Of a stretch of 64,000 nt of DNA, positions 1 through 64,000 are shown one piece after another. Where the stretch lies: NCBI GenBank assembly GCA_016190245.1, contig JACPQY010000078.1, forward strand, positions 9,821 through 73,820. The letters run 5' to 3'. How positions within the stretch are numbered: position 1 is the stretch's first letter; each line of letters opens with the position of its first letter. The notes beneath the pieces are model-generated. The model searched no databases and had not been told where the DNA came from. It saw nothing but the letters and a program-made list of their open reading frames with translations. Both the position numbers and the translations under genes were made by a program. The stretch is from Nitrospirota bacterium (GTDB lineage Bacteria; JACPQY01).

Positions 1-1
1 C

Positions 2-103
2 CTCTCGGGGGCCCTCCAGTACATGCGCCAGACCTGCGTGAGCCGGGGCTGGCAGGCCGATCCCGGCCGAAATCTGGCGGACTACCTCGCCTTGGAGAGG
101 TGA
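2..103 (+). CDS. C-terminal end of an unidentified protein (partial)
   Basis: The reading frame is open from the left edge and stops with TGA at 101-103, leaving the last 33 residues (ending ADYLALER). There is no recognisable motif. It is followed at 141 by the end of a convergent toxin gene. The fragment could be the end of any enzyme; I do not assign a function. Confidence 0.4.
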   Translation, partial: LSGALQYMRQTCVSRGWQADPGRNLADYLALER

Positions 104-140
104 GCGGGGAGGGGCGGATCCGCAAGCCGCCGCCGCGAGG

Positions 141-563
141 TCAAATCTCCGTCGAGAGGTCGAGGCGGCCGGCGAGAATCGTCGCCACCTGGGCCAGATC
201 GGTCAGGTCGGTGAGGGCCTCCCGAAGTTGAGCGGCGGTCACCGTGGCGTATTCGTGGATGATGATGTTCCGGAACTGGACGCGTTTCTTCATCTTGTCC
301 GCAAGTGCGGGTTCCAGGATCTCCGCTTCACGGAGGACTTCGAACACCTCCGCGGCCCGGCGGGGTTTGGGAAGAAGCTTCTCCGCGACAAGATGAGTTC
401 CGAGGTCAATCAGCGCCTTGGTGCCTTTCTGGAGCAGGCGCTCCAGGGCGGAACGCTGAACGAGGTCCGATTCCCAGCTCGATGGTGGAGTCGATTGGTA
501 GCGACCGAGCGCAGCAAGGGCCTCCCGGAAGACCAGCAGGCGATCAACCACGCCCGGAGCCAT
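141..563 (-). CDS. HepT-like HEPN ribonuclease toxin (DUF86 family)
   Basis: A protein of about 140 residues starting MAPGVVDRLL. The C-terminal helix carries the HEPN signature RNIIIHEYATV (R-x4-H-x-Y), the RNase active-site motif of HepT toxins. The family are small all-helical RNA-cleaving toxins neutralised by a partner minimal nucleotidyltransferase (MNT), which AMPylates the toxin tyrosine in the studied MntA/HepT pair. The start codon lies inside the end of the upstream MNT gene (20-nt overlap), as expected for a coupled toxin-antitoxin operon. The reading frame is open further upstream, but that part is the antisense-like shadow of the MNT gene. The toxin role is inferred from family and context. 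Confidence 0.8.
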   Translation of the reverse strand: MAPGVVDRLLVFREALAALGRYQSTPPSSWESDLVQRSALERLLQKGTKALIDLGTHLVAEKLLPKPRRAAEVFEVLREAEILEPALADKMKKRVQFRNIIIHEYATVTAAQLREALTDLTDLAQVATILAGRLDLSTEI

Positions 564-942
564 GCGCCATCGTCCGGAGGGAACGGAGCGCCGCGTCGAG
601 CAGGATACGCAGCTTCGGCACCCAATCCCAGTACTCCCTCTGCGTTCGCACTTCGAATTCGATCCGGGCCGCGGGGTCGCGCTCGAAGACGAGCCTCCCC
701 TTCTGAGCGGCATACGTCCACTCCAGCGGCCCGTCGTTCAGGATGAACGGGTCCACCGGGGGATCCACAACCTCCTGGAGCCGGTCCGCCCACTTCACGG
801 TCGCGTGCAGCAGGTCGGAAGGGGTCTCCCGGAGATAGAGCGCGATGTCGAGATCCGTTTCCGGATTCTCGCTTCCATAGACGTAAGCGAAGAGCACGTC
901 GGGCTCGCGGGCCAGCGCATCTGCGATCCGCTCGTCGTACAT
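544..942 (-). CDS. MNT-domain nucleotidyltransferase antitoxin (MntA-like)
   Basis: A protein of 132 residues starting MYDERIADAL. The polymerase-beta-fold motif is present as YGSENPETDLDIALYL, so the two catalytic aspartates (DLD) and the GS turn are there. The linker between GS and DxD is only five residues, while MNT proteins usually have GS-x(8-10)-D-x-D. A second acidic residue follows in the PVDPFILNDG strand. It is first in a minus-strand pair with the HepT-like gene and overlaps it by 20 nt. The likely role is antitoxin, modifying the HEPN partner. Whether the shortened loop allows catalysis is unclear. Confidence 0.75.
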   Translation of the reverse strand: MYDERIADALAREPDVLFAYVYGSENPETDLDIALYLRETPSDLLHATVKWADRLQEVVDPPVDPFILNDGPLEWTYAAQKGRLVFERDPAARIEFEVRTQREYWDWVPKLRILLDAALRSLRTMAHGSGRG

Positions 943-1009
943 CGGGTCATCGTAACACCGTGTACTGGATGGGACAATGCGGGCGGTCGGGCGGGCGCTG
1001 ACTGCTTTC

Positions 1010-1432
1010 TCAGCCGCCAGATTCCGGGCGGTGGGCGCGTCGGAGCCGGGAGGCGACGAGGGCGACGATCGCCCGCGCGTACTCGAGGGCCTTCACGGCC
1101 TCGGACCCGGTGAAGCTCTCGAACGGGACGCTGGGTGGGGGCAGGGCGTCGGGATATCGCGGAGACAGGTAGTACTTGTCCAGGATCTTCCCCGGGTCCA
1201 CGCATTCTTGGAAGGCAGGGTCAGCTTCGGCGCACTCCTGCGCGAGCTTCGCCACCGAATGAATCCATACCTGACGACGTCCCGTGCCATACAGGAAGGC
1301 CTTGAGCGCGATCTGAGCGGTTTGCTCGGCCATGAAACACACGTCCGAATGGTACTCCTTCTGGAACAGGGACTCCCCGTGACCTCCAGACTGTGCTCGG
1401 CCTGCGCGAGCCAGCTCAGGCGGGTTTTTCAA
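1010..1432 (-). CDS. HEPN domain protein, putative toxin of a second MNT/HEPN pair
   Basis: A protein of 140 residues starting MKNPPELARA. The central helices match the HEPN pattern (YHSDVCFMAEQTAQIALKAF followed by a HSVAKL motif), the fold of helical partners of minimal nucleotidyltransferases. The typical R-x4-6-H ribonuclease motif of HepT is not obvious; the tail has RAIVALVASRLRRAH instead. So this is the standalone HEPN type (PF05168-like) and its activity is less certain than that of the first copy. The start overlaps the end of the upstream MNT gene by 17 nt, so the two are translationally coupled. A repeated MNT-then-HEPN order on the same strand makes tandem modules. Confidence 0.72.
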   Translation of the reverse strand: MKNPPELARAGRAQSGGHGESLFQKEYHSDVCFMAEQTAQIALKAFLYGTGRRQVWIHSVAKLAQECAEADPAFQECVDPGKILDKYYLSPRYPDALPPPSVPFESFTGSEAVKALEYARAIVALVASRLRRAHRPESGG

Positions 1433-1739
1433 AGACGACCCGGCCGTCCGACAAGACGTTCAGGATGAAAGGGTTTTCCTCTCTCGCCATCCGCTCGAAT
1501 TCTTCCGGGGTATAGACGAACACGTCGATCGGTTCGGCCGTGCGCAAGGCGCGCGCGGCCCCCTCGAGCCGCTCGACGAACCGCTCATGGGTCCGACGAA
1601 TGACGACGAAATCCAGGTCGCTCTCGTCGTCGGTTTCCCCCCGTGCCGCCGAGCCGAACAGAATGATTTTTTCAGCGCCCGTGGCAGCCAGATCCTCGAC
1701 GGCGTGCCTGATCCGCTCATCTACCCTCATGCTGATCAT
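1416..1739 (-). CDS. MNT-domain nucleotidyltransferase, antitoxin of the second pair
   Basis: About 107 residues from MISMRVDERI; a start at 1730 (MRVDERI) is also possible. It shows the full MNT signature LFGSAARGETDDESDLDFVV (GS-x10-D-x-D) and a later IDVFVYTPEEF segment carrying the third carboxylate. It lies 5' of the HEPN gene with a 17-nt overlap. In contrast to the first MNT copy, the catalytic loop has normal length. The gene is divergent from coaBC across about 180 bp. Confidence 0.78.
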   Translation of the reverse strand: MISMRVDERIRHAVEDLAATGAEKIILFGSAARGETDDESDLDFVVIRRTHERFVERLEGAARALRTAEPIDVFVYTPEEFERMAREENPFILNVLSDGRVVFEKPA

Positions 1740-1867
1740 CTTACCGGATGCCGGTAGGGATGACCAACGGGGTCTCGCGAGAATCGCGCCCCGGGGCTGG
1801 CGGTTCTCCACGCGGGCGCTGGGCCGGGGGTCCTGCGGGTTCCCCGCGGCGGGGGGTGGGGAGGGTG

Positions 1868-1895
1868 TTGGGGGTTGCGGCCGCCGTGGTATAAT
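1868..1895 (+). promoter_or_regulatory. putative sigma70-type promoter of coaBC
   Basis: A perfect TATAAT lies at 1890-1895. A weak -35 (TTGGGG, 1868-1873) is 16 nt upstream. Predicted transcription would start near 1902, just before the GAGGAAG ribosome binding site and the ATG at 1917. Confidence 0.4.
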
Positions 1896-1916
1896 GCCCC
1901 TGAGGAAGCGGGTCGT

Positions 1917-3149
1917 ATGGGATACTTGAGCGGTCGGACGGTAGTCCTTGGCGTCAGCGGGGGGATTGCTGCGTACAAGTCGTGCGAGTTGGCGCGGCTC
2001 CTCATCGAAGCCGGGGCGGACGTTCACGTGGTGATGACGCACGGCGGGCAGAAGTTTGTCACGCCGCTCACGTTCGAGACGCTGACGGGGCACCCCGTGA
2101 TGACGGAAGTGTTCGCGCTGAGCGAATCGAAGATCTGGCACGTGGACCTGCCGGGCCGCGCGGACGCCGCAGTGATCGCGCCCGCGACGGCGAACATCGT
2201 GGGCAAGATCGCCCACGGGATCGCCGACGATCCCGTCACCACGTTTCTCATGGCCACCCGAGCCCGCGTGGTGGTGGCCCCCGCGATGAACACAGCGATG
2301 TATGAGCACCCCGCGTATCGGGAGAACGAAGCGCGAATCCGAAGCTTCGGTCATGTCATGGTCGAGCCGGGTGAGGGATTTCTGGCCTGTGGGGTCGTGG
2401 GCAAGGGCCGCATGGCGGAGCCGGAGACGATTCGTGAGCATGTGGAGCGGGTCCTTGCCCCTCAGTCGCTCGCGGGCAAGCACGTGCTGGTGACGGCTGG
2501 CCCGACGCGGGAGTACTGGGATGATGCGCGGTTCATCTCAAATCCGTCCACGGGGAAAATGGGGTTTGCACTTGCCCGTGAGGCCTGGCGCCGCGGCGCC
2601 GATGTCACGTTGGTCACCGGGCCTGTGGGCTTGCCCGATCCGGTGGGTGTGCGCACAGAGCGTGTGGAGACGGCCGATCAGATGTGGGAGCGGACGATGA
2701 CGGCGTATGCCCGAGCGGAGGTCGTTTTCATGGCGGCGGCGGTAGGGGATTTTGTGCCCGAAGCGCGCCGGCCGGGAAAGGTGCGCAAGCGAGATGCGGC
2801 CGAGGGGGAAATCTCAATTCCTCTGCGCCTCAATCGCGATATTCTCAGGGCGCTGGGGGAGAGGAAGAACGGAAAACTGTTGGTAGGGTTCGCGGCGGAG
2901 CCGGCAGGCGCCTTCGAATCGGCAGGGGCCAAGCTGCGCGAGAAGAACGTGGATTTCCTCGTGGCCAACCCGATCGATGGGCCGGATCGCGCCTTCGCGG
3001 CGGACGAGAACCGGGTGTCGCTCTTTCGGAGAGACGGCCGGCGGGAGGACTGGCCCAAGCTCACGAAGGATGATGTGGCCCGGCGATTGATCGAGGTCGT
3101 GTGCGGGACCAAAGCAGACACGACCGAAGGGGGAGGATCCCATGGCTGA
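1917..3149 (+). CDS. coaBC: bifunctional phosphopantothenoylcysteine decarboxylase/phosphopantothenate-cysteine ligase
   Basis: A 410-residue protein carrying out two steps of coenzyme A synthesis: cysteine addition to 4'-phosphopantothenate (CoaB) and FMN-dependent decarboxylation (CoaC). CoaC half: flavin loop GVSGGIAAYK near the start, active-site His in KIWHVDLPGRAD, the PAMNTAMYEHP motif and the Cys of ACGVVGKGRM. CoaB half: AGPTREYWDDARFISNPSTG (dimerisation and nucleotide motif), AAAVGDFVP and the KVRKRD lysine. Start ATG 1917 is chosen because MGYLSGRTVVLGVSGG gives the normal family N-terminus and a GAGGAAG sits 9 nt upstream. It overlaps the next small gene by 8 nt. Confidence 0.96.
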   Translation: MGYLSGRTVVLGVSGGIAAYKSCELARLLIEAGADVHVVMTHGGQKFVTPLTFETLTGHPVMTEVFALSESKIWHVDLPGRADAAVIAPATANIVGKIAHGIADDPVTTFLMATRARVVVAPAMNTAMYEHPAYRENEARIRSFGHVMVEPGEGFLACGVVGKGRMAEPETIREHVERVLAPQSLAGKHVLVTAGPTREYWDDARFISNPSTGKMGFALAREAWRRGADVTLVTGPVGLPDPVGVRTERVETADQMWERTMTAYARAEVVFMAAAVGDFVPEARRPGKVRKRDAAEGEISIPLRLNRDILRALGERKNGKLLVGFAAEPAGAFESAGAKLREKNVDFLVANPIDGPDRAFAADENRVSLFRRDGRREDWPKLTKDDVARRLIEVVCGTKADTTEGGGSHG

Positions 3150-3378
3150 GCGTATTTCAGATGCTGCATCGCGGCAGCTCGCTCCGCCGAGCGGGTTCGA
3201 CGGGAGGGAGACGCCGCGCGCGGAGAGAGAGCGGGAGCGCGTTGCGGAGCCACCGGCCGATGTCGACCGCGCCAGTCAGGCGGCGGCGGAGCGTCGGCGT
3301 GGGGACCGCGAGGCGCCGACCATCGCCGAGGTGGAGCGCGATCGGGGCCGCGGTCTGAGGGTGGACATCCTGGCGTAG
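3142..3378 (+). CDS. small highly charged hypothetical protein
   Basis: 78 residues starting MAERISDAAS and ending LRVDILA, very rich in Arg, Glu and Ala. No domain is recognised. It is supported by a strong GGGGGAGG ribosome binding site 5-6 nt before the ATG and an 8-nt overlap with coaBC, so it is probably cotranslated. The composition suggests a disordered or coiled protein. Confidence 0.55.
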   Translation: MAERISDAASRQLAPPSGFDGRETPRAERERERVAEPPADVDRASQAAAERRRGDREAPTIAEVERDRGRGLRVDILA

Positions 3379-3423
3379 AGCCCTTCGACAGGACAGACTC
3401 GAACCGCCCCTTGCTGAAGGGCT
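3379..3423. terminator. hairpin between convergent genes, possible bidirectional terminator
   Basis: AGCCCTTC (3379-3386) pairs perfectly with GAAGGGCT (3416-3423). It begins directly after the stop of the small gene and lies in the 70-bp gap to the convergent hydrogenase-like operon. There is no T-run, so intrinsic termination is uncertain. The sequence resembles a widespread CCCTTCGACAGG-type palindrome. Confidence 0.4.
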
Positions 3424-3448
3424 ACCCTCGCAGGCCGCGGATGCCGCG

Positions 3449-4225
3449 TTACCGGCGGGGAGTGTCGATCCGGCCGATCAACCGAAGTAAACCGTCCAGG
3501 ATCGTGTAGGGATGCGGCGGGCATCCGGGGACGTACAGATCCACCGGGACGACTGCTGTTGCCCCGTTGAGGACTTCGGGATGGCCCTCGTACGGTCCCC
3601 CTGAAATCGCGCAGGCGCCGACCGCGATGACGATGCGCGGTTCCGGCACGGCCTCGTAGGTCTTGCGAAGCGCGAGATCCATGTTGTGCGTGACGGGTCC
3701 CGTGATCAAGAGGCCGTCCGCATGGCGTGGCGACGCCACGAACTGGATCCCGAAGCGGCCCAGATCGAAGACGACGGTGTTGAGGACGTTCACATCCGCC
3801 TCGCAGGCGTTGCACCCGCCCGCGCTCACCTGACGGAGCTTGAGAGATCGGCCCAGGAGTTTTTTCAAGCGCGCATCGAGAGCCTCCGCGAGACGGAGGG
3901 ATTCGTCGCCGACGAGAAGGTCCTCTCTCCGGCGGGCGGCCATCCGGTGGTCCCGAGTAGCGGTGACGGCGGCCTCCGGACACGCGCGAATGCATTCCGC
4001 GCAAAACACGCAGCGACCGAGATCCACCCGGGTTTGAATCTCCTCGCTTCGGGGCGAGATGGCATCCGTCGGGCAGACCTCGGCGCAGTCCCGGCAGCCG
4101 GGCAGGCACCGGGCGCTGTCGACCGCAAGACGGCCCACGAACCGGTCGGGCAGTGCCGGCGCTTCAGCGGGGTAGGCCACGGTCCGGCGACCTTGCCCAA
4201 GCCTCGTTCGCAGCACCCGAATCAT
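3449..4225 (-). CDS. fused ferredoxin/NuoB-like small subunit of hydrogenase-related (Ehr) complex
   Basis: 258 residues from MIRVLRTRLG. Residues about 36-90 form a 2[4Fe-4S] ferredoxin domain (HyfH/HycF-like), with motifs CLPGCRDCAEVCP and CVFCAECIRACP. The first has an unusual CX3C spacing instead of CX2C. Residues about 130-258 form a NuoB/HycG-like domain with the proximal-cluster cysteines GGCNACE, GACAISGG and VPGCPPHP all kept. In standard hydrogenase-4/3 operons these are two separate genes, so this is a fusion. It is the last gene of the operon, 7 nt after the large subunit. The role is electron transfer along the peripheral arm. Confidence 0.85.
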   Translation of the reverse strand: MIRVLRTRLGQGRRTVAYPAEAPALPDRFVGRLAVDSARCLPGCRDCAEVCPTDAISPRSEEIQTRVDLGRCVFCAECIRACPEAAVTATRDHRMAARRREDLLVGDESLRLAEALDARLKKLLGRSLKLRQVSAGGCNACEADVNVLNTVVFDLGRFGIQFVASPRHADGLLITGPVTHNMDLALRKTYEAVPEPRIVIAVGACAISGGPYEGHPEVLNGATAVVPVDLYVPGCPPHPYTILDGLLRLIGRIDTPRR

Positions 4226-4232
4226 GACGGGT

Positions 4233-5804
4233 TCACAGGTCGTGCCCGCAGTAGGACAGGTTGAAGCTCTTGTTGCAGAGCGGGAAGTCGGAAATCTGCT
4301 GCCCGCGGAGGGCAAGGGCAAGGCCGGTCCAGTTGTGAAACGAGGGGTCCACGATTTTGTATCGGCTGAGGCGGCTTTGGGTGTCCGTGATCGCGACGTG
4401 GCAGATCTCTCCCCGCCAGCCTTCCACGAGGGAAATGGCGCACGAGCTTGGGGCAAGTGCACCGAGGGGGACCGGGGTCGCCCCGTCCGACAGCCGCTGG
4501 AGATGGTTTTCGATGAACTGGGCGGATTGCTCGATCTCCAACCACCGAACATGCGCGCGTGCGAACACGTCGCCTGTGGGCCACGTGTGGCACGGGGCTT
4601 GGGCATCCGCATAGAAGCCGGACGCGAACTCGCGGCGCACGTCCCGCTCGAGTCCGCAGGCTCGCGCGGCCAGGCCCACCAGGCCGAGCTCAACGGCCTG
4701 TTCACGGGACACGACGCCGGTCCCGTTGAACCGGTCCGTCACGAGATGGGACTTCCAAAGGAGCGGACCCACCTGGTGGACATCCTCCATGGCGAGCCGG
4801 AAGGCGCCCAGCATGGACGACACGCGGTCGGGCTCAAGGTCGAACCGCACGCCGCCGGGCCTGACCAAGCCGCGGCCAAAGCGATTGCCGCAGAGGGCCG
4901 CGGTGAGATTGAGAAAGTCACCGCGGAGGCGGCCGAAGTAGGCGGCGGGCGGGAGAAAACCGATGTCGTTGGCCAAGGCCCCCAGATCGCCCACATGGTT
5001 GGCGATCCGCTCAAGCTCCAGAGCGATGGCGCGGATCATGCGAGCGCGTGGCGAGGGCGTGCAGCCGCAAAGGGCTTCGATGGCCTGGGCATAGGCAGTG
5101 GCGTGGCCGATCGTCGTGTCGCCGGCGAGGGTTTCCATCAGGAGTGGGGTGCGATTGTTTGGCCCCCCGATCACGGCGCGCTCCACGCCTCGGTGTTGGA
5201 AGCCGAGGGCGATCTCGAGATGAAAGACGGTCTCGCCGTGGCATTGGAATCGGAAGTGGCCCGGTTCGATGATGCCGGCGTGGACCGGCCCGACGGCGAC
5301 TTCATGCACTTCCTCGCCCTCCACACTGAAAAAGGAACTTGCCGCTGGGAGGGCCTTGCCCCCGCTCTCATGTCGCGAGAGGCCCTCGCGACCAGGACAT
5401 GGCGGCTGGAAGCGAACGGGCTTCAGCCACGGGTGACCGAGCGGCGTGATCCCGAACTGCTCCGCGATCTCGCGCTCGAACATGTGGACTTGAGGGCACT
5501 CCGGCGTGATCGAGGAGTACTCCCCTCCGACGACGGAGGACGCAACGAGGAGGGTGGGTGGCTTGCCGTCCGCTAGAACGGCGAACAGGCGCGCCTGGTC
5601 GTTCTCGTGAGGGGCCGCGCCCCATGCATGGTCCCGAATGCGATTCGGGACTGCATACGGGGCCGCGAACAGCGCGACAACTCGGCCCCCCGAGCGCACG
5701 CGCCGAATCAGGAACTCACGGAAGTCCTGGACGGGGAGTCGTGGGATCTCATCCAGCGGGAGGACCCCCCCGTTGGGAGTGATGGTCGGGATCGTTTGGC
5801 TCAC
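4233..5804 (-). CDS. NuoCD/HyfG-like large subunit lacking NiFe-binding cysteines (Ehr type)
   Basis: 523 residues with an N-terminal NuoC-like (30 kDa) domain and a C-terminal NuoD/HycE-like domain. In [NiFe] hydrogenases the metal is held by an N-terminal RxCGxC motif and a C-terminal CxxC. Here the matching regions read ETLAGDTTIGHA and NKSFNLSYCGHDL (E. coli HycE has NKSFELCYACTDR), so all four ligands are replaced. The protein ends where the maturation protease would cut, so there is no C-terminal extension. These are traits of the Ehr family, not active hydrogenases. Residues 46-65 appear to be an inserted palindromic DNA element. It overlaps hyfF by 4 nt. Confidence 0.88.
   Translation of the reverse strand: MSQTIPTITPNGGVLPLDEIPRLPVQDFREFLIRRVRSGGRVVALFAAPYAVPNRIRDHAWGAAPHENDQARLFAVLADGKPPTLLVASSVVGGEYSSITPECPQVHMFEREIAEQFGITPLGHPWLKPVRFQPPCPGREGLSRHESGGKALPAASSFFSVEGEEVHEVAVGPVHAGIIEPGHFRFQCHGETVFHLEIALGFQHRGVERAVIGGPNNRTPLLMETLAGDTTIGHATAYAQAIEALCGCTPSPRARMIRAIALELERIANHVGDLGALANDIGFLPPAAYFGRLRGDFLNLTAALCGNRFGRGLVRPGGVRFDLEPDRVSSMLGAFRLAMEDVHQVGPLLWKSHLVTDRFNGTGVVSREQAVELGLVGLAARACGLERDVRREFASGFYADAQAPCHTWPTGDVFARAHVRWLEIEQSAQFIENHLQRLSDGATPVPLGALAPSSCAISLVEGWRGEICHVAITDTQSRLSRYKIVDPSFHNWTGLALALRGQQISDFPLCNKSFNLSYCGHDL
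5611..5667. repeat. palindromic element inserted in frame in the hyfG-like gene
   Basis: A stem-loop with arms GTCCCGAA/TTCGGGAC around a short loop, extended by CCCC...GGGG ends. It encodes about residues 46-65 of the large subunit (from FAAPYAVPNR). A diverged copy lies at 57201-57257: 37 of 47 aligned bases match, and the inner stem differs by a compensatory C-G to G-C change. The length is a multiple of three in effect, as the frame is kept. Confidence 0.65.
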
Positions 5805-7285
5805 GGCACGCCTTCAACCAGGCGGGCGGCCTGATCGAGCCAGTCTCTCAGCGGCTCGGGCATCCAAAGGCCCAGCGCGAGGAGGACGGCGAGCGGTCCG
5901 TAGACGAGGATGTTGTTCCACGCGCCCTGTTTCTGTTCTCCCGGTGCCGTCGAATTGCCGCCCCAGGCCATCGAAATCGCGTGGCGAAGCGCCCCCGTGA
6001 ACACGATGGTAGCCCCCAGGAGGAAGAGTCCGGCCGAGATGTAGAAATGGCGGTCCATCGCGCCTTTCAGGATTTGGAACTCGCTCATGAAGAGCGAGAA
6101 GGGCGCCATGCCGATGAGGGCCAGGAAGCTGCCGAAGAGCCCTACCCCCCACACGGGCGCGCGGCGGACCGTGCCGGACATTTTCTCCATCTCGTGCGTC
6201 CCGAAAATCTGGCCGAGGCGGCCGGCACAGAAGAACCCGAGCGTCTTGCACAGGGAATGGTTCAGAACGTGAAACAGGGCGGCGAACGTCCCGATCCCTC
6301 CGACGCCGAGTCCAAGGGAGATGATGCCGAGGTGCTCGACGCTGTGATACGCGAGCAGCCGCTTCAGGTCGCCCTGGAGGACGATGAAGACGGCCGCCAC
6401 GAGGATGGAGAGAACGCCGAATTGCATCAGGATCGTGTGGGCCCATCCGGAAGCGCCTGTCGCGGCCTCGACGAGCGGAACGTAGCGCAGGATGCAATAC
6501 AGGGCTGCATTGAGAAGGAAACCCGAGAACATCGCGGAAACCGGGGCGGGCGCCTGGCTGTGCGCATCGGGCAGCCAACTGTGCAAGGGTGCCAGCCCGG
6601 CCTTCGTGCCGTAGCCCACGAGCAGAAAAATGAAAGCCGCCTTCACGGGAGCAGGGCTGAGCGAGGTCGCGTGCTCGATCAGGCTCGTCCAGAGCAGGGT
6701 GTCCGTTGCGTCCTGAGCGGATCCGCGTGCCGACGCGGCCACGAGGAGGGTGCCCATGAAGGCGAACGCGACGCCCACGGAGCACATCACGAGATACTTC
6801 CACATCGCCTCCAGCGAGGCCGGGGTCCGGTGGAGGCTGATCAGAAAGGCTGTGGTCAGCGTGGTGGCCTCGAGTCCCACCCACATGAAGCCGAGGTTGT
6901 TGGAGACGAGGACGAGCGTGATCGCCCCGAGCGCCCCCAGCCACAAGGCCCCGAACTGCCGCGCGCGGGCGGGGGGAAACTCGCCCCGCTCGGCCTCGAC
7001 CTGAAAGTAGACGCGGGCAAAGACGGAGCTCAGCAGAAACACCGCCGATAGGACGGCGAGGTGGTACGCCGAGAGGGCGTCGATTCTCAGCCAGCCGCCG
7101 GCGGACGTCACCGCTCCCGCAGAGAGGACGCGAGCCGCCACCGCGGCCGCCACGATCGAGTAGGCCGCCGCGATGCCGATCACCCAGCCGAGGATCCGCC
7201 CAGGCGAGGCAAGGGCGAGACATACCACCGCCCCGACCAGCGGGATCAGAAGAAGCGAGGGGATCTGCAGGCTGTTCACCGTCAC
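5801..7285 (-). CDS. HyfF-like antiporter/NuoN-type membrane subunit
   Basis: 494 residues, about 14 hydrophobic helices. Conserved proton-channel residues of the NuoL/M/N family are visible: glutamate in WVGLEATTLTTAF, lysine in GTKAGLAPLHSWLPDAHS and histidine in LLAYHSVEHLGI. It is the second antiporter-like subunit of the Ehr operon, between HyfE and the large subunit, overlapping both neighbours by 4 nt (ATGA). In the related Hyf complex this protein sits in the membrane and is thought to take part in ion pumping. Confidence 0.87.
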   Translation of the reverse strand: MTVNSLQIPSLLLIPLVGAVVCLALASPGRILGWVIGIAAAYSIVAAAVAARVLSAGAVTSAGGWLRIDALSAYHLAVLSAVFLLSSVFARVYFQVEAERGEFPPARARQFGALWLGALGAITLVLVSNNLGFMWVGLEATTLTTAFLISLHRTPASLEAMWKYLVMCSVGVAFAFMGTLLVAASARGSAQDATDTLLWTSLIEHATSLSPAPVKAAFIFLLVGYGTKAGLAPLHSWLPDAHSQAPAPVSAMFSGFLLNAALYCILRYVPLVEAATGASGWAHTILMQFGVLSILVAAVFIVLQGDLKRLLAYHSVEHLGIISLGLGVGGIGTFAALFHVLNHSLCKTLGFFCAGRLGQIFGTHEMEKMSGTVRRAPVWGVGLFGSFLALIGMAPFSLFMSEFQILKGAMDRHFYISAGLFLLGATIVFTGALRHAISMAWGGNSTAPGEQKQGAWNNILVYGPLAVLLALGLWMPEPLRDWLDQAARLVEGVP

Positions 7286-7917
7286 CCTTTGAGCGAGTTC
7301 ATCTGGTCGGCATCGATGTGCTCGAACGCCTGGTTGATCTGCTGGAGCGCGATGCCCATCACGAACACCGCGACAAAGACGTCCATGAGGACGCCGAGCT
7401 CAATCAGGAACGGAATACCGCCGACCACAGCCACTCCGAACGTGAAGATGCCGTTTTCCAGGACCAGAAAACCGAGCACCTGCGTCAGGGCCTTCCGTCT
7501 CGCGACGACGAGAAACAGCCCTGAGAGGATCGTGAAAAGGGCCGCGGGCAGGACGAGATCCGAGACGGCCTCGCCCGGCAGGGGCAGTTGTCCCCCCAGC
7601 CAGAAGGAGGCCGCAAGCGTGGCCATGCCGATCACCATCGAGCTGGAGTAGCCGACGTAGGGTTGCAGCTCGCGCCGGACCTGCGCGTGCTTCACCGCGC
7701 GAAAGAGGAGGCGCGGGAAGACGATCCCCTTGAGGATCATGCTTCCGAGGGACAGGGCCGCGACGCGCCACGTGAGACCGTGTGGGGTGATCAGCAGCGG
7801 CATGAGCGAAAGGAGGGCGCCTTGGAGGGCGACGAGACGGATCATCCGGCTGGCGCCGAGGATGAGCAGCCCCACCAGGATCAAAGCGATCAGGATGCCG
7901 TTGACGAGTACGGGCAT
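7282..7917 (-). CDS. HyfE-like small membrane subunit
   Basis: 211 residues from MPVLVNGILI, chosen as start because it lies 4 nt after the hyfC stop; the open frame extends 10 codons further. About six membrane helices. HyfE-type proteins replace NuoK/NuoJ in hydrogenase-4-like complexes and mark this operon as hydrogenase-related and not respiratory complex I. Typical features are the LVLENGIFTFG segment (a conserved Glu in a helix, NuoK-like) and a C-terminal DVFVAVFVMGIALQQ helix. It overlaps hyfF by 4 nt. Confidence 0.82.
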   Translation of the reverse strand: MPVLVNGILIALILVGLLILGASRMIRLVALQGALLSLMPLLITPHGLTWRVAALSLGSMILKGIVFPRLLFRAVKHAQVRRELQPYVGYSSSMVIGMATLAASFWLGGQLPLPGEAVSDLVLPAALFTILSGLFLVVARRKALTQVLGFLVLENGIFTFGVAVVGGIPFLIELGVLMDVFVAVFVMGIALQQINQAFEHIDADQMNSLKG

Positions 7918-7921
7918 CGCC

Positions 7922-8818
7922 TCAGACCAGCGCGAGGACGAGCGCAAGGGAGGACATCACCCCTGCGCCGACCAGCAACTTCGGAACTCCCAGGAGCCTC
8001 AGCCTGGGAAGAGTGGATTCGACCACGCCCGTGGCGACCGCCAGAGCCGCCAGGGCGGCGACGAATGAGACGGCCTCCCACCCCTCCCCGCTTTGTGGCA
8101 GGAGCGGGCCGACGACGAGGGAACCGAGAATCCAAAGTCGGAGCGCGGAGGCATACTCGATCAGAGCCAGATCGGGCCCCCCGTGATCGAGCACCATCAC
8201 CTCGTGAATCATCGTGAGCTCGAGATGGGTGTTGGGGTCGTCCACCGGGATGCGTGCGTTCTCCGCGAGGAAGACGATCCCGAACGCGGTCGCGACCAGC
8301 GCCAGGGCCGGCGCGTGGGCGGTCCACACGTCGGGCGACAGGGTGGAGAATACGCCGTGAAGCGAGAACTGGCCGGTGATCCTCACGAGCGCCGCCAGGC
8401 CGAGCCACAGCGCGGGCTCCACGAGGGTGGAGAAGTGGACTTCGCGGCTGGCCCCCATTCCCTCGAAGCTTGAACCTGTGTCCAGCGCGGCGATGACCGT
8501 GAAGAAGCGGGAGAGGCCGAGGACGTAGGCGAAGAGGATCACATCCCCCTCGAACGACAGGGGCCCGGGCCGTCCGCCCAAGGGTGCCACGAGGCAGGCC
8601 GCGACGGTCGCGGCGAGGCCGATGAGCGGCCCCGCGCGGAAGATCCACGTCGTGGTGGCACTGTAGACGGCGCCCTTGCCGAGGAGCTTCCCGAGGTCGT
8701 AGTAGGGCTGGAGCAGAGGCGCGCCGCGCCGCCCCGCGAAGACGGCCTTCGTTTTGTTGATCAAACCCGCGAGGAGCGGGGCGAGGACGAAGGGAAGGAC
8801 TGCGTGGAAGACGACCAT
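7922..8818 (-). CDS. HyfC/HycD-like (NuoH-type) membrane subunit
   Basis: 298 residues, eight predicted helices. The N-terminal cytosolic loop INKTKAVFAGRRGAPLLQPY and the later ARIPVDDPNTHLELT are diagnostic of the NuoH/HycD family, which anchors the peripheral arm and forms the entry to the ion path. It starts 7 nt after the hyfB stop. Its presence with B, E and F subunits shows the complete membrane arm. Confidence 0.88.
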   Translation of the reverse strand: MVVFHAVLPFVLAPLLAGLINKTKAVFAGRRGAPLLQPYYDLGKLLGKGAVYSATTTWIFRAGPLIGLAATVAACLVAPLGGRPGPLSFEGDVILFAYVLGLSRFFTVIAALDTGSSFEGMGASREVHFSTLVEPALWLGLAALVRITGQFSLHGVFSTLSPDVWTAHAPALALVATAFGIVFLAENARIPVDDPNTHLELTMIHEVMVLDHGGPDLALIEYASALRLWILGSLVVGPLLPQSGEGWEAVSFVAALAALAVATGVVESTLPRLRLLGVPKLLVGAGVMSSLALVLALV

Positions 8819-8825
8819 TTCGTGC

Positions 8826-10823
8826 CTAGCGCAGTTTGAGGATGAGAAGCCCGAGGAGCGTCACCGACACGTAGAGAACGTAGAGCTGCAGCCGGCCGTG
8901 CTGAAAGCCTTTCAAGCGGCTGAAGAGTGCCAGGGCGCCTTGAAAGAGCGGGGCGTAGGCCTCTTCGGTGCAGACATCGGGCGTGTGACTCGAAAACGCG
9001 GCGGTGGGTCGGGGGAAGAGGCCCTCCGGACGGCCACCGTGCGCCCGGGTCCGGAGGAAACCCCCGAAAAAGTGCGTCAAGGGTTGAGCGAACGAGGAAG
9101 CGGTGTATTGCATCCGCGGGGTGGGCTTGGCGTAGCCGCAATCCCACGTGACGGCGCCGCGCACGGGTCGTCCCCTGAGGACGAGGAATCGCACACCGGC
9201 GAGCAGGAGCAGCAGCCCAAGTAGGATGAAGGAAGCCACGGAGATGGAGCGCGCAATGCCCTCCAAGCCGGACACTGCCGAGGAGGGCTGAGCGAAAGTA
9301 GAGGTGATCTGCTCCACCACCGGGGCCACAAGCCCGACCGCGACCGGCGCGGCGAGCCCGATGGCGAGGCACGCCCCCGATAGGATGAACATCGGAGCCT
9401 GCATCCACGTCCCCGCTTCTTTCGGAGGCTCGGCGGCTGCAGAACGCGGGGAGCCGAGAAAGACGACGCCGAACGCCTTGGCGAAGCATGCGCAGGCGAG
9501 GCCGCCGATGATCCCGAGACTCGCGAGCACCACGGCCGAGGCGACCGGCCAAGGGAGGCCGTCCACCATGCCGCGCAAGGCGCCGTAGTAGATCAACGCT
9601 TCGCTCACGAAACCGTTGAGCGGTGGCAGGCCGCAGATCGCGATGCTTCCCACGAGAAACGAGAAACCTGTCCGCGGCATCGGCTTGAGAAGCCCTCCCA
9701 GACGATCGATGTCGCGGGTGGCGGTGGATTGGACCGCGGCGCCCGCCGCGAGGAAGAGGAGCCCTTTGAAGATCGCGTGGTTGAGAATGTGCAGGAGCCC
9801 GCCCGCGAAGCCGGCGGCGGCCAGGAGCGGCCGCTCCGTCGCGATCCCCATCAGGCCCAGCCCCAATCCGAGCGCGATGATGCCGATGTTCTCGATGCTG
9901 TGGTAGGCGAGGAGCCTTTTCAGATCGTGCTGCGCCAGGGCAAATAGAACCCCGAGCACGCCGGACGTGGCGCCGAGCGCGAGGAGCGCCCAGGCCCAGG
10001 ACGGATCGGGAGGACCGAGGAAAAGCATGACGCGGAGCAACCCGTACAGTCCCGTCTTGATCATCACGCCGGACATCAGCGCGGAGACGTGACTCGGCGC
10101 GGCCGGATGCGCTTCCGGGAGCCACACATGCAGGGGCATGAACCCCGCCTTCGCTCCGAACCCGACCAGGGCCAGCACGAAGAGTGCGGAAGGATGTGCC
10201 CATCGCCCGGCGAGGCCGATCCAGGCGTCGAAATCGGTGGAGCCGGATTCCCTCCCCATGAGAAGGAAGAGGACGAGGACGAACGCCGCCCCGGCCTGGC
10301 TGGCTACGAGGTAGATCCATCCCGCGCGACGCACGGATTCCTTCTCGCTCTCCGACGTGACCAGGAAGAAGGAGGTGAGCGCCATGACCTCCCACGCCAG
10401 CAGGAAGAGCAGTGCATTTTGCGCCACGACCACGAGGGCCATGCTCAGGACCAACGCGCTGAAAAGGAATTCGCGTGCGCCGGTTCTCCCGTGGGTGTGT
10501 TCCCGCCGGCTGTAGTCGAGACTGTAGAGGGCGGAGACCGCGCTCAAACCCAGGATCCCGAGCAGGAACCACGCCGAGAGGGCGTCCAGTCCGATCGATA
10601 ACCGTCCGAACGGCATGGCCCAGTCCGTCTCGGCGGAGATCGGCCCCCCCCCGAGAAGAATCGCGATGGCCGGCAGGATGCCGAGGAGGCTCCCAGCCAC
10701 GACGCTCGCCGCTCCAAGGCGCCGTGCGGCGCCGGGCGTGCGGACGAGCAGGCAAGCCGCGCCGCCCGAAAGGATCACGAACATCCCCGCGAGGAGGAGA
10801 AAGAGAAGGAGGATTTCCGGCAT
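8826..10823 (-). CDS. HyfB/HycC-like (NuoL-type) antiporter membrane subunit
   Basis: 665 residues, strongly hydrophobic. Family motifs: LLAWEVMALTSFF (conserved Glu), GAKAGFMPLHVWLPEAH (Lys), RLLAYHSIENIGI and HILNHAIFKGLLFLAAG. The C-terminal part (residues about 560-640, WDCGYAKPTPRMQYTASSFA) is the HyfB-type extension that differs from NuoL. It is the first structural gene of the Ehr operon, 34 nt after the ArsR gene. The likely role is ion translocation linked to electron flow in the peripheral arm. Confidence 0.88.
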   Translation of the reverse strand: MPEILLLFLLLAGMFVILSGGAACLLVRTPGAARRLGAASVVAGSLLGILPAIAILLGGGPISAETDWAMPFGRLSIGLDALSAWFLLGILGLSAVSALYSLDYSRREHTHGRTGAREFLFSALVLSMALVVVAQNALLFLLAWEVMALTSFFLVTSESEKESVRRAGWIYLVASQAGAAFVLVLFLLMGRESGSTDFDAWIGLAGRWAHPSALFVLALVGFGAKAGFMPLHVWLPEAHPAAPSHVSALMSGVMIKTGLYGLLRVMLFLGPPDPSWAWALLALGATSGVLGVLFALAQHDLKRLLAYHSIENIGIIALGLGLGLMGIATERPLLAAAGFAGGLLHILNHAIFKGLLFLAAGAAVQSTATRDIDRLGGLLKPMPRTGFSFLVGSIAICGLPPLNGFVSEALIYYGALRGMVDGLPWPVASAVVLASLGIIGGLACACFAKAFGVVFLGSPRSAAAEPPKEAGTWMQAPMFILSGACLAIGLAAPVAVGLVAPVVEQITSTFAQPSSAVSGLEGIARSISVASFILLGLLLLLAGVRFLVLRGRPVRGAVTWDCGYAKPTPRMQYTASSFAQPLTHFFGGFLRTRAHGGRPEGLFPRPTAAFSSHTPDVCTEEAYAPLFQGALALFSRLKGFQHGRLQLYVLYVSVTLLGLLILKLR

Positions 10824-10857
10824 GGGTGGCGTGTCTCTTCCTTGAAGTCGAGTGGGA

Positions 10858-11205
10858 TCAGACGCGCCCGAGATCCCTGAGGAGGCTCTCGCTCTCGCGG
10901 AGCTTCTTGCGCAGGATCTCGGCGATCGGCCGCAGGACTCTGAAGATGTCCCGATCCTTGATGGCGTAGAAGACGTTGGCCTTGGCCTGGCGCGAGGTCA
11001 GGATGCCGGCCTGGCGGAGCACCGCCAGGTGCTTGGACAGGCCGGATTGCTCCACGCCCAGGACCTCGACCATCCGGCCGACGGAGGCCTCCCTCTGTTT
11101 CAGATGCTCGATGACCGCCAAGCGGACGGGATGCGCCAGCGCCCCGAGGAAATTGGCCTTGATCTTGAACACGAGGTTGGCTCCGAGGTGTCTCCTCTTG
11201 GTCAT
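10858..11205 (-). CDS. ArsR-family transcriptional regulator of the Ehr operon
   Basis: 115 residues. It has a winged helix-turn-helix: LAHPVRLAVIEHLKQREASV, then the recognition helix region EQSGLSKHLAVLRQAG and the wing ANVFYAIKD. No cysteine metal site is visible, so the ligand is unknown. It is first in the operon, 34 nt upstream of hyfB, and behind a near-consensus promoter. ArsR proteins normally repress their own operon, so this one probably controls the whole complex. Confidence 0.85.
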   Translation of the reverse strand: MTKRRHLGANLVFKIKANFLGALAHPVRLAVIEHLKQREASVGRMVEVLGVEQSGLSKHLAVLRQAGILTSRQAKANVFYAIKDRDIFRVLRPIAEILRKKLRESESLLRDLGRV

Positions 11206-11239
11206 ATGCTCATAGGATCATTTGTTCCGAGCGGTCCTC

Positions 11240-11267
11240 TTTATACCCGCGACCGTCCCCCTGTCAA
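11240..11267 (-). promoter_or_regulatory. promoter of the arsR-Ehr operon
   Basis: On the minus strand TTGACA (11262-11267) and TATAAA (11240-11245) are 16 nt apart. This is a nearly perfect sigma70-type promoter that predicts a transcript start near 11233 and a leader of about 27 nt before the ArsR ATG. Confidence 0.65.
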
Positions 11268-11370
11268 GCGCAGGTCGCCTCTGGAGTTTGCTGAGTTCCT
11301 CTCGCAGCGGAGGTCGCACGAAACTCCTCCCCTTTGTGTGGAAAGGCCGGGTGGGGTAGAGATAGCCCAC

Positions 11371-13119
11371 GTGAAAGTCCTGACGAATGCCGTCGTCCGT
11401 ACGATGGACGACTCCAATCGAGTGGCTTCTGCGGTGGCCTACGATGGGCCTCGGCTCGTGGCCGTCGGCCCGACGCAGGAGGTGCGTCGACTTGCTGGGC
11501 CCGGAGCCGAGGTGCGTGACCTCGCAGGCCGCACCGTGGTGCCCGGGTTCATCGATTCGCACCATCACCTTTCCATTGCCTTGATCTACGGAGGCGGGGT
11601 GGATTGCCGTCCCGAGGCCGCGCCGTCGATCGACGTCCTCCTCACCCGACTCGCCGAGGCGGAGAAACGCCTGCCACCGGGCGCGTGGCTTGTGGGGACG
11701 GGACACGACGAATGGAAGATTCGGGAACGGTGTCACCCCACCCGAGACGAGCTGGATTCGGTGTCCGCCCGGCGACCGATTCTCCTCATCCACGGGACGT
11801 GGCACGAGGTGGTGGCGAACTCCGCGGCGCTGGCGGCGGCGGGGATCGATGAGCGAACGCCGGAGCCTCCGTCCGGGGTGTTCAGCCGCGATCGCCGCGG
11901 CCGGCTGAACGGGCATCTCGCCGAGATGGCCGGCACCCTCGTCGAGCCGCTTGCGCGCGCGGATGCGATCGCCCGCGATCCGCATGGCCTTGCGAACCGG
12001 CTCGGCGCCTACGAGGACGTGCTCTTCTCGCTCGGGATCACCCGGATCTGCGATGCGACCGTTCCACCTTCGATCGCTGAACTCTACGCCGGCGCGCGCT
12101 GTGAGGGGAAACTCCGAATCCCCGTGGTCATGATGCCGATCGGCGAGAGGGGGCTGTTCGCTCATCCCGAGGATCGCCTGGAAGGGCCACCAACGGGGGA
12201 GGGGCCCGAGGAGCTTCGCTTCGGGCCGATGAAACTCTTCTTCGATGGGGGCACGCAGTGTGCGCTCTGCTTGAGTTTCTCCGATCTCGCCCTGAGCCTT
12301 GGCCCCGTTCTGCGCCTGGTTGCGACTCGTGGTCTTTCGTCGGGTTTGGATCTGCTTCGGCAGGTCAGGCCCTCACTCGGGCGGGATCTGCGGATTCGAT
12401 CGGGCGTGCGTTACTACGACGTGCGTCAGGGGCGGGACTTCGTGCGACGTGCGGTCGAGCGGGGTTTTGCGACCGCGATTCATGCGATCGGCAATGAGGC
12501 GGTGGGGTGGGCGATCGATGTCTTGGGCGCGGCGCGAGCGGCTCACGTGCGACAGCCTCCTCCCAGAATTGAACATGGGATGATCCTGGGGCGGGCCGAG
12601 GCCCGGCGGGCGGCCGATCAGGGAATCATGTTCGTTCCGCAGCCCTACTTTCTGGTGCAGCTCGGAGACGCCCTGTCGCACGTTCCCCTCCCGCCAAGGC
12701 TCAAGCTGTTCCCCCTTCGCACTCTGGTCGAGGAAGGCGTCGAATTAGCTGGGAGCTCGGATGGCCCGGCCGGATTCGACCCGATCGCCGCCCTTCGAGC
12801 GGCCGTCACGCGCAGGGCAGCCGACGGGACGCCGATCTCACCGGAGGAAGCCATCGAGCCGGAGGATGTCCTGCGAATGTACACGCGAGGCTCGGCTCGG
12901 GCCTGCGGGTGTTGGGATGTGACCGGCAGTCTCGAAGCCGGGAAACGGGCGGACCTGGTCGTGCTCTCGGACGACCCCTGTCGCGCAGGTTCTACTGACT
13001 GGGATTGTCTGCGCGTGGTCGAGACGATCTTGGCCGGTCGGACGGTTTTTCGCCGGGAGAGTGTCGTCGATCGGACGGAGGTGCTGAGGCTTCTGGATTG
13101 CGTCGCTCCAAGGGTGTAA
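11371..13119 (+). CDS. amidohydrolase family protein (YtcJ-like)
   Basis: 582 residues from a GTG start (VKVLTNAVVRTMDD), selected because homologs begin at this beta-strand. Family features: the metal motif VVPGFIDSHHHLS, the ELRFGPMKLFFDGG strand with its metal-bridging Lys, AIHAIGNEA, RIEHGMIL, SSDGPAGFDP, and the C-terminal GSLEAGKRADLVVLSDDP common to amidohydrolase family 3. It is a predicted metal-dependent hydrolase of amide or C-N bonds; the substrate cannot be told. It is divergent from the ArsR-Ehr operon. Confidence 0.82.
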   Translation: MKVLTNAVVRTMDDSNRVASAVAYDGPRLVAVGPTQEVRRLAGPGAEVRDLAGRTVVPGFIDSHHHLSIALIYGGGVDCRPEAAPSIDVLLTRLAEAEKRLPPGAWLVGTGHDEWKIRERCHPTRDELDSVSARRPILLIHGTWHEVVANSAALAAAGIDERTPEPPSGVFSRDRRGRLNGHLAEMAGTLVEPLARADAIARDPHGLANRLGAYEDVLFSLGITRICDATVPPSIAELYAGARCEGKLRIPVVMMPIGERGLFAHPEDRLEGPPTGEGPEELRFGPMKLFFDGGTQCALCLSFSDLALSLGPVLRLVATRGLSSGLDLLRQVRPSLGRDLRIRSGVRYYDVRQGRDFVRRAVERGFATAIHAIGNEAVGWAIDVLGAARAAHVRQPPPRIEHGMILGRAEARRAADQGIMFVPQPYFLVQLGDALSHVPLPPRLKLFPLRTLVEEGVELAGSSDGPAGFDPIAALRAAVTRRAADGTPISPEEAIEPEDVLRMYTRGSARACGCWDVTGSLEAGKRADLVVLSDDPCRAGSTDWDCLRVVETILAGRTVFRRESVVDRTEVLRLLDCVAPRV

Positions 13120-13136
13120 AAGGGCGCTCGACAACG

Positions 13137-13157
13137 GCCGGACGAATGCCGTCCGGC
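13137..13157. other. perfect hairpin between amidohydrolase and DUF486 genes
   Basis: GCCGGACG (13137-13144) and CGTCCGGC (13150-13157) pair over 8 bp with a 5-nt loop. It sits 18 nt after the amidohydrolase stop and upstream of the next ribosome binding site, with no T-run. It could be a transcript-end stabiliser or a weak terminator. Confidence 0.4.
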
Positions 13158-13177
13158 TCGACGACAGGGGGTGAGCG

Positions 13178-13525
13178 ATGAAAACGGTGCTGCTCTTGGT
13201 GGCCTCGAACGTGTTCATGACCACGGCATGGTACGGCCACCTTCGTTTCAAGTCGGCCGCGCTGTGGAGCGTGGTCCTCATAAGCTGGCTGATCGCGCTG
13301 CCCGAGTACGCCCTCCAAGTGCCGGCCAACCGGATCGGCCACGGCACCTTCACCGCGCCTCAGCTCAAGATCATCCAGGAGGTCGTGTCCATCTCGGTTT
13401 TCATCGTCTTCTGCCTGACCTACCTGCGCGAACCGATCCGCTGGAACTACCTCGTCTCGTTCGGGCTCATCGTTGCGGCCGTTGTCTTCGCCCTCTGGGA
13501 CAGACCGGGACTGCTGCTGAGGTAG
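13178..13525 (+). CDS. DMT-type small membrane protein (DUF486)
   Basis: 115 residues with four hydrophobic helices. The pattern FMTTAWYGHLRFK near the N-terminus and the ALPEYALQVPANRIGHG loop identify the DUF486 family, small integral membrane proteins related to drug/metabolite transporters, of unknown substrate. A GGGGGTGAG ribosome binding site precedes the ATG. It follows the amidohydrolase by 58 bp, which includes a hairpin. Confidence 0.8.
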   Translation: MKTVLLLVASNVFMTTAWYGHLRFKSAALWSVVLISWLIALPEYALQVPANRIGHGTFTAPQLKIIQEVVSISVFIVFCLTYLREPIRWNYLVSFGLIVAAVVFALWDRPGLLLR

Positions 13526-13627
13526 GAACGCCGGTTCGGGAGTCTTCGGTTTGGGAGAGGTATCTCGCTGCGCGAGTGCGCTGGGCTGTGTTTGAAAACC
13601 CTTCGCCGACCACCACAATTTTTGCAG

Positions 13628-13769
13628 GGGAGGGTGCTTGCACCCTCCCTCCCATAGGGCGGGTCCACCTGTCCGCCGTGGCGGAAGGACCCGCCCCTAC
13701 CACGGTCATTGCCCTGCCATCCTGGCAGGGCCACATTGCGTGGTACCTGGCCTTCCTGGGCCAAGGTAC
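13628..13769. repeat. cluster of perfect inverted repeats between convergent genes
   Basis: Four hairpins follow each other in the 298-bp gap 13526-13823: GGGAGGGTGC/GCACCCTCCC (13628-13649); GGGCGGGTCC/GGACCCGCCC (13657-13696) enclosing TCCGCC/GGCGGA (13672-13685); GCCCTGCCA-TCC-TGGCAGGGC (13711-13731); and GTACC...GGTAC around GGCC/GGGCC (13743-13769). No gene is seen here. It may terminate both convergent transcripts. Confidence 0.6.
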
Positions 13770-13823
13770 GAAGAACCGCCCTGGCCATGGTGGATCCCAT
13801 CATAGGTCCCTCTCAGAGAGGGG

Positions 13824-14975
13824 CTAGAACCAGCGGCGGAGCCAGTTCTTTTCGAAAAGGACCTTCGAAACGTGCCAGCGCCAACTCGGGGGACGCATTC
13901 TCACATCGGGGGCCGGTTCGGCGTAGAAATTCCCCGCCCCGTAGCCCGCTTTCCCATCGCCTGTTTCGATGAAGCACTCGCCGTGACCGTCGAATGAGGC
14001 CGATCGGCCCTTGCCCGTGATCGCGAGGGCGATGTTGCAGGCGACCGCTTCGGCCTGGGTGTGCGCAAAGACTCCGGCCTTGGGGAGAGGCTTTCCCATC
14101 TTGAGCGGGATGCCGGTCACGTCGCCGATGGCGAAAACGCGGTCGAAGCGTGTGGCCATGCTGTTCCGGTCCACGTCCACGTACTTGCCCTCGGCGGCAA
14201 GTCCCGCTTCGCGGATCACGCGCGGCGCCCGGTGGGGCGGGACGTAGGCGAGAAGATCGAACGGGACCTCGGCGCCGTTCTTGAACCTGAGTTTTCGGGA
14301 TGCCGTATCGACTTCGCTCATTTGGTGCTCCGGGTGGTAGGTGATCCCCTTGGCCTCGACCATCTGTCGCACCGCTCTTGAGATCTCGGGACCGGCCACG
14401 CCCATCGGTGCCGGTTCGGCTGCGTAGAGGTCGAGTTGAGTGCGCTCGCGGATCCGGCGCTTCCGGCAGTACGCCTCGATCAGCATCGCCGCCTCGTAGG
14501 GGGCGGCCGGGCATTTGTACGGTTGGCCGGCCGTGAGGATCACCAGCCGCCCGCCGGTGAAGGAGGCGAGGGCGTCGCGGAGCGTTGTTGCGCCCGGCAG
14601 GGTGTAGAAATTGTGGCCCGCCGCGGTCAGGCCCGGCACAAGCTCCGGCGCGAGCTCGGCGCCGAGGGCCACGATGAGAAAGTCGCCCGACAGGAGCCGA
14701 CCGCCCACCGTGGCTGTCCGGCGGGCAGGATCGAGGCTCTCGATCTCGCCCACGACGACTTCGATTCCCTTCCTTCCGAGGCGGGACAGCGGTCGAGAGA
14801 TCTTCTCCGGAGTCCGAGCACCCGTCATGAGCCAGAGGAGCGAGGGCGCGAACAGGTAGGAAGATTCGCGGTCCACCACCACGACGCGGTTTTCCCTCGG
14901 GAGTCGTTTCCGAACTTCGTTCGCGGCCACCAGTCCGCCGACGCCGGCACCGAGGATGAGGACGGTCTGCCCCAC
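13824..14975 (-). CDS. FAD-dependent sulfide:quinone reductase-like oxidoreductase
   Basis: 383 residues from GTG 14975, with GAGGGG as ribosome binding site. N-terminal FAD dinucleotide motif VLILGAGVGGLVAANEV; second flavin motif RVFAIGDVTGIPL; a family cysteine in TAGQPYKCPAAPYEAA. The overall pattern is that of sulfide:quinone reductase and flavocytochrome c sulfide dehydrogenase flavoproteins, which oxidise sulfide or persulfides at the membrane face. It is last in a three-gene minus-strand operon with a rhodanese-type regulator and a DsrE-like protein, supporting a role in reactive sulfur handling. Confidence 0.8.
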   Translation of the reverse strand: MGQTVLILGAGVGGLVAANEVRKRLPRENRVVVVDRESSYLFAPSLLWLMTGARTPEKISRPLSRLGRKGIEVVVGEIESLDPARRTATVGGRLLSGDFLIVALGAELAPELVPGLTAAGHNFYTLPGATTLRDALASFTGGRLVILTAGQPYKCPAAPYEAAMLIEAYCRKRRIRERTQLDLYAAEPAPMGVAGPEISRAVRQMVEAKGITYHPEHQMSEVDTASRKLRFKNGAEVPFDLLAYVPPHRAPRVIREAGLAAEGKYVDVDRNSMATRFDRVFAIGDVTGIPLKMGKPLPKAGVFAHTQAEAVACNIALAITGKGRSASFDGHGECFIETGDGKAGYGAGNFYAEPAPDVRMRPPSWRWHVSKVLFEKNWLRRWF

Positions 14976-14986
14976 GCGCCGGCCCC

Positions 14987-15337
14987 TCAAAACGTGAAGA
15001 CCTTGTCGGCATCGAGCGACCACGTGGTCCACTCGTCGAGCGAGCTGCGTCGCGCGCCCTCGACCAGTTCGCTTTCCGAGATGCCGCGCGCATCCATGCA
15101 GGTGCCGCAGACGCCGATCGATCCGCCGCGCCGCGCGACTGAAGAGAGCATGCTCTGGATATTGTAGTAGCCCTGAGGAACCTTTTGCCCGGCCTTGGCG
15201 CACGCGGCGGCATCGCCGACAAGAAAGACCTTCACTTCCACCCCTTCGCGTTTCGCCAAGGATCCGGCGAGGCGGAGGCCGTTGTAGGATCGCTCGGTGC
15301 CGTAGGGGGCGTCGTTCAGGGTCATGAGAACCTTCAA
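14987..15337 (-). CDS. DsrE family sulfur-relay-like protein
   Basis: 116 residues from a TTG start (LKVLMTLNDAPYGTERSYNG), a typical DsrE/F-like N-terminus. Two cysteines in GVCGTCMDARG resemble the conserved DsrE cysteine region and may carry persulfide. The TTG overlaps the stop of the upstream regulator (TTGA), and AAGGAGG precedes it, so translation is coupled. Sulfur trafficking is inferred from the family and the operon. Confidence 0.78.
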   Translation of the reverse strand: MKVLMTLNDAPYGTERSYNGLRLAGSLAKREGVEVKVFLVGDAAACAKAGQKVPQGYYNIQSMLSSVARRGGSIGVCGTCMDARGISESELVEGARRSSLDEWTTWSLDADKVFTF

Positions 15338-16014
15338 GTGCCCCCTCCTTCCAGCCCGACCGCGACCGGGAGCCCCGCCGCGCGCCACTCGGGGAACCCG
15401 TCTTCGAGGCGCCGGGCCCTGAATCCGCGTTTGCGGAGGGTTTCAACCGCGCGGAGGGCGAGGAGGCAGTAGGGGCCGCGACAGTACGCGACGATTTCCT
15501 TTCTGCGCGGAAGTCCTGCCAGACGCCGCGCCAGTTCGGAGAGGGGGATGGAGACCGCTCCACGGATGTGCCCTGCAGCAAACTCGTCCACCGGCCGCAC
15601 GTCGAGCACAACGACCTCGCCGAGGCGGACGCGGCGGAGCAGGTCGCGTTGCGTGACCGGTTCGAGTGAATCGCGCTCGTGGAGGTAGGATTGCACGAGG
15701 CGGTCCACGTCGGCGATCCTCCTTTGGGCAAGGGCACGAATCGCTCGGGAAAGCTCGTAGATATCGGCGCCGGCCAGACGGTAGCGGACGTGGAGGCCGT
15801 CCCGTCGCGTTTCCACGAGCCGCGCGTCGTGCAGAGCCCGGAGGTGGTGGGAGGTATTGGCGACGGACATGCCCGATTCGGCCGCCAGGGCCTCCACCGG
15901 CCGCTCCCCCTGGGCCAGGAGGTCGATCAATTCGAGGCGGGGCGGGCTGGAGAGGGCCTTGCCGATCCGGGCGCAATGCTCGTGGACACGTTGGGTCAGG
16001 CTGCGATTCGTCAT
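15334..16014 (-). CDS. ArsR-type regulator fused to a rhodanese domain
   Basis: 226 residues. Residues 1-100 form an ArsR winged helix-turn-helix (SSPPRLELIDLLAQGERPVE, recognition helix SVANTSHHLRALHDARL). Residues about 120-220 form a rhodanese domain with LDVRPVDEFAAGHIRGAVSI and an active-site loop CRGPYC. Such fusions sense sulfane sulfur by persulfidation of the rhodanese cysteine. It is the first gene of the DsrE/SQR operon and probably represses it until sulfide or polysulfide appears. Confidence 0.85.
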   Translation of the reverse strand: MTNRSLTQRVHEHCARIGKALSSPPRLELIDLLAQGERPVEALAAESGMSVANTSHHLRALHDARLVETRRDGLHVRYRLAGADIYELSRAIRALAQRRIADVDRLVQSYLHERDSLEPVTQRDLLRRVRLGEVVVLDVRPVDEFAAGHIRGAVSIPLSELARRLAGLPRRKEIVAYCRGPYCLLALRAVETLRKRGFRARRLEDGFPEWRAAGLPVAVGLEGGGT

Positions 16015-16024
16015 GTTTGTCCTG

Positions 16025-16054
16025 TATTCAAGTAATCAAACATCTATTTGAATA
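16025..16054. promoter_or_regulatory. putative operator of the ArsR-rhodanese regulator
   Basis: TATTCAA (16025-16031) and TTGAATA (16048-16054) form a perfect 7-bp inverted repeat 16 nt apart, in an AT-rich island directly upstream of the regulator start at 16014. The size and position fit an ArsR-type operator. Confidence 0.55.
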
Positions 16055-16140
16055 TCTCAGCGCTGCCAGGTTGTCAAGCCCCCGGCGCCGGGGCACGGAT
16101 TCCCCGACTTGCGTTGGAGGGTCCCTTTCGAGATGGCTTC

Positions 16141-16240
16141 TCCGCCGGCCGGCGGATCGCCATGACGGCTTTCTCTTGTCATCGCGAGTCCGCCACAGGC
16201 GGAAAGGGGCAGCCTATCCGCCCACTGGCGGATGGCGATC
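16141..16240. repeat. palindrome cluster with a GTCAT-GCGAG type repeat
   Basis: Three palindromes with the same core: TCCGCCGGCCGGCGGA (16141-16156), TCCGCC-ACA-GGCGGA (16189-16203) and ATCCGCC-CACT-GGCGGAT (16216-16233). The last two lie in TTGTCATCGCGAG ... GGCGATCTCG (16176-16243), a repeat type also seen at 31.2 kb. This fills the gap 16055-16272; no gene is seen. Confidence 0.55.
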
Positions 16241-16272
16241 TCGCCTCGGGGGATTCCTTCCGCGATGCGCGG

Positions 16273-17139
16273 TCAGCGGGGAGCGTTCAGTGCTCGCAGG
16301 AGTACGCGCCTCATCACTCCCAGGGGGGGCGGACGGCGCGTCCAGATGCGGTAGGACCGTGCGGCCTGGTGGAGGAACATGGCCCAGCCGCCGAGCGTGG
16401 CGCGCCCGGCGCGGCGCGCGGCGCGCAGGAAAGGTGTCTCGAAAGGGCGGTAGACGATGTCCGTGACAAGGGCGCGGGGAGGGAGGAGATCGAAGGGGAA
16501 GGGGAGGCGCGACCGTCCGTCCAGTCCCACGGAGGTCGTCTGCACAACCAGATCGGACTCGTGTGCGTATCGGCCGAGGTGCTCCGCGACCAGGGCATCG
16601 CTCTCCCACGCCGTGTCGGGATGGGCTGCGCGGAGTCTCCGCACGAGGCGGTGAGCGCGCGAGGGTGTCCGATTGAGGACCACGCTTCGGCCCGCCCCCG
16701 CTTGAGCGAGGGCATGGGCGATCCCCAGAGCCGCGCCGCCCGCCCCAAGGATCAAGATCGTCCGCCCGCGCGGATCCCATCGTGACTCCGCGCGCAAGGC
16801 GTCCACAAAGCCCGCGCCGTCCGTGTTGTGGCCCTCGAGACCGGCGCGACTGACGCGCAGGCAGTTCGCCGCTCGCGTCACCTCCACGTCCCTCGATGCG
16901 CGCGCGAGAAGGGGGACGACGGTCTCTTTGTGGGGGACGGTCACGTTCAGCCCCACCGCCCCCGTGGACGGCAGGATCCGCAGGAAGGGGCGCACCAGCC
17001 TCTGCGGGAGGTCGATCTTGAGGTAGATCCACGGGATCGTGTCATGGCGAAAGGCGGTGTTTTGAATCAGGGGCGAGAGCGAATGCGCCACGGGATGGCC
17101 GACGAGCCACACCGTGCCGCGTACCGGCCGCTCAGGCAT
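16273..17139 (-). CDS. aroE: shikimate dehydrogenase
   Basis: 288 residues. It reduces 3-dehydroshikimate with NADPH in aromatic amino acid synthesis. Substrate motifs: HPVAHSLSPLIQN and NVTVPHKE (catalytic Lys), EGHNTDGAGF (Asn and Asp). NADP-binding GAGGAALG followed by NRTPSRA, the adenosine-phosphate binding loop. C-terminal GGWAMFLHQAARSYRIW is typical. The 5' end overlaps ribF by 8 nt, suggesting one transcript. Confidence 0.94.
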   Translation of the reverse strand: MPERPVRGTVWLVGHPVAHSLSPLIQNTAFRHDTIPWIYLKIDLPQRLVRPFLRILPSTGAVGLNVTVPHKETVVPLLARASRDVEVTRAANCLRVSRAGLEGHNTDGAGFVDALRAESRWDPRGRTILILGAGGAALGIAHALAQAGAGRSVVLNRTPSRAHRLVRRLRAAHPDTAWESDALVAEHLGRYAHESDLVVQTTSVGLDGRSRLPFPFDLLPPRALVTDIVYRPFETPFLRAARRAGRATLGGWAMFLHQAARSYRIWTRRPPPLGVMRRVLLRALNAPR

Positions 17140-18085
17140 AGCGCGGAAACACTCTTCGGGCCGATCGGATGTCGCGTTGGATCTGCGCCGACAGGGCCTT
17201 CAGCGAAGGGAATTTCTTTTCTCCTCGGAGGCGCTCCAGAAATTCCACTCGGAGCCGTCTCCCTCGCAGCAAGCGTTTCCAGCCGAGGATGTGCACCTCG
17301 ATGCGGCGCGACCGCCCCCCCACCGTCGGGTTTGTCCCGATGTTCATCACGCCCGGCCGGCGTCGTCCGGCGGCGCCCGTGGCGTTCGGAAAGATGGCCC
17401 ACACGGCATACACGCCGTCCGCCGGAACCACGTACTCGTCCACCGAGAGATTCGCGGTCGCGAATCCGATCCGGCGGCCGAGGCCGCGCCCGGGACGCAC
17501 GACTCCCTCGAACGTGTAAGGGCGCCCCAGCAGGCTGCCGGCCTCGCGCACCTTCCCCTCAAGCAGAAGACCTCGGACCATGGTGCTCTTGACGACATGA
17601 CGGTGCGTTCGCAGAGGGCTGACCACGTCGAGCCGGAACCCCAACGGTTTGGCCCAGCGGCGAAGCAGGTCGATGTTTCCGCGTCGGCCACGGCCAAAAA
17701 AGAAGTCGTACCCCACAATGACGGCTTGCGCGTGGAGTCCACCGGCAAGGTAGCGATCGACGAATGCGCGCGGGGCGAGGCTCGCCACCGTACGGCTGAA
17801 ACGAAGGAGGAAAAGGTGGTCGATCCCTTGCCGTTCGACCTGTCGGACCTTCTCGGCTACGGGAGTGATCCGGGGGAGGCGGGGCACCCTCCCGAGCACC
17901 TCGGCGGGGTGGGGGGTGAACGTCATGACAAGCGAGGGCGCTTTGCACCGTTGCGATTCCCCAATGACGCGCCGGAACAGCTCCTGGTGGCCGAGGTGGA
18001 TGCCGTCGAAGTTCCCGATCGTCACGACCGGTCGCCGCCCCGCGAGGGTCCGTCGGACCGAGGCGAGCGAACGGTGAACGAGCAT
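17132..18085 (-). CDS. ribF: bifunctional riboflavin kinase/FAD synthetase
   Basis: 317 residues. It makes FMN and then FAD. The N-terminal nucleotidylyltransferase has TIGNFDGIHLGHQELF (HxGH motif) and MTFTPHPAEVL. The C-terminal kinase has GRRIGFATANL, GVYAVWA and GVMNIGTNPTVGG, with the conserved Asn-Thr site. Full family length. It is divergent from lptF across 92 bp. Confidence 0.95.
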   Translation of the reverse strand: MLVHRSLASVRRTLAGRRPVVTIGNFDGIHLGHQELFRRVIGESQRCKAPSLVMTFTPHPAEVLGRVPRLPRITPVAEKVRQVERQGIDHLFLLRFSRTVASLAPRAFVDRYLAGGLHAQAVIVGYDFFFGRGRRGNIDLLRRWAKPLGFRLDVVSPLRTHRHVVKSTMVRGLLLEGKVREAGSLLGRPYTFEGVVRPGRGLGRRIGFATANLSVDEYVVPADGVYAVWAIFPNATGAAGRRRPGVMNIGTNPTVGGRSRRIEVHILGWKRLLRGRRLRVEFLERLRGEKKFPSLKALSAQIQRDIRSARRVFPRYA

Positions 18086-18177
18086 GGGGATAGCAGCACG
18101 CGACGTTAGCCCACCGGCTCCACGTATGTCAACGCATCGGGCGGGTGCGCCGGGGGATTTCCGGATAGAATGGGCGC

Positions 18178-19299
18178 GTGGTCCTTCACGCCTATATCGC
18201 GCGCGAGTTCCTTACACCTTCGTTCATCGGCTTCCTTCTGTTCACGAGCGTCTTTCTCTCGGACAAGATCCTGCGCCTCCTGGATCTCCTCCTTACGCAG
18301 GGGGTTCCCTTCCACACGATCGCCAAGCTCTACGTGCTCTCGCTGCCATCTTTCCTGCCGATCACGATTCCCCTCTCGTTTCTCGTGGGGCTGACGGTGG
18401 GATTCGCGCGGTTCTCGGCGGACGGCGAGTACATGGCGATGCGCGTTTCCGGGCGGCCCTATCGTTCCCTGCTGCTCGCTCCGGCCGTGTTTGCCGTCGC
18501 CTTCTACCTCCTCACGCTCTACATCTCGCTTTACGCCCAACCCCAGGCCAGTTCCGCCTTCAAGGACCTGCTGCGCGAAACGGCGGAGCGCCAGATCGAA
18601 GCGGCGCTCAAGGAGCGCGTTTTCTTCGACGACTTCGAGAATCTGCTCGTCTATGTGCAGAAGGTGTCCAAGGACCGCCGGACATTCGAAGGCGTCTTCG
18701 TGGGGGACCGGGGTGAGGGACGCGACATCACCGTCGTTGCGCGAAGCGGAGTGATGTCGGACCCCACTCAAGAGGCAGGGGAAGGCGAGCAGGAAGCGCG
18801 CAAACTTGTCCTCCTCGACGGCGTCTCGTTGGCGCGCGACAAGGGGGGGGATCGGCTCACGGTCGTGAACTTCGAACGCTACGAGCTGCCGCTCAGATAC
18901 GTGAAGAAGTCGTTCGTCCGCCCGCTCCCCGATCCGCGGGACCTCACCTATCGGGAGCTCCGCAGCGAGATCGAGCGCCGGGAGGCGGAAGCGGGGGAGT
19001 CCAAGGACCTCTTCGCGTATCAGATCGAGTTTCACAGAAAGTGGGCGCTGCCGTTTTCGTGCCTGGTGTTTCTCCTCGTGGGCCCCGCTCTCGTTTCGGT
19101 CCCGCGCGGCTCGGGCGCGCTTCGAGGGTACTGGGTGTGTCTCGCGCTGGCGTTCGTGTACTACCTGCTCTTGACGGCGGCGACACGCATGGGGGAGCGC
19201 GGGCTCATCACGCCGGTGATGGTGGCGTGGGTCCCGAATGCGCTCTTGCTTGCAACGGGAGCCGTGCTGTTCGCGCGGCGCGAGCGGCAGGGGGTGTAG
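18178..19299 (+). CDS. lptF: LPS export permease LptF
   Basis: 373 residues from GTG 18178 (VLHAYIAREFLTPSF). YjgP/YjgQ family: three N-terminal and three C-terminal membrane helices flanking a periplasmic beta-jellyroll (residues about 115-260). LptF and LptG form the transmembrane part of the LptBFGC transporter that takes lipopolysaccharide from the inner membrane. There is no Shine-Dalgarno; a TAGAAT box at 18166-18171 lies only 6 nt before the GTG, so a leaderless message is possible. It is followed directly by lptG. Confidence 0.88.
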   Translation: MVLHAYIAREFLTPSFIGFLLFTSVFLSDKILRLLDLLLTQGVPFHTIAKLYVLSLPSFLPITIPLSFLVGLTVGFARFSADGEYMAMRVSGRPYRSLLLAPAVFAVAFYLLTLYISLYAQPQASSAFKDLLRETAERQIEAALKERVFFDDFENLLVYVQKVSKDRRTFEGVFVGDRGEGRDITVVARSGVMSDPTQEAGEGEQEARKLVLLDGVSLARDKGGDRLTVVNFERYELPLRYVKKSFVRPLPDPRDLTYRELRSEIERREAEAGESKDLFAYQIEFHRKWALPFSCLVFLLVGPALVSVPRGSGALRGYWVCLALAFVYYLLLTAATRMGERGLITPVMVAWVPNALLLATGAVLFARRERQGV

Positions 19300-19300
19300 G

Positions 19301-20458
19301 ATGCAAGGCTCGGGGGACGCGGCGATGACCGAGCGCTCGGCCGGCATGGAACGACTGGCCCGCCGCATCCAGGTCCTCCTGCGCCCCACCGCCTCGCGCT
19401 ACATCATCTCGGAATACGGGAAGTACATGCTCCTGACGCTGGCCGGGCTCATGGTGCTGTATGGGATCGTGGAGCTTTTCGAGATCGGGCGCCTGCTGTA
19501 TCGCTACCGCGCCGACCTCAAGTACCTCCCGAGCCTCTTCGTGCTCAAGATGCCGCTCATCGCCTACCAGATGATCCCCGCGGCGGCCCTCATGGGCACT
19601 CTCATCGCGACGGGGCTTCTCCTCAAGAACAACGAGCTGATCGTCCTGCGCATCTGCGGCTTCACCTACGCCCGCCTGTTCTCGATGATCCTGATCCCGT
19701 GTACCGGGATGGCGGCCCTCGATTTCTGGATGGGTGACCGAGTGGTACCCCGAGCCGTCGAGGCTCGAAACCGGATCGTCATTCAGGAGATTCGAAAGGT
19801 CGAGCGGGCGGCCGTCCAGACGGAGAGTGGCACGTGGATTCCGGGCATCAGTTCCATCTTCCGGGCGGACCGCCTCAGCCAGGAGGAGCAGGTGCTTGAC
19901 GGCGCACGCGTGTACAAGCTCGACGAGCAGTACCGGCTACGCAGCTACTTCGAGGCCGAGAAGGCACGCTACGGCGCGTCCGGCTGGACGTTGGAGAAGG
20001 GGAGGGCCTTCGATTTCGAGCCGGGACAGGAAGTGCAACCCCGGGCCTTCGAGAGCGAGGAGATCCGGCTTCCCGAGGCGTTTGCGGACTTCGAGATCTT
20101 CCGACAGGATCCGGACGCGATGAGCTTCGGGAATCTGTGGACGCTCACGCGGAAGCTGGCGGCGGAGGGATATGACGCCACGGAGTATCAGGTCGCGCTC
20201 CACTCGAGGCTCTCGTTCCCGGCGCTGGCGGCGCCGCTTTCACTCCTGGGCTTTGCCCTCGCGCACATGGGCGGGCGTAAGAAGACGATGGGTGGGAACC
20301 TCTTCCTCGCGGTGCTGGCGTCGTTCTTCGCCTGGGTCCTCTTCGGCCTGACCATCATCCTCGGCCGCCATGGACTGCTGCCGGCCGAGGTCTCCGCGTG
20401 GCTCGTTCACCTGCCGCTCGTGTTCGCGGGGCTGGTGCTGCTGACCAGAGAGCTCTAG
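19301..20458 (+). CDS. lptG: LPS export permease LptG
   Basis: 385 residues from ATG 19301, one base after the lptF stop; ATG 19325 (MTERSAG), with GGGGGA upstream, is an alternative. YjgP/YjgQ family: helices at about residues 35-55, 75-100 and 120-140, a jellyroll, then three C-terminal helices (ALAAPLSLLGFALAHMGGR). The N-terminus is longer than in E. coli LptG by about 25 residues before the SEYGKYMLLTLAGL helix. It partners with LptF. Confidence 0.87.
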   Translation: MQGSGDAAMTERSAGMERLARRIQVLLRPTASRYIISEYGKYMLLTLAGLMVLYGIVELFEIGRLLYRYRADLKYLPSLFVLKMPLIAYQMIPAAALMGTLIATGLLLKNNELIVLRICGFTYARLFSMILIPCTGMAALDFWMGDRVVPRAVEARNRIVIQEIRKVERAAVQTESGTWIPGISSIFRADRLSQEEQVLDGARVYKLDEQYRLRSYFEAEKARYGASGWTLEKGRAFDFEPGQEVQPRAFESEEIRLPEAFADFEIFRQDPDAMSFGNLWTLTRKLAAEGYDATEYQVALHSRLSFPALAAPLSLLGFALAHMGGRKKTMGGNLFLAVLASFFAWVLFGLTIILGRHGLLPAEVSAWLVHLPLVFAGLVLLTREL

Positions 20459-20529
20459 TACCGTCTTGTGGGCTGGATACCCAGCCAGGAATCATCCTCC
20501 AACTACACCAAGTCAAAGGAGGCACGACA

Positions 20530-20943
20530 ATGAACCGATTCAGAGGCTATCTTCTCACGGCCCTCGCGGCTGGATGGGTCGGGATTCTGATTGGGGCGAC
20601 CGGGATGAAGGCGGAGGGAGAGCCCAAGCCCAAGGCGACCGAACTCCTCCGAGTGGACCTGGAGGGCGCCGCGGGTATGGAAGCCATCGTGCAGTCGGTC
20701 GAAATGCCGCCCGGCGGCGCGTTGCCGAAGCACTATCACCCCGGCCGCGAGTTCGGCTATCTGCTCGAAGGCGAGGCGACCCTGTGGATGGAAAAGCAAC
20801 CTGAGCGAAGCCTCAAGGCAGGCGACCTCTTCACGATCACGCCGGGCCAAGTGCACACGGCCAAGACGGGGAAGACACCCGCGAAGGTGCTTGTCTTCCG
20901 CGTGCACCCGAAGGGTCAGCCCGTAGCGATCAACGCGGAGTGA
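20530..20943 (+). CDS. secreted or membrane-anchored cupin domain protein
   Basis: 137 residues. The start is set by a perfect AAAGGAGG. A hydrophobic N-terminal segment (GYLLTALAAGWVGILIGA) is a signal peptide or anchor. The cupin barrel shows metal-site motif 1 as PKHYHPGREFGYLLEGEA (two His and a Glu) and motif 2 as PGQVHTAKTG. Such small periplasmic cupins have varied functions; the substrate is unknown. It lies 71 bp after lptG and ends 18 bp from the convergent GH57 gene. Confidence 0.75.
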   Translation: MNRFRGYLLTALAAGWVGILIGATGMKAEGEPKPKATELLRVDLEGAAGMEAIVQSVEMPPGGALPKHYHPGREFGYLLEGEATLWMEKQPERSLKAGDLFTITPGQVHTAKTGKTPAKVLVFRVHPKGQPVAINAE

Positions 20944-20961
20944 CCCCCCCAGCTCCGCAGC

Positions 20962-22260
20962 TCAGGCCTTCCGGCGGGCGGTTGACCGCGGCCTCGTAAT
21001 GACCCGCCTCGGTTTCCGCCCGGCGCGTGAAGGGGCTGGGGCCTCAACAGCGGCGGCTCCCTCGGCGGCCACGCCGGCCCGCGCCTGAAGATCGGAGACG
21101 ACGTTCATGAAGTTGATGAAGGCGTCGTACGGCGAGGGATAGGGCGTGAAGTGGCGGTGGACCTCGCCGTCGTTCAGGAACTTCGTGCTCATGTAGTACA
21201 AGTGGTCGGAGGTCTGGAGTCGCCGCCAGTCCCGTGTGAGGTCTGCGTCCTTGCTCTTCAACACCGGCCCTTCGAGGGCGTAGAGCTTACGTAGGGCTTC
21301 TTCCTGGAGGGGATTCCCCATCCACGCGGATAGGTCGCGTTCCTCGTCGGCCCAGGAGGAGTACGTGGGCAGGTCGAGCGTCGCGACGGGGCGATGGCGC
21401 CTCGCCGCCTCGGACGGCGTGAGGAACTCATTTCCCGCTTCCTTCAGGATCTCGCCTGGGAGGGCCGAAAGGAAGTCGAAAATGCCCGTCTCGGCCGGCT
21501 GGTGCTCGCCGAAGGTCTCCATGTCCATGAAGAGATTGACCACGTCCGCCTGGCCGCGCAGCGCGGTGATCCATCCCGCGAACTTCTCCGCGCTGAGGGG
21601 GTGCTCTTCCCAGTCCGTGCGCGAGAAGCGGAATGCGATATCGTCCGAAAGGCGGGCGTTCCGGGTGATCACGCGAGCCCCGCGCGGACCCGGCGAGGCG
21701 AAGACCCGGTCGGGTGTTCGGCCCCCCAGAGCGCTCGGCACGCCTTCGGCGAGCACGGCTGCGTATCCGAGGGCGCGCGCCTCTCGGGCCACGTCGTTGT
21801 TGTAGATCAACTCGGTGTTGCGGAACGCGCGCGGCTCCACGCCGAACGTCCGGCGGATTACCGCGTGGTGGGCGCGGACCTGCCGGCGGAACTCCGGGCG
21901 GGAATACACGAAGGCAAGCGAGTGATAGTAGGTTTCCGCCAACAGCTCCACGCGGCCGGTGCGCACGAGCCGCCGGAAGGAATCGAGGGTCGTGGGGGCA
22001 TGGGCGCGCAGCTGCTCGATCAACGTTCCCGAGATGGAAAGGCTCAACTTGAATCCGGGGTGGGTCTCGAGAGCCTTCAGCAGGAGCGTCGCGACCGGCT
22101 CGTAGCACGAGCGGACCACCTTCTCGATGACGCGCGAATTCGTGTCGTCGCCCCCTTCGCCTTCCGCGAAATACGCGTGGCTCCGGCCGAGGTCGAAGAT
22201 GCGGTACCGGCGCAGGCGGTACGGCTGGTGCGCTTGGAAGTAGAGGCAGACCGAAGGCAT
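20962..22260 (-). CDS. glycoside hydrolase family 57 protein
   Basis: 432 residues from MPSVCLYFQAHQPYR (the HQPxR motif typical of GH57). Catalytic nucleophile Glu in FRNTELIYNN and acid/base Asp in FMDMETFGEHQP. GH57 enzymes act on alpha-glucans (amylase, branching or 4-alpha-glucanotransferase). The Lys/Arg-rich C-terminal tail (RKPRRVITRPRSTARRKA) is unusual. It starts 5 nt after the glycosyltransferase stop, and the pair probably handles glycogen-like polymer inside the cell; no signal peptide is seen. Confidence 0.85.
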   Translation of the reverse strand: MPSVCLYFQAHQPYRLRRYRIFDLGRSHAYFAEGEGGDDTNSRVIEKVVRSCYEPVATLLLKALETHPGFKLSLSISGTLIEQLRAHAPTTLDSFRRLVRTGRVELLAETYYHSLAFVYSRPEFRRQVRAHHAVIRRTFGVEPRAFRNTELIYNNDVAREARALGYAAVLAEGVPSALGGRTPDRVFASPGPRGARVITRNARLSDDIAFRFSRTDWEEHPLSAEKFAGWITALRGQADVVNLFMDMETFGEHQPAETGIFDFLSALPGEILKEAGNEFLTPSEAARRHRPVATLDLPTYSSWADEERDLSAWMGNPLQEEALRKLYALEGPVLKSKDADLTRDWRRLQTSDHLYYMSTKFLNDGEVHRHFTPYPSPYDAFINFMNVVSDLQARAGVAAEGAAAVEAPAPSRAGRKPRRVITRPRSTARRKA

Positions 22261-22265
22261 CGTGT

Positions 22266-23456
22266 CTATCCCCGCTGGAGGGCCAGGTAGAGATCCATGC
22301 ACTTCTCGGCGCTCGCCTTCCACGTGTGTCGGCGGGATTCGGCCTGACCCTGGGACCGCAGGAGGCGGTGCAGAACGGGATAACGCAGCACGGCAAGGAT
22401 CTTGTCCGCGATGTCATCGAGGTCCCAGAAGTCCACCTTGAGGACGTGCCGCAGCACTTCCGAAACACCGGACTGCCGTGAAATGAGAACGGGCGTGCCG
22501 TACGCCAGGGCATCGAGGGCGGAGATGCCGAAGGGCTCGGAGACGGACGGCATGACGAACAGATCGGCGGACCGGTATACCGTGGCCAGGTCCTTCCCGC
22601 TGAGGAATCCCGTGAAGAGCACGCGATCGGCGATGCCGAGTCGGGCCGCCTCCGAAATCATCTGGTGCTCCATGTCGCCGGTGCCGGCGACGACGAAGCG
22701 GACGCTCGAGTTGACCTCGAGCACGCGCCGGGCCGCCCGCACGAAATACTCCGGCCCCTTCTGGAGCGTGATCCGGCCCGCGAAGAGGACGATGGGTTGC
22801 CCGCTCTCGCGCAAGCGCAACACGTCCCGGGCGGGGGTGCCCATGAACGTGAGATCCACACCGTTGTGGATGACGCGAACTTTTTCCGGCGGGATTTCAT
22901 AGTGGCGGACGATGTTGGCCTTCGTGAACCGGCTGACGGTCACCACGACATCGGCCCCTTCCATGCCTGCCTTCTCGATCGCGAAGACGTGGGGATTGGC
23001 GCCCCGCCCGCCCGATCGATCGTATTCCGTGGCGTGCACGTGAACGACCAGCGGCTTGCCGCTGACCCTTTTCGCCTCCAGGCCGGCCTCGAAGCACAGC
23101 CAATCGTGGGCGTGGATGACGTCGAAGTGCGCGGCGGCCGCGAGCGTGTGGGCGAAGCCCGCGTAGTGGCGGGCAGAGGCCACGTAGTCCCGGCGCGGGG
23201 CCTCCCACCAGCCCACGGTCGCGTAGGGGTCGAGGGCGGTCCGGTGTTCCCCGCCGACCGTCGAGGGGGGGGGGGAAGGATCGGCGAAGAGAAAGGTCAG
23301 GAACGGCAGACGGAGATCCAGCCGGTCCGGCAGGGCGAACAGGACGTTCACCCCGGCGGCGGACAGCGCGCGCGTGAGACCGTAGCACGCCACCCCAAGC
23401 CCGCCCACGTGAAACGGAGGGAATTCCCAACCGAACATCAGGACCGTGATCGCCAT
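22266..23456 (-). CDS. GT4-type glycosyltransferase, glycogen synthase-like
   Basis: 396 residues from MAITVLMFGWEFPPFHVGGL, the N-terminal nucleotide-sugar loop KTGGL/HVGGL region of starch/glycogen synthase-type GT4 enzymes. Further motifs: VIHAHDWL, VTVSRFTKANI, VIHNGVDL, LFAGRITLQKGPEYF and the E-x7-E motif MPSVSEPFGISALDALAYG. It uses ADP- or UDP-glucose. It is in an operon with GH57. An 11-base G-tract at 23265-23275 is read in frame as a Pro/Ser run. Confidence 0.85.
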   Translation of the reverse strand: MAITVLMFGWEFPPFHVGGLGVACYGLTRALSAAGVNVLFALPDRLDLRLPFLTFLFADPSPPPSTVGGEHRTALDPYATVGWWEAPRRDYVASARHYAGFAHTLAAAAHFDVIHAHDWLCFEAGLEAKRVSGKPLVVHVHATEYDRSGGRGANPHVFAIEKAGMEGADVVVTVSRFTKANIVRHYEIPPEKVRVIHNGVDLTFMGTPARDVLRLRESGQPIVLFAGRITLQKGPEYFVRAARRVLEVNSSVRFVVAGTGDMEHQMISEAARLGIADRVLFTGFLSGKDLATVYRSADLFVMPSVSEPFGISALDALAYGTPVLISRQSGVSEVLRHVLKVDFWDLDDIADKILAVLRYPVLHRLLRSQGQAESRRHTWKASAEKCMDLYLALQRG

Positions 23457-23694
23457 CAGTGTCCGACGAGCTCGATCGCCACGGTGCCCTACCGAATCGT
23501 GGCGAAAGTGGCCCAGCCCTCCTTCGCTCATGCGCCCCGGCGGCTCGCGTCCTCCCGGGCCGCCCACCGGATTCCACAGCGCGTGGTGCAAGATAGCCCT
23601 AACGGGACGAGAAGGCAATGACTTGTGTCAACCGCCGCCTTGTGCCGCGTGCCCGCGCCACCCGTGTGCGAGCGGTCTCCTGGCCCGAATGCGC

Positions 23695-23720
23695 TTGACT
23701 TCACGGGCACTTCATATAAC
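23695..23720 (+). promoter_or_regulatory. possible promoter of the CheY-like gene
   Basis: TTGACT (23695-23700) and TATAAC (23715-23720), with a short 14-nt spacer. The 280-bp gap 23457-23736 holds nothing else I can identify. The ATG at 23737 has no Shine-Dalgarno. Confidence 0.35.
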
Positions 23721-23736
23721 CTAATCTGCCAACTAC

Positions 23737-24117
23737 ATGGAAGAGACCGCCAATGCAAAGAGGCGTGTCCTCATCATCGACGACAGCGTCTCGGTGTTTG
23801 CTCAACTGAAAAAGATCCTGGATGACGATGGAGCGTTCGATGTTGTGGGTCACGCCCCCAACGGCGCGGAAGGGCTGAAGATGTACAAGGCCCATCGGCC
23901 GGACATTGTACTCCTCGACATCGTGATGCCTGTGCTGGATGGCCTGAAGGCGCTCAAGATGATCCTGGACAGCGACAAGAACGCTCGGGTCGTGATGATC
24001 TCTTCCGTGGGAGCCGTCGGCAACAAGGCCCTGCAGGCGCTCCAACTCGGCGCCAAAGGCGTCATCTCCAAGCCCTTCCGAGGCGAGGAGATTATCAAGA
24101 CGGTCAAGGAGATGTAG
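23737..24117 (+). CDS. CheY-like single-domain response regulator
   Basis: 126 residues, a receiver domain only. Acidic pocket IIDD at 14-16, phospho-acceptor Asp61 in VLLDIVMP, Thr/Ser switch in MISSVGA and Lys in VISKPF. It has no output domain, so it acts by protein contact. It is followed 22 nt later by a CheX-like phosphatase gene, which would dephosphorylate such a receiver. The chemotaxis or signalling target is unknown. Confidence 0.88.
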   Translation: MEETANAKRRVLIIDDSVSVFAQLKKILDDDGAFDVVGHAPNGAEGLKMYKAHRPDIVLLDIVMPVLDGLKALKMILDSDKNARVVMISSVGAVGNKALQALQLGAKGVISKPFRGEEIIKTVKEM

Positions 24118-24139
24118 GGCTACGAAAGGGGGACTCGGC

Positions 24140-25201
24140 ATCAAATTCTTCGGCCAGCACCTGCTTCAAAAAAAACTCGTCACACGTGAGGACCTGCTCA
24201 AGGCCGTTGCGCTCCAGGAGAAGCTCAACCTGCGCTTCGGCGACTACTCCGTCCGCAAGGGCTACCTGACTCAGGAGCAGGTCTACTTCATCCACGAGGC
24301 GCAGAAGAGGCAGGACAAGCTGTTCGGAGAACTGGCCGCCGAGCTGGGATACCTGACCCCGGAGCAAGTCCAATCCATCCTGACCCAGCAGAAGAACGAT
24401 CATCGTTTTCTGGGCGATCTTCTCGTGGAGCAGGGATCGCTCACGCGCGAGCAACTCGACCTCGAGCTCGTCGAGTACGAGGAGTCGCAGAAGGAGTATT
24501 TCGCCGACCGAGAGTATTTCCCCCCCGAGGTCCCGTATCACAAACAGTACGACGTCTACATTGACCTCTTCGTCAAGCTCCTGCGGCGCGTGGCCAACAT
24601 TCTCACCAAGCCGGAGGCGGTCTCGAAGACCTCGGGTCGTATCGGAAACGGGCTCCTCACGATCGGGATTCCCTTCAACGGCGCACTTCACGGCCGGTTC
24701 GTGTTCGCCCTCTCGAAAGACAAGGTGGACGAGGTGGTGGTGGCGACGTTGACTCAGGCGGCAGACGGCGTGGAGCAGGAGATGTTGCTCGATGCGGTGA
24801 AGGAATTCGGCAACGTGGTGTGCGGGAACGTGGCTGCGCGCATGGCCCAGATGGGGCGCGAGGTCGAGATTGATCCGCCGGAAGTGCTCAGCCCCTTGGG
24901 CGGGCAGGGGTATTCGCCCAAGCCCGGCGAATCGGTATGGCTGTGCCCGCTCGTCACCACCTCCGGGGAAGTCTACGCCGCGTTGGTCATGGGTGCGCCG
25001 CGGCCGGCGAAGCCTGCGGCCAAACCGGAAGCCAAGCCGGCGGCCCCGCCGCGTCCCAAGCCCCGGAAAGCGGCCCGACCGAGGCCAAAGCCCGCGCGGA
25101 AGAAAGCCGCGAAGCGCACTCGGCCCGCGGCCCATAAGCCGGCCCGGCGGCCGGCCAAAGCCGCCCGCAAGTCTTCCCCCAAGCGGAGAGCTCGACGGTA
25201 G
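24140..25201 (+). CDS. CheX-like phosphatase domain protein with a histone H1-like tail
   Basis: 353 residues if read from ATC 24140. The N-terminus has three repeats of the type FGxxLxxxGxLTxEQL (GspE N-terminal-like), residues 4-105. Then comes a CheX domain with the phosphatase ExxN motif in [16 protein letters not shown] (near residues 215-230). The last 65 residues are almost only Lys, Arg, Ala and Pro. The first canonical start in frame (GTG 24425) would cut away most of the repeats. Upstream of ATC lies AAAGGGGG at a good distance, and IKFFGQHLL is the expected family start, so an ATC initiation is likely. It probably acts on the preceding CheY-like protein. Confidence 0.72.
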
Positions 25202-25248
25202 ATAGTTTCAAGGCGCGCCGCGAGCTGAAGGTCGGAGCCCGGGCGTGC

Positions 25249-27897
<2,649 letters not shown>

Positions 27898-27962
27898 AAG
27901 GCGCCCCGTTCCCCGCCGGTCCTCGTTTCATCCCTACGGCCTTCCGAGCTTTGCCGGTAGCC

Positions 27963-28196
27963 GCGGGCTTCCCGCCTGTCCAGTCCGCCACGGCGGACGG
28001 ACTTCGGCGGGCAGGCAGCCCGCGACCGGCGCGCAGCCTGAAGGCCATGTTTTATGTGGCCCATCCTGGGCCACAACTTATCATGGCCCCATACCCTCCT
28101 GGGCAAGGGGCTGCGGCTACCCCCGATCGGTTGGATTACCTCAGCAGGCCACACCGGAAGGCGCAAGCCAGGCGTTTCGTGCGGAAACCTGGCTGT
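27963..28196. repeat. intergenic hairpin cluster
   Basis: In the 375-bp gap between acnA and the peroxiredoxin: a compound palindrome 27963-28023 (outer GCGGGCT/AGCCCGC, inner GTCCGCC-AC-GGCGGAC at 27983-27998), TGTGGCCCA-TCC-TGGGCCACA (28055-28075), a looser GCCC...GGGC hairpin near 28085-28110, and GCCAGG-GTTTC/GAAAC-CTGGC (about 28170-28196). No gene is seen. A TTGACA at 28217-28222 may be the -35 of the peroxiredoxin promoter. Confidence 0.55.
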
Positions 28197-28272
28197 AACC
28201 CGGCAACAGTGGCTTGTTGACAACCGCAGTCTCCTAGTCTTTGATTGTGGTATCCGAAACGGGAGGTGACTC

Positions 28273-28842
28273 ATGACCAAGGCGCGATCGAAAAAAGCAA
28301 CGGCGAAAAGGGACACGAAGAAACCCACGCGGGCCGCGAAGGTGACAAAGGCTATGGCGGCGCGCTCGGCACCGGCCTCGGAACCCCGAATGCCCAAGCC
28401 GGGCGAGGCGGCGCCGGATTTTAGACTGGCGACGGACGAAGGGCGCGAGGTGAGCCTCGCTGACTTTCGGGGAAAGAAGGTCGTCCTGTACTTCTACCCG
28501 AAAGATGACACCCCGGGGTGCACCGTGGAGGCCTGTTCGTTCCGCGATGGCTCAACCGATATCCAGGCCAAAGGCACGGTAGTGCTCGGCGTGAGTGTGG
28601 ATTCGGTCGTTTCCCATAAAAGATTCAGGGAGAAATACCGCCTCAACTTCCCCCTGCTTGCCGACACCGAGAAGAGGGTGGTGGAGGCCTACGGCGTGTG
28701 GAAGATGAGGTCGCTCTACGGCCGCTCCTTCATGGGAACGGAGCGCACGACGTTCGTGATCGACGAGAACGGGAAGATCGCGAAAGTCTTCCCCCGCGTG
28801 AAGGTGGATGGCCACCTCCAGGAGGTTCTGGGAGTGCTGTAG
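28273..28842 (+). CDS. bcp: thioredoxin-dependent peroxiredoxin (Bcp/PrxQ type) with basic N-terminal tail
   Basis: 189 residues. The peroxiredoxin domain (from PKPGEAAPDFRL, residue about 42) has YPKDDTPGCTVEACSFRD, with peroxidatic and resolving cysteines five apart as in the BCP alpha class, and the conserved Arg in GTERTTFVI. The first 40 residues (MTKARSKKATAKRDTKKPTR...) form a Lys/Ala/Thr-rich tail absent from usual Bcp (about 155 residues), like histone H1 tails. GGGAGG precedes the ATG. It reduces hydrogen peroxide and lipid peroxides; the tail may bind nucleic acid. Confidence 0.9.
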   Translation: MTKARSKKATAKRDTKKPTRAAKVTKAMAARSAPASEPRMPKPGEAAPDFRLATDEGREVSLADFRGKKVVLYFYPKDDTPGCTVEACSFRDGSTDIQAKGTVVLGVSVDSVVSHKRFREKYRLNFPLLADTEKRVVEAYGVWKMRSLYGRSFMGTERTTFVIDENGKIAKVFPRVKVDGHLQEVLGVL

Positions 28843-28880
28843 GGGCCGGGCCTTGGTGACTTCCCCGCCGAAGCGGGCCG

Positions 28881-30614
28881 TCAGATGACCTTGATCTCGT
28901 GGTGCTCGCCGAAGACGCTGCGCAGTCGGTCCGAGATCTCGCCCACGGTCGCGTAGCTCTCCACGCACTCGAGGATCGCCGGCATGAGGTTGGCCGTGCC
29001 GCGCGCGGCGTCTTCGAGCCTGCGAAGGGCGGCCCGGGCGGCCGCCTCATCGCGTGCGTCGCAAACGGCGCGGAGGCGCTTCTTCTGGGCCTCCTCGATG
29101 CGGGGGTCCACTTTCAGGATGGGTTTGTCAAAGACGTGATCGGATTGGCAGACGTTGACCCCGACTACGTTCAGCTCCTTCGTTTCGAGCATGCGCTGGT
29201 ACTCGGTCGCACTTTGAAGGATCTGAGTCTGGATGTAGCCACGCTCGATCGCCGGTAGAGCCCCGCCCATCTCTTGGATGCGATCCAGCAGGTTCGAGGC
29301 GTGCTCCTCGATCTGGTTCGTGACGGATTCAAGGGCCCAACTCCCGCCGAGGGGGTCTATCACATCCGCGACGCCGCTTTCGTGGGCGATCACCTGCTGC
29401 GTGCGCAGGGCCAGCATGGCGGACTCCTCCGTGGGCAGGGCGAGGGCCTCATCGTAGGCGTTGGTGTGGAGCGACTGCGCGCCGCCGAGCACGGCCGCGA
29501 GGGCCTGGATCGTCACACGGGCCACATTGACCATCGGCTGCTGGGCGGTGAGCGAGCAGCCGGCGGTCTGAGCGTGGAAGCGCAGCATGCACGAACGGGG
29601 ATCCTTGGCGCCGAACCGGTCCCGCATGAGTCTGGCCCAGAGCCGCCGCGCGGCGCGGAACTTCGCCACTTCCTCGATGAGATTGTTGTGGACGTCGAAG
29701 AAGAAGGAGAGCTGCGCGGCAAACCCGTCCACGGGGAGTCCCCGATCGAGAGCGGCCTGCACGTACTGCACCGCGTGGGCGAAGGTGAAAGCCACCTCCT
29801 GAACGGCTGTGGCTCCCGCCTCGCGAATGTGGTACCCGCTGATGCTGATCGCATTCCACTGCGGGACGTCTTTCGCGCAGTATTCGATCACGTCCGTCAC
29901 GAGGCGAAGAGACGCGCGGGGGGGGTAGATGTAGGTCCCACGCGCGACGTACTCCTTGAGGATGTCGTTCTGCACCGTCCCGCGCAGCGCGTTCGGCTGC
30001 GCGCCCTGTTTTTTCGCCGCCGCGATGTAGAGGGCGAGAAGCGTGGCCGCCGTCGCGTTGATCGTCATTGAGGTGCTGATCTGCGCGAGGGGGATCTGGG
30101 CGAAGAGGTCCTCCATGTCGGCAAGACTCGATATGCTCACGCCCACGCGGCCGACCTCGCCGGCGGCGCGGGGGTGATCGGGGTCGTAGCCCATTTGCGT
30201 GGGCAGGTCGAACGCCACCGATAGGCCGGTCTGCCCCTGCGCGAGGAGGTACCGGTAGCGTTTGTTCGTCTCGGCAGCGTTGCCGAAACCCGCGTACTGC
30301 CGCATGGTCCAGAAGCGGCTGCGGTACATCGTCGGCTGAATGCCCCGCGTGTAGGGATACTGGCCGGGATATCCGAGACGTTCGAGCGAGTCCGCACCGT
30401 CCGCGTCGGAGGGGTCGTACACCGGCTCGATCCGGAGATTCGAGGTCGTCCGGAACTCGGGTTTGCGCTCGGGGACCTTGGCCTTGGCTTTCGAGTAGGT
30501 GTCTTGCTCCCAGGCCAGGCGGGCCTTGACGGCCCTGTCCCGACGGGTCCGGCCGAGCCTAGGACGGTGAGGCGGCTCCCGTCTGTCGGCGTGGGCGTTC
30601 TTGGGGTTGGTCAT
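28881..30614 (-). CDS. methylmalonyl-CoA mutase, catalytic (alpha) subunit
   Basis: 577 residues, the TIM-barrel half only; the cobalamin-binding subunit must be encoded elsewhere. Motifs: [20 protein letters not shown] (substrate Tyr), [20 protein letters not shown] (Gln and Arg for the carboxylate), [15 protein letters not shown] (His) and [15 protein letters not shown]. The Tyr/Arg pair favours methylmalonyl-CoA over isobutyryl-CoA. It interconverts methylmalonyl- and succinyl-CoA. It is last in a minus-strand run with biotin carrier and biotin carboxylase genes, i.e. a propionate pathway. Little Shine-Dalgarno is visible before ATG 30614. Confidence 0.9.
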
Positions 30615-30661
30615 GGAGGGGTGGGGGCTCGGGTCACGTATCCTTGCATCGGGCCGCCTCG

Positions 30662-31177
30662 TCAGCCCTTGGCATCGTCCACCACGAGAAGGACGTCGCC
30701 GGAATCCACGGTGTCCCCCTCGCGGGCCTCGACCTTGACGACCCGTCCGTCCTTGGGCGACTTGATCTCGTTCTCCATCTTCATGGCTTCAATGATCGCG
30801 ATGGTTTCACCGCTGCGGACGGCATCGCCGGCCTTCGGCAGGACCTTGAGCACGCGGCCGGGCATGGGCGAGGGGACCGCGATGCGGCCCTTCTGGGCAC
30901 CCCGTCGGGCCGCGTGCGCTGCGGCAATGCCGCCGGCCCTCACCTCGACGTCCCACGCGCGGCCGTCGCGCGTGACCTTGACCTTGTCCGGCTCGGACGC
31001 CGTCACCGTGAAGGTGTGGTGGCGGCCCTCGATCAGCAGGGAAAGACGTCCGGCTCGCACTCGCAGGACGTCGGCCACGCGTGTCCGCCCCCCGAGGTTG
31101 ATCTCGATCTTTCGTTCCCCGATCCGCTTGACCTCCAGGTCGTGCTGCCGGCCCTCGACGATGCAGGCGTATTTCAT
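30662..31177 (-). CDS. biotin carboxyl carrier protein domain protein of acyl-CoA carboxylase
   Basis: 171 residues. The C-terminal biotinyl domain has [12 protein letters not shown] and the biotinylated lysine in [10 protein letters not shown]. The N-terminal 90 residues form the small beta-rich domain that links carrier and carboxylase in acyl-CoA carboxylases. Separate BC and BCCP genes plus a carboxyltransferase at 36.9 kb make a likely propionyl-CoA carboxylase. A repeat-filled 164-bp gap separates it from the carboxylase gene. Confidence 0.88.
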
Positions 31178-31210
31178 GACCTACTGACGTTTGGAGAATT
31201 GGTGAAGCCC

Positions 31211-31312
31211 CGAGATTGCTTCGCCGGCCCGCGTCGCTTGCGCTCGCGGCTTCGGCTCGCATTGACACCCCCCCTCGTCATGGCGAGAAGGCTCCGCGAC
31301 AAAGCAATCTCG
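31211..31312. repeat. inverted pair of GTCAT-GCGAG...GCAATCTCG repeats
   Basis: CGAGATTGCT (31211-31220) and AGCAATCTCG (31303-31312) form perfect 10-bp arms. Between them are CTCGCATTGAC (about 31256-31266) and CGTCATGGCGAG (31276-31287), i.e. two facing copies of the same repeat type seen at 16.2 kb. It lies between the carboxylase stop and the biotin carrier gene and is likely transcribed. Confidence 0.55.
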
Positions 31313-31341
31313 AAAGGGGATGGATCCATTGTGTCCGGACC

Positions 31342-32903
31342 TCAAGATGCGGCCCTCAAGCTGGACCGGCGTCCCGCGAGGGTCCACGGACTTGGCCCCT
31401 CGGCCGCGCCGGAGGCGGACGGGGACGGGCGCGTGCCCGGTTCCGTATCCTCGAGGAATCGGTGGACCCCGGCCGCGAGGGCCGGCAGCTCCGTGCCTTC
31501 GGTGGGGAACAGGGGCGCCGATTTGGATAGATACTCGTCCTCGATGAAGTGCGTGTCGAGATCGCCCTCCCGGAATCGCGGATGGCGCATGAGCCAGCGC
31601 AGGAAGGGGATGTTGTGTCGCGTGCCCGCAATCTCGTATTCGGCCAGGGCCCGTTCCATCCGGCGGATCGCCTCCGCACGATCCCGGCCCCAGACGATCA
31701 ACTTGGCGAGGAGGGGGTCGTAGAAAACGGGGACCGTCCATCCCTCGTAGATCCCGCTGTCCACCCGTACCCAAGGTCCCGAGGGTTCCGTGAGGTGGGC
31801 GATCGTGCCGGGCGCCGGAAAGAATTTCTTGAGGGGGTCCTCGGCATAGACGCGGCACTCGATGGCCCAGCCGGTCCTTCGGATCTCCTCCTGGGACCAT
31901 GGCAGCGGTGCGCCGGACGCGAGCGCGAGCTGGGCGGAAACAAGGTCAATCTGCGTGACCATCTCCGTGACGGGATGCTCCACCTGGAGCCGGGTGTTCA
32001 TTTCGAGGAAATAAAAGTTCTCCTCGGGGTCCACCACGAACTCGACCGTCCCGGCGTTCACGTAGCCCACGGCCTGGGCGGCGCGAACCGCGGCCTCTCC
32101 CATCTTCGTGCGGATGGCCTCGGAGATGAACGGCGAGGGGCATTCCTCCACCACCTTCTGGTAGCGGCGTTGAATCGAACACTCCCGCTCGCCGAGATAG
32201 AGGGCGCGGCCGCCGGTGTCCGCGAGAATCTGCATCTCGATGTGCCGCGGTTTGCGGATGTACTTTTCGAGGTAGACGTCGCCGACGCCGAACGCGGACT
32301 TAGCCTCGGAGGAGGCCCGTTCGAAGAGCTTGGGGAGGTCCTCCTCTCGATCCACGATCCGCATCCCTTTCCCGCCGCCCCCGCTGGCGGCCTTGAGGAG
32401 GACGGGGAACCCGAGGGCCTTCGCCTGCTCTCGGGCTTCCTGCGCGTTCGCGAGGGCCTGACGCATGCCCGGCACGATGGGCACGCCGGCCTCCGCCATG
32501 ATCTTCCGGGCCGCCGTTTTGGACCCCATCCGTTCGATCGCCTTGGGGGGGGGGCCGATGAAGACGATCCCGGCGTCCGCGCAGGCCTGGGCGAACGCCG
32601 CGTTCTCGGAGAGGAAACCGTAGCCGGGATGGATCGCATCCGCCCCGGTCGAGCGGGCGGCATCCAGGATCCGCTGGACATTGAGGTAGCTTTCGCGGGC
32701 GGGGGGGGGCCGATCTCGACCGCCTCCTCGGCGGCGAGGACATGAAGGGCCTTGCGGTCGGCCTCGGAAAAGACGGCCACGGAGGGGATGCCCCATTCCT
32801 TGAGCGCGCGGATGACACGGACGGCGATCTCCCCCCGGTTGGCCACGAGGACCTTCCGGAAGGGCCGGCGCTCCGGGAGAGAGAACGAAGTGTTGGGACC
32901 CAC
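31342..32903 (-). CDS. biotin carboxylase subunit, frameshifted at a nine-base G tract
   Basis: Two frames together encode a full biotin carboxylase of about 520 residues. N-terminal part from GTG 32903: [21 protein letters not shown]-terminal part (to the stop at 31342): [20 protein letters not shown]-grasp [25 protein letters not shown] and [12 protein letters not shown]. The switch is at G9 (32701-32709); one more G would rejoin the frames as [14 protein letters not shown]. This is a sequencing error, an inactive gene, or slippage. No canonical start lies at the usual M-F-R-K position; GTG 32903 adds 15 residues. Role: ATP-dependent carboxylation of biotin. Confidence 0.82.
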
Positions 32904-32940
32904 TACCGGGCGATCGAGACGGTGCCCGCTCCGGCCGCGC

Positions 32941-33237
32941 TCACGCGGGCTTCGTGGCCGAGGCGGAAGATCCCTCCTTGCCGCCCCCACCTCCGGTTTC
33001 GCTTGTTTTGCCGGCCCCTGCCGTCTCGCCCTCCTTTTTCTTCTGGGTCGACGAGCCGCCCGAAGCGTAGTCCGTCTTGTACCAACCCGTTCCCTTGAGC
33101 ACAAAGCTCGTCTGGGAGATCTGCCGGCGCGCGGCCTTCCCGCACTTCGGACACCGTGCGGAGCCGGGTGCGGTGATTTTCTGCACCTTCTCGAAAGTGT
33201 GCCGGCAGGAAGAGCAGCTATACTCATAGATCGGCAT
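32941..33237 (-). CDS. FmdB-type zinc ribbon protein
   Basis: 98 residues. The N-terminal zinc ribbon [16 protein letters not shown] ... CPKCGKA has two CxxC pairs, typical of FmdB/putative regulatory proteins. [14 protein letters not shown] is the conserved second element. The C-terminal 45 residues are Gly/Ser/Lys-rich and probably disordered. AAGGAGGA precedes the ATG. It is 24 nt after the GGDEF gene and 37 nt before the biotin carboxylase, so part of the same minus-strand transcript. Confidence 0.85.
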
Positions 33238-33261
33238 GGACCCGGTCCTCCTTGGGCGTCT

Positions 33262-34239
33262 CTACTCCTGGGCGACCACCACGCGGTTCCGCCCGGCGTC
33301 TTTGGCGCAGTACAGCGCGTCGTCCGCCAGCCGGATAAGCTGATCGACGTGGGCGACCTTGTGACGGGGCCAGTTCGCCACGCCGAAGCTCACCCGCACG
33401 TCGAGCGGGCCGTCTTGGGATGGGAACCCTTCGCGCTCGACCGTCCGCCGCATCTTCTCGGCCGCGGCCACCGCGCCCTCCAGTTCCGTTTCGGGGAGGA
33501 TCACGGCGAATTCCTCGCCGCCGTAGCGGGCCACGACGTCCGACCCGCGCAGGGCCTGTTTGATGAGAGCGGCCAGATGGGAAAGGACCATGTCGCCCAC
33601 TTGATGGCCGTGAGTATCGTTGATTTTCTTGAAGTGGTCAATGTCCATGAGGATGAACGAGATCGGCTTCTGGTAGCGGACGGCCCGGCTGAACTCGCGC
33701 GAGAGCTCCTCCATAAAGTGGCGGCGGTTGTAGACCTGGGTGAGTTCGTCGATGCTGGCCAGTTCGCGCAGCCGATCGCGGCTTTTCTTGAGCTCCAGGT
33801 GGGTCTTTACGCGCGCGCGCAGCTCGGGGCCGCGCTCCTTCCAGCTTCCCTTCTCGACGTAGTCCGAGGCCCCGAGTTCGAAGCAGCGGATCTTGGTCTC
33901 CATGTCGCGAGCGCTCGTGAGCATGATGATGGGGATGTCCTTGAACTTCTTGCGCGTCAGGTCCAGGAACTTCAGCCCGTCGATCCCCGGCATGTTCACA
34001 TCGCAGATGATGAGGTCAACCCGGTTGTGCTGGAGCGACTTGATCCCCTCGGCGCCGCCCGCCGCCTCGTAGCAGTGATCGAAGAGCTGCGCCTCCTGGA
34101 TGATGGCGAGGATTTCCTGGCGGGTCACCTCCGAGTCGTCGATGACGAGGATCCCCCGCTCGACCGGCTCGGTCTCCTCCGCTCCTCTCTGGACCGGCGC
34201 CGCCTCCGGCCTCAGCTCCTGGGGAGAGGCCAAATCCAT
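33262..34239 (-). CDS. response regulator diguanylate cyclase (REC-GGDEF)
   Basis: 325 residues. Residues about 28-145 are a receiver (ILVIDDSE, phospho-Asp in [10 protein letters not shown], Lys-less end VEKGSW). Residues about 160-320 are a GGDEF domain with active motif [13 protein letters not shown]; the inhibitory RxxD site (RGSD) lies exactly five residues before it. It makes c-di-GMP upon phosphorylation, with product feedback. It is divergent from an HD-GYP gene that would degrade the messenger. ATG 34239 has a -10 box only 8 nt away. Confidence 0.93.
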
Positions 34240-34247
34240 AACCCTTG

Positions 34248-34276
34248 ATTGTAGGCCAAAGGAGGGGGCCGTACAA
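34248..34276 (-). promoter_or_regulatory. promoter of the diguanylate cyclase gene
   Basis: Minus strand TTGTAC (34271-34276) and TACAAT (34248-34253), spacer 17. The predicted start near 34241 gives almost no leader before ATG 34239. Confidence 0.5.
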
Positions 34277-34305
34277 GGATGCGGGGCAGAGTCTTTTCCC
34301 GGGTC

Positions 34306-34334
34306 TTGACACAGTGCGTCAGAGTCTCTATTAT
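34306..34334 (+). promoter_or_regulatory. strong promoter with overlapping dyad, upstream of HD-GYP gene
   Basis: TTGACA (34306-34311) and TATTAT (34329-34334), spacer 17. CTATTAT (34328-34334) and ATAATAG (34353-34359) form a 7-bp inverted repeat over the start region, a possible regulator site. The surrounding 34310-34370 is clearly AT-richer than its neighbours. Confidence 0.6.
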
Positions 34335-34404
34335 CGGAAAATACAATACACTATAATAGAAAATGGGCAATCGTGCCGTCTCCGCATCGGGCGCCGCGCT
34401 CGGC

Positions 34405-34432
34405 TTGATGTTCGCCCGAGCGTTGCTACAAT
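34405..34432 (+). promoter_or_regulatory. second possible promoter of the HD-GYP gene
   Basis: TTGATG (34405-34410) and TACAAT (34427-34432), spacer 16. The predicted start would be about 11 nt before the TTG start codon at 34451. Confidence 0.45.
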
Positions 34433-34450
34433 ACCGTCGGAGTCGCTGGC

Positions 34451-35974
34451 TTGAGGCAGATTTCGATCTCGGACCTACCCACGGGTGTCACGCTGCTGCA
34501 TCCCCTTTATCACGGCGGCGGCCAACTCCTTCACTCCAAGGGGGATGTGCTTACCCCCGAGAATTTCGATCTGATGCGGAAGGCGGGCATCCAGTCCGTC
34601 TACGAGCTGGGGCCGGAGGACTGGCTGGAGGGCTTCCTCTTCCAATGCCGGTCGGAAGCGGTGCCTGTGAAGGACTTGGAGGTGGGCTCCACGCTGACAC
34701 ACCCCCTGAGCAACGACAAGGGCGTGCTGCTCCTCGAGCGCGGGGTGAAGGTTACCGAGGGGATCAAGCGCGGCCTCATGAGCCGCGGCTACGAGAATCT
34801 CTACCGCGAGCGCACGCCCGAGGAGCGCCGGCTCCACGAGGCGGACGCCTACCTTTCGATGGTCCGCCGCGAGCTGGTCAAGCCCTTCAAGCTGGAGGAT
34901 CTGCGATTCACCGAGAGGGACCTGATCCAGAGCGAGGCCGACATTTCGCTCGCCACGATCGAGCGGCAGCTCCAGGACCTGGACCTCAATGTAAAACCCT
35001 CCGGCGCGCCGCTTCACAAGGAGCTCCGCCGCGCGGACAAGACCCGCACCCGCTCCGAGAAGGAGCTGGCGCGTGCCTTCTCCGTCTACCAGGCGTGCCT
35101 GGGTCAGGTGGAGAAGATGATGCACATGCTCAAGGAGAACCAGTCCTTCTCCGGGACGCGCGTGGGGGACATGTGCCGCGAGATCATCGGTCTGCTCATC
35201 GACGACAAGGAACTCCTTCTCAATTTCACGAACCTCGCCTGGCAGCGGGCCTACCTCCCCTCGCACAGCACCAACACGGCGATCCTGGCCATGAACATCG
35301 CCACGGCGCTCGGCTACAGCGCCCCGCAGGTGCTGGAGATCGGGTACGGCGCCCTGCTCCACGACATCGGGATGCTCTGGGTGCCCGAGGAAATCGTCAA
35401 CAAGAAGGGGCGCCTCACGCCCTACGAGCGCATCGAGGTGAGCAAGCATCCCTATCACGCGGTCACGATGCTGCGGAGGATCCGGGGACTCCCCACGGGC
35501 GTCCCCTTGATCGTCTTCCAGGTCCACGAGAGGCTGGACGGCGGCGGCTATCCGCGCCGCAACTCGGAAGAGAAGATTCACCGCTTCTCGAAAATGATCA
35601 CCGTCGCGGATATCTACGAGGCCCTGACGAAACCGAGACCCTTCCGGGCGGCCTACAAGCCGTACGACGCCATGCGGCTCACGCTCCAGATGGTCTATCG
35701 CAAGGAGATCGATGCCGACAGCGTCCGCGCGTTCCTCCAGTACGTTTCGCTGTATCCCATCGGGAGCTTCGTGCGCCTCTCGGACGAACGGGTGGGCAAA
35801 GTCATCGGGGCGAACGAGGAGGACTACACGCGCCCGCTCGTGCGGGTCATGTGGCAAGGGGACCAACCGCTGCCGGCGCACCAGGTGGTGGATCTGTACA
35901 GGGATCAAACCGTTCACATCGTGGAGGCCCTGCGCAACGCCGATACGTCCGAGGCCCTGTTCGAGGGTTTCTAG
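34451..35974 (+). CDS. HD-GYP domain c-di-GMP phosphodiesterase-like protein
   Basis: 507 residues from TTG 34451 (CGGAG 8 nt upstream). The first 250 residues have no receiver; they contain two short beta-rich repeats (PLYHGGGQLLHSKGDVLTPE and PLSNDKGVLLLERGVKV). The catalytic domain follows: HSTNTAILAMNIA, LLHDIGMLWVPEE (HD, about residue 300), HPYHAVTMLRR and HERLDGGGYPR (GYP, about 358). The metal residues are intact, so c-di-GMP hydrolysis is likely. It is divergent from the REC-GGDEF gene. Confidence 0.88.
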   Translation: MRQISISDLPTGVTLLHPLYHGGGQLLHSKGDVLTPENFDLMRKAGIQSVYELGPEDWLEGFLFQCRSEAVPVKDLEVGSTLTHPLSNDKGVLLLERGVKVTEGIKRGLMSRGYENLYRERTPEERRLHEADAYLSMVRRELVKPFKLEDLRFTERDLIQSEADISLATIERQLQDLDLNVKPSGAPLHKELRRADKTRTRSEKELARAFSVYQACLGQVEKMMHMLKENQSFSGTRVGDMCREIIGLLIDDKELLLNFTNLAWQRAYLPSHSTNTAILAMNIATALGYSAPQVLEIGYGALLHDIGMLWVPEEIVNKKGRLTPYERIEVSKHPYHAVTMLRRIRGLPTGVPLIVFQVHERLDGGGYPRRNSEEKIHRFSKMITVADIYEALTKPRPFRAAYKPYDAMRLTLQMVYRKEIDADSVRAFLQYVSLYPIGSFVRLSDERVGKVIGANEEDYTRPLVRVMWQGDQPLPAHQVVDLYRDQTVHIVEALRNADTSEALFEGF

Positions 35975-36056
35975 TCCCGCTCGCAGAGAGACGCTATCCC
36001 GATGAAGTCTTCAAGCTGGAAGTCGTCTTGACCCGAACCATCCAAAGGGGGTTCCC

Positions 36057-36944
36057 ATGAGCAACTGGAAAGACAAGGTCGTCATTACCTGCGCCATCAC
36101 CGGCGCCCTGGCCAACCGCAAGCAGGCCGAGGGCATCCCGTACAGACCCGAGGAGTACGGCGAGGAGGCGAAACGGGCCTATGACGCGGGGGCGGCCGTC
36201 GTTCACGTGCACGCCCGCGAAGAGGACGGGACCCCTTCGATGAGGCCGGAGATGTACCGCCGCGAGCGCGACGAAATCCGAAAACGCTCCCCCATCATTC
36301 TCAACTTTTCCACGGGCGCGATCGGCATCCCGCCCGAGCAGCGCATCGCGCACATCCGTGAGCTCCAGCCCGACATCGGCGCGCTCAACATGGGCAGCGT
36401 CAACTACCTGAAGTACAGCGAAAATCGCAAGAGCTTCGTCTGGGATTTCACGTTCCAGAACAACATGAACGAGGTCACGTTCTTCCTCACCGAGATGAAC
36501 AAGGCCGGCGTGAAGCCGGAGTGTGAGTGCTTCGATACGGGGCACGTGGTCAACTCCCACCACCTGATCCACATGGGCATCCTCAAGGCGCCGCCGGACT
36601 ACAGCCTCATCCTCGGCAGCGGCGGGATCGCGCCCGAGCCGGAGGATCTGATGCATATCGTTCGCAAACTCCCGCCGGGGGCGACGTGGAAGACGATTCC
36701 CGTCAGCCACGCCACGTGGCGACTCACCGCCCAGGCGATCGTCATGGGTGGGAACATCCGTGTCGGATTCGAGGACAACTTCTATCTCCCGAACGGGAAC
36801 AAGGCGCGGTCGAACGGCGAGCTGGTGGAGGCGGCCGCGAACCTGGCCCGGGTGATCGGGCGCGAGGTGGCGAGCGTGGACGAGGCCCGGCAGATCCTCG
36901 GCCTCCCGGCGCGCAGCGCCTCTTCCGCAGCCTCCGCCGCGTAG
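36057..36944 (+). CDS. beta-keto acid cleavage enzyme (BKACE, DUF849)
   Basis: 295 residues. TIM-barrel zinc enzymes that cleave beta-keto acids with acetyl-CoA or another acyl-CoA, giving acetoacetate and a CoA ester. Zinc His pair in AAVVHVHAREEDG; KIPxS-like SHATWRL; Glu in VGFEDNFYLPNG. The starting ITCAITGA is typical. AAAGGGGG precedes ATG 36057. The next gene, an acyl-CoA carboxyltransferase, starts 2 nt after its stop, so its CoA product may feed the carboxylase. Confidence 0.9.
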   Translation: MSNWKDKVVITCAITGALANRKQAEGIPYRPEEYGEEAKRAYDAGAAVVHVHAREEDGTPSMRPEMYRRERDEIRKRSPIILNFSTGAIGIPPEQRIAHIRELQPDIGALNMGSVNYLKYSENRKSFVWDFTFQNNMNEVTFFLTEMNKAGVKPECECFDTGHVVNSHHLIHMGILKAPPDYSLILGSGGIAPEPEDLMHIVRKLPPGATWKTIPVSHATWRLTAQAIVMGGNIRVGFEDNFYLPNGNKARSNGELVEAAANLARVIGREVASVDEARQILGLPARSASSAASAA

Positions 36945-36946
36945 CC

Positions 36947-38509
36947 ATGGGCGCGCTCGAGTTCTGGCAGGCCCAGGTCGAGGACCTGGAGAAGCGTCGG
37001 AGCCGCGCCTGCGCAGGGGGCGGCCCGGAGAAGGTGCAGCGGCAGCACGATCGCGGCAAGCTCACCGCCCGCGAACGAATCGATCTCCTGTTCGACACGG
37101 GCACGTTCGTGGAGATGGGCGTGCACGGTACCCAGATGATGACGGACGAGTACGCGGCGGCGGACGGCGTCGTGGCCGGCTACGGAAAGGTGAACGGCCG
37201 CCCCGTCTGCGTCATCGCGTACGACTTCACTGTCTTTGGCGGCTCGATGGGTCAGGTGGGCGAGACGAAGGCCACGCGCATGCGCGAGCTCGCCTTGAAG
37301 GAGCGCATGCCGCTCGTCTGGCTCGTGGATTCCGGCGGGGCCCGCATTCGCGGGGCCTCGGGTCTTCATCCGGACATGGTCTCCCTCTTTGCCGGAACGG
37401 GCCACCTTTTCCGGGAGGAAGTCATCATGAGCGGCGTCGTCCCTCTGGTCGCCGCGATGATGGGTCCCGGCATGGCCGGCACGGCGTACATCCCCGGCCT
37501 CGCCGATTTCGTGCCCATGGTGAAGAACGTCAGCTCCATGGCGCTCGGCGGCCCCCCGCTCGTGAAGGCCGTCACGGGAGAGGACATCAACGAGAACGAA
37601 CTCGGCGGCGCCAAGGTCCATTGCGAGATGAGCGGCTGCGGGGACCTCGAGGTCGAAAACGACCAGGAGTGCATCAAGATCGTCAAGGACTACCTCAGCT
37701 ATTTCCCCCTCCACAACGGCGAAAAGCCCCCCATCGTCCCTTGCGACGATCCGATCGACCGCCGGGACGAAGAGGCGATGAAGGTGGTGCCCGACAATCC
37801 GCGCGGCGCCTACGACATGCACAAGCTCATCAAGATCATCGCGGACCACGGGAAGTTTCTTGAGATCAAGCCGAAGTGGGCGCGCAATCTCGTCACCTGC
37901 CTCGCCCGGATCGGTGGCCGCCCCTGCGGGATCGTGGCCAACAACCCGCTGCACTACGGCGGCGTGCTGGACGTGAACGCTTCCGACAAGGCGGCGCGGT
38001 TCATCTGGCTGTGCGACGCCTTCAACATCCCGCTCGTGTTCCTCCAGGACGTTCCCGGTTTCATGGTGGGCAGCAAGGTGGAGAAGGAGGGGATCATCCG
38101 GCACGGCTCGAAGATGCTGTTTGCCGTGAGTGAGGCGACCGTGCCCAAGCTCACCGTGGTCGTTCGTAAGGCCTACGGCGCGGGCTACTACGTGATGTGC
38201 GGGCGGGCCTTCGAGCCCGATCTCATCGTCGGCTGGCCCACGGCGGAGATCTCCGTGATGGGCGCGGAGGGGATGGTCGGCATCTTCGGCCGCAGCTCTA
38301 AGGCGGCGGAGATGAGCGAGGAGGCGAAGAAGAACATGGCCGAGATGATCAAGCCGTACATCAACGCGTACAAGTCGGCCGGCTGGGCGCTGGTGGATGA
38401 CATCATCGATCCGCGCGAGACGCGCCTCAAACTGGCCCGCGGACTCGAGATGTTCTGGAATAAGACGGTCGAACGGCCCTGGCGCAAGCACGGCGTGCTC
38501 CCGGTGTGA
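36947..38509 (+). CDS. acyl-CoA carboxylase carboxyltransferase subunit (PccB/MmdA-like)
   Basis: 520 residues. Two crotonase-fold halves: VFGGSMGQVGETKATRM and LVDSGGARIRGASGLHPDM in the first, VFLQDVPGFMVGSKVEKEGI and VVVRKAYGAGYYVMCGRAFE in the second. It carries carboxyl from biotin to propionyl-CoA or a similar acyl-CoA. It pairs with the biotin carrier and biotin carboxylase at 30.7-32.9 kb and feeds the mutase. It could also be the alpha subunit of a methylmalonyl-CoA decarboxylase, but biotin carboxylase nearby favours the carboxylase role. Confidence 0.9.
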   Translation: MGALEFWQAQVEDLEKRRSRACAGGGPEKVQRQHDRGKLTARERIDLLFDTGTFVEMGVHGTQMMTDEYAAADGVVAGYGKVNGRPVCVIAYDFTVFGGSMGQVGETKATRMRELALKERMPLVWLVDSGGARIRGASGLHPDMVSLFAGTGHLFREEVIMSGVVPLVAAMMGPGMAGTAYIPGLADFVPMVKNVSSMALGGPPLVKAVTGEDINENELGGAKVHCEMSGCGDLEVENDQECIKIVKDYLSYFPLHNGEKPPIVPCDDPIDRRDEEAMKVVPDNPRGAYDMHKLIKIIADHGKFLEIKPKWARNLVTCLARIGGRPCGIVANNPLHYGGVLDVNASDKAARFIWLCDAFNIPLVFLQDVPGFMVGSKVEKEGIIRHGSKMLFAVSEATVPKLTVVVRKAYGAGYYVMCGRAFEPDLIVGWPTAEISVMGAEGMVGIFGRSSKAAEMSEEAKKNMAEMIKPYINAYKSAGWALVDDIIDPRETRLKLARGLEMFWNKTVERPWRKHGVLPV

Positions 38510-38565
38510 TTCACGAGCCGGGAGCCGCGAGCAGGGGCCCCAGCCCGCCCGCGTTTCCGGTCGCG

Positions 38566-38594
38566 TTGAGCTCGGCCCGGTCGCGTGCTACGCT
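38566..38594 (+). promoter_or_regulatory. promoter of the aspartyl protease gene
   Basis: TTGAGC (38566-38571) and TACGCT (38589-38594), spacer 17. The predicted transcript start coincides with ATG 38601, suggesting a leaderless message. Confidence 0.45.
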
Positions 38595-38600
38595 GAGGGC

Positions 38601-38978
38601 ATGAGGGAGATCGTCGTGCCGGTTCGCATCAGGGGCAGCCGTGGCCAGAGGCGGGTGAAGATGCTTTTTGACACGGGTGCCACGTCGACGTTCCTTCGCG
38701 CAGACATTGCCAAGTCCGTCGGGGCCCTGGTCAGGAACCCCAAACCGATACCGGTTTTCCTCGCAGACGGATCTAAGGGCAAGCCGGTCCGAGCGAGCCT
38801 GAACATCCTGATTGAGCTGAAGGGCGTCTGGATGCCGGTATCGGCGAATGTCCTCGAGGAATCATCGTGCGAATTGATCCTGGGCTGTTTCGACATGGAG
38901 CAGTATGACGTTCGGCCCGTCCCCCGGAACGGGACCTATACGATTCCAAAGCCCAAACTCCTGGCGAAGCTGATCTGA
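38601..38978 (+). CDS. retropepsin-like aspartic protease domain protein
   Basis: 125 residues. The single-domain aspartyl protease motif is seen as MLFDTGATSTFLRAD (DTGAT-S), and a C-terminal ELILGCFDMEQYDV strand matches the hydrophobic-hydrophobic-Gly end of such folds. Two copies would dimerise to an active site. The substrate is unknown. The stop overlaps the CTG that likely starts the next gene. Confidence 0.72.
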   Translation: MREIVVPVRIRGSRGQRRVKMLFDTGATSTFLRADIAKSVGALVRNPKPIPVFLADGSKGKPVRASLNILIELKGVWMPVSANVLEESSCELILGCFDMEQYDVRPVPRNGTYTIPKPKLLAKLI

Positions 38979-39667
38979 AACAAGTCGTTCCCCACCTCTG
39001 GCTTCTCGAATCCGGGGGGTTCGTTAACTCGTACCTCGCCGATTCGGATGGAGAGCTGTTCGTGGTGGATGCAGGTCCGCCGGGGAAGTTCCGGGAGTAC
39101 GTCGGCGAGATCAAGGCCGGCGGGTTCGATCCGAAGTCCATCCGGAAGATCGTCATCACCCACTATCACCCCGATCATCTGGGAAATGCCTCGGGCTACT
39201 TCAAGCTCGGGATCGAGCAGATCCTCATCCATGCCGAGGACTCGGATGTCTTGACCGGCGCCCGGCCCGTGCCTCGGGGGAAGGGGACCGTGGGCGCCGC
39301 GCTGAGCTTCGTGTTCGATCGCTACCTTTTCCGGTTCGAGCCCGTGGCAGACGTCAAAACCCTCCGGGAGGACGAGTCCGTGGATTCGGCCGGGCGCTGG
39401 AAGGTGTTGCGCACAGCCGGCCACACGCCGGGATCGTGTTCGCTCTACAACGAGGCTGAGAAGGTCCTGATCTGCGGAGATGCGCTCAATACCCGGATGA
39501 ACCGCCTCACGGGCCCTTCACCGCTCTTCACGGCGGACACGCGCCGGGCCTGGGAGAGCGTGCGCAAGCTGGCCGCGTTGGAGATCGAAACGCTCGCCTG
39601 TGGCCACGGCCACCCGATCCCTTCCGGCGCGGACCGCCGCCTGCGCGACCTCGTCGGGGAGATCTGA
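38975..39667 (+). CDS. metallo-beta-lactamase fold hydrolase
   Basis: 230 residues if started at CTG 38975 (LKQVVPHLWLLESGGFVNSY), where the family begins; the start overlaps the previous stop as CTGA. The first canonical codon (GTG 39062) would remove two core strands. Metal motif THYHPDHLGNASG (HxHxDH), then GHTPGSCSLY, ICGDAL and a final GHGHP. Glyoxalase II/MBL-type hydrolase, probably of a thioester or lactone. The 3' 28 bases are repeated at 41269. Confidence 0.78.
   Translation: MKQVVPHLWLLESGGFVNSYLADSDGELFVVDAGPPGKFREYVGEIKAGGFDPKSIRKIVITHYHPDHLGNASGYFKLGIEQILIHAEDSDVLTGARPVPRGKGTVGAALSFVFDRYLFRFEPVADVKTLREDESVDSAGRWKVLRTAGHTPGSCSLYNEAEKVLICGDALNTRMNRLTGPSPLFTADTRRAWESVRKLAALEIETLACGHGHPIPSGADRRLRDLVGEI
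39634..39661. repeat. 28-bp direct repeat, left copy (3' end of MBL gene)
   Basis: Identical over 28 bases with 41269-41296, in the same orientation; weaker similarity continues on both sides (including a TGAG just after). It codes the last residues of the metallo-beta-lactamase protein (RRLRDLVGE). Confidence 0.75.
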
Positions 39668-39704
39668 GAGAGCGTGTGGAGGGGGAGGGCGGACGGCGTC
39701 GATG

Positions 39705-39733
39705 TTGACATGTGTCGTGTCTGTGAATACAAT
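39705..39733 (+). promoter_or_regulatory. promoter of the RHH/PIN toxin-antitoxin operon
   Basis: TTGACA (39705-39710) and TACAAT (39728-39733), spacer 17, close to full consensus. The predicted start is at about 39740, next to ATG 39741, so the message is probably leaderless. Confidence 0.65.
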
Positions 39734-39740
39734 GACCCCT

Positions 39741-39950
39741 ATGGTCAAGACGCAAGTTTACATGCCTGAGGCGGAGCTCGAGGAACTCCGTCGGCTGGCG
39801 CGCAGCAGGGGTCGACGGCTCGCTGACTTGGTGCGGGAGGCTGTGCGACGCGTTTGGCTCCGGCCCCCGAAGGAGGGCCCTGTCGGATTGTTCAACGGGG
39901 AACTGAGGGGCAGTTCGGTCGACCACGACTCCGCCTTCGACGATCTTTGA
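39741..39950 (+). CDS. ribbon-helix-helix antitoxin
   Basis: 69 residues from MVKTQVYMPEAELEELRRLA; an ATG three codons earlier (39732) overlaps the -10 box, so 39741 is chosen. The N-terminal strand KTQVYMPEAEL and helix RGRRLADLVREAVRRV fit a CopG/MetJ-type DNA-binding antitoxin. The acidic C-terminal tail (VDHDSAFDDL) would block the toxin. The stop overlaps the toxin start (TTGA). Confidence 0.8.
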   Translation: MVKTQVYMPEAELEELRRLARSRGRRLADLVREAVRRVWLRPPKEGPVGLFNGELRGSSVDHDSAFDDL

Positions 39951-40366
39951 ATCACTCGGCCGGTCCGACGTTCGTCGACAGCGGCGCCTGGATTGCCCTT
40001 GCGGATGTACAAGACCCTTTGCATCCGCGCGCTCGTGTTTGTTGGCAGGAACTGGGGCGGGAGGGGGCGCGATTCGTCACTTCCGTCCCCGTCATCATCG
40101 AAACGTTTACGTACTTGGACCGTAAGGGCTCGCGCGACCGCGCCTTGCGCTGGAAGGCCAGCCTGTCAGGCGTAAAGCGATTCGAGATCCTTGGCCTCGG
40201 CACGGCCGACCTGGCCAGGGCATGGGCGTACCTCGACAGGAGGGAATTCCACAAGCTGAGCCTGGTGGACGCCACGAGCTTCGTCCTGATGGAAAAGCAC
40301 CACATCCGAACCGCCTTCACATTCGATACGCACTTCGCCTCGGCGGGATTTCGCTGCGTGGGGTGA
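39947..40366 (+). CDS. PIN domain ribonuclease toxin (VapC-like)
   Basis: 139 residues from TTG 39947, overlapping the antitoxin stop. PIN acidic residues: FVDSGAWIALAD (Asp), TSVPVIIETF (Glu), LSLVDATSFVLM (Asp) and AFTFDTHFASAGF (Asp). VapC toxins cleave tRNA or rRNA and are held inactive by the RHH partner. The 3' end overlaps no real gene; downstream DNA carries the remnant of an RCC1 gene on the other strand. Confidence 0.86.
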   Translation: MNHSAGPTFVDSGAWIALADVQDPLHPRARVCWQELGREGARFVTSVPVIIETFTYLDRKGSRDRALRWKASLSGVKRFEILGLGTADLARAWAYLDRREFHKLSLVDATSFVLMEKHHIRTAFTFDTHFASAGFRCVG

Positions 40367-40394
40367 GGCCGGGCGGCGATGGCCAAGCCCCCGT

Positions 40395-41336
40395 CGAAGC
40401 GGCCGGGCATCCGGTGGAGTCGGTCCGAGCGTCAAACCGCCGGAACCGAGTTCTCCGAGCGAGTTGAGACCCCAGCACTGGACGCTCCCATCACGAAGAG
40501 TGACACAGGTGTGGGCGGACCCAGCCGCGAGAAGCGCAGCCGAGGTGATCCCTCCCAGTTGGACAGTGGTTGGACTGTCTGATGTGGTCCCGATCCCGAG
40601 TTGTCCGAACTGGTTACGCCCCCAGCCCGGTCCAGAGTGTCAGCACTCCCTCAAGGTCCGACACTGCGACCGGGCTGGGGGCGTGGGTGAAGGTGCCCGA
40701 TCCGACTTGGCCCCAGGAATTGCGGCCCCAGCAGTAGACGCTTCGATCCGGCAGAATGGCGCAGGCATGCTCGTTCCCGGCGACGATGACCGGCGCTCCG
40801 GCTGGAAGCGCCACCGGTTGGGGTCGAGCAAACCGTTGCCCGTCGCCGCAGGTTGAATCTCCGCAGGGTCCGGGGACACATTTCATGTTCGGCCGGCACG
40901 CCGCCTTCAAGTCCGATCGGTCCGGGTCAAAGTCGGCGGTGCAATCGGAGTCTGTTGAGCAGACGCATCCTGCCGGTTCATAGCGTTCGGGATCGCAGCC
41001 CTTGTCCTGGATGCACGGAACAACTCTCTCCCAGCAAGCACAGATGCAGCCAAACCACTCCGGGTCTGCTTTGCACGTGTCGGTGCATGAGAGCCAGTTG
41101 CCCATGCATGAAGGTGGACCGGATTCAGGGCACGAACTACTCGCCGGTTGGAACGGACCTTCCGCCACGGAGGTGGACTCGGGCTTTGCCCGTGGCTGGC
41201 AAGCCATGCCGTCCAGGAAGCAGGATAGGCTGACGAGCGTCCCGAGGAAGAACCCGGCGAGGCGCCGGCCGCCGCCTGCGCGACCTCGTCGGGGAGGTTT
41301 GAGGCAACCCGGCTCCGGTCTCACCGCGCGCTCCAC
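40395..41336 (-). pseudogene. RCC1-repeat, Cys-rich secreted protein, degenerate
   Basis: The 5' part (start near GTG 41336) has a hydrophobic LAGFFLGTLVSLSC signal region, a Cys-rich segment (SCMGNWLSCTDTC ... CGDSTCGDG) and a first RCC1-type repeat (HACAILPDRSVYCWGRNSWG). It stops at 40614. The next repeats continue in another frame (WGRNQFGQLGIGTT, HTCVTLRDGSVQCWGLNS), and the pattern ends near 40400. At the junction about 19 residues of a repeat are missing, so an internal deletion shifted the frame. The 28-bp repeat at 41269 lies in its 5' end. Original role: extracellular beta-propeller. Confidence 0.65.
41269..41296. repeat. 28-bp direct repeat, right copy
   Basis: Identical to 39634-39661. 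The two copies bracket 1.6 kb with the RHH/PIN operon and most of the RCC1 remnant. Confidence 0.75.
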
Positions 41337-41490
41337 ATAGCGATCACGGCTGGTTCCGTCCGCTTGGACGGGTGCGGTTGAAGGGGGTGAAATCAAGGTG
41401 TCGAGGGCTTGCATGGCTAGTGCCGGTGTGCTTAGCTGACCCAGTAACACATCTTTGGAAGGCTGACCTCTCACTGCCAGGGGGTGCAAG

Positions 41491-41910
41491 ATGAAGAAAC
41501 GGGGGTTCCCTTCGGCAACGGCCCTGTGTGCTCTGGCCATCTTCTATTCCGGATCGTTCGCCGTGGCGGCTGGTCTGGAAGTGAGGGAGGCTGTTGTGGC
41601 GCTGGGTGTGGAGAACAGGCAGCCCACGGGGTCCGGAACGTCCTTTCCTGCGGACGTGGGAAGGCTCTCTGCCTTCACACGCATCGAGAGTGTGGAGGAA
41701 CGGACGACGGTGAAGCACGTCTGGTACCACGGTGATCGCAAGATGTTCGAAATGGTCCTCGAGGTCGGCCCGAAATCCTGGCGCACGTGGAGCAGCAAGC
41801 GGATCCTTCCCGAGTGGACGGGCGAGTGGCGTGTGGAGGTGCTCTCTCCTGATGGGACGCTGATGAAGAAGCTTGTGTTTTCGATCGAGCCGGCGGGTGG
41901 TCGAGAGTAG
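41491..41910 (+). CDS. secreted DUF2914 domain protein
   Basis: 139 residues with a signal peptide (residues about 8-27, TALCALAIFYSGSFAVAA). The DUF2914 pattern is clear: KHVWYHGDRKMFEM, WRTWSSKRILPEWTGEWRVE and a final SPDGTLMKKLVFSI. Periplasmic; function unknown. GGGGG lies before the ATG. The large alpha-2-macroglobulin gene starts 20 bp later, so they probably form one operon with pbpC. Confidence 0.82.
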   Translation: MKKRGFPSATALCALAIFYSGSFAVAAGLEVREAVVALGVENRQPTGSGTSFPADVGRLSAFTRIESVEERTTVKHVWYHGDRKMFEMVLEVGPKSWRTWSSKRILPEWTGEWRVEVLSPDGTLMKKLVFSIEPAGGRE

Positions 41911-41929
41911 TCCCCCAGGATACCCGGGC

Positions 41930-44900
41930 ATGCCCTCCGGTCAGGTCTGGAAAGCGACGTTGAGACGCACGGGCGAAGCCCTCCGACGAATCGGCCGGCA
42001 GTTTTTCGGCAGCTCCACCTGGGCGCCACCGCCTTGGTGGGACGGGGCCCGACGAGCCCGGGCTGCCGTGGTCAGTTGGGAAAGGTCCCACGAGAAAGCC
42101 ATCAGGCGGTACGCAGTGGTGCTTGCGGCGCTGGCCCTCGTTTCCGGCGGAATCTATGGCTGGTACGTCAGCCGCCCGCGCCCGTCGAGAGTTGCCGTCA
42201 CGATCGTCCCTCCGGGCCCCACCAAGCTGGAGAAGGACGCCAAACCCGATCCGCTGAAGATCAGGTTCACTGCTTCAGCGGCTCGGCTGGAGGACGTGGG
42301 AAAGGACGTCACCAAGGGTATCCGCCTCGATCCTCCCCACTCAGGCGTCTGGACCTGGGTCTCCGACCAGGATCTGACTTTTCAGCCTTCCGAAGACTGG
42401 CCCGTCGGGCAGGAATACCGCCTTGCATTTGACCGCACGGCGGTTGCCGGTCACGTCCTGCTCGAAGAGTACGAAATCGAGTTCTCCTCGGCGCCGTTCG
42501 AGGTCTCCATCGAGAGCACGGAACTCTACCAGGACCCGGAGGATCCCAAGCTGAAGAAAGTCGTTTCGACCATTTCGTTCAGCCACCCTGTGGATCCCGC
42601 AGAGCTCGAGCGCCGCGTCCGTCTTCGCATGAAGGACCAGTCCGAGGGCTTTCTGGGGTTGGGAGCTGAGGAGTTCGATCGATCCATCACCTACGACAAG
42701 TTCAAAGGGAAAGCCTTTGTGCATTCGGGACCGGTTGCCATTCCGCTCAAGGCCGGTTTCATGGTGGTGACGATCGAACCGGGTGTGCGGTCTGCGCGTG
42801 GCGGTCCTCCGTTCGACGAAAAGCTGGAAGCAAAAGTTGAGATCCCCGGGATGTATGAATACTTCAGGGTGGATTCAGCCGAGCTCACGGTCGTCACGAA
42901 CGAAAGATACGAACCGGAGCACGTCCTGGTCTTGACGCTGACGGACGGCGTCGAAAGCCCCGCGATTCGGAACAGGCTCACGGCCCATCTCCTCCCGAAG
43001 GACCTGCCTTCGATCCAGGGGCGCGCGGCGATCAAGGACTACCGTTGGGGTGATGAGGCCATCGTGGGGCCTGAAGTTCTCGGGGCATCATCCCCGATTG
43101 GGCTCGATGCCCTGCCCACGGACCGGGTGTTCGCGACGGTGCACAGCTTCAGGTACGCCCCCGAGCCCGGGCGCTACGTCTATGTTCGGCTGGAGAAGGG
43201 ACTCGTATCTGGCGGCGGCTACGTTCTGGCCGAAACCTACGACGAGATCGTGCGTGTGCCGCCGTTCCCTCGCGGCCTCAAGATCATGGCGGAGGGGGCG
43301 ATCCTCAGCCTGGCGGGAGAGAGGAAGCTCTCGATCGTTTCCTACGGGATCGAGGCCGTCCGTTTCAGTGTTTCGCGCGTCCTGCCGGGGCAGATCAATC
43401 ACATCGTCAGCCAGACCTACGGGAAGTTCCAGAACCCCAGCTTTCAGTTCTACCGTTTCGGGTCGGAGAACCTGTCCGAGACCTTCGTCGAAACGCGCGT
43501 CTTTGCCCAAGCAGACCCTCGGAAGCCCCAATACACGTCACTGGACCTTTCCAGATACCTCATGGGCGCCGGTGAGTCGAGGCGCGGCCTCTTCTTCCTT
43601 GAGATCGAGAGCTGGGACCCCAAGCGGAACAAGACGACGGGTCTGAGCGACAGGAGGATGATCCTGGTGACGGACCTTGGACTCCTCGTGAAGGAAGCCC
43701 AGGACGGCAGTCGGCACGTCTTCGTTCAATCCATCGCAAGCGGTAGGGCAGTGGGAGGCGTCCAGGTCCAGGTGATCGGGAAGAATGGCGTGGCGATCGT
43801 CACCCAGGCGACGGGAGGGGACGGCTCGGCCTCCTTCCCGGACCTGGCCGACTTCGAGCGGGAGAGGACGCCCACCGCCATCGTCGCCACGGACGGGCAT
43901 GATCTTTCATTTATCCCCTACGATTGGGCCGAGCGGCGCTTGGAGTTCTCCAGGTTCGAGACGGGCGGCAGTGTGACCGGAAAGGAGCCGGACCGCTTGC
44001 AGGCGTATCTCTTCTCCGACCGGGGCATCTACAGGCCGGGGGACGAGATCAGGGCCGGCCTGATCGTCAAGGCGTCCGACTGGAGGAAAGAACTCGCAGG
44101 AGTCCCTCTGGAGGTGGTCATTACCGACGCTCGAGGGCTTGGCGTCCAGAAGAATAAGATCAGGCTCTCCGCGGCGGCATTTGAGGAAATCCACTACCGG
44201 ACCGAGGAGAACGGGCCGACCGGGGCCTACGGGATCAGTGTCTACATTGTGAAGGACGAGAAGCGGGCGGGTCTCCTGGCCTCCACGCAGGTGCGAGTGG
44301 AGGAGTTTCTTCCCGACCGCATGACCATCACGACCCACCTGTCGCGGGAGAGTCTGGAAGGATGGGTGGACCCGAAAGGGCTCAAGGCACTCGTCTCGCT
44401 CAGGACCCTCTTCGGGACGCCCGCCGCCGGCCGACGGGTGTCGGCGAGCCTGATCCTCAAGCCCGCTTCCCCCACGTTCAAGCGATACAAGGACTACACG
44501 TTTCTTGACCCCACCCGGGAGAAGAAGAGATCCTTCTCGGACCGACTTGAGGATGAGGAGACGGACGAACAGGGTGAGGCAGAGTTCGATCTTGCCCTGG
44601 AGCGGTTCGACAGGGCCCTGTATCGGCTGAGTTTCCTTGCGGAAGGCTATGAGGCCGGCGGCGGGCGGGGGGTCTCCTCCGAAAGCTCCGCCCTCGTGTC
44701 GGACCTGCCGTATCTCCTCGGCTACAAGCCGGATGGCGGCCTCCAGTACATCAAGCGGGGAAACGTCAGGCACGTGCACGTCATCGGGGTGGATCCGGAA
44801 CTCAAGCAGATCGCGGCCGACGGTCTGACCGCGCAGGTTGTGGAAGAACAGTACGTCTCGGTGCTGGTCCGACAAGAGAACGGGACCTACAAATACGAGT

Positions 44901-47725
44901 CGGTCCGAAAGGAAGTGCCGGTCTCCAGCGAAACCGTTTCGATCCCCTCGGGCGGTCTTCAGTTCAAACTGCCCACGGACACGCCCGGCGACTTCGCCCT
45001 ATCGTTCAAGGACAAACGAGGGACGGAACTTCTGCGCGCGGGTTTCGCGGTCGTGGGGAAAGCCGATCTCACCCGTTCGCTCGACCGGCACGCGGAGTTG
45101 CAGGTCACGCTGAACAAGACGGATTACGCCCCTGGTGAAGAAATCGAGATGCAGGTACGGGCGCCCTACACCGGCGCCGGTCTGATCACGATCGAACGGG
45201 AAAAAGTGTTCGCCCACGAGTGGTTCCTCGCAAACACCACGAACACGGTCCAGCGTATCCGCGTGCCGCAGGAACTGAAGGGGAACGGCTACGTGAATGT
45301 CGCTTTCGTACGATCCCTCGCGTCTCCGGAAATCTTCATGAGCCCCCTGAGCTACGCGGTCGTCCCGTTCACGGTCAGTCTCGAGCAGCAGACCCATGCG
45401 GTGGAGCTGGACGCCCCGGACCTCTCGCCCCCCGGCGTCCCGTTCCGAATTCGATATCGTGGTTCACATCGCGGCAAGATCGTCGTCTTCGCCGTGGACG
45501 AGGGGATCCTTCAGGTCGCCGGGTACAAGACGCCCGATCCCCTGTCCAAGTTCTTTCAGAAGCGGGCCTTGGAAGTGGACACCTCGCAGATCGTGGACCT
45601 CATCCTGCCGGAGTTCAGGCATCTCCTTGCGTTGTCCGCTCCCGGCGGGGATGAATACGAGGCGCTGGGCAAGAACCTCAACCCGTTCAAACGGAAGCGG
45701 GACCGGCCGGTGGCTTACTGGTCGGGGATACTGGATGTGGGGCAGGATTGGAGGGAGGTCGTCTACGACATTCCGGACTACTTCAACGGCACCCTCCGGA
45801 TCATGGCCGTCGCCGTCGCCCCGGCCGCTGTCGGCGCGGCCGAAAAGAAAAGCCTTGTTCGCGGGCCATTCGTGCTCAATCCAACCGTGCCCACGTTCGT
45901 CGCCCCCGGCGACGAATTCGAGGTCGGCTTGGCCGTCCACAACAACGTCGAGCAGTCCGGCGACGCCGCCCAAGTGGCGGTCGAGGCACGCGCATCCGAA
46001 CACTTGGAGATTCTCGGGAGCGCACGGGAAGTCGTTTCCATTGACGAAGGGAGGGAGCGTGTATCGGCGTTCAGGGTGCGGGCCAGGGACCATCCGGGAG
46101 GCGCCACACTAACCTTCAAGGCTTCGCTGGGGAGAAAGAGCTCCACGTCCGTGTTGGGCTTGAGCGTCAGACCTGCCGTCGCTTACTTGACGACCATCGC
46201 AGGCGGGCATGTGCGCGGAGGGAAAGCGGAGGTTCCCGTTCCCCGAAAGCTCTATCCGCACTATCGCCTGCTCGAGGTGTCCGTCTCGACCGTTCCCCTG
46301 ATCCTTGCGCGGGGCCTGACCGAGTACCTGAACCGATTCCCATACGGCTGCACGGAGCAGCTCGTCAGCCGCGCCTTGCCCGCGCTGGTCCTCAGCGGAC
46401 GCCCCGAGTTCGGGACCGACCAGGATGCGGCAAGGGCCTCTCTCCAGGAAGCCATGAGGATCCTGAGCGCACGTCAGAATGCCGAGGGCGCCTTCGGGTT
46501 CTGGGCCGCCAACTCGCATGTCTCCCCTTTCCAAACGGTCTACGCCCTGCTCTTCCTGACGGAGGCCAGGGAGCGGGGACATCCGGCGGCCGATGACATG
46601 CTGACCAGGGGCTACCCCTACCTGGAATCGCTGGCCCGGGAGGAACCGGAGACCCTGCCGGATGCGAGGGGCCGAGCCTTTGCGATCTACTTGCTTGCCC
46701 GTGGCGCGCGGGTCGTCACCACCGAAGCGAATACGCTCAGGAACTGGCTGGAAAAGAACCACCGGAACGCATGGGAAAAGGATCTCACGGGCGTTCTCCT
46801 GGCCGCCACCTACAAGCTTCTAAAGATCGAAGGGCAGGCGGAGTCCCTGATCAAGGAATCGCGCCTCGGTGACCTGCAGGAAGCGGACTACGAGAGCTAC
46901 TATGACGGTCTGTTGCGCGATGCGGGATATCTGTTTGTCCTCTCCCGCCATTTTCCGGAGCGGCTCCGGTCACTGAGCGCCGACGATCTCCTGAAACTTG
47001 CCGAACCGATCACTCAAGAGCGATTCAGCACGATCTCGGCGGGTATGGCCATACTCGCGCTGGACGCCTACACGTCGGCTGTGGGTGCCCCTCGGCCCGA
47101 CGCCATCGCGCTCACGGAAATTCACGAAAACGGCCGCTCTGTGCCGGTCTCCTTGCCCGAAGGTCTCTTCCCCAAGGCCGCTTTCTCGCCCGAGGCCGTT
47201 AAGCTTCACCTCAAGACGACGGACCGGTCCCTGATCTTCTACCAGGCCGTGCAGGCGGGGTTTGAGATCGGACTCCCGCCGGTGAAGATCACGAACGGTA
47301 TCGAAATCCACCGCGAGATCCGTGCCCCAGGGGGGATCGAGACCGACAGCACCCGCCTCGGCAACGAACTGGAGGTGCGCCTGAAAATCCGCAGCTTGGA
47401 TGATCGGGTGCATGCGGACGTGGCCGTTGTGGATCTCCTCCCAGGAGGTTTTGAGGTCAAGCTCGATCCCGAGGATGGCGTGGAAAAGGGTTTGCGGATA
47501 GGTGTGAGGGGAACATCGTGGCGACCCGACTACGCGGACGTGCGGGAGGACCGCGTGCTGCTGTTCGGGACCGTCCCCGGGAGGACCTCCGAGTTTGTCT
47601 ACCGGATCGGCGCAACGAACAAGGGGACCTATGTCGTGCCTCCCGTGTTTGCGGAGGCCATGTACGATCGTTCAGTCCGGGCGCGGGGTCTGGCCGGGAA
47701 GATCGTGGTGGGGGATCGCGAGTGA
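41930..47725 (+). CDS. bacterial alpha-2-macroglobulin family protein
   Basis: 1931 residues from MPSGQVWKAT. One membrane helix near residues 65-85 (YAVVLAALALVSGGIYGWYV) anchors it in the inner membrane with the rest periplasmic. MG-type beta domains follow, including the SDRGIYRPGDEI motif typical of the family. The thioester motif is FPYGCTEQLVSRALPAL (CxEQ kept), so it can trap proteases covalently. In many bacteria it is paired with PbpC, as here (GTGA overlap), to protect and repair the envelope after protease attack. Confidence 0.93.
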   Translation: MPSGQVWKATLRRTGEALRRIGRQFFGSSTWAPPPWWDGARRARAAVVSWERSHEKAIRRYAVVLAALALVSGGIYGWYVSRPRPSRVAVTIVPPGPTKLEKDAKPDPLKIRFTASAARLEDVGKDVTKGIRLDPPHSGVWTWVSDQDLTFQPSEDWPVGQEYRLAFDRTAVAGHVLLEEYEIEFSSAPFEVSIESTELYQDPEDPKLKKVVSTISFSHPVDPAELERRVRLRMKDQSEGFLGLGAEEFDRSITYDKFKGKAFVHSGPVAIPLKAGFMVVTIEPGVRSARGGPPFDEKLEAKVEIPGMYEYFRVDSAELTVVTNERYEPEHVLVLTLTDGVESPAIRNRLTAHLLPKDLPSIQGRAAIKDYRWGDEAIVGPEVLGASSPIGLDALPTDRVFATVHSFRYAPEPGRYVYVRLEKGLVSGGGYVLAETYDEIVRVPPFPRGLKIMAEGAILSLAGERKLSIVSYGIEAVRFSVSRVLPGQINHIVSQTYGKFQNPSFQFYRFGSENLSETFVETRVFAQADPRKPQYTSLDLSRYLMGAGESRRGLFFLEIESWDPKRNKTTGLSDRRMILVTDLGLLVKEAQDGSRHVFVQSIASGRAVGGVQVQVIGKNGVAIVTQATGGDGSASFPDLADFERERTPTAIVATDGHDLSFIPYDWAERRLEFSRFETGGSVTGKEPDRLQAYLFSDRGIYRPGDEIRAGLIVKASDWRKELAGVPLEVVITDARGLGVQKNKIRLSAAAFEEIHYRTEENGPTGAYGISVYIVKDEKRAGLLASTQVRVEEFLPDRMTITTHLSRESLEGWVDPKGLKALVSLRTLFGTPAAGRRVSASLILKPASPTFKRYKDYTFLDPTREKKRSFSDRLEDEETDEQGEAEFDLALERFDRALYRLSFLAEGYEAGGGRGVSSESSALVSDLPYLLGYKPDGGLQYIKRGNVRHVHVIGVDPELKQIAADGLTAQVVEEQYVSVLVRQENGTYKYESVRKEVPVSSETVSIPSGGLQFKLPTDTPGDFALSFKDKRGTELLRAGFAVVGKADLTRSLDRHAELQVTLNKTDYAPGEEIEMQVRAPYTGAGLITIEREKVFAHEWFLANTTNTVQRIRVPQELKGNGYVNVAFVRSLASPEIFMSPLSYAVVPFTVSLEQQTHAVELDAPDLSPPGVPFRIRYRGSHRGKIVVFAVDEGILQVAGYKTPDPLSKFFQKRALEVDTSQIVDLILPEFRHLLALSAPGGDEYEALGKNLNPFKRKRDRPVAYWSGILDVGQDWREVVYDIPDYFNGTLRIMAVAVAPAAVGAAEKKSLVRGPFVLNPTVPTFVAPGDEFEVGLAVHNNVEQSGDAAQVAVEARASEHLEILGSAREVVSIDEGRERVSAFRVRARDHPGGATLTFKASLGRKSSTSVLGLSVRPAVAYLTTIAGGHVRGGKAEVPVPRKLYPHYRLLEVSVSTVPLILARGLTEYLNRFPYGCTEQLVSRALPALVLSGRPEFGTDQDAARASLQEAMRILSARQNAEGAFGFWAANSHVSPFQTVYALLFLTEARERGHPAADDMLTRGYPYLESLAREEPETLPDARGRAFAIYLLARGARVVTTEANTLRNWLEKNHRNAWEKDLTGVLLAATYKLLKIEGQAESLIKESRLGDLQEADYESYYDGLLRDAGYLFVLSRHFPERLRSLSADDLLKLAEPITQERFSTISAGMAILALDAYTSAVGAPRPDAIALTEIHENGRSVPVSLPEGLFPKAAFSPEAVKLHLKTTDRSLIFYQAVQAGFEIGLPPVKITNGIEIHREIRAPGGIETDSTRLGNELEVRLKIRSLDDRVHADVAVVDLLPGGFEVKLDPEDGVEKGLRIGVRGTSWRPDYADVREDRVLLFGTVPGRTSEFVYRIGATNKGTYVVPPVFAEAMYDRSVRARGLAGKIVVGDRE

Positions 47726-50052
47726 AGCACGCGGCCCGGCGCGCCTTCGCCGTCGGGCTGGCTCTGCTGGTCGCCGTCGCGGCGGTCCCCAAACCGCCCT
47801 TGCGCGCGGGCCTGAGCTTCTCACAGGCGGTATGTGACCGCGAAGGCCACCTCCTCCGCCTCACGCTTGCGTCGGACGAACGGTATCGCCTCTGGGTGCC
47901 GCTGGCCGAGATGGCCCCCGACCTGGTCGAAGCGACGGTCCTGCACGAAGACCGATTCTTCAGGTGGCATCCGGGTGTCAACCCCCTGTCGCTCTTGCGG
48001 GCCGCTTGGCGGACGTACGTGGCGCGCGACAGAAGGATGGGGGGATCCACCCTCACGATGCAGCTTGCGAGGATCCGTTACAGGATCCAGTCGCGCACGG
48101 TCGGCGGGAAACTCGCGCAGGTCATTCGAGCCCTCCAACTCGAAAGGCACTACTCCAAGGACGAGATCCTGGAGGCCTATCTGAACCTGGCGCCTTACGG
48201 ACAGAACATCGAAGGAGTAGGAACGGCAAGCTTGGTCTATTTCGGCAAGGAGGCGAAGCGCCTGACCCTGCAGGAGGCCCTGACCCTTGCCGTGATCCCC
48301 CAAAGCCCAGCGAAACGGCGCATGCGGGCGGAGGCCGGGTCTGTCCATTCGCGGCCGTACGGGCAACCGGCCCGGTCCAGGCTTATCCACCGATGGCTGG
48401 GGGAACATGCCGAAGCCGCGAAGGAACTGGATCACCTGGAGCATCCGATGGCCGTCCGCGGTCGCTCAAGCCTGCCTTTCGAAGCCCCGCATTTCGTGGA
48501 TGCACTGCTCCAAGACGACGCGGCTCGAACGGACCATCTCATTTCGACCCTCGATCTTCGGTTGCAGAAGCTTTTGGAGAGAAGGGTGCAGGGCTATGTG
48601 GCCGAACAGCGCGGAATAGGCATCCAAAACGCCTCCGCGCTCCTGCTGGACTTCCGGACCATGGAGGTTTTGGCAGCGGTGGGGTCGGCAGAGTACCGAG
48701 ACGAAGCGATCCAAGGGCAGGTGAACGGGTACAAGGCGCGGCGGTCTCCGGGATCGCTACTCAAGCCGTTCGTTTACGCCTTGGCGATGGATCAGGGACA
48801 TGTCCATCCGATGACCATGCTGAAAGATGCCCCCTCGAGCTTCAGGGGGTTCAATCCGGAGAACTTCGAGAGGGATTTCGAGGGGCCCGTCAAGGTGCGC
48901 GATGCGCTGATCAGGAGCCGGAACGTGCCGGCCGTGCAGGTGGGGGCCAGACTCCGCGATCCGGACTTTTACACGTTTCTCAGGCAGGCCGGCGTGGATT
49001 TGCCGCTGGGTCCAGACCACTACGGGCTCGCCCCGATCTTGGGGGGAGCCGAGGTCACGATGGAAGACTTGGCGAGGCTCTACGCCATGCTGGCGAACGA
49101 GGGCACCCTTCAACCATTGAAAACGAGACGCGATCAGCGGTCCGAAAGCACACGGCGGGTTCTGAGTCCTGAAGCTACGTTCCTGGTTCTTGACATCCTC
49201 AAGGACGTTCCGCGGCCGAGACAGGGGTACAAGCCCGAATGGACACGCGATTCGATGCCCCTGTATTGGAAGACGGGCACATCTTCAGGTTTCAGGGACG
49301 CGTGGTCCGTGGGCATCTTCGGCCAGTATGTCCTGGCGGTTTGGATGGGGAACTTCGAAGGCGGCGGAAACCCCGCGCTCGTCGGTGTTGAACTCGCCGC
49401 ACCCCTTTTCATCCGAGTGATTGATGCGCTGCGCCCCTACGCCGAGGAACAGGGGCTCGTGGGGCCGGCCAGGATCGGCCGTCTCACGAAAGTTGGCGTC
49501 TGTGCCCTGTCGGGCGCCATTCCGACTCCCCAGTGCCCGCACGTGATTCAGACTTGGTTCATCCCGGGGGTATCGCCGATCCGTCGCTGCGAGATGCACA
49601 GGCAGCTCGAAACGGAGGCTCCTTGGGCTCGGGATGCGTGCTCAGAAGAGCTGCAGGTGAGTCGCCACGCCTACGAGTTCTGGACGACCGACCTCTTGGA
49701 GATCTTTCGTCAGGCAGGGATTCCTCGTCGCTTGCCGCCGGCCGCAAAGTCCCCCTGCACGGTTGACGGGTCACCCGACCGAGGACGACCTCCGCGGATC
49801 TCCTCCCCGGTTGCGGATCTCGTTTACAACGTGCGCTTGCGGGAGACCGGCGAGCAGCCGGTCCCGCTCAATGCTGTGACCGATGCGGACGCGAGCGAGG
49901 TTTTCTGGTTCGCCGATGAGAGGTTCCTGGACAGGGCGCCTGTTGGGTCCACCCTTTTCTGGGCTCCCAAGGCCGGGACTTATGTGCTGCGCGTTGTGGA
50001 TGATCGCGGGCGATCGGATTCTCTTGTCGTCCACGTGGCGCTCGTCGAGTAG
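47722..50052 (+). CDS. pbpC: penicillin-binding protein 1C
   Basis: 776 residues from GTG 47722. Short N-terminal hydrophobic anchor. Glycosyltransferase 51 domain: LHEDRFFRWHPG and GGSTLTMQLARI. Transpeptidase: SPGSLLKPF (SxxK), SRNVPA (SxN) and WKTGTSSGFRD (KTG). The C-terminal 90 residues form a BiPBP_C beta domain. It polymerises peptidoglycan; coupling to alpha-2-macroglobulin suggests a repair role. The length fits the family (about 770). Confidence 0.93.
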   Translation: MKHAARRAFAVGLALLVAVAAVPKPPLRAGLSFSQAVCDREGHLLRLTLASDERYRLWVPLAEMAPDLVEATVLHEDRFFRWHPGVNPLSLLRAAWRTYVARDRRMGGSTLTMQLARIRYRIQSRTVGGKLAQVIRALQLERHYSKDEILEAYLNLAPYGQNIEGVGTASLVYFGKEAKRLTLQEALTLAVIPQSPAKRRMRAEAGSVHSRPYGQPARSRLIHRWLGEHAEAAKELDHLEHPMAVRGRSSLPFEAPHFVDALLQDDAARTDHLISTLDLRLQKLLERRVQGYVAEQRGIGIQNASALLLDFRTMEVLAAVGSAEYRDEAIQGQVNGYKARRSPGSLLKPFVYALAMDQGHVHPMTMLKDAPSSFRGFNPENFERDFEGPVKVRDALIRSRNVPAVQVGARLRDPDFYTFLRQAGVDLPLGPDHYGLAPILGGAEVTMEDLARLYAMLANEGTLQPLKTRRDQRSESTRRVLSPEATFLVLDILKDVPRPRQGYKPEWTRDSMPLYWKTGTSSGFRDAWSVGIFGQYVLAVWMGNFEGGGNPALVGVELAAPLFIRVIDALRPYAEEQGLVGPARIGRLTKVGVCALSGAIPTPQCPHVIQTWFIPGVSPIRRCEMHRQLETEAPWARDACSEELQVSRHAYEFWTTDLLEIFRQAGIPRRLPPAAKSPCTVDGSPDRGRPPRISSPVADLVYNVRLRETGEQPVPLNAVTDADASEVFWFADERFLDRAPVGSTLFWAPKAGTYVLRVVDDRGRSDSLVVHVALVE

Positions 50053-50128
50053 CCCCATCGCCTCGCAGTCCAACGCACCCGTGCGGGCGTTTCGCGGGTG
50101 CCTGAGCCGTGCTATAAAGATAGGTTCC

Positions 50129-50998
50129 ATGCCGGACACTGTGTACTTGGTGGACGGGACGTCGCAGATCTACCGCGCGTTCTACGCCATCAAGGCTCTG
50201 TCCACCTCCTCGGGCCTTCCGACGAACGCAATCTACGGATTCACGCAGATGCTCCTCAAGCTCCTTCAAGACCGGCAGCCCAAGTATCTCGGGATGGCGT
50301 TCGACACGAAGGGCGAGGTGTTCCGCGACAAACTCTACGACCAGTACAAGGCCAACCGTCCGCCGATGCCCGACACCTTGGTGCCGCAGATCCCGTTCAT
50401 CAAGGAGATCGTGAAAGGGTTTGCCGTCCCCATCCTGGAGCGGGAAGGTTTCGAAGCCGATGATGTGATGGCCACGCTGGCCGTTCGCGCGGCGTCCGAA
50501 GGGCGCGACGTCCTGATCGTCACGCGGGACAAGGACATGATGCAGATCGTGGGCGACAAGATCGCGCTGTTCGATCCCTTCGAGCACAAGGTGACGGACC
50601 GGCAGGGCGTGATTCAGAAACTCGGCGTGGCCCCCGAACAGGTGGCGGACTTCCTCGGACTGGCGGGCGACGCGGTGGACAACATCCCGGGCGTTCCCGG
50701 CATCGGTCCCAAGACGGCGGCGAAACTCCTTCAGGAACACACCAGCATGGACCGGATTCTCGAGACAGTGGAAGGCTGGCCGGAGGGCGCGGTGAGATCG
50801 AAAATCATCGAGAACCGCGAGCAGGCGCTCAAGTCGCGAGAACTGGCCCGGCTCCGGACGGACCTGGACCTGGGCGTCGGCACCGAAGGCCTCGCGGTGG
50901 GCAAGTGGAGCCTCGCCGACCTGAAGAGGATCTTCGGCGAGCTGGAGTTCCGGAAGCTGGCCGCACAGGTCGAAGGCCCGCTCGGGCTTTTCCGGTAG
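50129..50998 (+). CDS. 5'-3' exonuclease (PolA N-terminal-like)
   Basis: 289 residues. Metal-binding acidic clusters: [55 protein letters not shown] and [19 protein letters not shown], with the helix-hairpin-helix that binds duplex DNA. It is a stand-alone enzyme without polymerase, acting on RNA primers or flaps. TATAAA at 50113-50118 lies 10 bp before the ATG. The uvrA ATG follows its stop at once, so both DNA repair genes are cotranscribed. Confidence 0.92.
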
Positions 50999-53900
50999 AT
51001 GGGCATGGCGGCGCAACGGTTGGGCAAGAAACAGGTTCCCGCGGGCGGGGCTCGCCACAAGCTGGGCTCGTGGATCACCATCCGCGGCGCGCGCGAGCAC
51101 AACCTCAAGAACATAGACCTCTCGATCCCCCGCGATCGGCTCGTCGTGTTGACCGGCGTCTCCGGCTCGGGCAAGTCGTCGCTCGCGTTCGACACCCTCT
51201 ACGCGGAAGGTCAGCGCCGGTACGTCGAATCCCTCTCCGCCTACGCGCGGCAGTTCCTGGAGCAGATGGACAAGCCGGACGTGGACGCGATCGAAGGGCT
51301 TTCCCCCGCGATTTCCATCGAGCAAAAGACCGTGTCCAAGAACCCGAGATCCACGGTCGCCACGGTCACCGAAATCTACGACTACCTGCGGCTCCTCTTC
51401 GCGAGGGCGGGGACGCCCCACTGTTATCAGTGCGGCCGGGTCATCAAGAGCCAGACGGTGCAGCAGATGGCCGACCGCATCCGCACGATGCCCGAGGGGA
51501 CCCGCTTCAATCTGCTGGCTCCGATCGTGCGGGCGCGAAAGGGCGAATACCGCAAGGAACTTGACGAGCTGAGACGGGCCGGATTCGCCCGCGTGAAAGT
51601 GGATGGACGTCTCCTCGATCTCTCGGAGCCGATCGAGATGGACAAGAACCGGAAGCACGACATTGACCTGGTGGTGGATCGCCTCGTGGTGAAAGCGGAC
51701 TCGGGCGCGCGGCTCGCCGACTCGCTCGAGACCGCGCTCAAGTACTCGTACCTGGCGCCCGGGAAGTCCGGCGGCCTCGTCCGGGTGGTGGTGGTGGACG
51801 ACCAGGGGCGGGAGACCGAATCCCACCTCTTCAGCGAGCGCTACGCGTGCGTGGAGTGCGGCATCAGCTACCCGGAAATGACGCCGCGGATGTTCTCGTT
51901 CAACAGTCCGCAAGGGGCGTGCCCCGAGTGCACGGGCCTCGGCACGCAGCTCTTCTTCGATCCGCAGCTCGTCGTGCCCAATCCCTACCTTTCGCTGCGG
52001 GAGGGGGCGATCGCGCCGTGGCAGGATTGGGAGCCCACCGATCTAGAGGCCCATCTCGATCCGGTGGCCCGGCGCCACGGGTTCAGCCTCCACACGCCTT
52101 TCTGCGATCTCTCGGCGGCTCATCAGCGACTCATTCTCTATGGCGAAGGGGCGGGCCGCCACGCGACCGACTCTTCCGCCTCGCGCCTCTCCGCCGCTGA
52201 TTCCTCCGGCTCACGGCTCTCCGCCCGATGGCGGGCTCGCGGCTCGCGGGCCTGGCCCGGCGTCATCCCCATGCTCGAGGAAAAGTACCGCGATCTCGAG
52301 GGGAGCTGGCATCAATGGGAACTGGAGCGGTTCATGGGCGAGAAACCCTGCCCGGAGTGCCGCGGGGGCCGCCTGCGCCGAGAAAGCCTGGCCTTCCGTG
52401 TGGGCGGAAAAAACATCTACGAGGTGACGTGCCTGACCATCCTCGAGGCCGAGGCCTTCTTCAAGTCGCTCGCCTTGGAGGCGCGGGAGGCTGAGATCGG
52501 CCGCCGTGTCCTGAAAGAGGTCCGCGAGCGGCTCAAGTTTCTCACCGACGTGGGTCTGGATTATCTCACGCTCCACCGGCCATCGGCCACATTGGCGGGC
52601 GGGGAGGGACAGCGCATCCGCCTCGCCTCCCAGATCGGCTCCCACCTCGTGGGCGTGCTGTACGTGCTTGATGAGCCCAGCATCGGCCTCCACCAGAGGG
52701 ACAACCGCAGACTCTTGCAGACCCTCGCCCGATTGCGCGATCTGGGGAACAGTGTCGTCGTGGTGGAGCACGACGAGGAAACCATCCGGACCGCCGACTA
52801 CGTGGTGGATCTGGGGCCCGGCGCGGGCGTCCACGGCGGTGAGGTGGTCTACGCGGGATCTCCAGAGGGGCTGACCCGGCATGCACGCTCCGTGACCGGG
52901 CGATACCTGTCCGGCCGGGCATTCATTCCCGTGCCCCCCACCCGCCGCGCGGGCCACGGGAAGTCCGTTACCCTGATCGGCGCCACGGCCCACAATCTCA
53001 AGGACCTCACCGTGTCGTTCCCGCTGGGGACGTTCATCTGCATCACCGGCGTGTCCGGCTCGGGCAAGAGCTCGCTCGTGGTGGATACGCTGTACAAGGC
53101 CCTCGCGCAGAAGGTCAACCTGTCCAGGGAGCCCGCCGCACCCTTCCGGGAGCTCGTCGGCGCTCACTTCGTGGACAAGGTGATCGACGTGGACCAATCG
53201 CCCATCGGCCGCACCCCGCGCAGCAACCCCGCCACGTACACGGGCGTCTTCACGCCCATCCGCGAGCTGTTCGCCCAGGCCACCGAGGCGCGCTCGCGCG
53301 GATACAAGCCCGGCCGGTTCTCCTTCAACGTCAAGGGTGGACGCTGCGAGGCCTGCGAGGGCGACGGGATGATCAAGATCGAAATGCACTTCCTGCCGGA
53401 CGTCTACGTCGTCTGTGAAGAATGCAAGGGGCGCCGCTACAACCGCGAGACGCTCCAGATCCTGTTCAAGGGGAAGCACATCGCCGAGGTGCTGGGCATG
53501 ACCGTGGAGGAAGCCCTCGAGTTCTTCACCCATCACGCCCCGATCCGGGAGAAACTCCAGACGCTCAAGGATGTCGGCCTGGGTTACATCCAACTCGGCC
53601 AGTCGGCCACCACGCTTTCGGGTGGAGAGGCGCAGCGAGTGAAGCTCTCGAAGGAGCTGGCCCGCCGAAGCACGGGGCGGACGCTCTACATCCTGGACGA
53701 GCCGACCACGGGCCTCCATTTCGCGGATATCCAGAACCTTCTCCACGTTCTTCACCGGTTGGTTGAACTGGGAAACACCGTGATCGTCATCGAGCACAAC
53801 CTCGAAGTAATCAAGACCGCGGATCACGTCATTGACCTGGGCCCCGAGGGAGGCGACGCCGGCGGGCGGGTGTTGGTCGAGGGCACCCCGGAAGAGGTGG

Positions 53901-54100
53901 CGCGAAGACCTGACACATACACGGGTCAGTACCTGGCCGGCGTGCTCGCGCGGGGCCGTCGGGGCGAGCTGCGAGCCAACGGTGACCTGCAATCCCGGCC
54001 GGCAAACGCGCAAGCGCCTTCTTACGCGCAGGACCCCCGGCAGGTGGTCGCACCATCACCCCCTGCTGTGGCCGAGCCGGCCGATCCCGCGAGGAAGTGA
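50999..54100 (+). CDS. uvrA: excinuclease ABC subunit A with small repeat insertion
   Basis: 1033 residues. Two ABC modules: Walker [20 protein letters not shown] (near 58) and [15 protein letters not shown] (near 684); signatures [16 protein letters not shown] and [19 protein letters not shown]. Zinc fingers: CYQCG...[35 protein letters not shown] and [10 protein letters not shown]. It recognises bulky DNA damage with UvrB. Between RLILYGEG and [11 protein letters not shown] about 20-28 residues of low-complexity Ser/Ala/Arg sequence are inserted (see repeat 52169-52228). The first Met is adjacent to the previous stop; 51005 is an alternative. Confidence 0.96.
52169..52228 (+). repeat. 30-bp tandem repeat inside uvrA
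   Basis: Two copies (52169-52198, 52199-52228), 22 of 30 bases identical, coding [10 protein letters not shown] and [10 protein letters not shown]. Downstream, GGGCTCGC/GGCTCGCG wording continues to about 52250. The style matches intergenic low-complexity repeats in this window. Confidence 0.7.
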
Positions 54101-54153
54101 TGGCACGCACAGCCTCGCCGGCTCGAACGCGACGCCCAACTCCATCGGAGAAC

Positions 54154-54200
54154 CCTCATCACAACCCTCTCCTTGCAGAGGAGAGGGCCAGGGTGAGGAG
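54154..54200. repeat. CCCTC/GAGGG palindrome before cysteine synthase
   Basis: ACCCTCATCACAACCCTCTCC pairs with GGAGAGGGCCAGGGTGAGG around a TTGCAGA loop region. Similar elements lie at 63302-63365 and 63383-63428. It is in frame with the downstream gene but is probably untranslated leader. Confidence 0.55.
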
Positions 54201-54207
54201 TCTTGGG

Positions 54208-55149
54208 GTGGTCGACAGGGATCCGCGCACTGGCTCTGGGTCGGCGGCAGCGGCTGGTCCGACGGTCCTCGATCAAATCGGAAACACGCCCCTCCTTCCC
54301 ATTCGACGGCTCGCCCCTTCCCGGAACGTCCAGATCTGGGTCAAGGCCGAGTGGATGAACCCCGGAGGATCGGTAAAAGACCGGCCGGCCCTCAACATGA
54401 TTCTGGAGGCGGAGCGCCGAGGCGATCTCGCACCGGAAAAGACGATCATTGACGCCTCTTCCGGCAACACCGCCATCGCCTACGCCATGATCGGGGCTGC
54501 CAAAGGGTACGGCGTCACCGTCTGCTTGCCGGATAACGCTTCAACGGAGCGCAAGCAGATCCTCCGGGCCTACGGCGCCGAGATGGTCTTCACCGATCCC
54601 CTCCGCGGGACCGACGGGGCCATCCTCAAGGTCCGCGAGATCGTCGCCTCCGCGCCGCAGCGCTATTACTATCCCGACCAGTACGGAAACGACGACAACT
54701 GGATGGCGCACTACAAGACGACCGCGCCCGAGATCTGGAGGCAGACGCGCGGGCGGGTTACGCATTTCATCGCGGGCGTGGGCACGACGGGCACGCTCAT
54801 GGGCGTGGGGCGACGGCTGAAGAAGTTCAACCGGAAGATTCGCGTGATCTCGGCACAACCCGCTGAGGAACTGCACGGGATCGAGGGTCTCAAGAACCTG
54901 GAGGCCGTGGAGATCGTCCCCCGCATCTATGATCCGGGCGTGCCGGACGAGACAATGAAGATCCCCACGGATGAGGCCTACGAAATGGCCCGGCGCCTCG
55001 TGAAAGAAGAAGGGATGTTCGTGGGACAGAGCGCAGGGATGGCGATGGCCGCCGCCTCGCGCGTGGCGAAGACGTTGCGCGAAGGCTTCATCGTCACCAT
55101 CTTCGCCGACGGTGGCGAGAAATACCTGAGCACGCGTCTGTTCCGATGA
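54208..55149 (+). CDS. cysteine synthase family protein (O-acetylserine sulfhydrylase)
   Basis: 313 residues from GTG 54208. PLP fold type II: QIGNTPLLPIRRL, PLP lysine in NPGGSVKDRPA, SSGNTAIAYA (substrate loop), GVGTTGTLMGVGRRLK (phosphate loop) and the C-terminal serine region. It makes cysteine from O-acetylserine and sulfide; CysK and CysM cannot be told apart here. An ATG at 54097 keeps the frame but would translate the palindrome above; GTG 54208 has GAGGAG at the best distance. The stop overlaps the GH1 start (ATGA). Confidence 0.88.
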   Translation: MVDRDPRTGSGSAAAAGPTVLDQIGNTPLLPIRRLAPSRNVQIWVKAEWMNPGGSVKDRPALNMILEAERRGDLAPEKTIIDASSGNTAIAYAMIGAAKGYGVTVCLPDNASTERKQILRAYGAEMVFTDPLRGTDGAILKVREIVASAPQRYYYPDQYGNDDNWMAHYKTTAPEIWRQTRGRVTHFIAGVGTTGTLMGVGRRLKKFNRKIRVISAQPAEELHGIEGLKNLEAVEIVPRIYDPGVPDETMKIPTDEAYEMARRLVKEEGMFVGQSAGMAMAAASRVAKTLREGFIVTIFADGGEKYLSTRLFR

Positions 55150-56582
55150 GCGCCCGCTCGCTGCCGGGCATCGGCCTCGCCGTGCTCGCCATCGGCCTCA
55201 TCCTTCCCTCCTGCGATTCCAGCGGGAGCCGTCTCAGTTTCCCGGCGGACTTCCTTTGGGGCGCCGCCTCGTCGGCCCACCAGATCGAGGGGAACAACAC
55301 GAACTCCGACCTCTGGGACTGGGAGACGCGCTTCGAGGAGCGCAGCGGACTGGCCGCCAACTCCTACGTCCTCTACGACCAGGATGCCGAGCTGGCCCGC
55401 ACTCTGAACTTGGACGTCTACCGATTCTCCATCGAGTGGGCGCGCGTTGAACCGGCACGAGACACCTGGAGCGACGAGGCCATCGCCCACTATCGAGACG
55501 TGCTCACGAGTCTCATCCGCCGCGGGATCCGGCCGGCCGTGACGCTCCATCACTTCACCAACCCGAAATGGATCTACGACATCGGCCCGGACCCTTGGGA
55601 GAGCCCCGAAATGGTCGAGGAGTTTGAGGAGTACGCCCGCCGGATGGCCCACGAGTTCGGCGCGCGCGTGGACCTGTGGATGCCGTGGAACGAGCCGAAT
55701 GTCTATGCCGTCGGAGCCTATGGGCTGGGGCGGTTTCCACCCGGCCGCTTTGGCCTCCTAAGCCCGACCGAAAAGCTGGTCCCCGTCGTCATGCGCAACG
55801 TGATCGAGGCGCACATTCGCGCCTATCGCGCCATCCACGAAACAGACAAGATTGATGCGGATGGCGACGGCGCCGCCGCCCTGGTGGGCGTGGCTCAGAG
55901 CACGATGGCCGTCGAGCCGGCCGATCCCGCGCAGCCCGATCACGTCGTCGCCGCGGACCGCTGGGCGCGCTTCTGGAACTGGTTGTTCCTCGATGCCGTC
56001 GCGCGCGGCGATTTCGATGAGGATCTCGCTCTGGACGAGGACGTGGATCGCCCCGACTGGGCCGGTTCACTCGACTTCGTGGGAGTGAACTACTACTCCC
56101 GTATGAAAGTGCTCCCCCAGCCGGGTCTGATGGGACCTCTGGCCGTCCTGCCTTGTTTCTCGGACGACCAAGTCTCCGCCGTGGCCGCGGTCATAGGAAC
56201 CCTCGGATGTCCCGAGCCGACACTGGAAAAGACGGACACCGGTTGGGAGATCTACCCGGAGGGTTTCCGCGACGTCGTTCTCCAGGCCTGGCGCCGATAC
56301 GGCCTTCCGATCGTGGTCACCGAGAACGGAATCGCCGACGCGGCGGGCGACAAGCGCGCCTCGTACACGCTCCGGCATCTCGAGGCGCTGCACCAGGCGA
56401 TGGAGGAGGGGGCCGATGTGCGCGGGTACTGGTACTGGTCGTTGATCGACAACTACGAGTGGGGCAGCTTCAAGCCCCGATTCGGTCTGTTCCGCGTGGA
56501 GTATGAGAACGACTTCCGGCGTGTCCTGACACCGGGCGGTGAAGTGTACGCTGAGGTGGCGGAGTCGGACTCGATTCCCTGA
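55146..56582 (+). CDS. glycoside hydrolase family 1 beta-glycosidase, predicted lipoprotein
   Basis: 478 residues. Signal peptide with lipobox ILPSC (Cys23). GH1 motifs: FPADFLWGAASSAHQIEG, FSIEWARVEP, acid/base Glu in MPWNEPNVYAVG, GVNYYSR, nucleophile Glu in VTENGIADA and YWYWSLIDNYEWGSFKPRFG. Beta-glucosidase or galactosidase specificity cannot be told. A lipid-anchored GH1 is uncommon, as most are cytosolic. A GTLGCPEP/DADGDG region suggests calcium-like loops. It is translationally coupled to cysteine synthase by a 4-nt overlap. Confidence 0.92.
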   Translation: MSARSLPGIGLAVLAIGLILPSCDSSGSRLSFPADFLWGAASSAHQIEGNNTNSDLWDWETRFEERSGLAANSYVLYDQDAELARTLNLDVYRFSIEWARVEPARDTWSDEAIAHYRDVLTSLIRRGIRPAVTLHHFTNPKWIYDIGPDPWESPEMVEEFEEYARRMAHEFGARVDLWMPWNEPNVYAVGAYGLGRFPPGRFGLLSPTEKLVPVVMRNVIEAHIRAYRAIHETDKIDADGDGAAALVGVAQSTMAVEPADPAQPDHVVAADRWARFWNWLFLDAVARGDFDEDLALDEDVDRPDWAGSLDFVGVNYYSRMKVLPQPGLMGPLAVLPCFSDDQVSAVAAVIGTLGCPEPTLEKTDTGWEIYPEGFRDVVLQAWRRYGLPIVVTENGIADAAGDKRASYTLRHLEALHQAMEEGADVRGYWYWSLIDNYEWGSFKPRFGLFRVEYENDFRRVLTPGGEVYAEVAESDSIP

Positions 56583-56604
56583 GTACCGCACCACGGTTCG
56601 CCGC

Positions 56605-56879
56605 TCAGAACCGTTTCGAGAACTCCGTTTCCGCAGGGCATCGAGGACGACGACTCGCTCGGCCATGACTCGGAACACGACGCGATAGTCTCCTACTCGC
56701 AGCCGATAGAGGTCGGCATGGCCCTTCAGTCGCTTGATCCTCTTGCCGTCTGCAAAGGGTCGAATGGCCAACGTGCCGGCGGCCAGATAGATGCGTCTGG
56801 CATCGTCCGGGGCCCCGCGCTTGATTCGTTCGAGCGAACGAAGGGCCTGCTCAGTCCACTCGAGACGGCGGCTTTCCAA
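56605..56879 (-). pseudogene. RelE/ParE-family toxin, stop codon lost or frame shifted
   Basis: From MESRRLEWTEQALRSLERIK the first 85 residues fit a RelE-type ribosome-dependent RNase or ParE toxin (KRLKGHADLYRLRVGDYRVV FRV). After LDALRKRS the frame stays open to 56067, antisense to the GH1 gene, giving an odd 270-residue product. A stop occurs in another frame at 56605-56607 (ending AETEFSKRF), so a small indel probably removed the normal end. The 5' end overlaps the antitoxin by 29 nt. Confidence 0.6.
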
Positions 56880-57117
56880 AGAGGCGGCGACCGGCTTCCG
56901 TGTGAGCCACGGTTCTGCCGGCCGCGAGGTCGCTCAAGGCGCGGTCAATCCTGCGCCGGACTTGCGCGGAGCGAAGCCAGGCCTCCTCGATGTCCTCTTC
57001 GGAGATGGGTTGGAGAATGGCCTTGGGTTTCCCCCTCAGCGTCACGACGGCCGTCTGTTCCCCCCGGACGAACAGCGAGGTCCGTTCGTGGAGTTCCTTG
57101 ACCGTAACAAATCGCAT
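56851..57117 (-). CDS. Phd/YefM-family antitoxin
   Basis: 88 residues. MRFVTVKELHERTSLFVRGE is the DNA-binding N-terminal half; VVTLRGKPKAILQPIS is the classic Phd core; the charged C-terminal tail binds the toxin. First gene of the pair, with the RelE-like gene overlapping its end. It probably represses its own promoter. Confidence 0.8.
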   Translation of the reverse strand: MRFVTVKELHERTSLFVRGEQTAVVTLRGKPKAILQPISEEDIEEAWLRSAQVRRRIDRALSDLAAGRTVAHTEAGRRLFGKPPSRVD

Positions 57118-57126
57118 GTGGGTAGA

Positions 57127-57144
57127 GTGTCACAAAAGAGACAC
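57127..57144. promoter_or_regulatory. putative operator of the Phd/RelE operon
   Basis: GTGTC (57127-57131) and GACAC (57140-57144) form an inverted repeat 10 bp upstream of the antitoxin ATG, in a local AT-rich stretch. Confidence 0.45.
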
Positions 57145-57200
57145 CTTTGCAACACCCTCGTGGAGCCGGTAATCCTTCGGCAAGCATCCTGACTGCGTAA

Positions 57201-57257
57201 GGGGGCGCCCCGTGCATGGTGCCGAACATCGCTCGGCACTCCATACGGGGCGGCGCC
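57201..57257. repeat. palindromic element, intergenic copy
   Basis: The stem GTGCCGA/TCGGCAC is embedded in CCCCGTGCATG...CATACGGGGCGGCG. It is a diverged copy of the element inside the hyfG-like gene (5611-5667). Here it is in non-coding DNA between the Phd gene and the repeat region. Confidence 0.65.
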
Positions 57258-57329
57258 CGCGGCCCGCCGTGCCCGCCGCGTCATCCGGGCCGCGGGAGAC
57301 GCAGAATCGCTTGCAGGAGGGGTGACGGA

Positions 57330-57479
57330 GTGGCAAGAGAGGTATCAGGTCGCCTCACCAAAGAGGTGGAGTGGCGGGCCAGGACGGCCCAGTACTCGCA
57401 AATCGGGCGAGTCCGCCGTGGCGGAGAGGGCGAGCCGTTGGTGCGCGAGTGCGGGCATTTCCGGGGGGGATGCCCATGA
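57330..57479 (+). CDS. possible 49-residue small protein
   Basis: From GTG 57330 (VAREVSGRLTKEVEWRART) with AGGAGGGG 7 nt upstream. The section EWRARTAQYS recurs at 58.57 kb as EWRATKAQYS. There is no known domain. It could be a relic that merely overlaps the repeats. Confidence 0.25.
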   Translation: MAREVSGRLTKEVEWRARTAQYSQIGRVRRGGEGEPLVRECGHFRGGCP

Positions 57480-57603
57480 AGCGACAAGAGGGGTTTTCGG
57501 AGACGCGCCCGCGCGGGCCACGACGGCCCTGTACCGCGAGTGCCGGCCGAGCCAGGAAGGCGAGGCAGTACCCCGAGCGGTGCGGGCCACGACGGCCCTG
57601 TAC
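57374..57603. repeat. hairpin repeat array, copies 1-3
   Basis: 22-bp units GCGGGCCASGACGGCCCWGTAC at 57374-57395, 57513-57534 and 57582-57603, each with GGGCC/GGCCC arms around 5 nt. They lie in a region 57118-57801 with no convincing large gene. Confidence 0.55.
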
Positions 57604-57737
57604 CCGAAGATCAGGCGAGTCCATGGAGGGCGAGCGGAACCACCGAGGGTGCGGGGCGCGGTGGGTGGGTGCGTCATTCCCCGCCGGCCGGCGGGGAATC
57701 GTGCGCGCCGTTCCCCCTTCGCCGTTCTCTTTTCACA

Positions 57738-57785
57738 GTTCTCGATTTCCGATTCACGATTCCCCGATTTGCGATTCCCGATTCC
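57738..57785. repeat. degenerate CGATTC tandem repeat
   Basis: CGATTTCCGATTCACGATTC... repeats CGATT every 7-9 bases about six times, just before the ribosome binding site of a short reading frame. Similar wording occurs at 58467-58503 and 59206-59245. Confidence 0.5.
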
Positions 57786-57801
57786 GAAAGGAGCACCCCC
57801 G

Positions 57802-57858
57802 ATGGCACAACCTGAATTGCCTGGCAACGTTCCCAAGTCACCCAAGTCAGGGAAGTGA
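57802..57858 (+). CDS. possible 18-residue leader peptide
   Basis: MAQPELPGNVPKSPKSGK, preceded by a perfect AAAGGAG 8 nt before the ATG. The following convergent gene leaves only 23 bp. The tail contains CCCAAGTCA twice. The word GGCAACGTYCCCAA is shared with 59134-59147. It may be a gene relic. Confidence 0.25.
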   Translation: MAQPELPGNVPKSPKSGK

Positions 57859-57881
57859 TCGAGCCGCTGGAGGGAAGTGTC

Positions 57882-58199
57882 CTACCGGGACCTGCCGTCG
57901 ATGATGCGGTCCAAGAGGGCCAGTTTCCGATCGATCTCTTTGAACTTGTCCGCGTCTTGCGTGCGGCCCCGAACCGTGGCCTCGATCAACTTGTCCAGCC
58001 GTCCGATCACCGTCCGGAACTCACCCCGCAGGCCATGGAACTCCTGGCGCAAACCCGCCAATTCCTGCCGTAGGGCGCGATGGTTTTCGCCTTCGCGATG
58101 ATTCAGGGCCACGATGGCTTGAACAGCCTTCCCCATCGTTCTCTCGAGCCGGTCCAGTCGCTCGATCACCTTGCCGTTCGATCCCCTGCCGTTATTCAC
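57882..58199 (-). CDS. small coiled-coil protein
   Basis: 105 residues from GTG 58199. The middle is a coiled coil (KVIERLDRLERTMGKAVQAI, LRQELAGLRQEFHGLRGEFR, heptads with Leu/Ile), repeated LRQEF/LRGEF. Ends KLALLDRIIDGRSR. No catalytic motif. Such proteins occur as phage-like or toxin-antitoxin-neighbour hypotheticals. There is no clear ribosome binding site. Confidence 0.5.
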   Translation of the reverse strand: MNNGRGSNGKVIERLDRLERTMGKAVQAIVALNHREGENHRALRQELAGLRQEFHGLRGEFRTVIGRLDKLIEATVRGRTQDADKFKEIDRKLALLDRIIDGRSR

Positions 58200-58531
58200 A
58201 ACGCCATTCTACCACGAGGTCTCCCTTCCGCAAGAAGTCCTGCCATGGCCTCGGATATCCGGGGGGGGGGGGGCTGGAAATGTATTGCCGTCATTACCCC
58301 GGACAGTCGTCATGCCGCAGTGCGGCACCCGCGAACGATGAAGATGGTCTTGTGGCAGACCCCTACCCGTCTACAAGATGTTGAAGATGTTGCGGTGGGC
58401 CGGGCATTTTCGACGTAGTATCCTCCAATACACTCGCCCGGACAGGTGGTCCGGCTGCCCTCTGCCCCGACTCTCGACTCCCGACTGCCGACTATCGACT
58501 GCCGTGCTGCGCTTGCACGATCAGGTGGCCC
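58200..58531. other. non-coding stretch with G13 tract and low-complexity repeat
   Basis: A 13-base G-run (58261-58273) and a CGACTCCCGACTGCCGACT-type repeat (58467-58503). I see no gene or clear promoter in this stretch. Confidence 0.4.
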
Positions 58532-58572
58532 ATGGTAAGGGATGAGTTGAGTCAGGTAGCCTCAAGAGAGTG

Positions 58573-58805
58573 GCGGGCCACGAAGGCCCAGTACTCGCGC
58601 CCCCGGCTGGCCCACGGAGGGCGAGCCAAAGGCGCGCGAGTGCGGGCATCTCGGGAGGAAGAGATGCTCAAGTGGGGACGAGAAGGGCAGGCGGGACGCC
58701 GCAAGTGGGGGTGCGGCCAGGAGGGCCTGCACCCGGAGCGAGTTGGCACCGCCAGGGATGGTGGTGCGGGGAGCTGCGGAGGGTGCGGCCAAGAGGGGCC
58801 GTATC
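58573..58805. repeat. hairpin repeat array, copies 4-6
   Basis: Units related to those at 57.4 kb: 58573-58594 (close copy), 58713-58732 and 58785-58805 (diverged, GCGGCCAGGAGGGCC and GCGGCCAAGAGGGGCC). The surrounding frame from ATG 58532 is open but of low credibility. Confidence 0.5.
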
Positions 58806-58879
58806 CCCCGATCCGTCGTCAGGCGACCGTGTCCCGTAGGGACGCACCTGGGCAAGGAGCCTTGGTGCCACGAGATGAA

Positions 58880-58952
58880 GCCCCGCAGGATGCGGGGCAT
58901 GTTACGTGGCATTCCCATGCGTCCGGAAAGACGGACCGATGAGAATCGGTCC
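58880..58952. repeat. two perfect hairpins in non-coding DNA
   Basis: GCCCCGCA-GGA-TGCGGGGC (58880-58898) and GGACCGAT-GAGA-ATCGGTCC (58933-58952), the latter with a GNRA tetraloop. Together with copies 4-6 they show the stretch 58532-59202 is probably RNA-structured or repeat-derived. At 59134-59186 an AACGTCCCCAAA-type unit is repeated three times. Confidence 0.5.
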
Positions 58953-59202
58953 CTACGACTGCTACGGCGGCCCTCCCGACGTTGACGGCGACGCGATCTA
59001 CCACTTCACGAGGCTTGATCTGCGCACAGATCCGTGCATGGCGGCCGGGGTGGTGAGTGATCGGAGCCGATGGGACGGAGCGACAGATCGTGACGGGCGG
59101 CCCATAGTGAAGTCGGCGGGAGTTGCTTTGCTCGGCAACGTCCCCAAAGACGCCAACGCGTCCCCAAACGCCAACGTCCCCAAACGCAGAAAGGAGCCTG
59201 AC

Positions 59203-59835
59203 ATGACCCCTCGATTCTCGATTCTCGGTTCACGGTTCTCGATCCTGGCCCTGCTGCTCACCCTTTACACCTTACCCTTCACGATTCTTCCCTCCTGCGG
59301 GGGGGGGGATGAGGGAGGGGGGGGAAGCAGTGAAGCCACTGGGCGTCTATGGCAGGCATTTCTGAGAATGAACCAAAAGGAATGCGAGGTGTGCTTCGAG
59401 TGCAACCCGACTGCCCGCTGCACGCAGATCTTTGGCTCCGTGACGCGGTGCAAGGAGCTGGTTGCTCAAACCTTGGGCAGGGTTTCCGAAGAGGCAGAGA
59501 GTAGCGAATGTGGCGCGGAATACCGTCGGGCAGGACAGGACGCAATCGAATCCTATGAGGCTTGTGTGGATGAACTGCTTTCGCGGCCAAACGACAGCCT
59601 CTGTTCCCTCGCCGCGGAGGACGGTGACCCGTTCTACTTCCCGGGTGTCCCGGGGAAGGAAGCTCTGACGGATAGGATTCCAGCGTGCCGCGAGGCGTTC
59701 GACATCATCGCGCCGGGCGTAGACGCCACGACCGGCCCCTTCAGCACTTGTGGAGGTGAAGTCGCGGTCGACCTCTTTACGGCTCCCAGGAGGATGGAGT
59801 GGGCAGATGCTCGGGTGCGGATGCAGGTGGAATAG
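59203..59835 (+). CDS. Cys-rich predicted lipoprotein of unknown function
   Basis: 210 residues; AAAGGAG before the ATG. Signal MTPRFSILGSRFSILALLLT with lipobox ILPSC, then a Gly/Asp/Ser linker from two G-runs. The mature part contains about ten cysteines (CEVCFECNPTARC, CKELV, SSECGAEY, YEACVDE, SLCSLA, ACREA, STCGGE), probably disulfide-bonded. No family is recognised. The first part of the signal is encoded by CGATTC-type repeats. It lies 15 bp before a huge secreted gene and is probably in the same operon. Confidence 0.6.
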   Translation: MTPRFSILGSRFSILALLLTLYTLPFTILPSCGGGDEGGGGSSEATGRLWQAFLRMNQKECEVCFECNPTARCTQIFGSVTRCKELVAQTLGRVSEEAESSECGAEYRRAGQDAIESYEACVDELLSRPNDSLCSLAAEDGDPFYFPGVPGKEALTDRIPACREAFDIIAPGVDATTGPFSTCGGEVAVDLFTAPRRMEWADARVRMQVE

Positions 59836-59850
59836 GACAAGAAGTTTACC

Positions 59851-62800
59851 ATGCTTGATCAGCCAAGCAGCATGCCACCGGATTCGTGCAACGGCGCCGT
59901 GAAGGAGGCGGCCCGTGCCCTTGGGTGCGCTGTTTTTGCCCTCTTGTCCTTCCAGGGGAGAAGTGTCTGGGCACAGGGGTGGGATGTGACTACCGAGGCC
60001 TATGTGTCGGGCTTCGCCGAACCAAGCTGCCTGGACTTCCAGATCGAGGCTCCCGCTGCCACCCCGCTGGGGTTCGATGTACACTTCCGTCTACCGACAT
60101 ACTACATCGAGGTCACGACCGAGAAGGAAAAGACCTTGCTGTTCCCACCCTACGGCACGAAGCTCCTTCAAGGGTTGGCCGACGCGACAAGAATCGAATC
60201 GTCCAAGAAGGTCGTCTCGGACGCCATTCTCGGTCTGATTCCAGGCGTGGATGAGCAGACGCGTGATGCCGTGAGCATCTTGATGAATAACGCCCTTGGC
60301 ATGAAGGGCCGGGCGGCGGTCAATGCTCCCACAGGGAGCGGCCTCCAGGTTCGGGAAGTCCACGTCTGGAAATACAACAATCCTGAATTCTTCTCCGAAC
60401 TATTCCAAGTGTTGCTCTGCCATGCGGCGGCGGCGGGGCTGGATCCTGTCGCGCTCACGGCTGTCCAGCAAGACTATCCCATCAGCAACTACTACCCGCC
60501 GAATGCCGCGGTTCCAGTGATCTTTCCGGTTTACTTCTCCGAGGTTGACTGGGTTCAGTGGAACATGGGTTTGTTCGATCTGAGTCTTGGGGAGGGGCTT
60601 GGCCTGGGGGACAGAATCATCTGGCGCGACTCGTCGGGGCGCGAGCTAGGGCTCACGAAGTACTCGCGCAAAGGTCTGGTGTACGATTCGGACCCCGTCC
60701 TGTCTTCCTTTCACCTTGCCATGCGAGGCTTCTCCCGTGCCGCCTCGGCTCTGGGGGGGAAGCTGGTGACCCACGGAGACGTATTCTCGAGCCCGGGGAC
60801 GTACAAGTTCAATGTGATCGCACCCAGAAAAACGGGGTGCTTTTCGCTGGAAGAGGACCCCCGGAATCGGTCCAATCTTGTTTCGACGGTTCCCGACAAG
60901 TTCTCCGCGACCGCGCGCGAGTCCGATCCAGCTTCGTTCGCGCGGCATGGCGAGTATGCGTTTCTCTCATGGACCGATGCAGGGAACACCGAATCGTTGC
61001 AGAAATGCCTGCTGGTGGGAGTGACGGCAGCAGCGGGCAAGGCAATCGCCGAGGCGGTCCTCGAGTGCGCAGGTGTAGATGTCGCAAGTCTTGGTATTTC
61101 AGCAGGCACATGCGAATGGGCCAATACTGTGAGGATCAATGTGGAGAAGGTCGGAGGGGCTGTTGTGATGGCGCAGAAGCTTATTGACATCTACCAAGAC
61201 ATCAAGCAGGCCATCGAGTTCATCCAGAAGGGCGTGGAATGTATCGGCGATCTTGGGGGTGAGCTCAAGAATCTGGGCCATTCGATTGCGAAGGCAGACC
61301 CCAATCAGATTCCCGTGCCGCAGGTGCCCCAGGCGTGCGTGGACGCATTCGGGGGGAAGATCGGAGACGTTCTCGTCCAGTTGCAAAAAGTGTTGGGCGT
61401 CGCGCAATTCGCCAAGACCGTCGGCACCATGGCCGGGCAGGCGTTGGGCGGGGAGATCAAGGATCGGCTGGAGGTGAAGTGCCGTCCCGGCGATCCGGCC
61501 CAAGGCATCGCGCCCGAGGACCCGTTCCTTTGCGCTGTGCGAACGGGCGACCCTGAGGCCTGCAACGAGGCGATGGGCGGGGGGCTGGAATCTCTGCCCG
61601 AGATCTTTCTTGAACTGCCGCCGGGGGACGTGGCCTCGGTGATGCCCCACATGCCGGTTCAGACCGATCCGGGTCAACCGGTTGATCCCACGCCGCTCAA
61701 CAAGCTGTGCGGTAACACCTGTCCCCTGTGGATGCCCCCGCAGGTTCCTTCCGGCATGAGCGAATGGGAAGAGTGCTACAACTATTACAGCGGGACGCCT
61801 CCCCAGGGCATTGGTAGGCCACTGGTCGAAAACCACATCTGCGAACTGGCTCTCTTCCCCGGCGGGACCCAGGGGTACAAGAAGAGCGTGCCCCGGGCAA
61901 ACATTACAGGGGCATTCGTGGGCAGGGGCGTGCGCGTGCCTGCCATGACCCAGCCGCAGGTGGCGGTGTGCCAGGGCACATGGCGTGAGATCAAGAGGGC
62001 CCAGGAGGGCCGCGGCATGGTGGCGGCGGTGGGAAAGGAGGCGTTGGAGGGGTGGGCGAATCAGTCCGGCTCTCCTGTTGCCGGATGCGCATCCACAACC
62101 GGCAAGCCCAAGCCGGGCGAGATCGCGCGATGCGCCCAGGACCTCGTGTTCGACGAGTTCCTGAACCAGGGCTCCGACGGGCCGTTGGCGAAGGAGATCT
62201 TGAGGCCGTTGCCGGCCGGGATTCAAGAGAAGCTCAAGCTCGGGATGGATCAGGTCAAGGCGGGCAAGGAGTTGGCCAAGAACCTGGACCAGCACCCGGA
62301 GGTTCAGTCCGCCGTGGCCTGGAGCAGGCACGAGTACGACCTCAAGCGATGGGAGAGGCGCGGGCGAGTGGGGTCGCAGCCGATCGCGCCGGACGATCCG
62401 ACCCAAACCAATCCGCTCTCCAGGCCCAAGGATCTGTGCGGGCTGTTGGAGGACGCGGGCAAGAAGGGCGGCGAGGCGTGGGGCAACCTTGCGTGTGACG
62501 AGGCGGCGGGCGAGCCGCGCCGGAAGGCGATGGGCAAGGTGCCCAAGCCTTCCCCGCTGTGCGGCCCCGACCCCGATCCAGCGGCCGAGCCCAATGGCCC
62601 GCTGTGGTGCGTGGAGGATTTTGACTATTCCGAATCGTTGGTGAACTGTGCGCCGTTCGGCGACCTGCAGCCCGCCGAGAAGGGCCTCCCGTATTCGATG
62701 TTCGACCAGTACGTCAAGATTCTCGAGGGTGCAGGCAAGACGCAGGGCGTGCTCAAGAGGTGCACGGTGGAGTATTGCACCGACCGGGGGAGCATTTTCA

Positions 62801-63213
62801 GCGACAGCCACCGCTACAGGATGCGCAAGTGCGCCCTCATGCGGATGCCGGACGGTTCGACCCAGCCGATCTGCACGTGCACGGGGTTTCCCGACAAATA
62901 CGATCCGGCGAAGCCGGCGACGGCCGGCGAGCAGGATCATTCCAGGGGCAGCCTCTATGGCGAGACCTGCCGGGCCCGCCATCCGGGCGTGCCACAGGAG
63001 ACGGCCGAGTCGGTCCAGAGTCCGATTGCCGAATGCGAGCCAACCTGCGATGCATCGACCGGGAACTGCCAGGATCCGCCGACCGAATATCAGATGGGAA
63101 CGGATGTCAACGGGCAGCCCATCATGGTGCCGTGCCCGGCCGCGAACGCGCAGAAATTGAGCTACTCGACTGGGTTCAGACTGACACCGCCCGACATGTG
63201 CTTATGGCAGTAG
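59851..63213 (+). CDS. large secreted Cys-rich protein, weakly TraU-like
   Basis: 1120 residues. A hydrophobic signal region (LGCAVFALLSFQGRSVWA) follows a 22-residue n-region. The N-terminal 400 residues show faint TraU/ICE-type features: REVHVWKYNNPEFFSELF (TraU of F has HVHWYKYP), then PVYFSEVDWVQWNMGLFDLS (TraU YLSEIDPTW) and a KTGCFSL end. The middle has helical segments (QKLIDIYQDIKQAIEFIQKG). The C-terminal 700 residues are Cys-rich, with CGNTCPLWMPPQ, CTVEYCTDRGS and CTCTGFPDKY. The function is unknown; conjugation is only a hypothesis. Confidence 0.5.
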   Translation: MLDQPSSMPPDSCNGAVKEAARALGCAVFALLSFQGRSVWAQGWDVTTEAYVSGFAEPSCLDFQIEAPAATPLGFDVHFRLPTYYIEVTTEKEKTLLFPPYGTKLLQGLADATRIESSKKVVSDAILGLIPGVDEQTRDAVSILMNNALGMKGRAAVNAPTGSGLQVREVHVWKYNNPEFFSELFQVLLCHAAAAGLDPVALTAVQQDYPISNYYPPNAAVPVIFPVYFSEVDWVQWNMGLFDLSLGEGLGLGDRIIWRDSSGRELGLTKYSRKGLVYDSDPVLSSFHLAMRGFSRAASALGGKLVTHGDVFSSPGTYKFNVIAPRKTGCFSLEEDPRNRSNLVSTVPDKFSATARESDPASFARHGEYAFLSWTDAGNTESLQKCLLVGVTAAAGKAIAEAVLECAGVDVASLGISAGTCEWANTVRINVEKVGGAVVMAQKLIDIYQDIKQAIEFIQKGVECIGDLGGELKNLGHSIAKADPNQIPVPQVPQACVDAFGGKIGDVLVQLQKVLGVAQFAKTVGTMAGQALGGEIKDRLEVKCRPGDPAQGIAPEDPFLCAVRTGDPEACNEAMGGGLESLPEIFLELPPGDVASVMPHMPVQTDPGQPVDPTPLNKLCGNTCPLWMPPQVPSGMSEWEECYNYYSGTPPQGIGRPLVENHICELALFPGGTQGYKKSVPRANITGAFVGRGVRVPAMTQPQVAVCQGTWREIKRAQEGRGMVAAVGKEALEGWANQSGSPVAGCASTTGKPKPGEIARCAQDLVFDEFLNQGSDGPLAKEILRPLPAGIQEKLKLGMDQVKAGKELAKNLDQHPEVQSAVAWSRHEYDLKRWERRGRVGSQPIAPDDPTQTNPLSRPKDLCGLLEDAGKKGGEAWGNLACDEAAGEPRRKAMGKVPKPSPLCGPDPDPAAEPNGPLWCVEDFDYSESLVNCAPFGDLQPAEKGLPYSMFDQYVKILEGAGKTQGVLKRCTVEYCTDRGSIFSDSHRYRMRKCALMRMPDGSTQPICTCTGFPDKYDPAKPATAGEQDHSRGSLYGETCRARHPGVPQETAESVQSPIAECEPTCDASTGNCQDPPTEYQMGTDVNGQPIMVPCPAANAQKLSYSTGFRLTPPDMCLWQ

Positions 63214-63546
63214 AGGGTATTGACATAAAGAGCGTATTGAATAGATTGAAATGATGATTATGCAACAAGGGCCTATCCCAAGTCTTATGCCTGCGCGCAC
63301 AGAACTCCTCACCCTGGCCCTCCCCGCCTGCCAATCGGCGGGCAGGTCCTCTTCGAGGAGAGGGGGCGGTCTGGGGGAAATCCTCACCCTACCCCTCTCC
63401 TTTTCAAGGAGAGGGAGGGGGAGATCCACCGGAACCGGCGGAAGGGGGGGGATGAGGGTTAGGGGGTATTGACGTAAATGGGATATGGTATAGACATAAG
63501 ACATGAAGACATGGGAACACCGACAAAGAGGGAAGGGGGGGGAGAC
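63214..63546. repeat. 333-bp gap with palindromes and two promoter-like copies
   Basis: GGTATTGACATAAA (63217-63230) and GGTATTGACGTAAA (63466-63479) flank two CCTCACCCT...GAGAGGG palindromes (63302-63365 with an inner CCCGCCTGCC-AAT-CGGCGGGCAGG hairpin, and 63383-63428). Possible -10 boxes TAGATT (63242-63247) and TATAGA (63489-63494). GACAT is repeated before the next gene. No gene is seen. Confidence 0.55.
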
Positions 63547-64000
63547 ATGAGAAAGGCAATTTCCGTTGGCACGGGGGTCCTGATTCTGGCGGGCCTGTTG
63601 GGCTCGCCCGTCCAGGCCGGAGAAACCGAGCAGGTCACAGGTGGGGTCAAGAAGCCCAAGCACACTCAAGCGACTCAGCCGAGCGCCGCGGGCTCCCAGA
63701 ACCCTCCCGCGGCTGTCACATCACGTGGCGCCAGTGGGCGGGGAATTCAAAAGATGATGGAGAAGCGGACGCAGGGTTTCGCGAAGGAGTGGGCGGGGGA
63801 CGCCAAGAGCAAGATCAAGCCGATGCTTCAGGAGCTGCCGCTTTCCCCGGTCTTTATCACGCAGCTCATTATGAACGCCGCCCTCCCATCGGTGGGAGAC
63901 GTCCTGGCCAAGACGATGAACCAGGGCCAGTTGGGGGGCGTGTTCGAGGGCGGGACGATGGGGGCGATGTCGACGACCATGGCCGGTGGGGGTGGAGGGG
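63547..64000 (+). CDS. secreted protein of unknown function (partial, runs off the edge)
   Basis: At least 151 residues, no stop before the end of the window. Signal peptide MRKAISVGTGVLILAGLLGS ending VQA-GET. Then a Pro/Ser/Gln-rich linker, a helical region (GIQKMMEKRTQGFAKEWAGD, KSKIKPMLQELPL) and a Gly-rich end. GGAGA lies just before the ATG. It follows the TraU-like gene and may belong to the same secretion or conjugation cluster. Confidence 0.6.
   Translation, partial: MRKAISVGTGVLILAGLLGSPVQAGETEQVTGGVKKPKHTQATQPSAAGSQNPPAAVTSRGASGRGIQKMMEKRTQGFAKEWAGDAKSKIKPMLQELPLSPVFITQLIMNAALPSVGDVLAKTMNQGQLGGVFEGGTMGAMSTTMAGGGGG

Follow-up and report, generated by a model that had tools for sequence, protein, structure and literature searches.

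A group 4 hydrogenase-like Ehr operon without NiFe ligands in a Nitrospirota bacterium

Results

Organization of the ehr operon

The window, the whole 64,000-nt stretch of DNA analysed here, comes from a Nitrospirota bacterium (GenBank assembly GCA_016190245.1, contig JACPQY010000078.1). Its minus strand carries an Ehr-type operon at 3449-11205 with the gene order ArsR-B-C-E-F-L-S, in which the genes from B to S, all on the minus strand, overlap their neighbours or nearly so. Subunit identities were assigned via Pfam and NCBIfam profile matches. The first gene (10858..11205) encodes an ArsR/SmtB-type regulator (NCBIfam HTH_metalloreg, 74.5 bits), a protein without cysteine. The membrane arm consists of B (8826..10823), a HyfB-like antiporter-type pump subunit of 665 aa (Proton_antipo_M/HyfB; NF005086, 617 bits); C (7922..8818), a HyfC/HycD/NuoH-like membrane anchor of 298 aa (NADHdh PF00146, E 1.8e-31) with a conserved DDPNTHLELTMIHEVMVLD loop; E (7282..7917), a HyfE-like small membrane subunit (NF008556, E 8.5e-21), whose longest ORF runs over 7282-7947 from a TTG, the ATG at 7917 being the likelier start; and F (5801..7285), a HyfF-like antiporter-type pump subunit of 494 aa (NF005045, 403 bits). 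L (4233..5804, 523 aa) is a HycE/HyfG-like large subunit without NiFe ligands, in which the 30 kDa and 49 kDa domains are fused. S (3449..4225, with its ATG at 4225; 258 aa) joins a 2[4Fe-4S] ferredoxin domain (Fer4) to a NuoB/HycG-like small subunit (Oxidored_q6, 20 kDa).

A complete HyfB/C/E/F-like membrane arm and a NuoB-like small subunit are united in this one operon, and no NADH module (NuoE/F/G) was found among the ORFs of window positions 1-16000. The initial annotation had listed all six subunit types at 3449-10823; the genes and their coordinates are right by ORFs and profile matches, while that extent missed the ArsR gene at the head of the operon, and the small subunit, correctly noted as present, is a HycF-HycG fusion. 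Elsewhere in the window, positions 141-1720 (minus strand) hold two tandem HEPN (HepT-like)/MNT nucleotidyltransferase pairs, the second HEPN judged from ORF order only, which are probably toxin-antitoxin systems, and a bacterial alpha-2-macroglobulin gene (1950 aa) lies at 41873-47725.

The large subunit has lost the NiFe site

Alignment of L to HycE, HyfG and MBH demonstrates that all four NiFe cysteines (RxCGxC, DPCxxC) are replaced. RVCGIC of HycE aligns with TLAGDT, its two cysteines giving way to A227 and T230, and the segment AGDT (residues 227-230; 5115..5126, minus strand) stands at the place of the first CxxC. DPCYSC aligns with NLSYCG, with S517 and G520 in the cysteine positions, and NLSYCGHDL (residues 515-523; 4236..4262, minus strand) takes the place of DPCxxC up to the former cleavage point. 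L ends with LSYCGHDL exactly at the cleavage site of the hydrogenases and has no cleavable tail. Both the A/T and S/G replacements and the missing C-terminus had been read correctly at first sight; the HycE motif quoted for comparison, LCYACTDR, was wrong, the E. coli sequence being DPCYSCTDR.

The same ligand changes occur in all homologues of an 80-row alignment, whose 80 loci span Planctomycetota, Verrucomicrobiota, Myxococcota, Omnitrophota, Acidobacteriota and others, and the final 14 residues (CNKSFNLSYCGxDL) are nearly invariant across these loci. G001, the sister genome, carries them as well (67-69% identity). Because the homologues and the sister genome carry identical changes, sequencing errors at both motifs, which the initial annotation had named as a possible refutation, are ruled out.

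The fold is that of the hydrogenases. By sequence, L matches E. coli HycE best among PDB entries (7z0s_E, E 7e-44), and the same chain is the best structural match of the AlphaFold model of L (pLDDT 85; Z 44.2 over 487 residues, 26% identity). In this model of L alone, the pocket loops 173-182 and 519-523 have pLDDT below 50 because the small subunit S is missing, and our reading of the pocket is therefore a sequence mapping rather than a geometry.

Iron-sulfur ligands, pump residues and the former active site

The proximal cluster of S has four cysteine ligands (CNAC...C...C) with hydrogenase spacing, aligned with those of HycG/HyfI, and the ferredoxin domain has eight cysteines for two clusters, the first of them with the unusual spacing CxxxCxxCxxxC. 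Both antiporter subunits contain the TM5 glutamate, TM7 lysine and TM12 glutamate found in HyfB and HyfF; the conserved pump residues are E145, K225, K256 and E408 in B, and those of F are E139, K228, H343 and E402. With all these cluster cysteines and transmembrane residues in place, the early statement that the Fe-S and ion-pump parts are intact holds.

In the pocket of L, R464 is retained as in hydrogenases, D229 and W463 are new, and D229, T230, W463, S517 and Y518 form a new lining. E180 (5265..5267, minus strand), which corresponds to the proton-relay glutamate E21 of MBH, is invariant in the 80-row core alignment, as are other pocket residues of L. The Fe-S ligands and the pocket residues rank with the best-conserved positions, which argues against a redox-dead relic whose sole role would be Mrp-like ion antiport; such a relic, for which the kinship of the membrane arm to Mrp would speak, is in our view highly improbable.

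The structure paper on the archaeal NiFe-less relative MBS (PMC7684303) provides three diagnostics: H38 and Y87 of Nqo4 for quinone, E21 of MbhL for proton delivery, and the spacing of the proximal cysteines. H38 and Y87 align with I179 and G228 of L. The proximal motif of S is CxxC; it differs from the directly neighbouring CC pair of complex I as well as from the shortened motif of MBS, in which one cysteine cannot bind (PMC7684303). The window complex thus shares with MBS and complex I the loss of the NiFe ligands within one fold; it differs from them in its proximal motif, in its retained E21 equivalent and in its lack of the quinone ligands, and complex I falls elsewhere in the tree.

One possible function is the reduction of sulfane sulfur or polysulfide, as in MBS, which is built on the same plan (PMC7684303). 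Cys188, Cys305, Cys510 and Cys519 are invariant in L of core Ehr, and about 3 kb from the window operon a sulfide-handling group (13824-16014, minus strand) encodes an FCSD/SQR-like flavoprotein, a DsrE protein and an ArsR-rhodanese fusion regulator. However, MBS requires a proximal cluster with an iron that is not ligated by cysteine and lacks the E21 equivalent (PMC7684303), whereas here four cysteines and E180 are present. Distant Ehr proteins have isoleucine at position 510 and alanine or serine at 519, and other Ehr operons do not conserve the sulfur genes, which we rejected as parts of the system. A sulfur reductase is therefore distinctly improbable. We also rejected C510/C519 as a family-wide new metal site, as both vary in distant Ehr; by the same variation, the substrate may differ among subfamilies.

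Ehr forms a clade beside the HycE/HyfG hydrogenases

A large-subunit tree was computed with the motif columns removed and its root set on MBH/Ech-type rows; it and the alignments were built without the named published EhrL sequences (Geobacter GSU0739-45). The NKSF-type large subunits all fall into a single clade (bootstrap/SH-aLRT 100/100). Its sister group is HycE/HyfG (100/98), and it sits among the four-cysteine hydrogenases, separate from complex I. The phylogeny suggested in the initial annotation as a check thus places L outside the hydrogenase clades, in a clade of its own.

The first branch of the Ehr clade (90/81) is L098 from genome G099, which keeps all four cysteines (CGVC, CYSC) and ends at CTDL without an extension; the genome has HypD. 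This protein, encoded at G099:C69:7746-9359 (operon in L244), terminates in NLCYSCTDL, with no cleavable tail, and may represent a missing link that connects Ehr with Hyc/Hyf. In L117 (G114), one cysteine of each pair is lost. The branch order within the clade suggests that the cleaved tail was lost first and the cysteines later. L178 (G128; CGAC, CYAC), on a long branch, also falls inside the Ehr clade, and since its position is unsure, the number of cysteine losses is not fixed.

Ehr or a near relative occurs in 52 of the 386 sampled genomes, across many phyla, and the branching of the clade does not follow the phyla (17 phyla, with 31 changes needed against a minimum of 16). Repeated transfer fits this pattern; paralogy and binning errors could contribute. 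One contig, G336:C31 (L243), carries the complete Ehr operon twice in tandem, each copy having an HTH-EIIA gene of its own.

Hydrogenase maturation and quinones in the host genomes

The genome of the window (G000, 85% complete) encodes complex I, Ehr and UbiA homologues, and a profile search of it found no PF00374 hydrogenase. HypD is absent from it and from the sister genome (97% complete), which has the same operon headed by an ArsR that is 85% identical. It is also missing in 23 of the 52 Ehr genomes. G257 contains a four-cysteine group 4 NiFe hydrogenase beside HypA and a HypC-radical SAM (BATS) fusion (L252:763-2513), with no HypD hit; the fusion offers a possible alternative maturation route. 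Because G257 carries such an enzyme without HypD, the absence of HypD alone does not prove that a cell has no NiFe enzyme. With all four ligands gone and HypD lacking in the host, its sister and many other carriers, we give next to no credence to the idea that the complex is still a hydrogenase with unusual ligands, for which the four-cysteine protein at the base of the clade would speak.

Another alternative is a ferredoxin:quinone oxidoreductase, in effect a ferredoxin-fed second complex I that takes quinone into the former NiFe pocket. Complex I illustrates that loss of the NiFe site can yield a quinone site, and many Ehr genomes make menaquinone: futalosine enzymes (PF02621) are found in 31 of 52, and MenD scores over the cut-off in 3 of 52. 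Against it stand I179 and G228 in place of the quinone ligands, the CxxC proximal motif and the gene content of four carriers. In G239, G257, G261 and G271, profile searches of the MAGs or assemblies found no MqnA/D, MenD or any UbiA-family protein; the UbiA search detected a family member in 14 of 14 control genomes. The full core Ehr signature is present in G257 (97% complete), G261 (100%) and G271 (87%). No complex I was found in G257 and G261, whose second 49 kDa homologue belongs to the four-cysteine NiFe group 4 hydrogenases, and Ehr is the sole 49 kDa family match in G271 and G239. Quinone is therefore not the universal Ehr acceptor, and it is very unlikely to be the acceptor in the cells of G257 and G261, in which the separate NiFe enzyme already provides for making H2 from ferredoxin. 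Since the window's host has UbiA homologues and complex I, a quinone could still act there, and the quinone reading could apply to part of the family; as an account of the window complex we consider it unlikely.

A PTS-EIIA-type regulator is the conserved neighbour

To the conserved surroundings of Ehr belongs a single gene family. In 48 of 54 loci, the 54 being those of the 80 with enough upstream sequence, B is preceded on its own strand, at a distance of at most 400 nt, by a gene for an HTH_17-PTS_EIIA_2 fusion. Examples run through L005-L084 (e.g. L009:4228-4944). The protein has about 230 aa, and its conserved GDGIAIPHVRNP motif resembles the EIIA phospho-histidine site; the regulator may sense the PEP/carbon state. 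In an independent sample, it was located on the Ehr contig in 17 of the 29 genomes with the best Ehr matches (E <= 1e-140) and in none of the 23 whose Ehr is more distant. In L005 both the regulator and B occur in duplicate, and in G024, where the gene order is altered, the regulator remains beside B. Among open-licence papers, we found none that links an EIIA-HTH regulator with a hydrogenase or Ehr.

No partner enzyme or cofactor gene is conserved, HTH-EIIA being the only family present in more than 4 of the 54 informative loci. The search for cofactor genes around orthologs, proposed in the initial annotation, thus returned only this regulator. The lack of a conserved partner makes a diffusible donor likely. 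The ferredoxin oxidoreductase POR is found in 51 of 52 Ehr genomes, including that of the window; because 353 of all 386 genomes have it, we treat this co-occurrence as a consistency check that is uninformative alone as evidence for ferredoxin.

In the lineage of the window (G000, G001) the regulator slot is held by ArsR, whose best PDB hit for the window operon is Rv0081 (6jmi, E 2.4e-15); ArsR also occurs in G086 and G128. We rejected ArsR as a general Ehr regulator, as 48 of the 54 loci carry HTH-EIIA instead. In three Kiritimatiellota operons (L033:4547-4951, L047:2605-2961, L059:4586-4894), a small conserved membrane protein fills the slot. The gene order in G086, ArsR-S-B-C-E-F-L, is what we take to be that of the M. 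tuberculosis Rv0081-Rv0088 locus. The window differs from that locus in having S last and fused to ferredoxin, and the likeness lies in the regulator and the gene order. By the title of He et al. 2011, as cited in PMC6177252, Rv0081 is the regulator in front of the Rv0082-Rv0088 genes.

These neighbours also bear on a formate-linked FDH-Ehr, in which a formate dehydrogenase would supply electrons to Ehr. Such a system has been suggested in Riflemargulisbacteria and Saganbacteria (PMC6349859), levels of Ehr subunits in Geobacter increase on formate (PMC7894505), formate hydrogenlyases are the nearest characterised relatives, and He et al. 2011, as cited in PMC6177252, describe the M. tuberculosis locus as a predicted formate hydrogenlyase. 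However, the conserved neighbours in the 80 loci include neither an FDH nor a HycB-like subunit, the window operon has none, and the proposal is silent on the acceptor. We regard it as quite unlikely here.

Discussion

The window operon is a new member of the known Ehr (energy-converting hydrogenase-related) family from a little-known lineage. Ehr has been described repeatedly, in G. sulfurreducens (GSU0739-45), comammox Nitrospira and Sulfobacillus (PMC7894505, PMC10284858, PMC4378227, PMC6349859). The complexes in these accounts share with the window a HyfB/C/E/F-like arm, a large and a small subunit and the lack of NiFe ligand motifs (PMC7894505, PMC10284858, PMC4378227, PMC6349859). Nothing essential differs, except that the window lineage has an Rv0081-like ArsR where most relatives of the same subfamily have HTH-EIIA. 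New relative to the published Ehr accounts that we compared are the EIIA regulator, the basal member with four cysteines and the hosts without quinone genes. E. coli formate hydrogenlyase and hydrogenase-4 (HycE, HyfG) form the sister clade and have the fold, pump residues and proximal cluster ligands in common with the window complex; in contrast, the latter has no NiFe cysteines, cleaved C-terminus, HycB/HyfA, HycI or Hyp genes, and its ferredoxin is fused to S.

Together, our results suggest that the window complex is probably an Ehr-type, ion-translocating and ferredoxin-linked oxidoreductase of the group 4 hydrogenase plan that works without a NiFe centre on a small non-quinone substrate, a likely reading drawn from sequence comparison. 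In the mechanistic model that we infer, the ferredoxin domain fused to S would receive electrons from reduced ferredoxin or from a comparable donor of low potential. Ferredoxin is suggested as the donor because of this fusion, the lack of a partner enzyme and, with less weight, the presence of POR in nearly all Ehr genomes. The electrons would cross the two [4Fe-4S] clusters and then the hydrogenase-type proximal [4Fe-4S] cluster to reach a substrate bound at the former NiFe position, to which E180 could deliver a proton in the rebuilt pocket. A small, protonatable molecule other than quinone is the probable substrate. Its conversion would power the pumping of ions by C together with the antiporter modules B and F, and the cycle may also run in reverse. 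In the lineage of the window, the Rv0081-like ArsR would control the operon. The original proposal that another electron donor or acceptor is coupled to ion transport is supported insofar as the conserved Fe-S ligands and pump residues point to it.

For core Ehr as a whole, it is tempting to speculate, and we do so tentatively, that it represents a distinct energy-converting enzyme class. Its pocket would have been rebuilt stepwise, with loss of the tail, then of the cysteines, and with a new aspartate in the middle of the first motif, to handle a small substrate other than quinone or H2 together with ferredoxin. In most carriers, a dedicated PTS-EIIA regulator that senses the PEP/carbon state might switch the complex.

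Two standard guesses for Ehr, H2 everywhere and quinone everywhere, are hereby removed. E180, D229, W463 and S517 are named as key residues for mutation, the four-cysteine sister protein provides an evolutionary starting point, and the dedicated regulator gives a handle on physiology. The question of how Ehr conserves energy thus becomes approachable by direct experiments.
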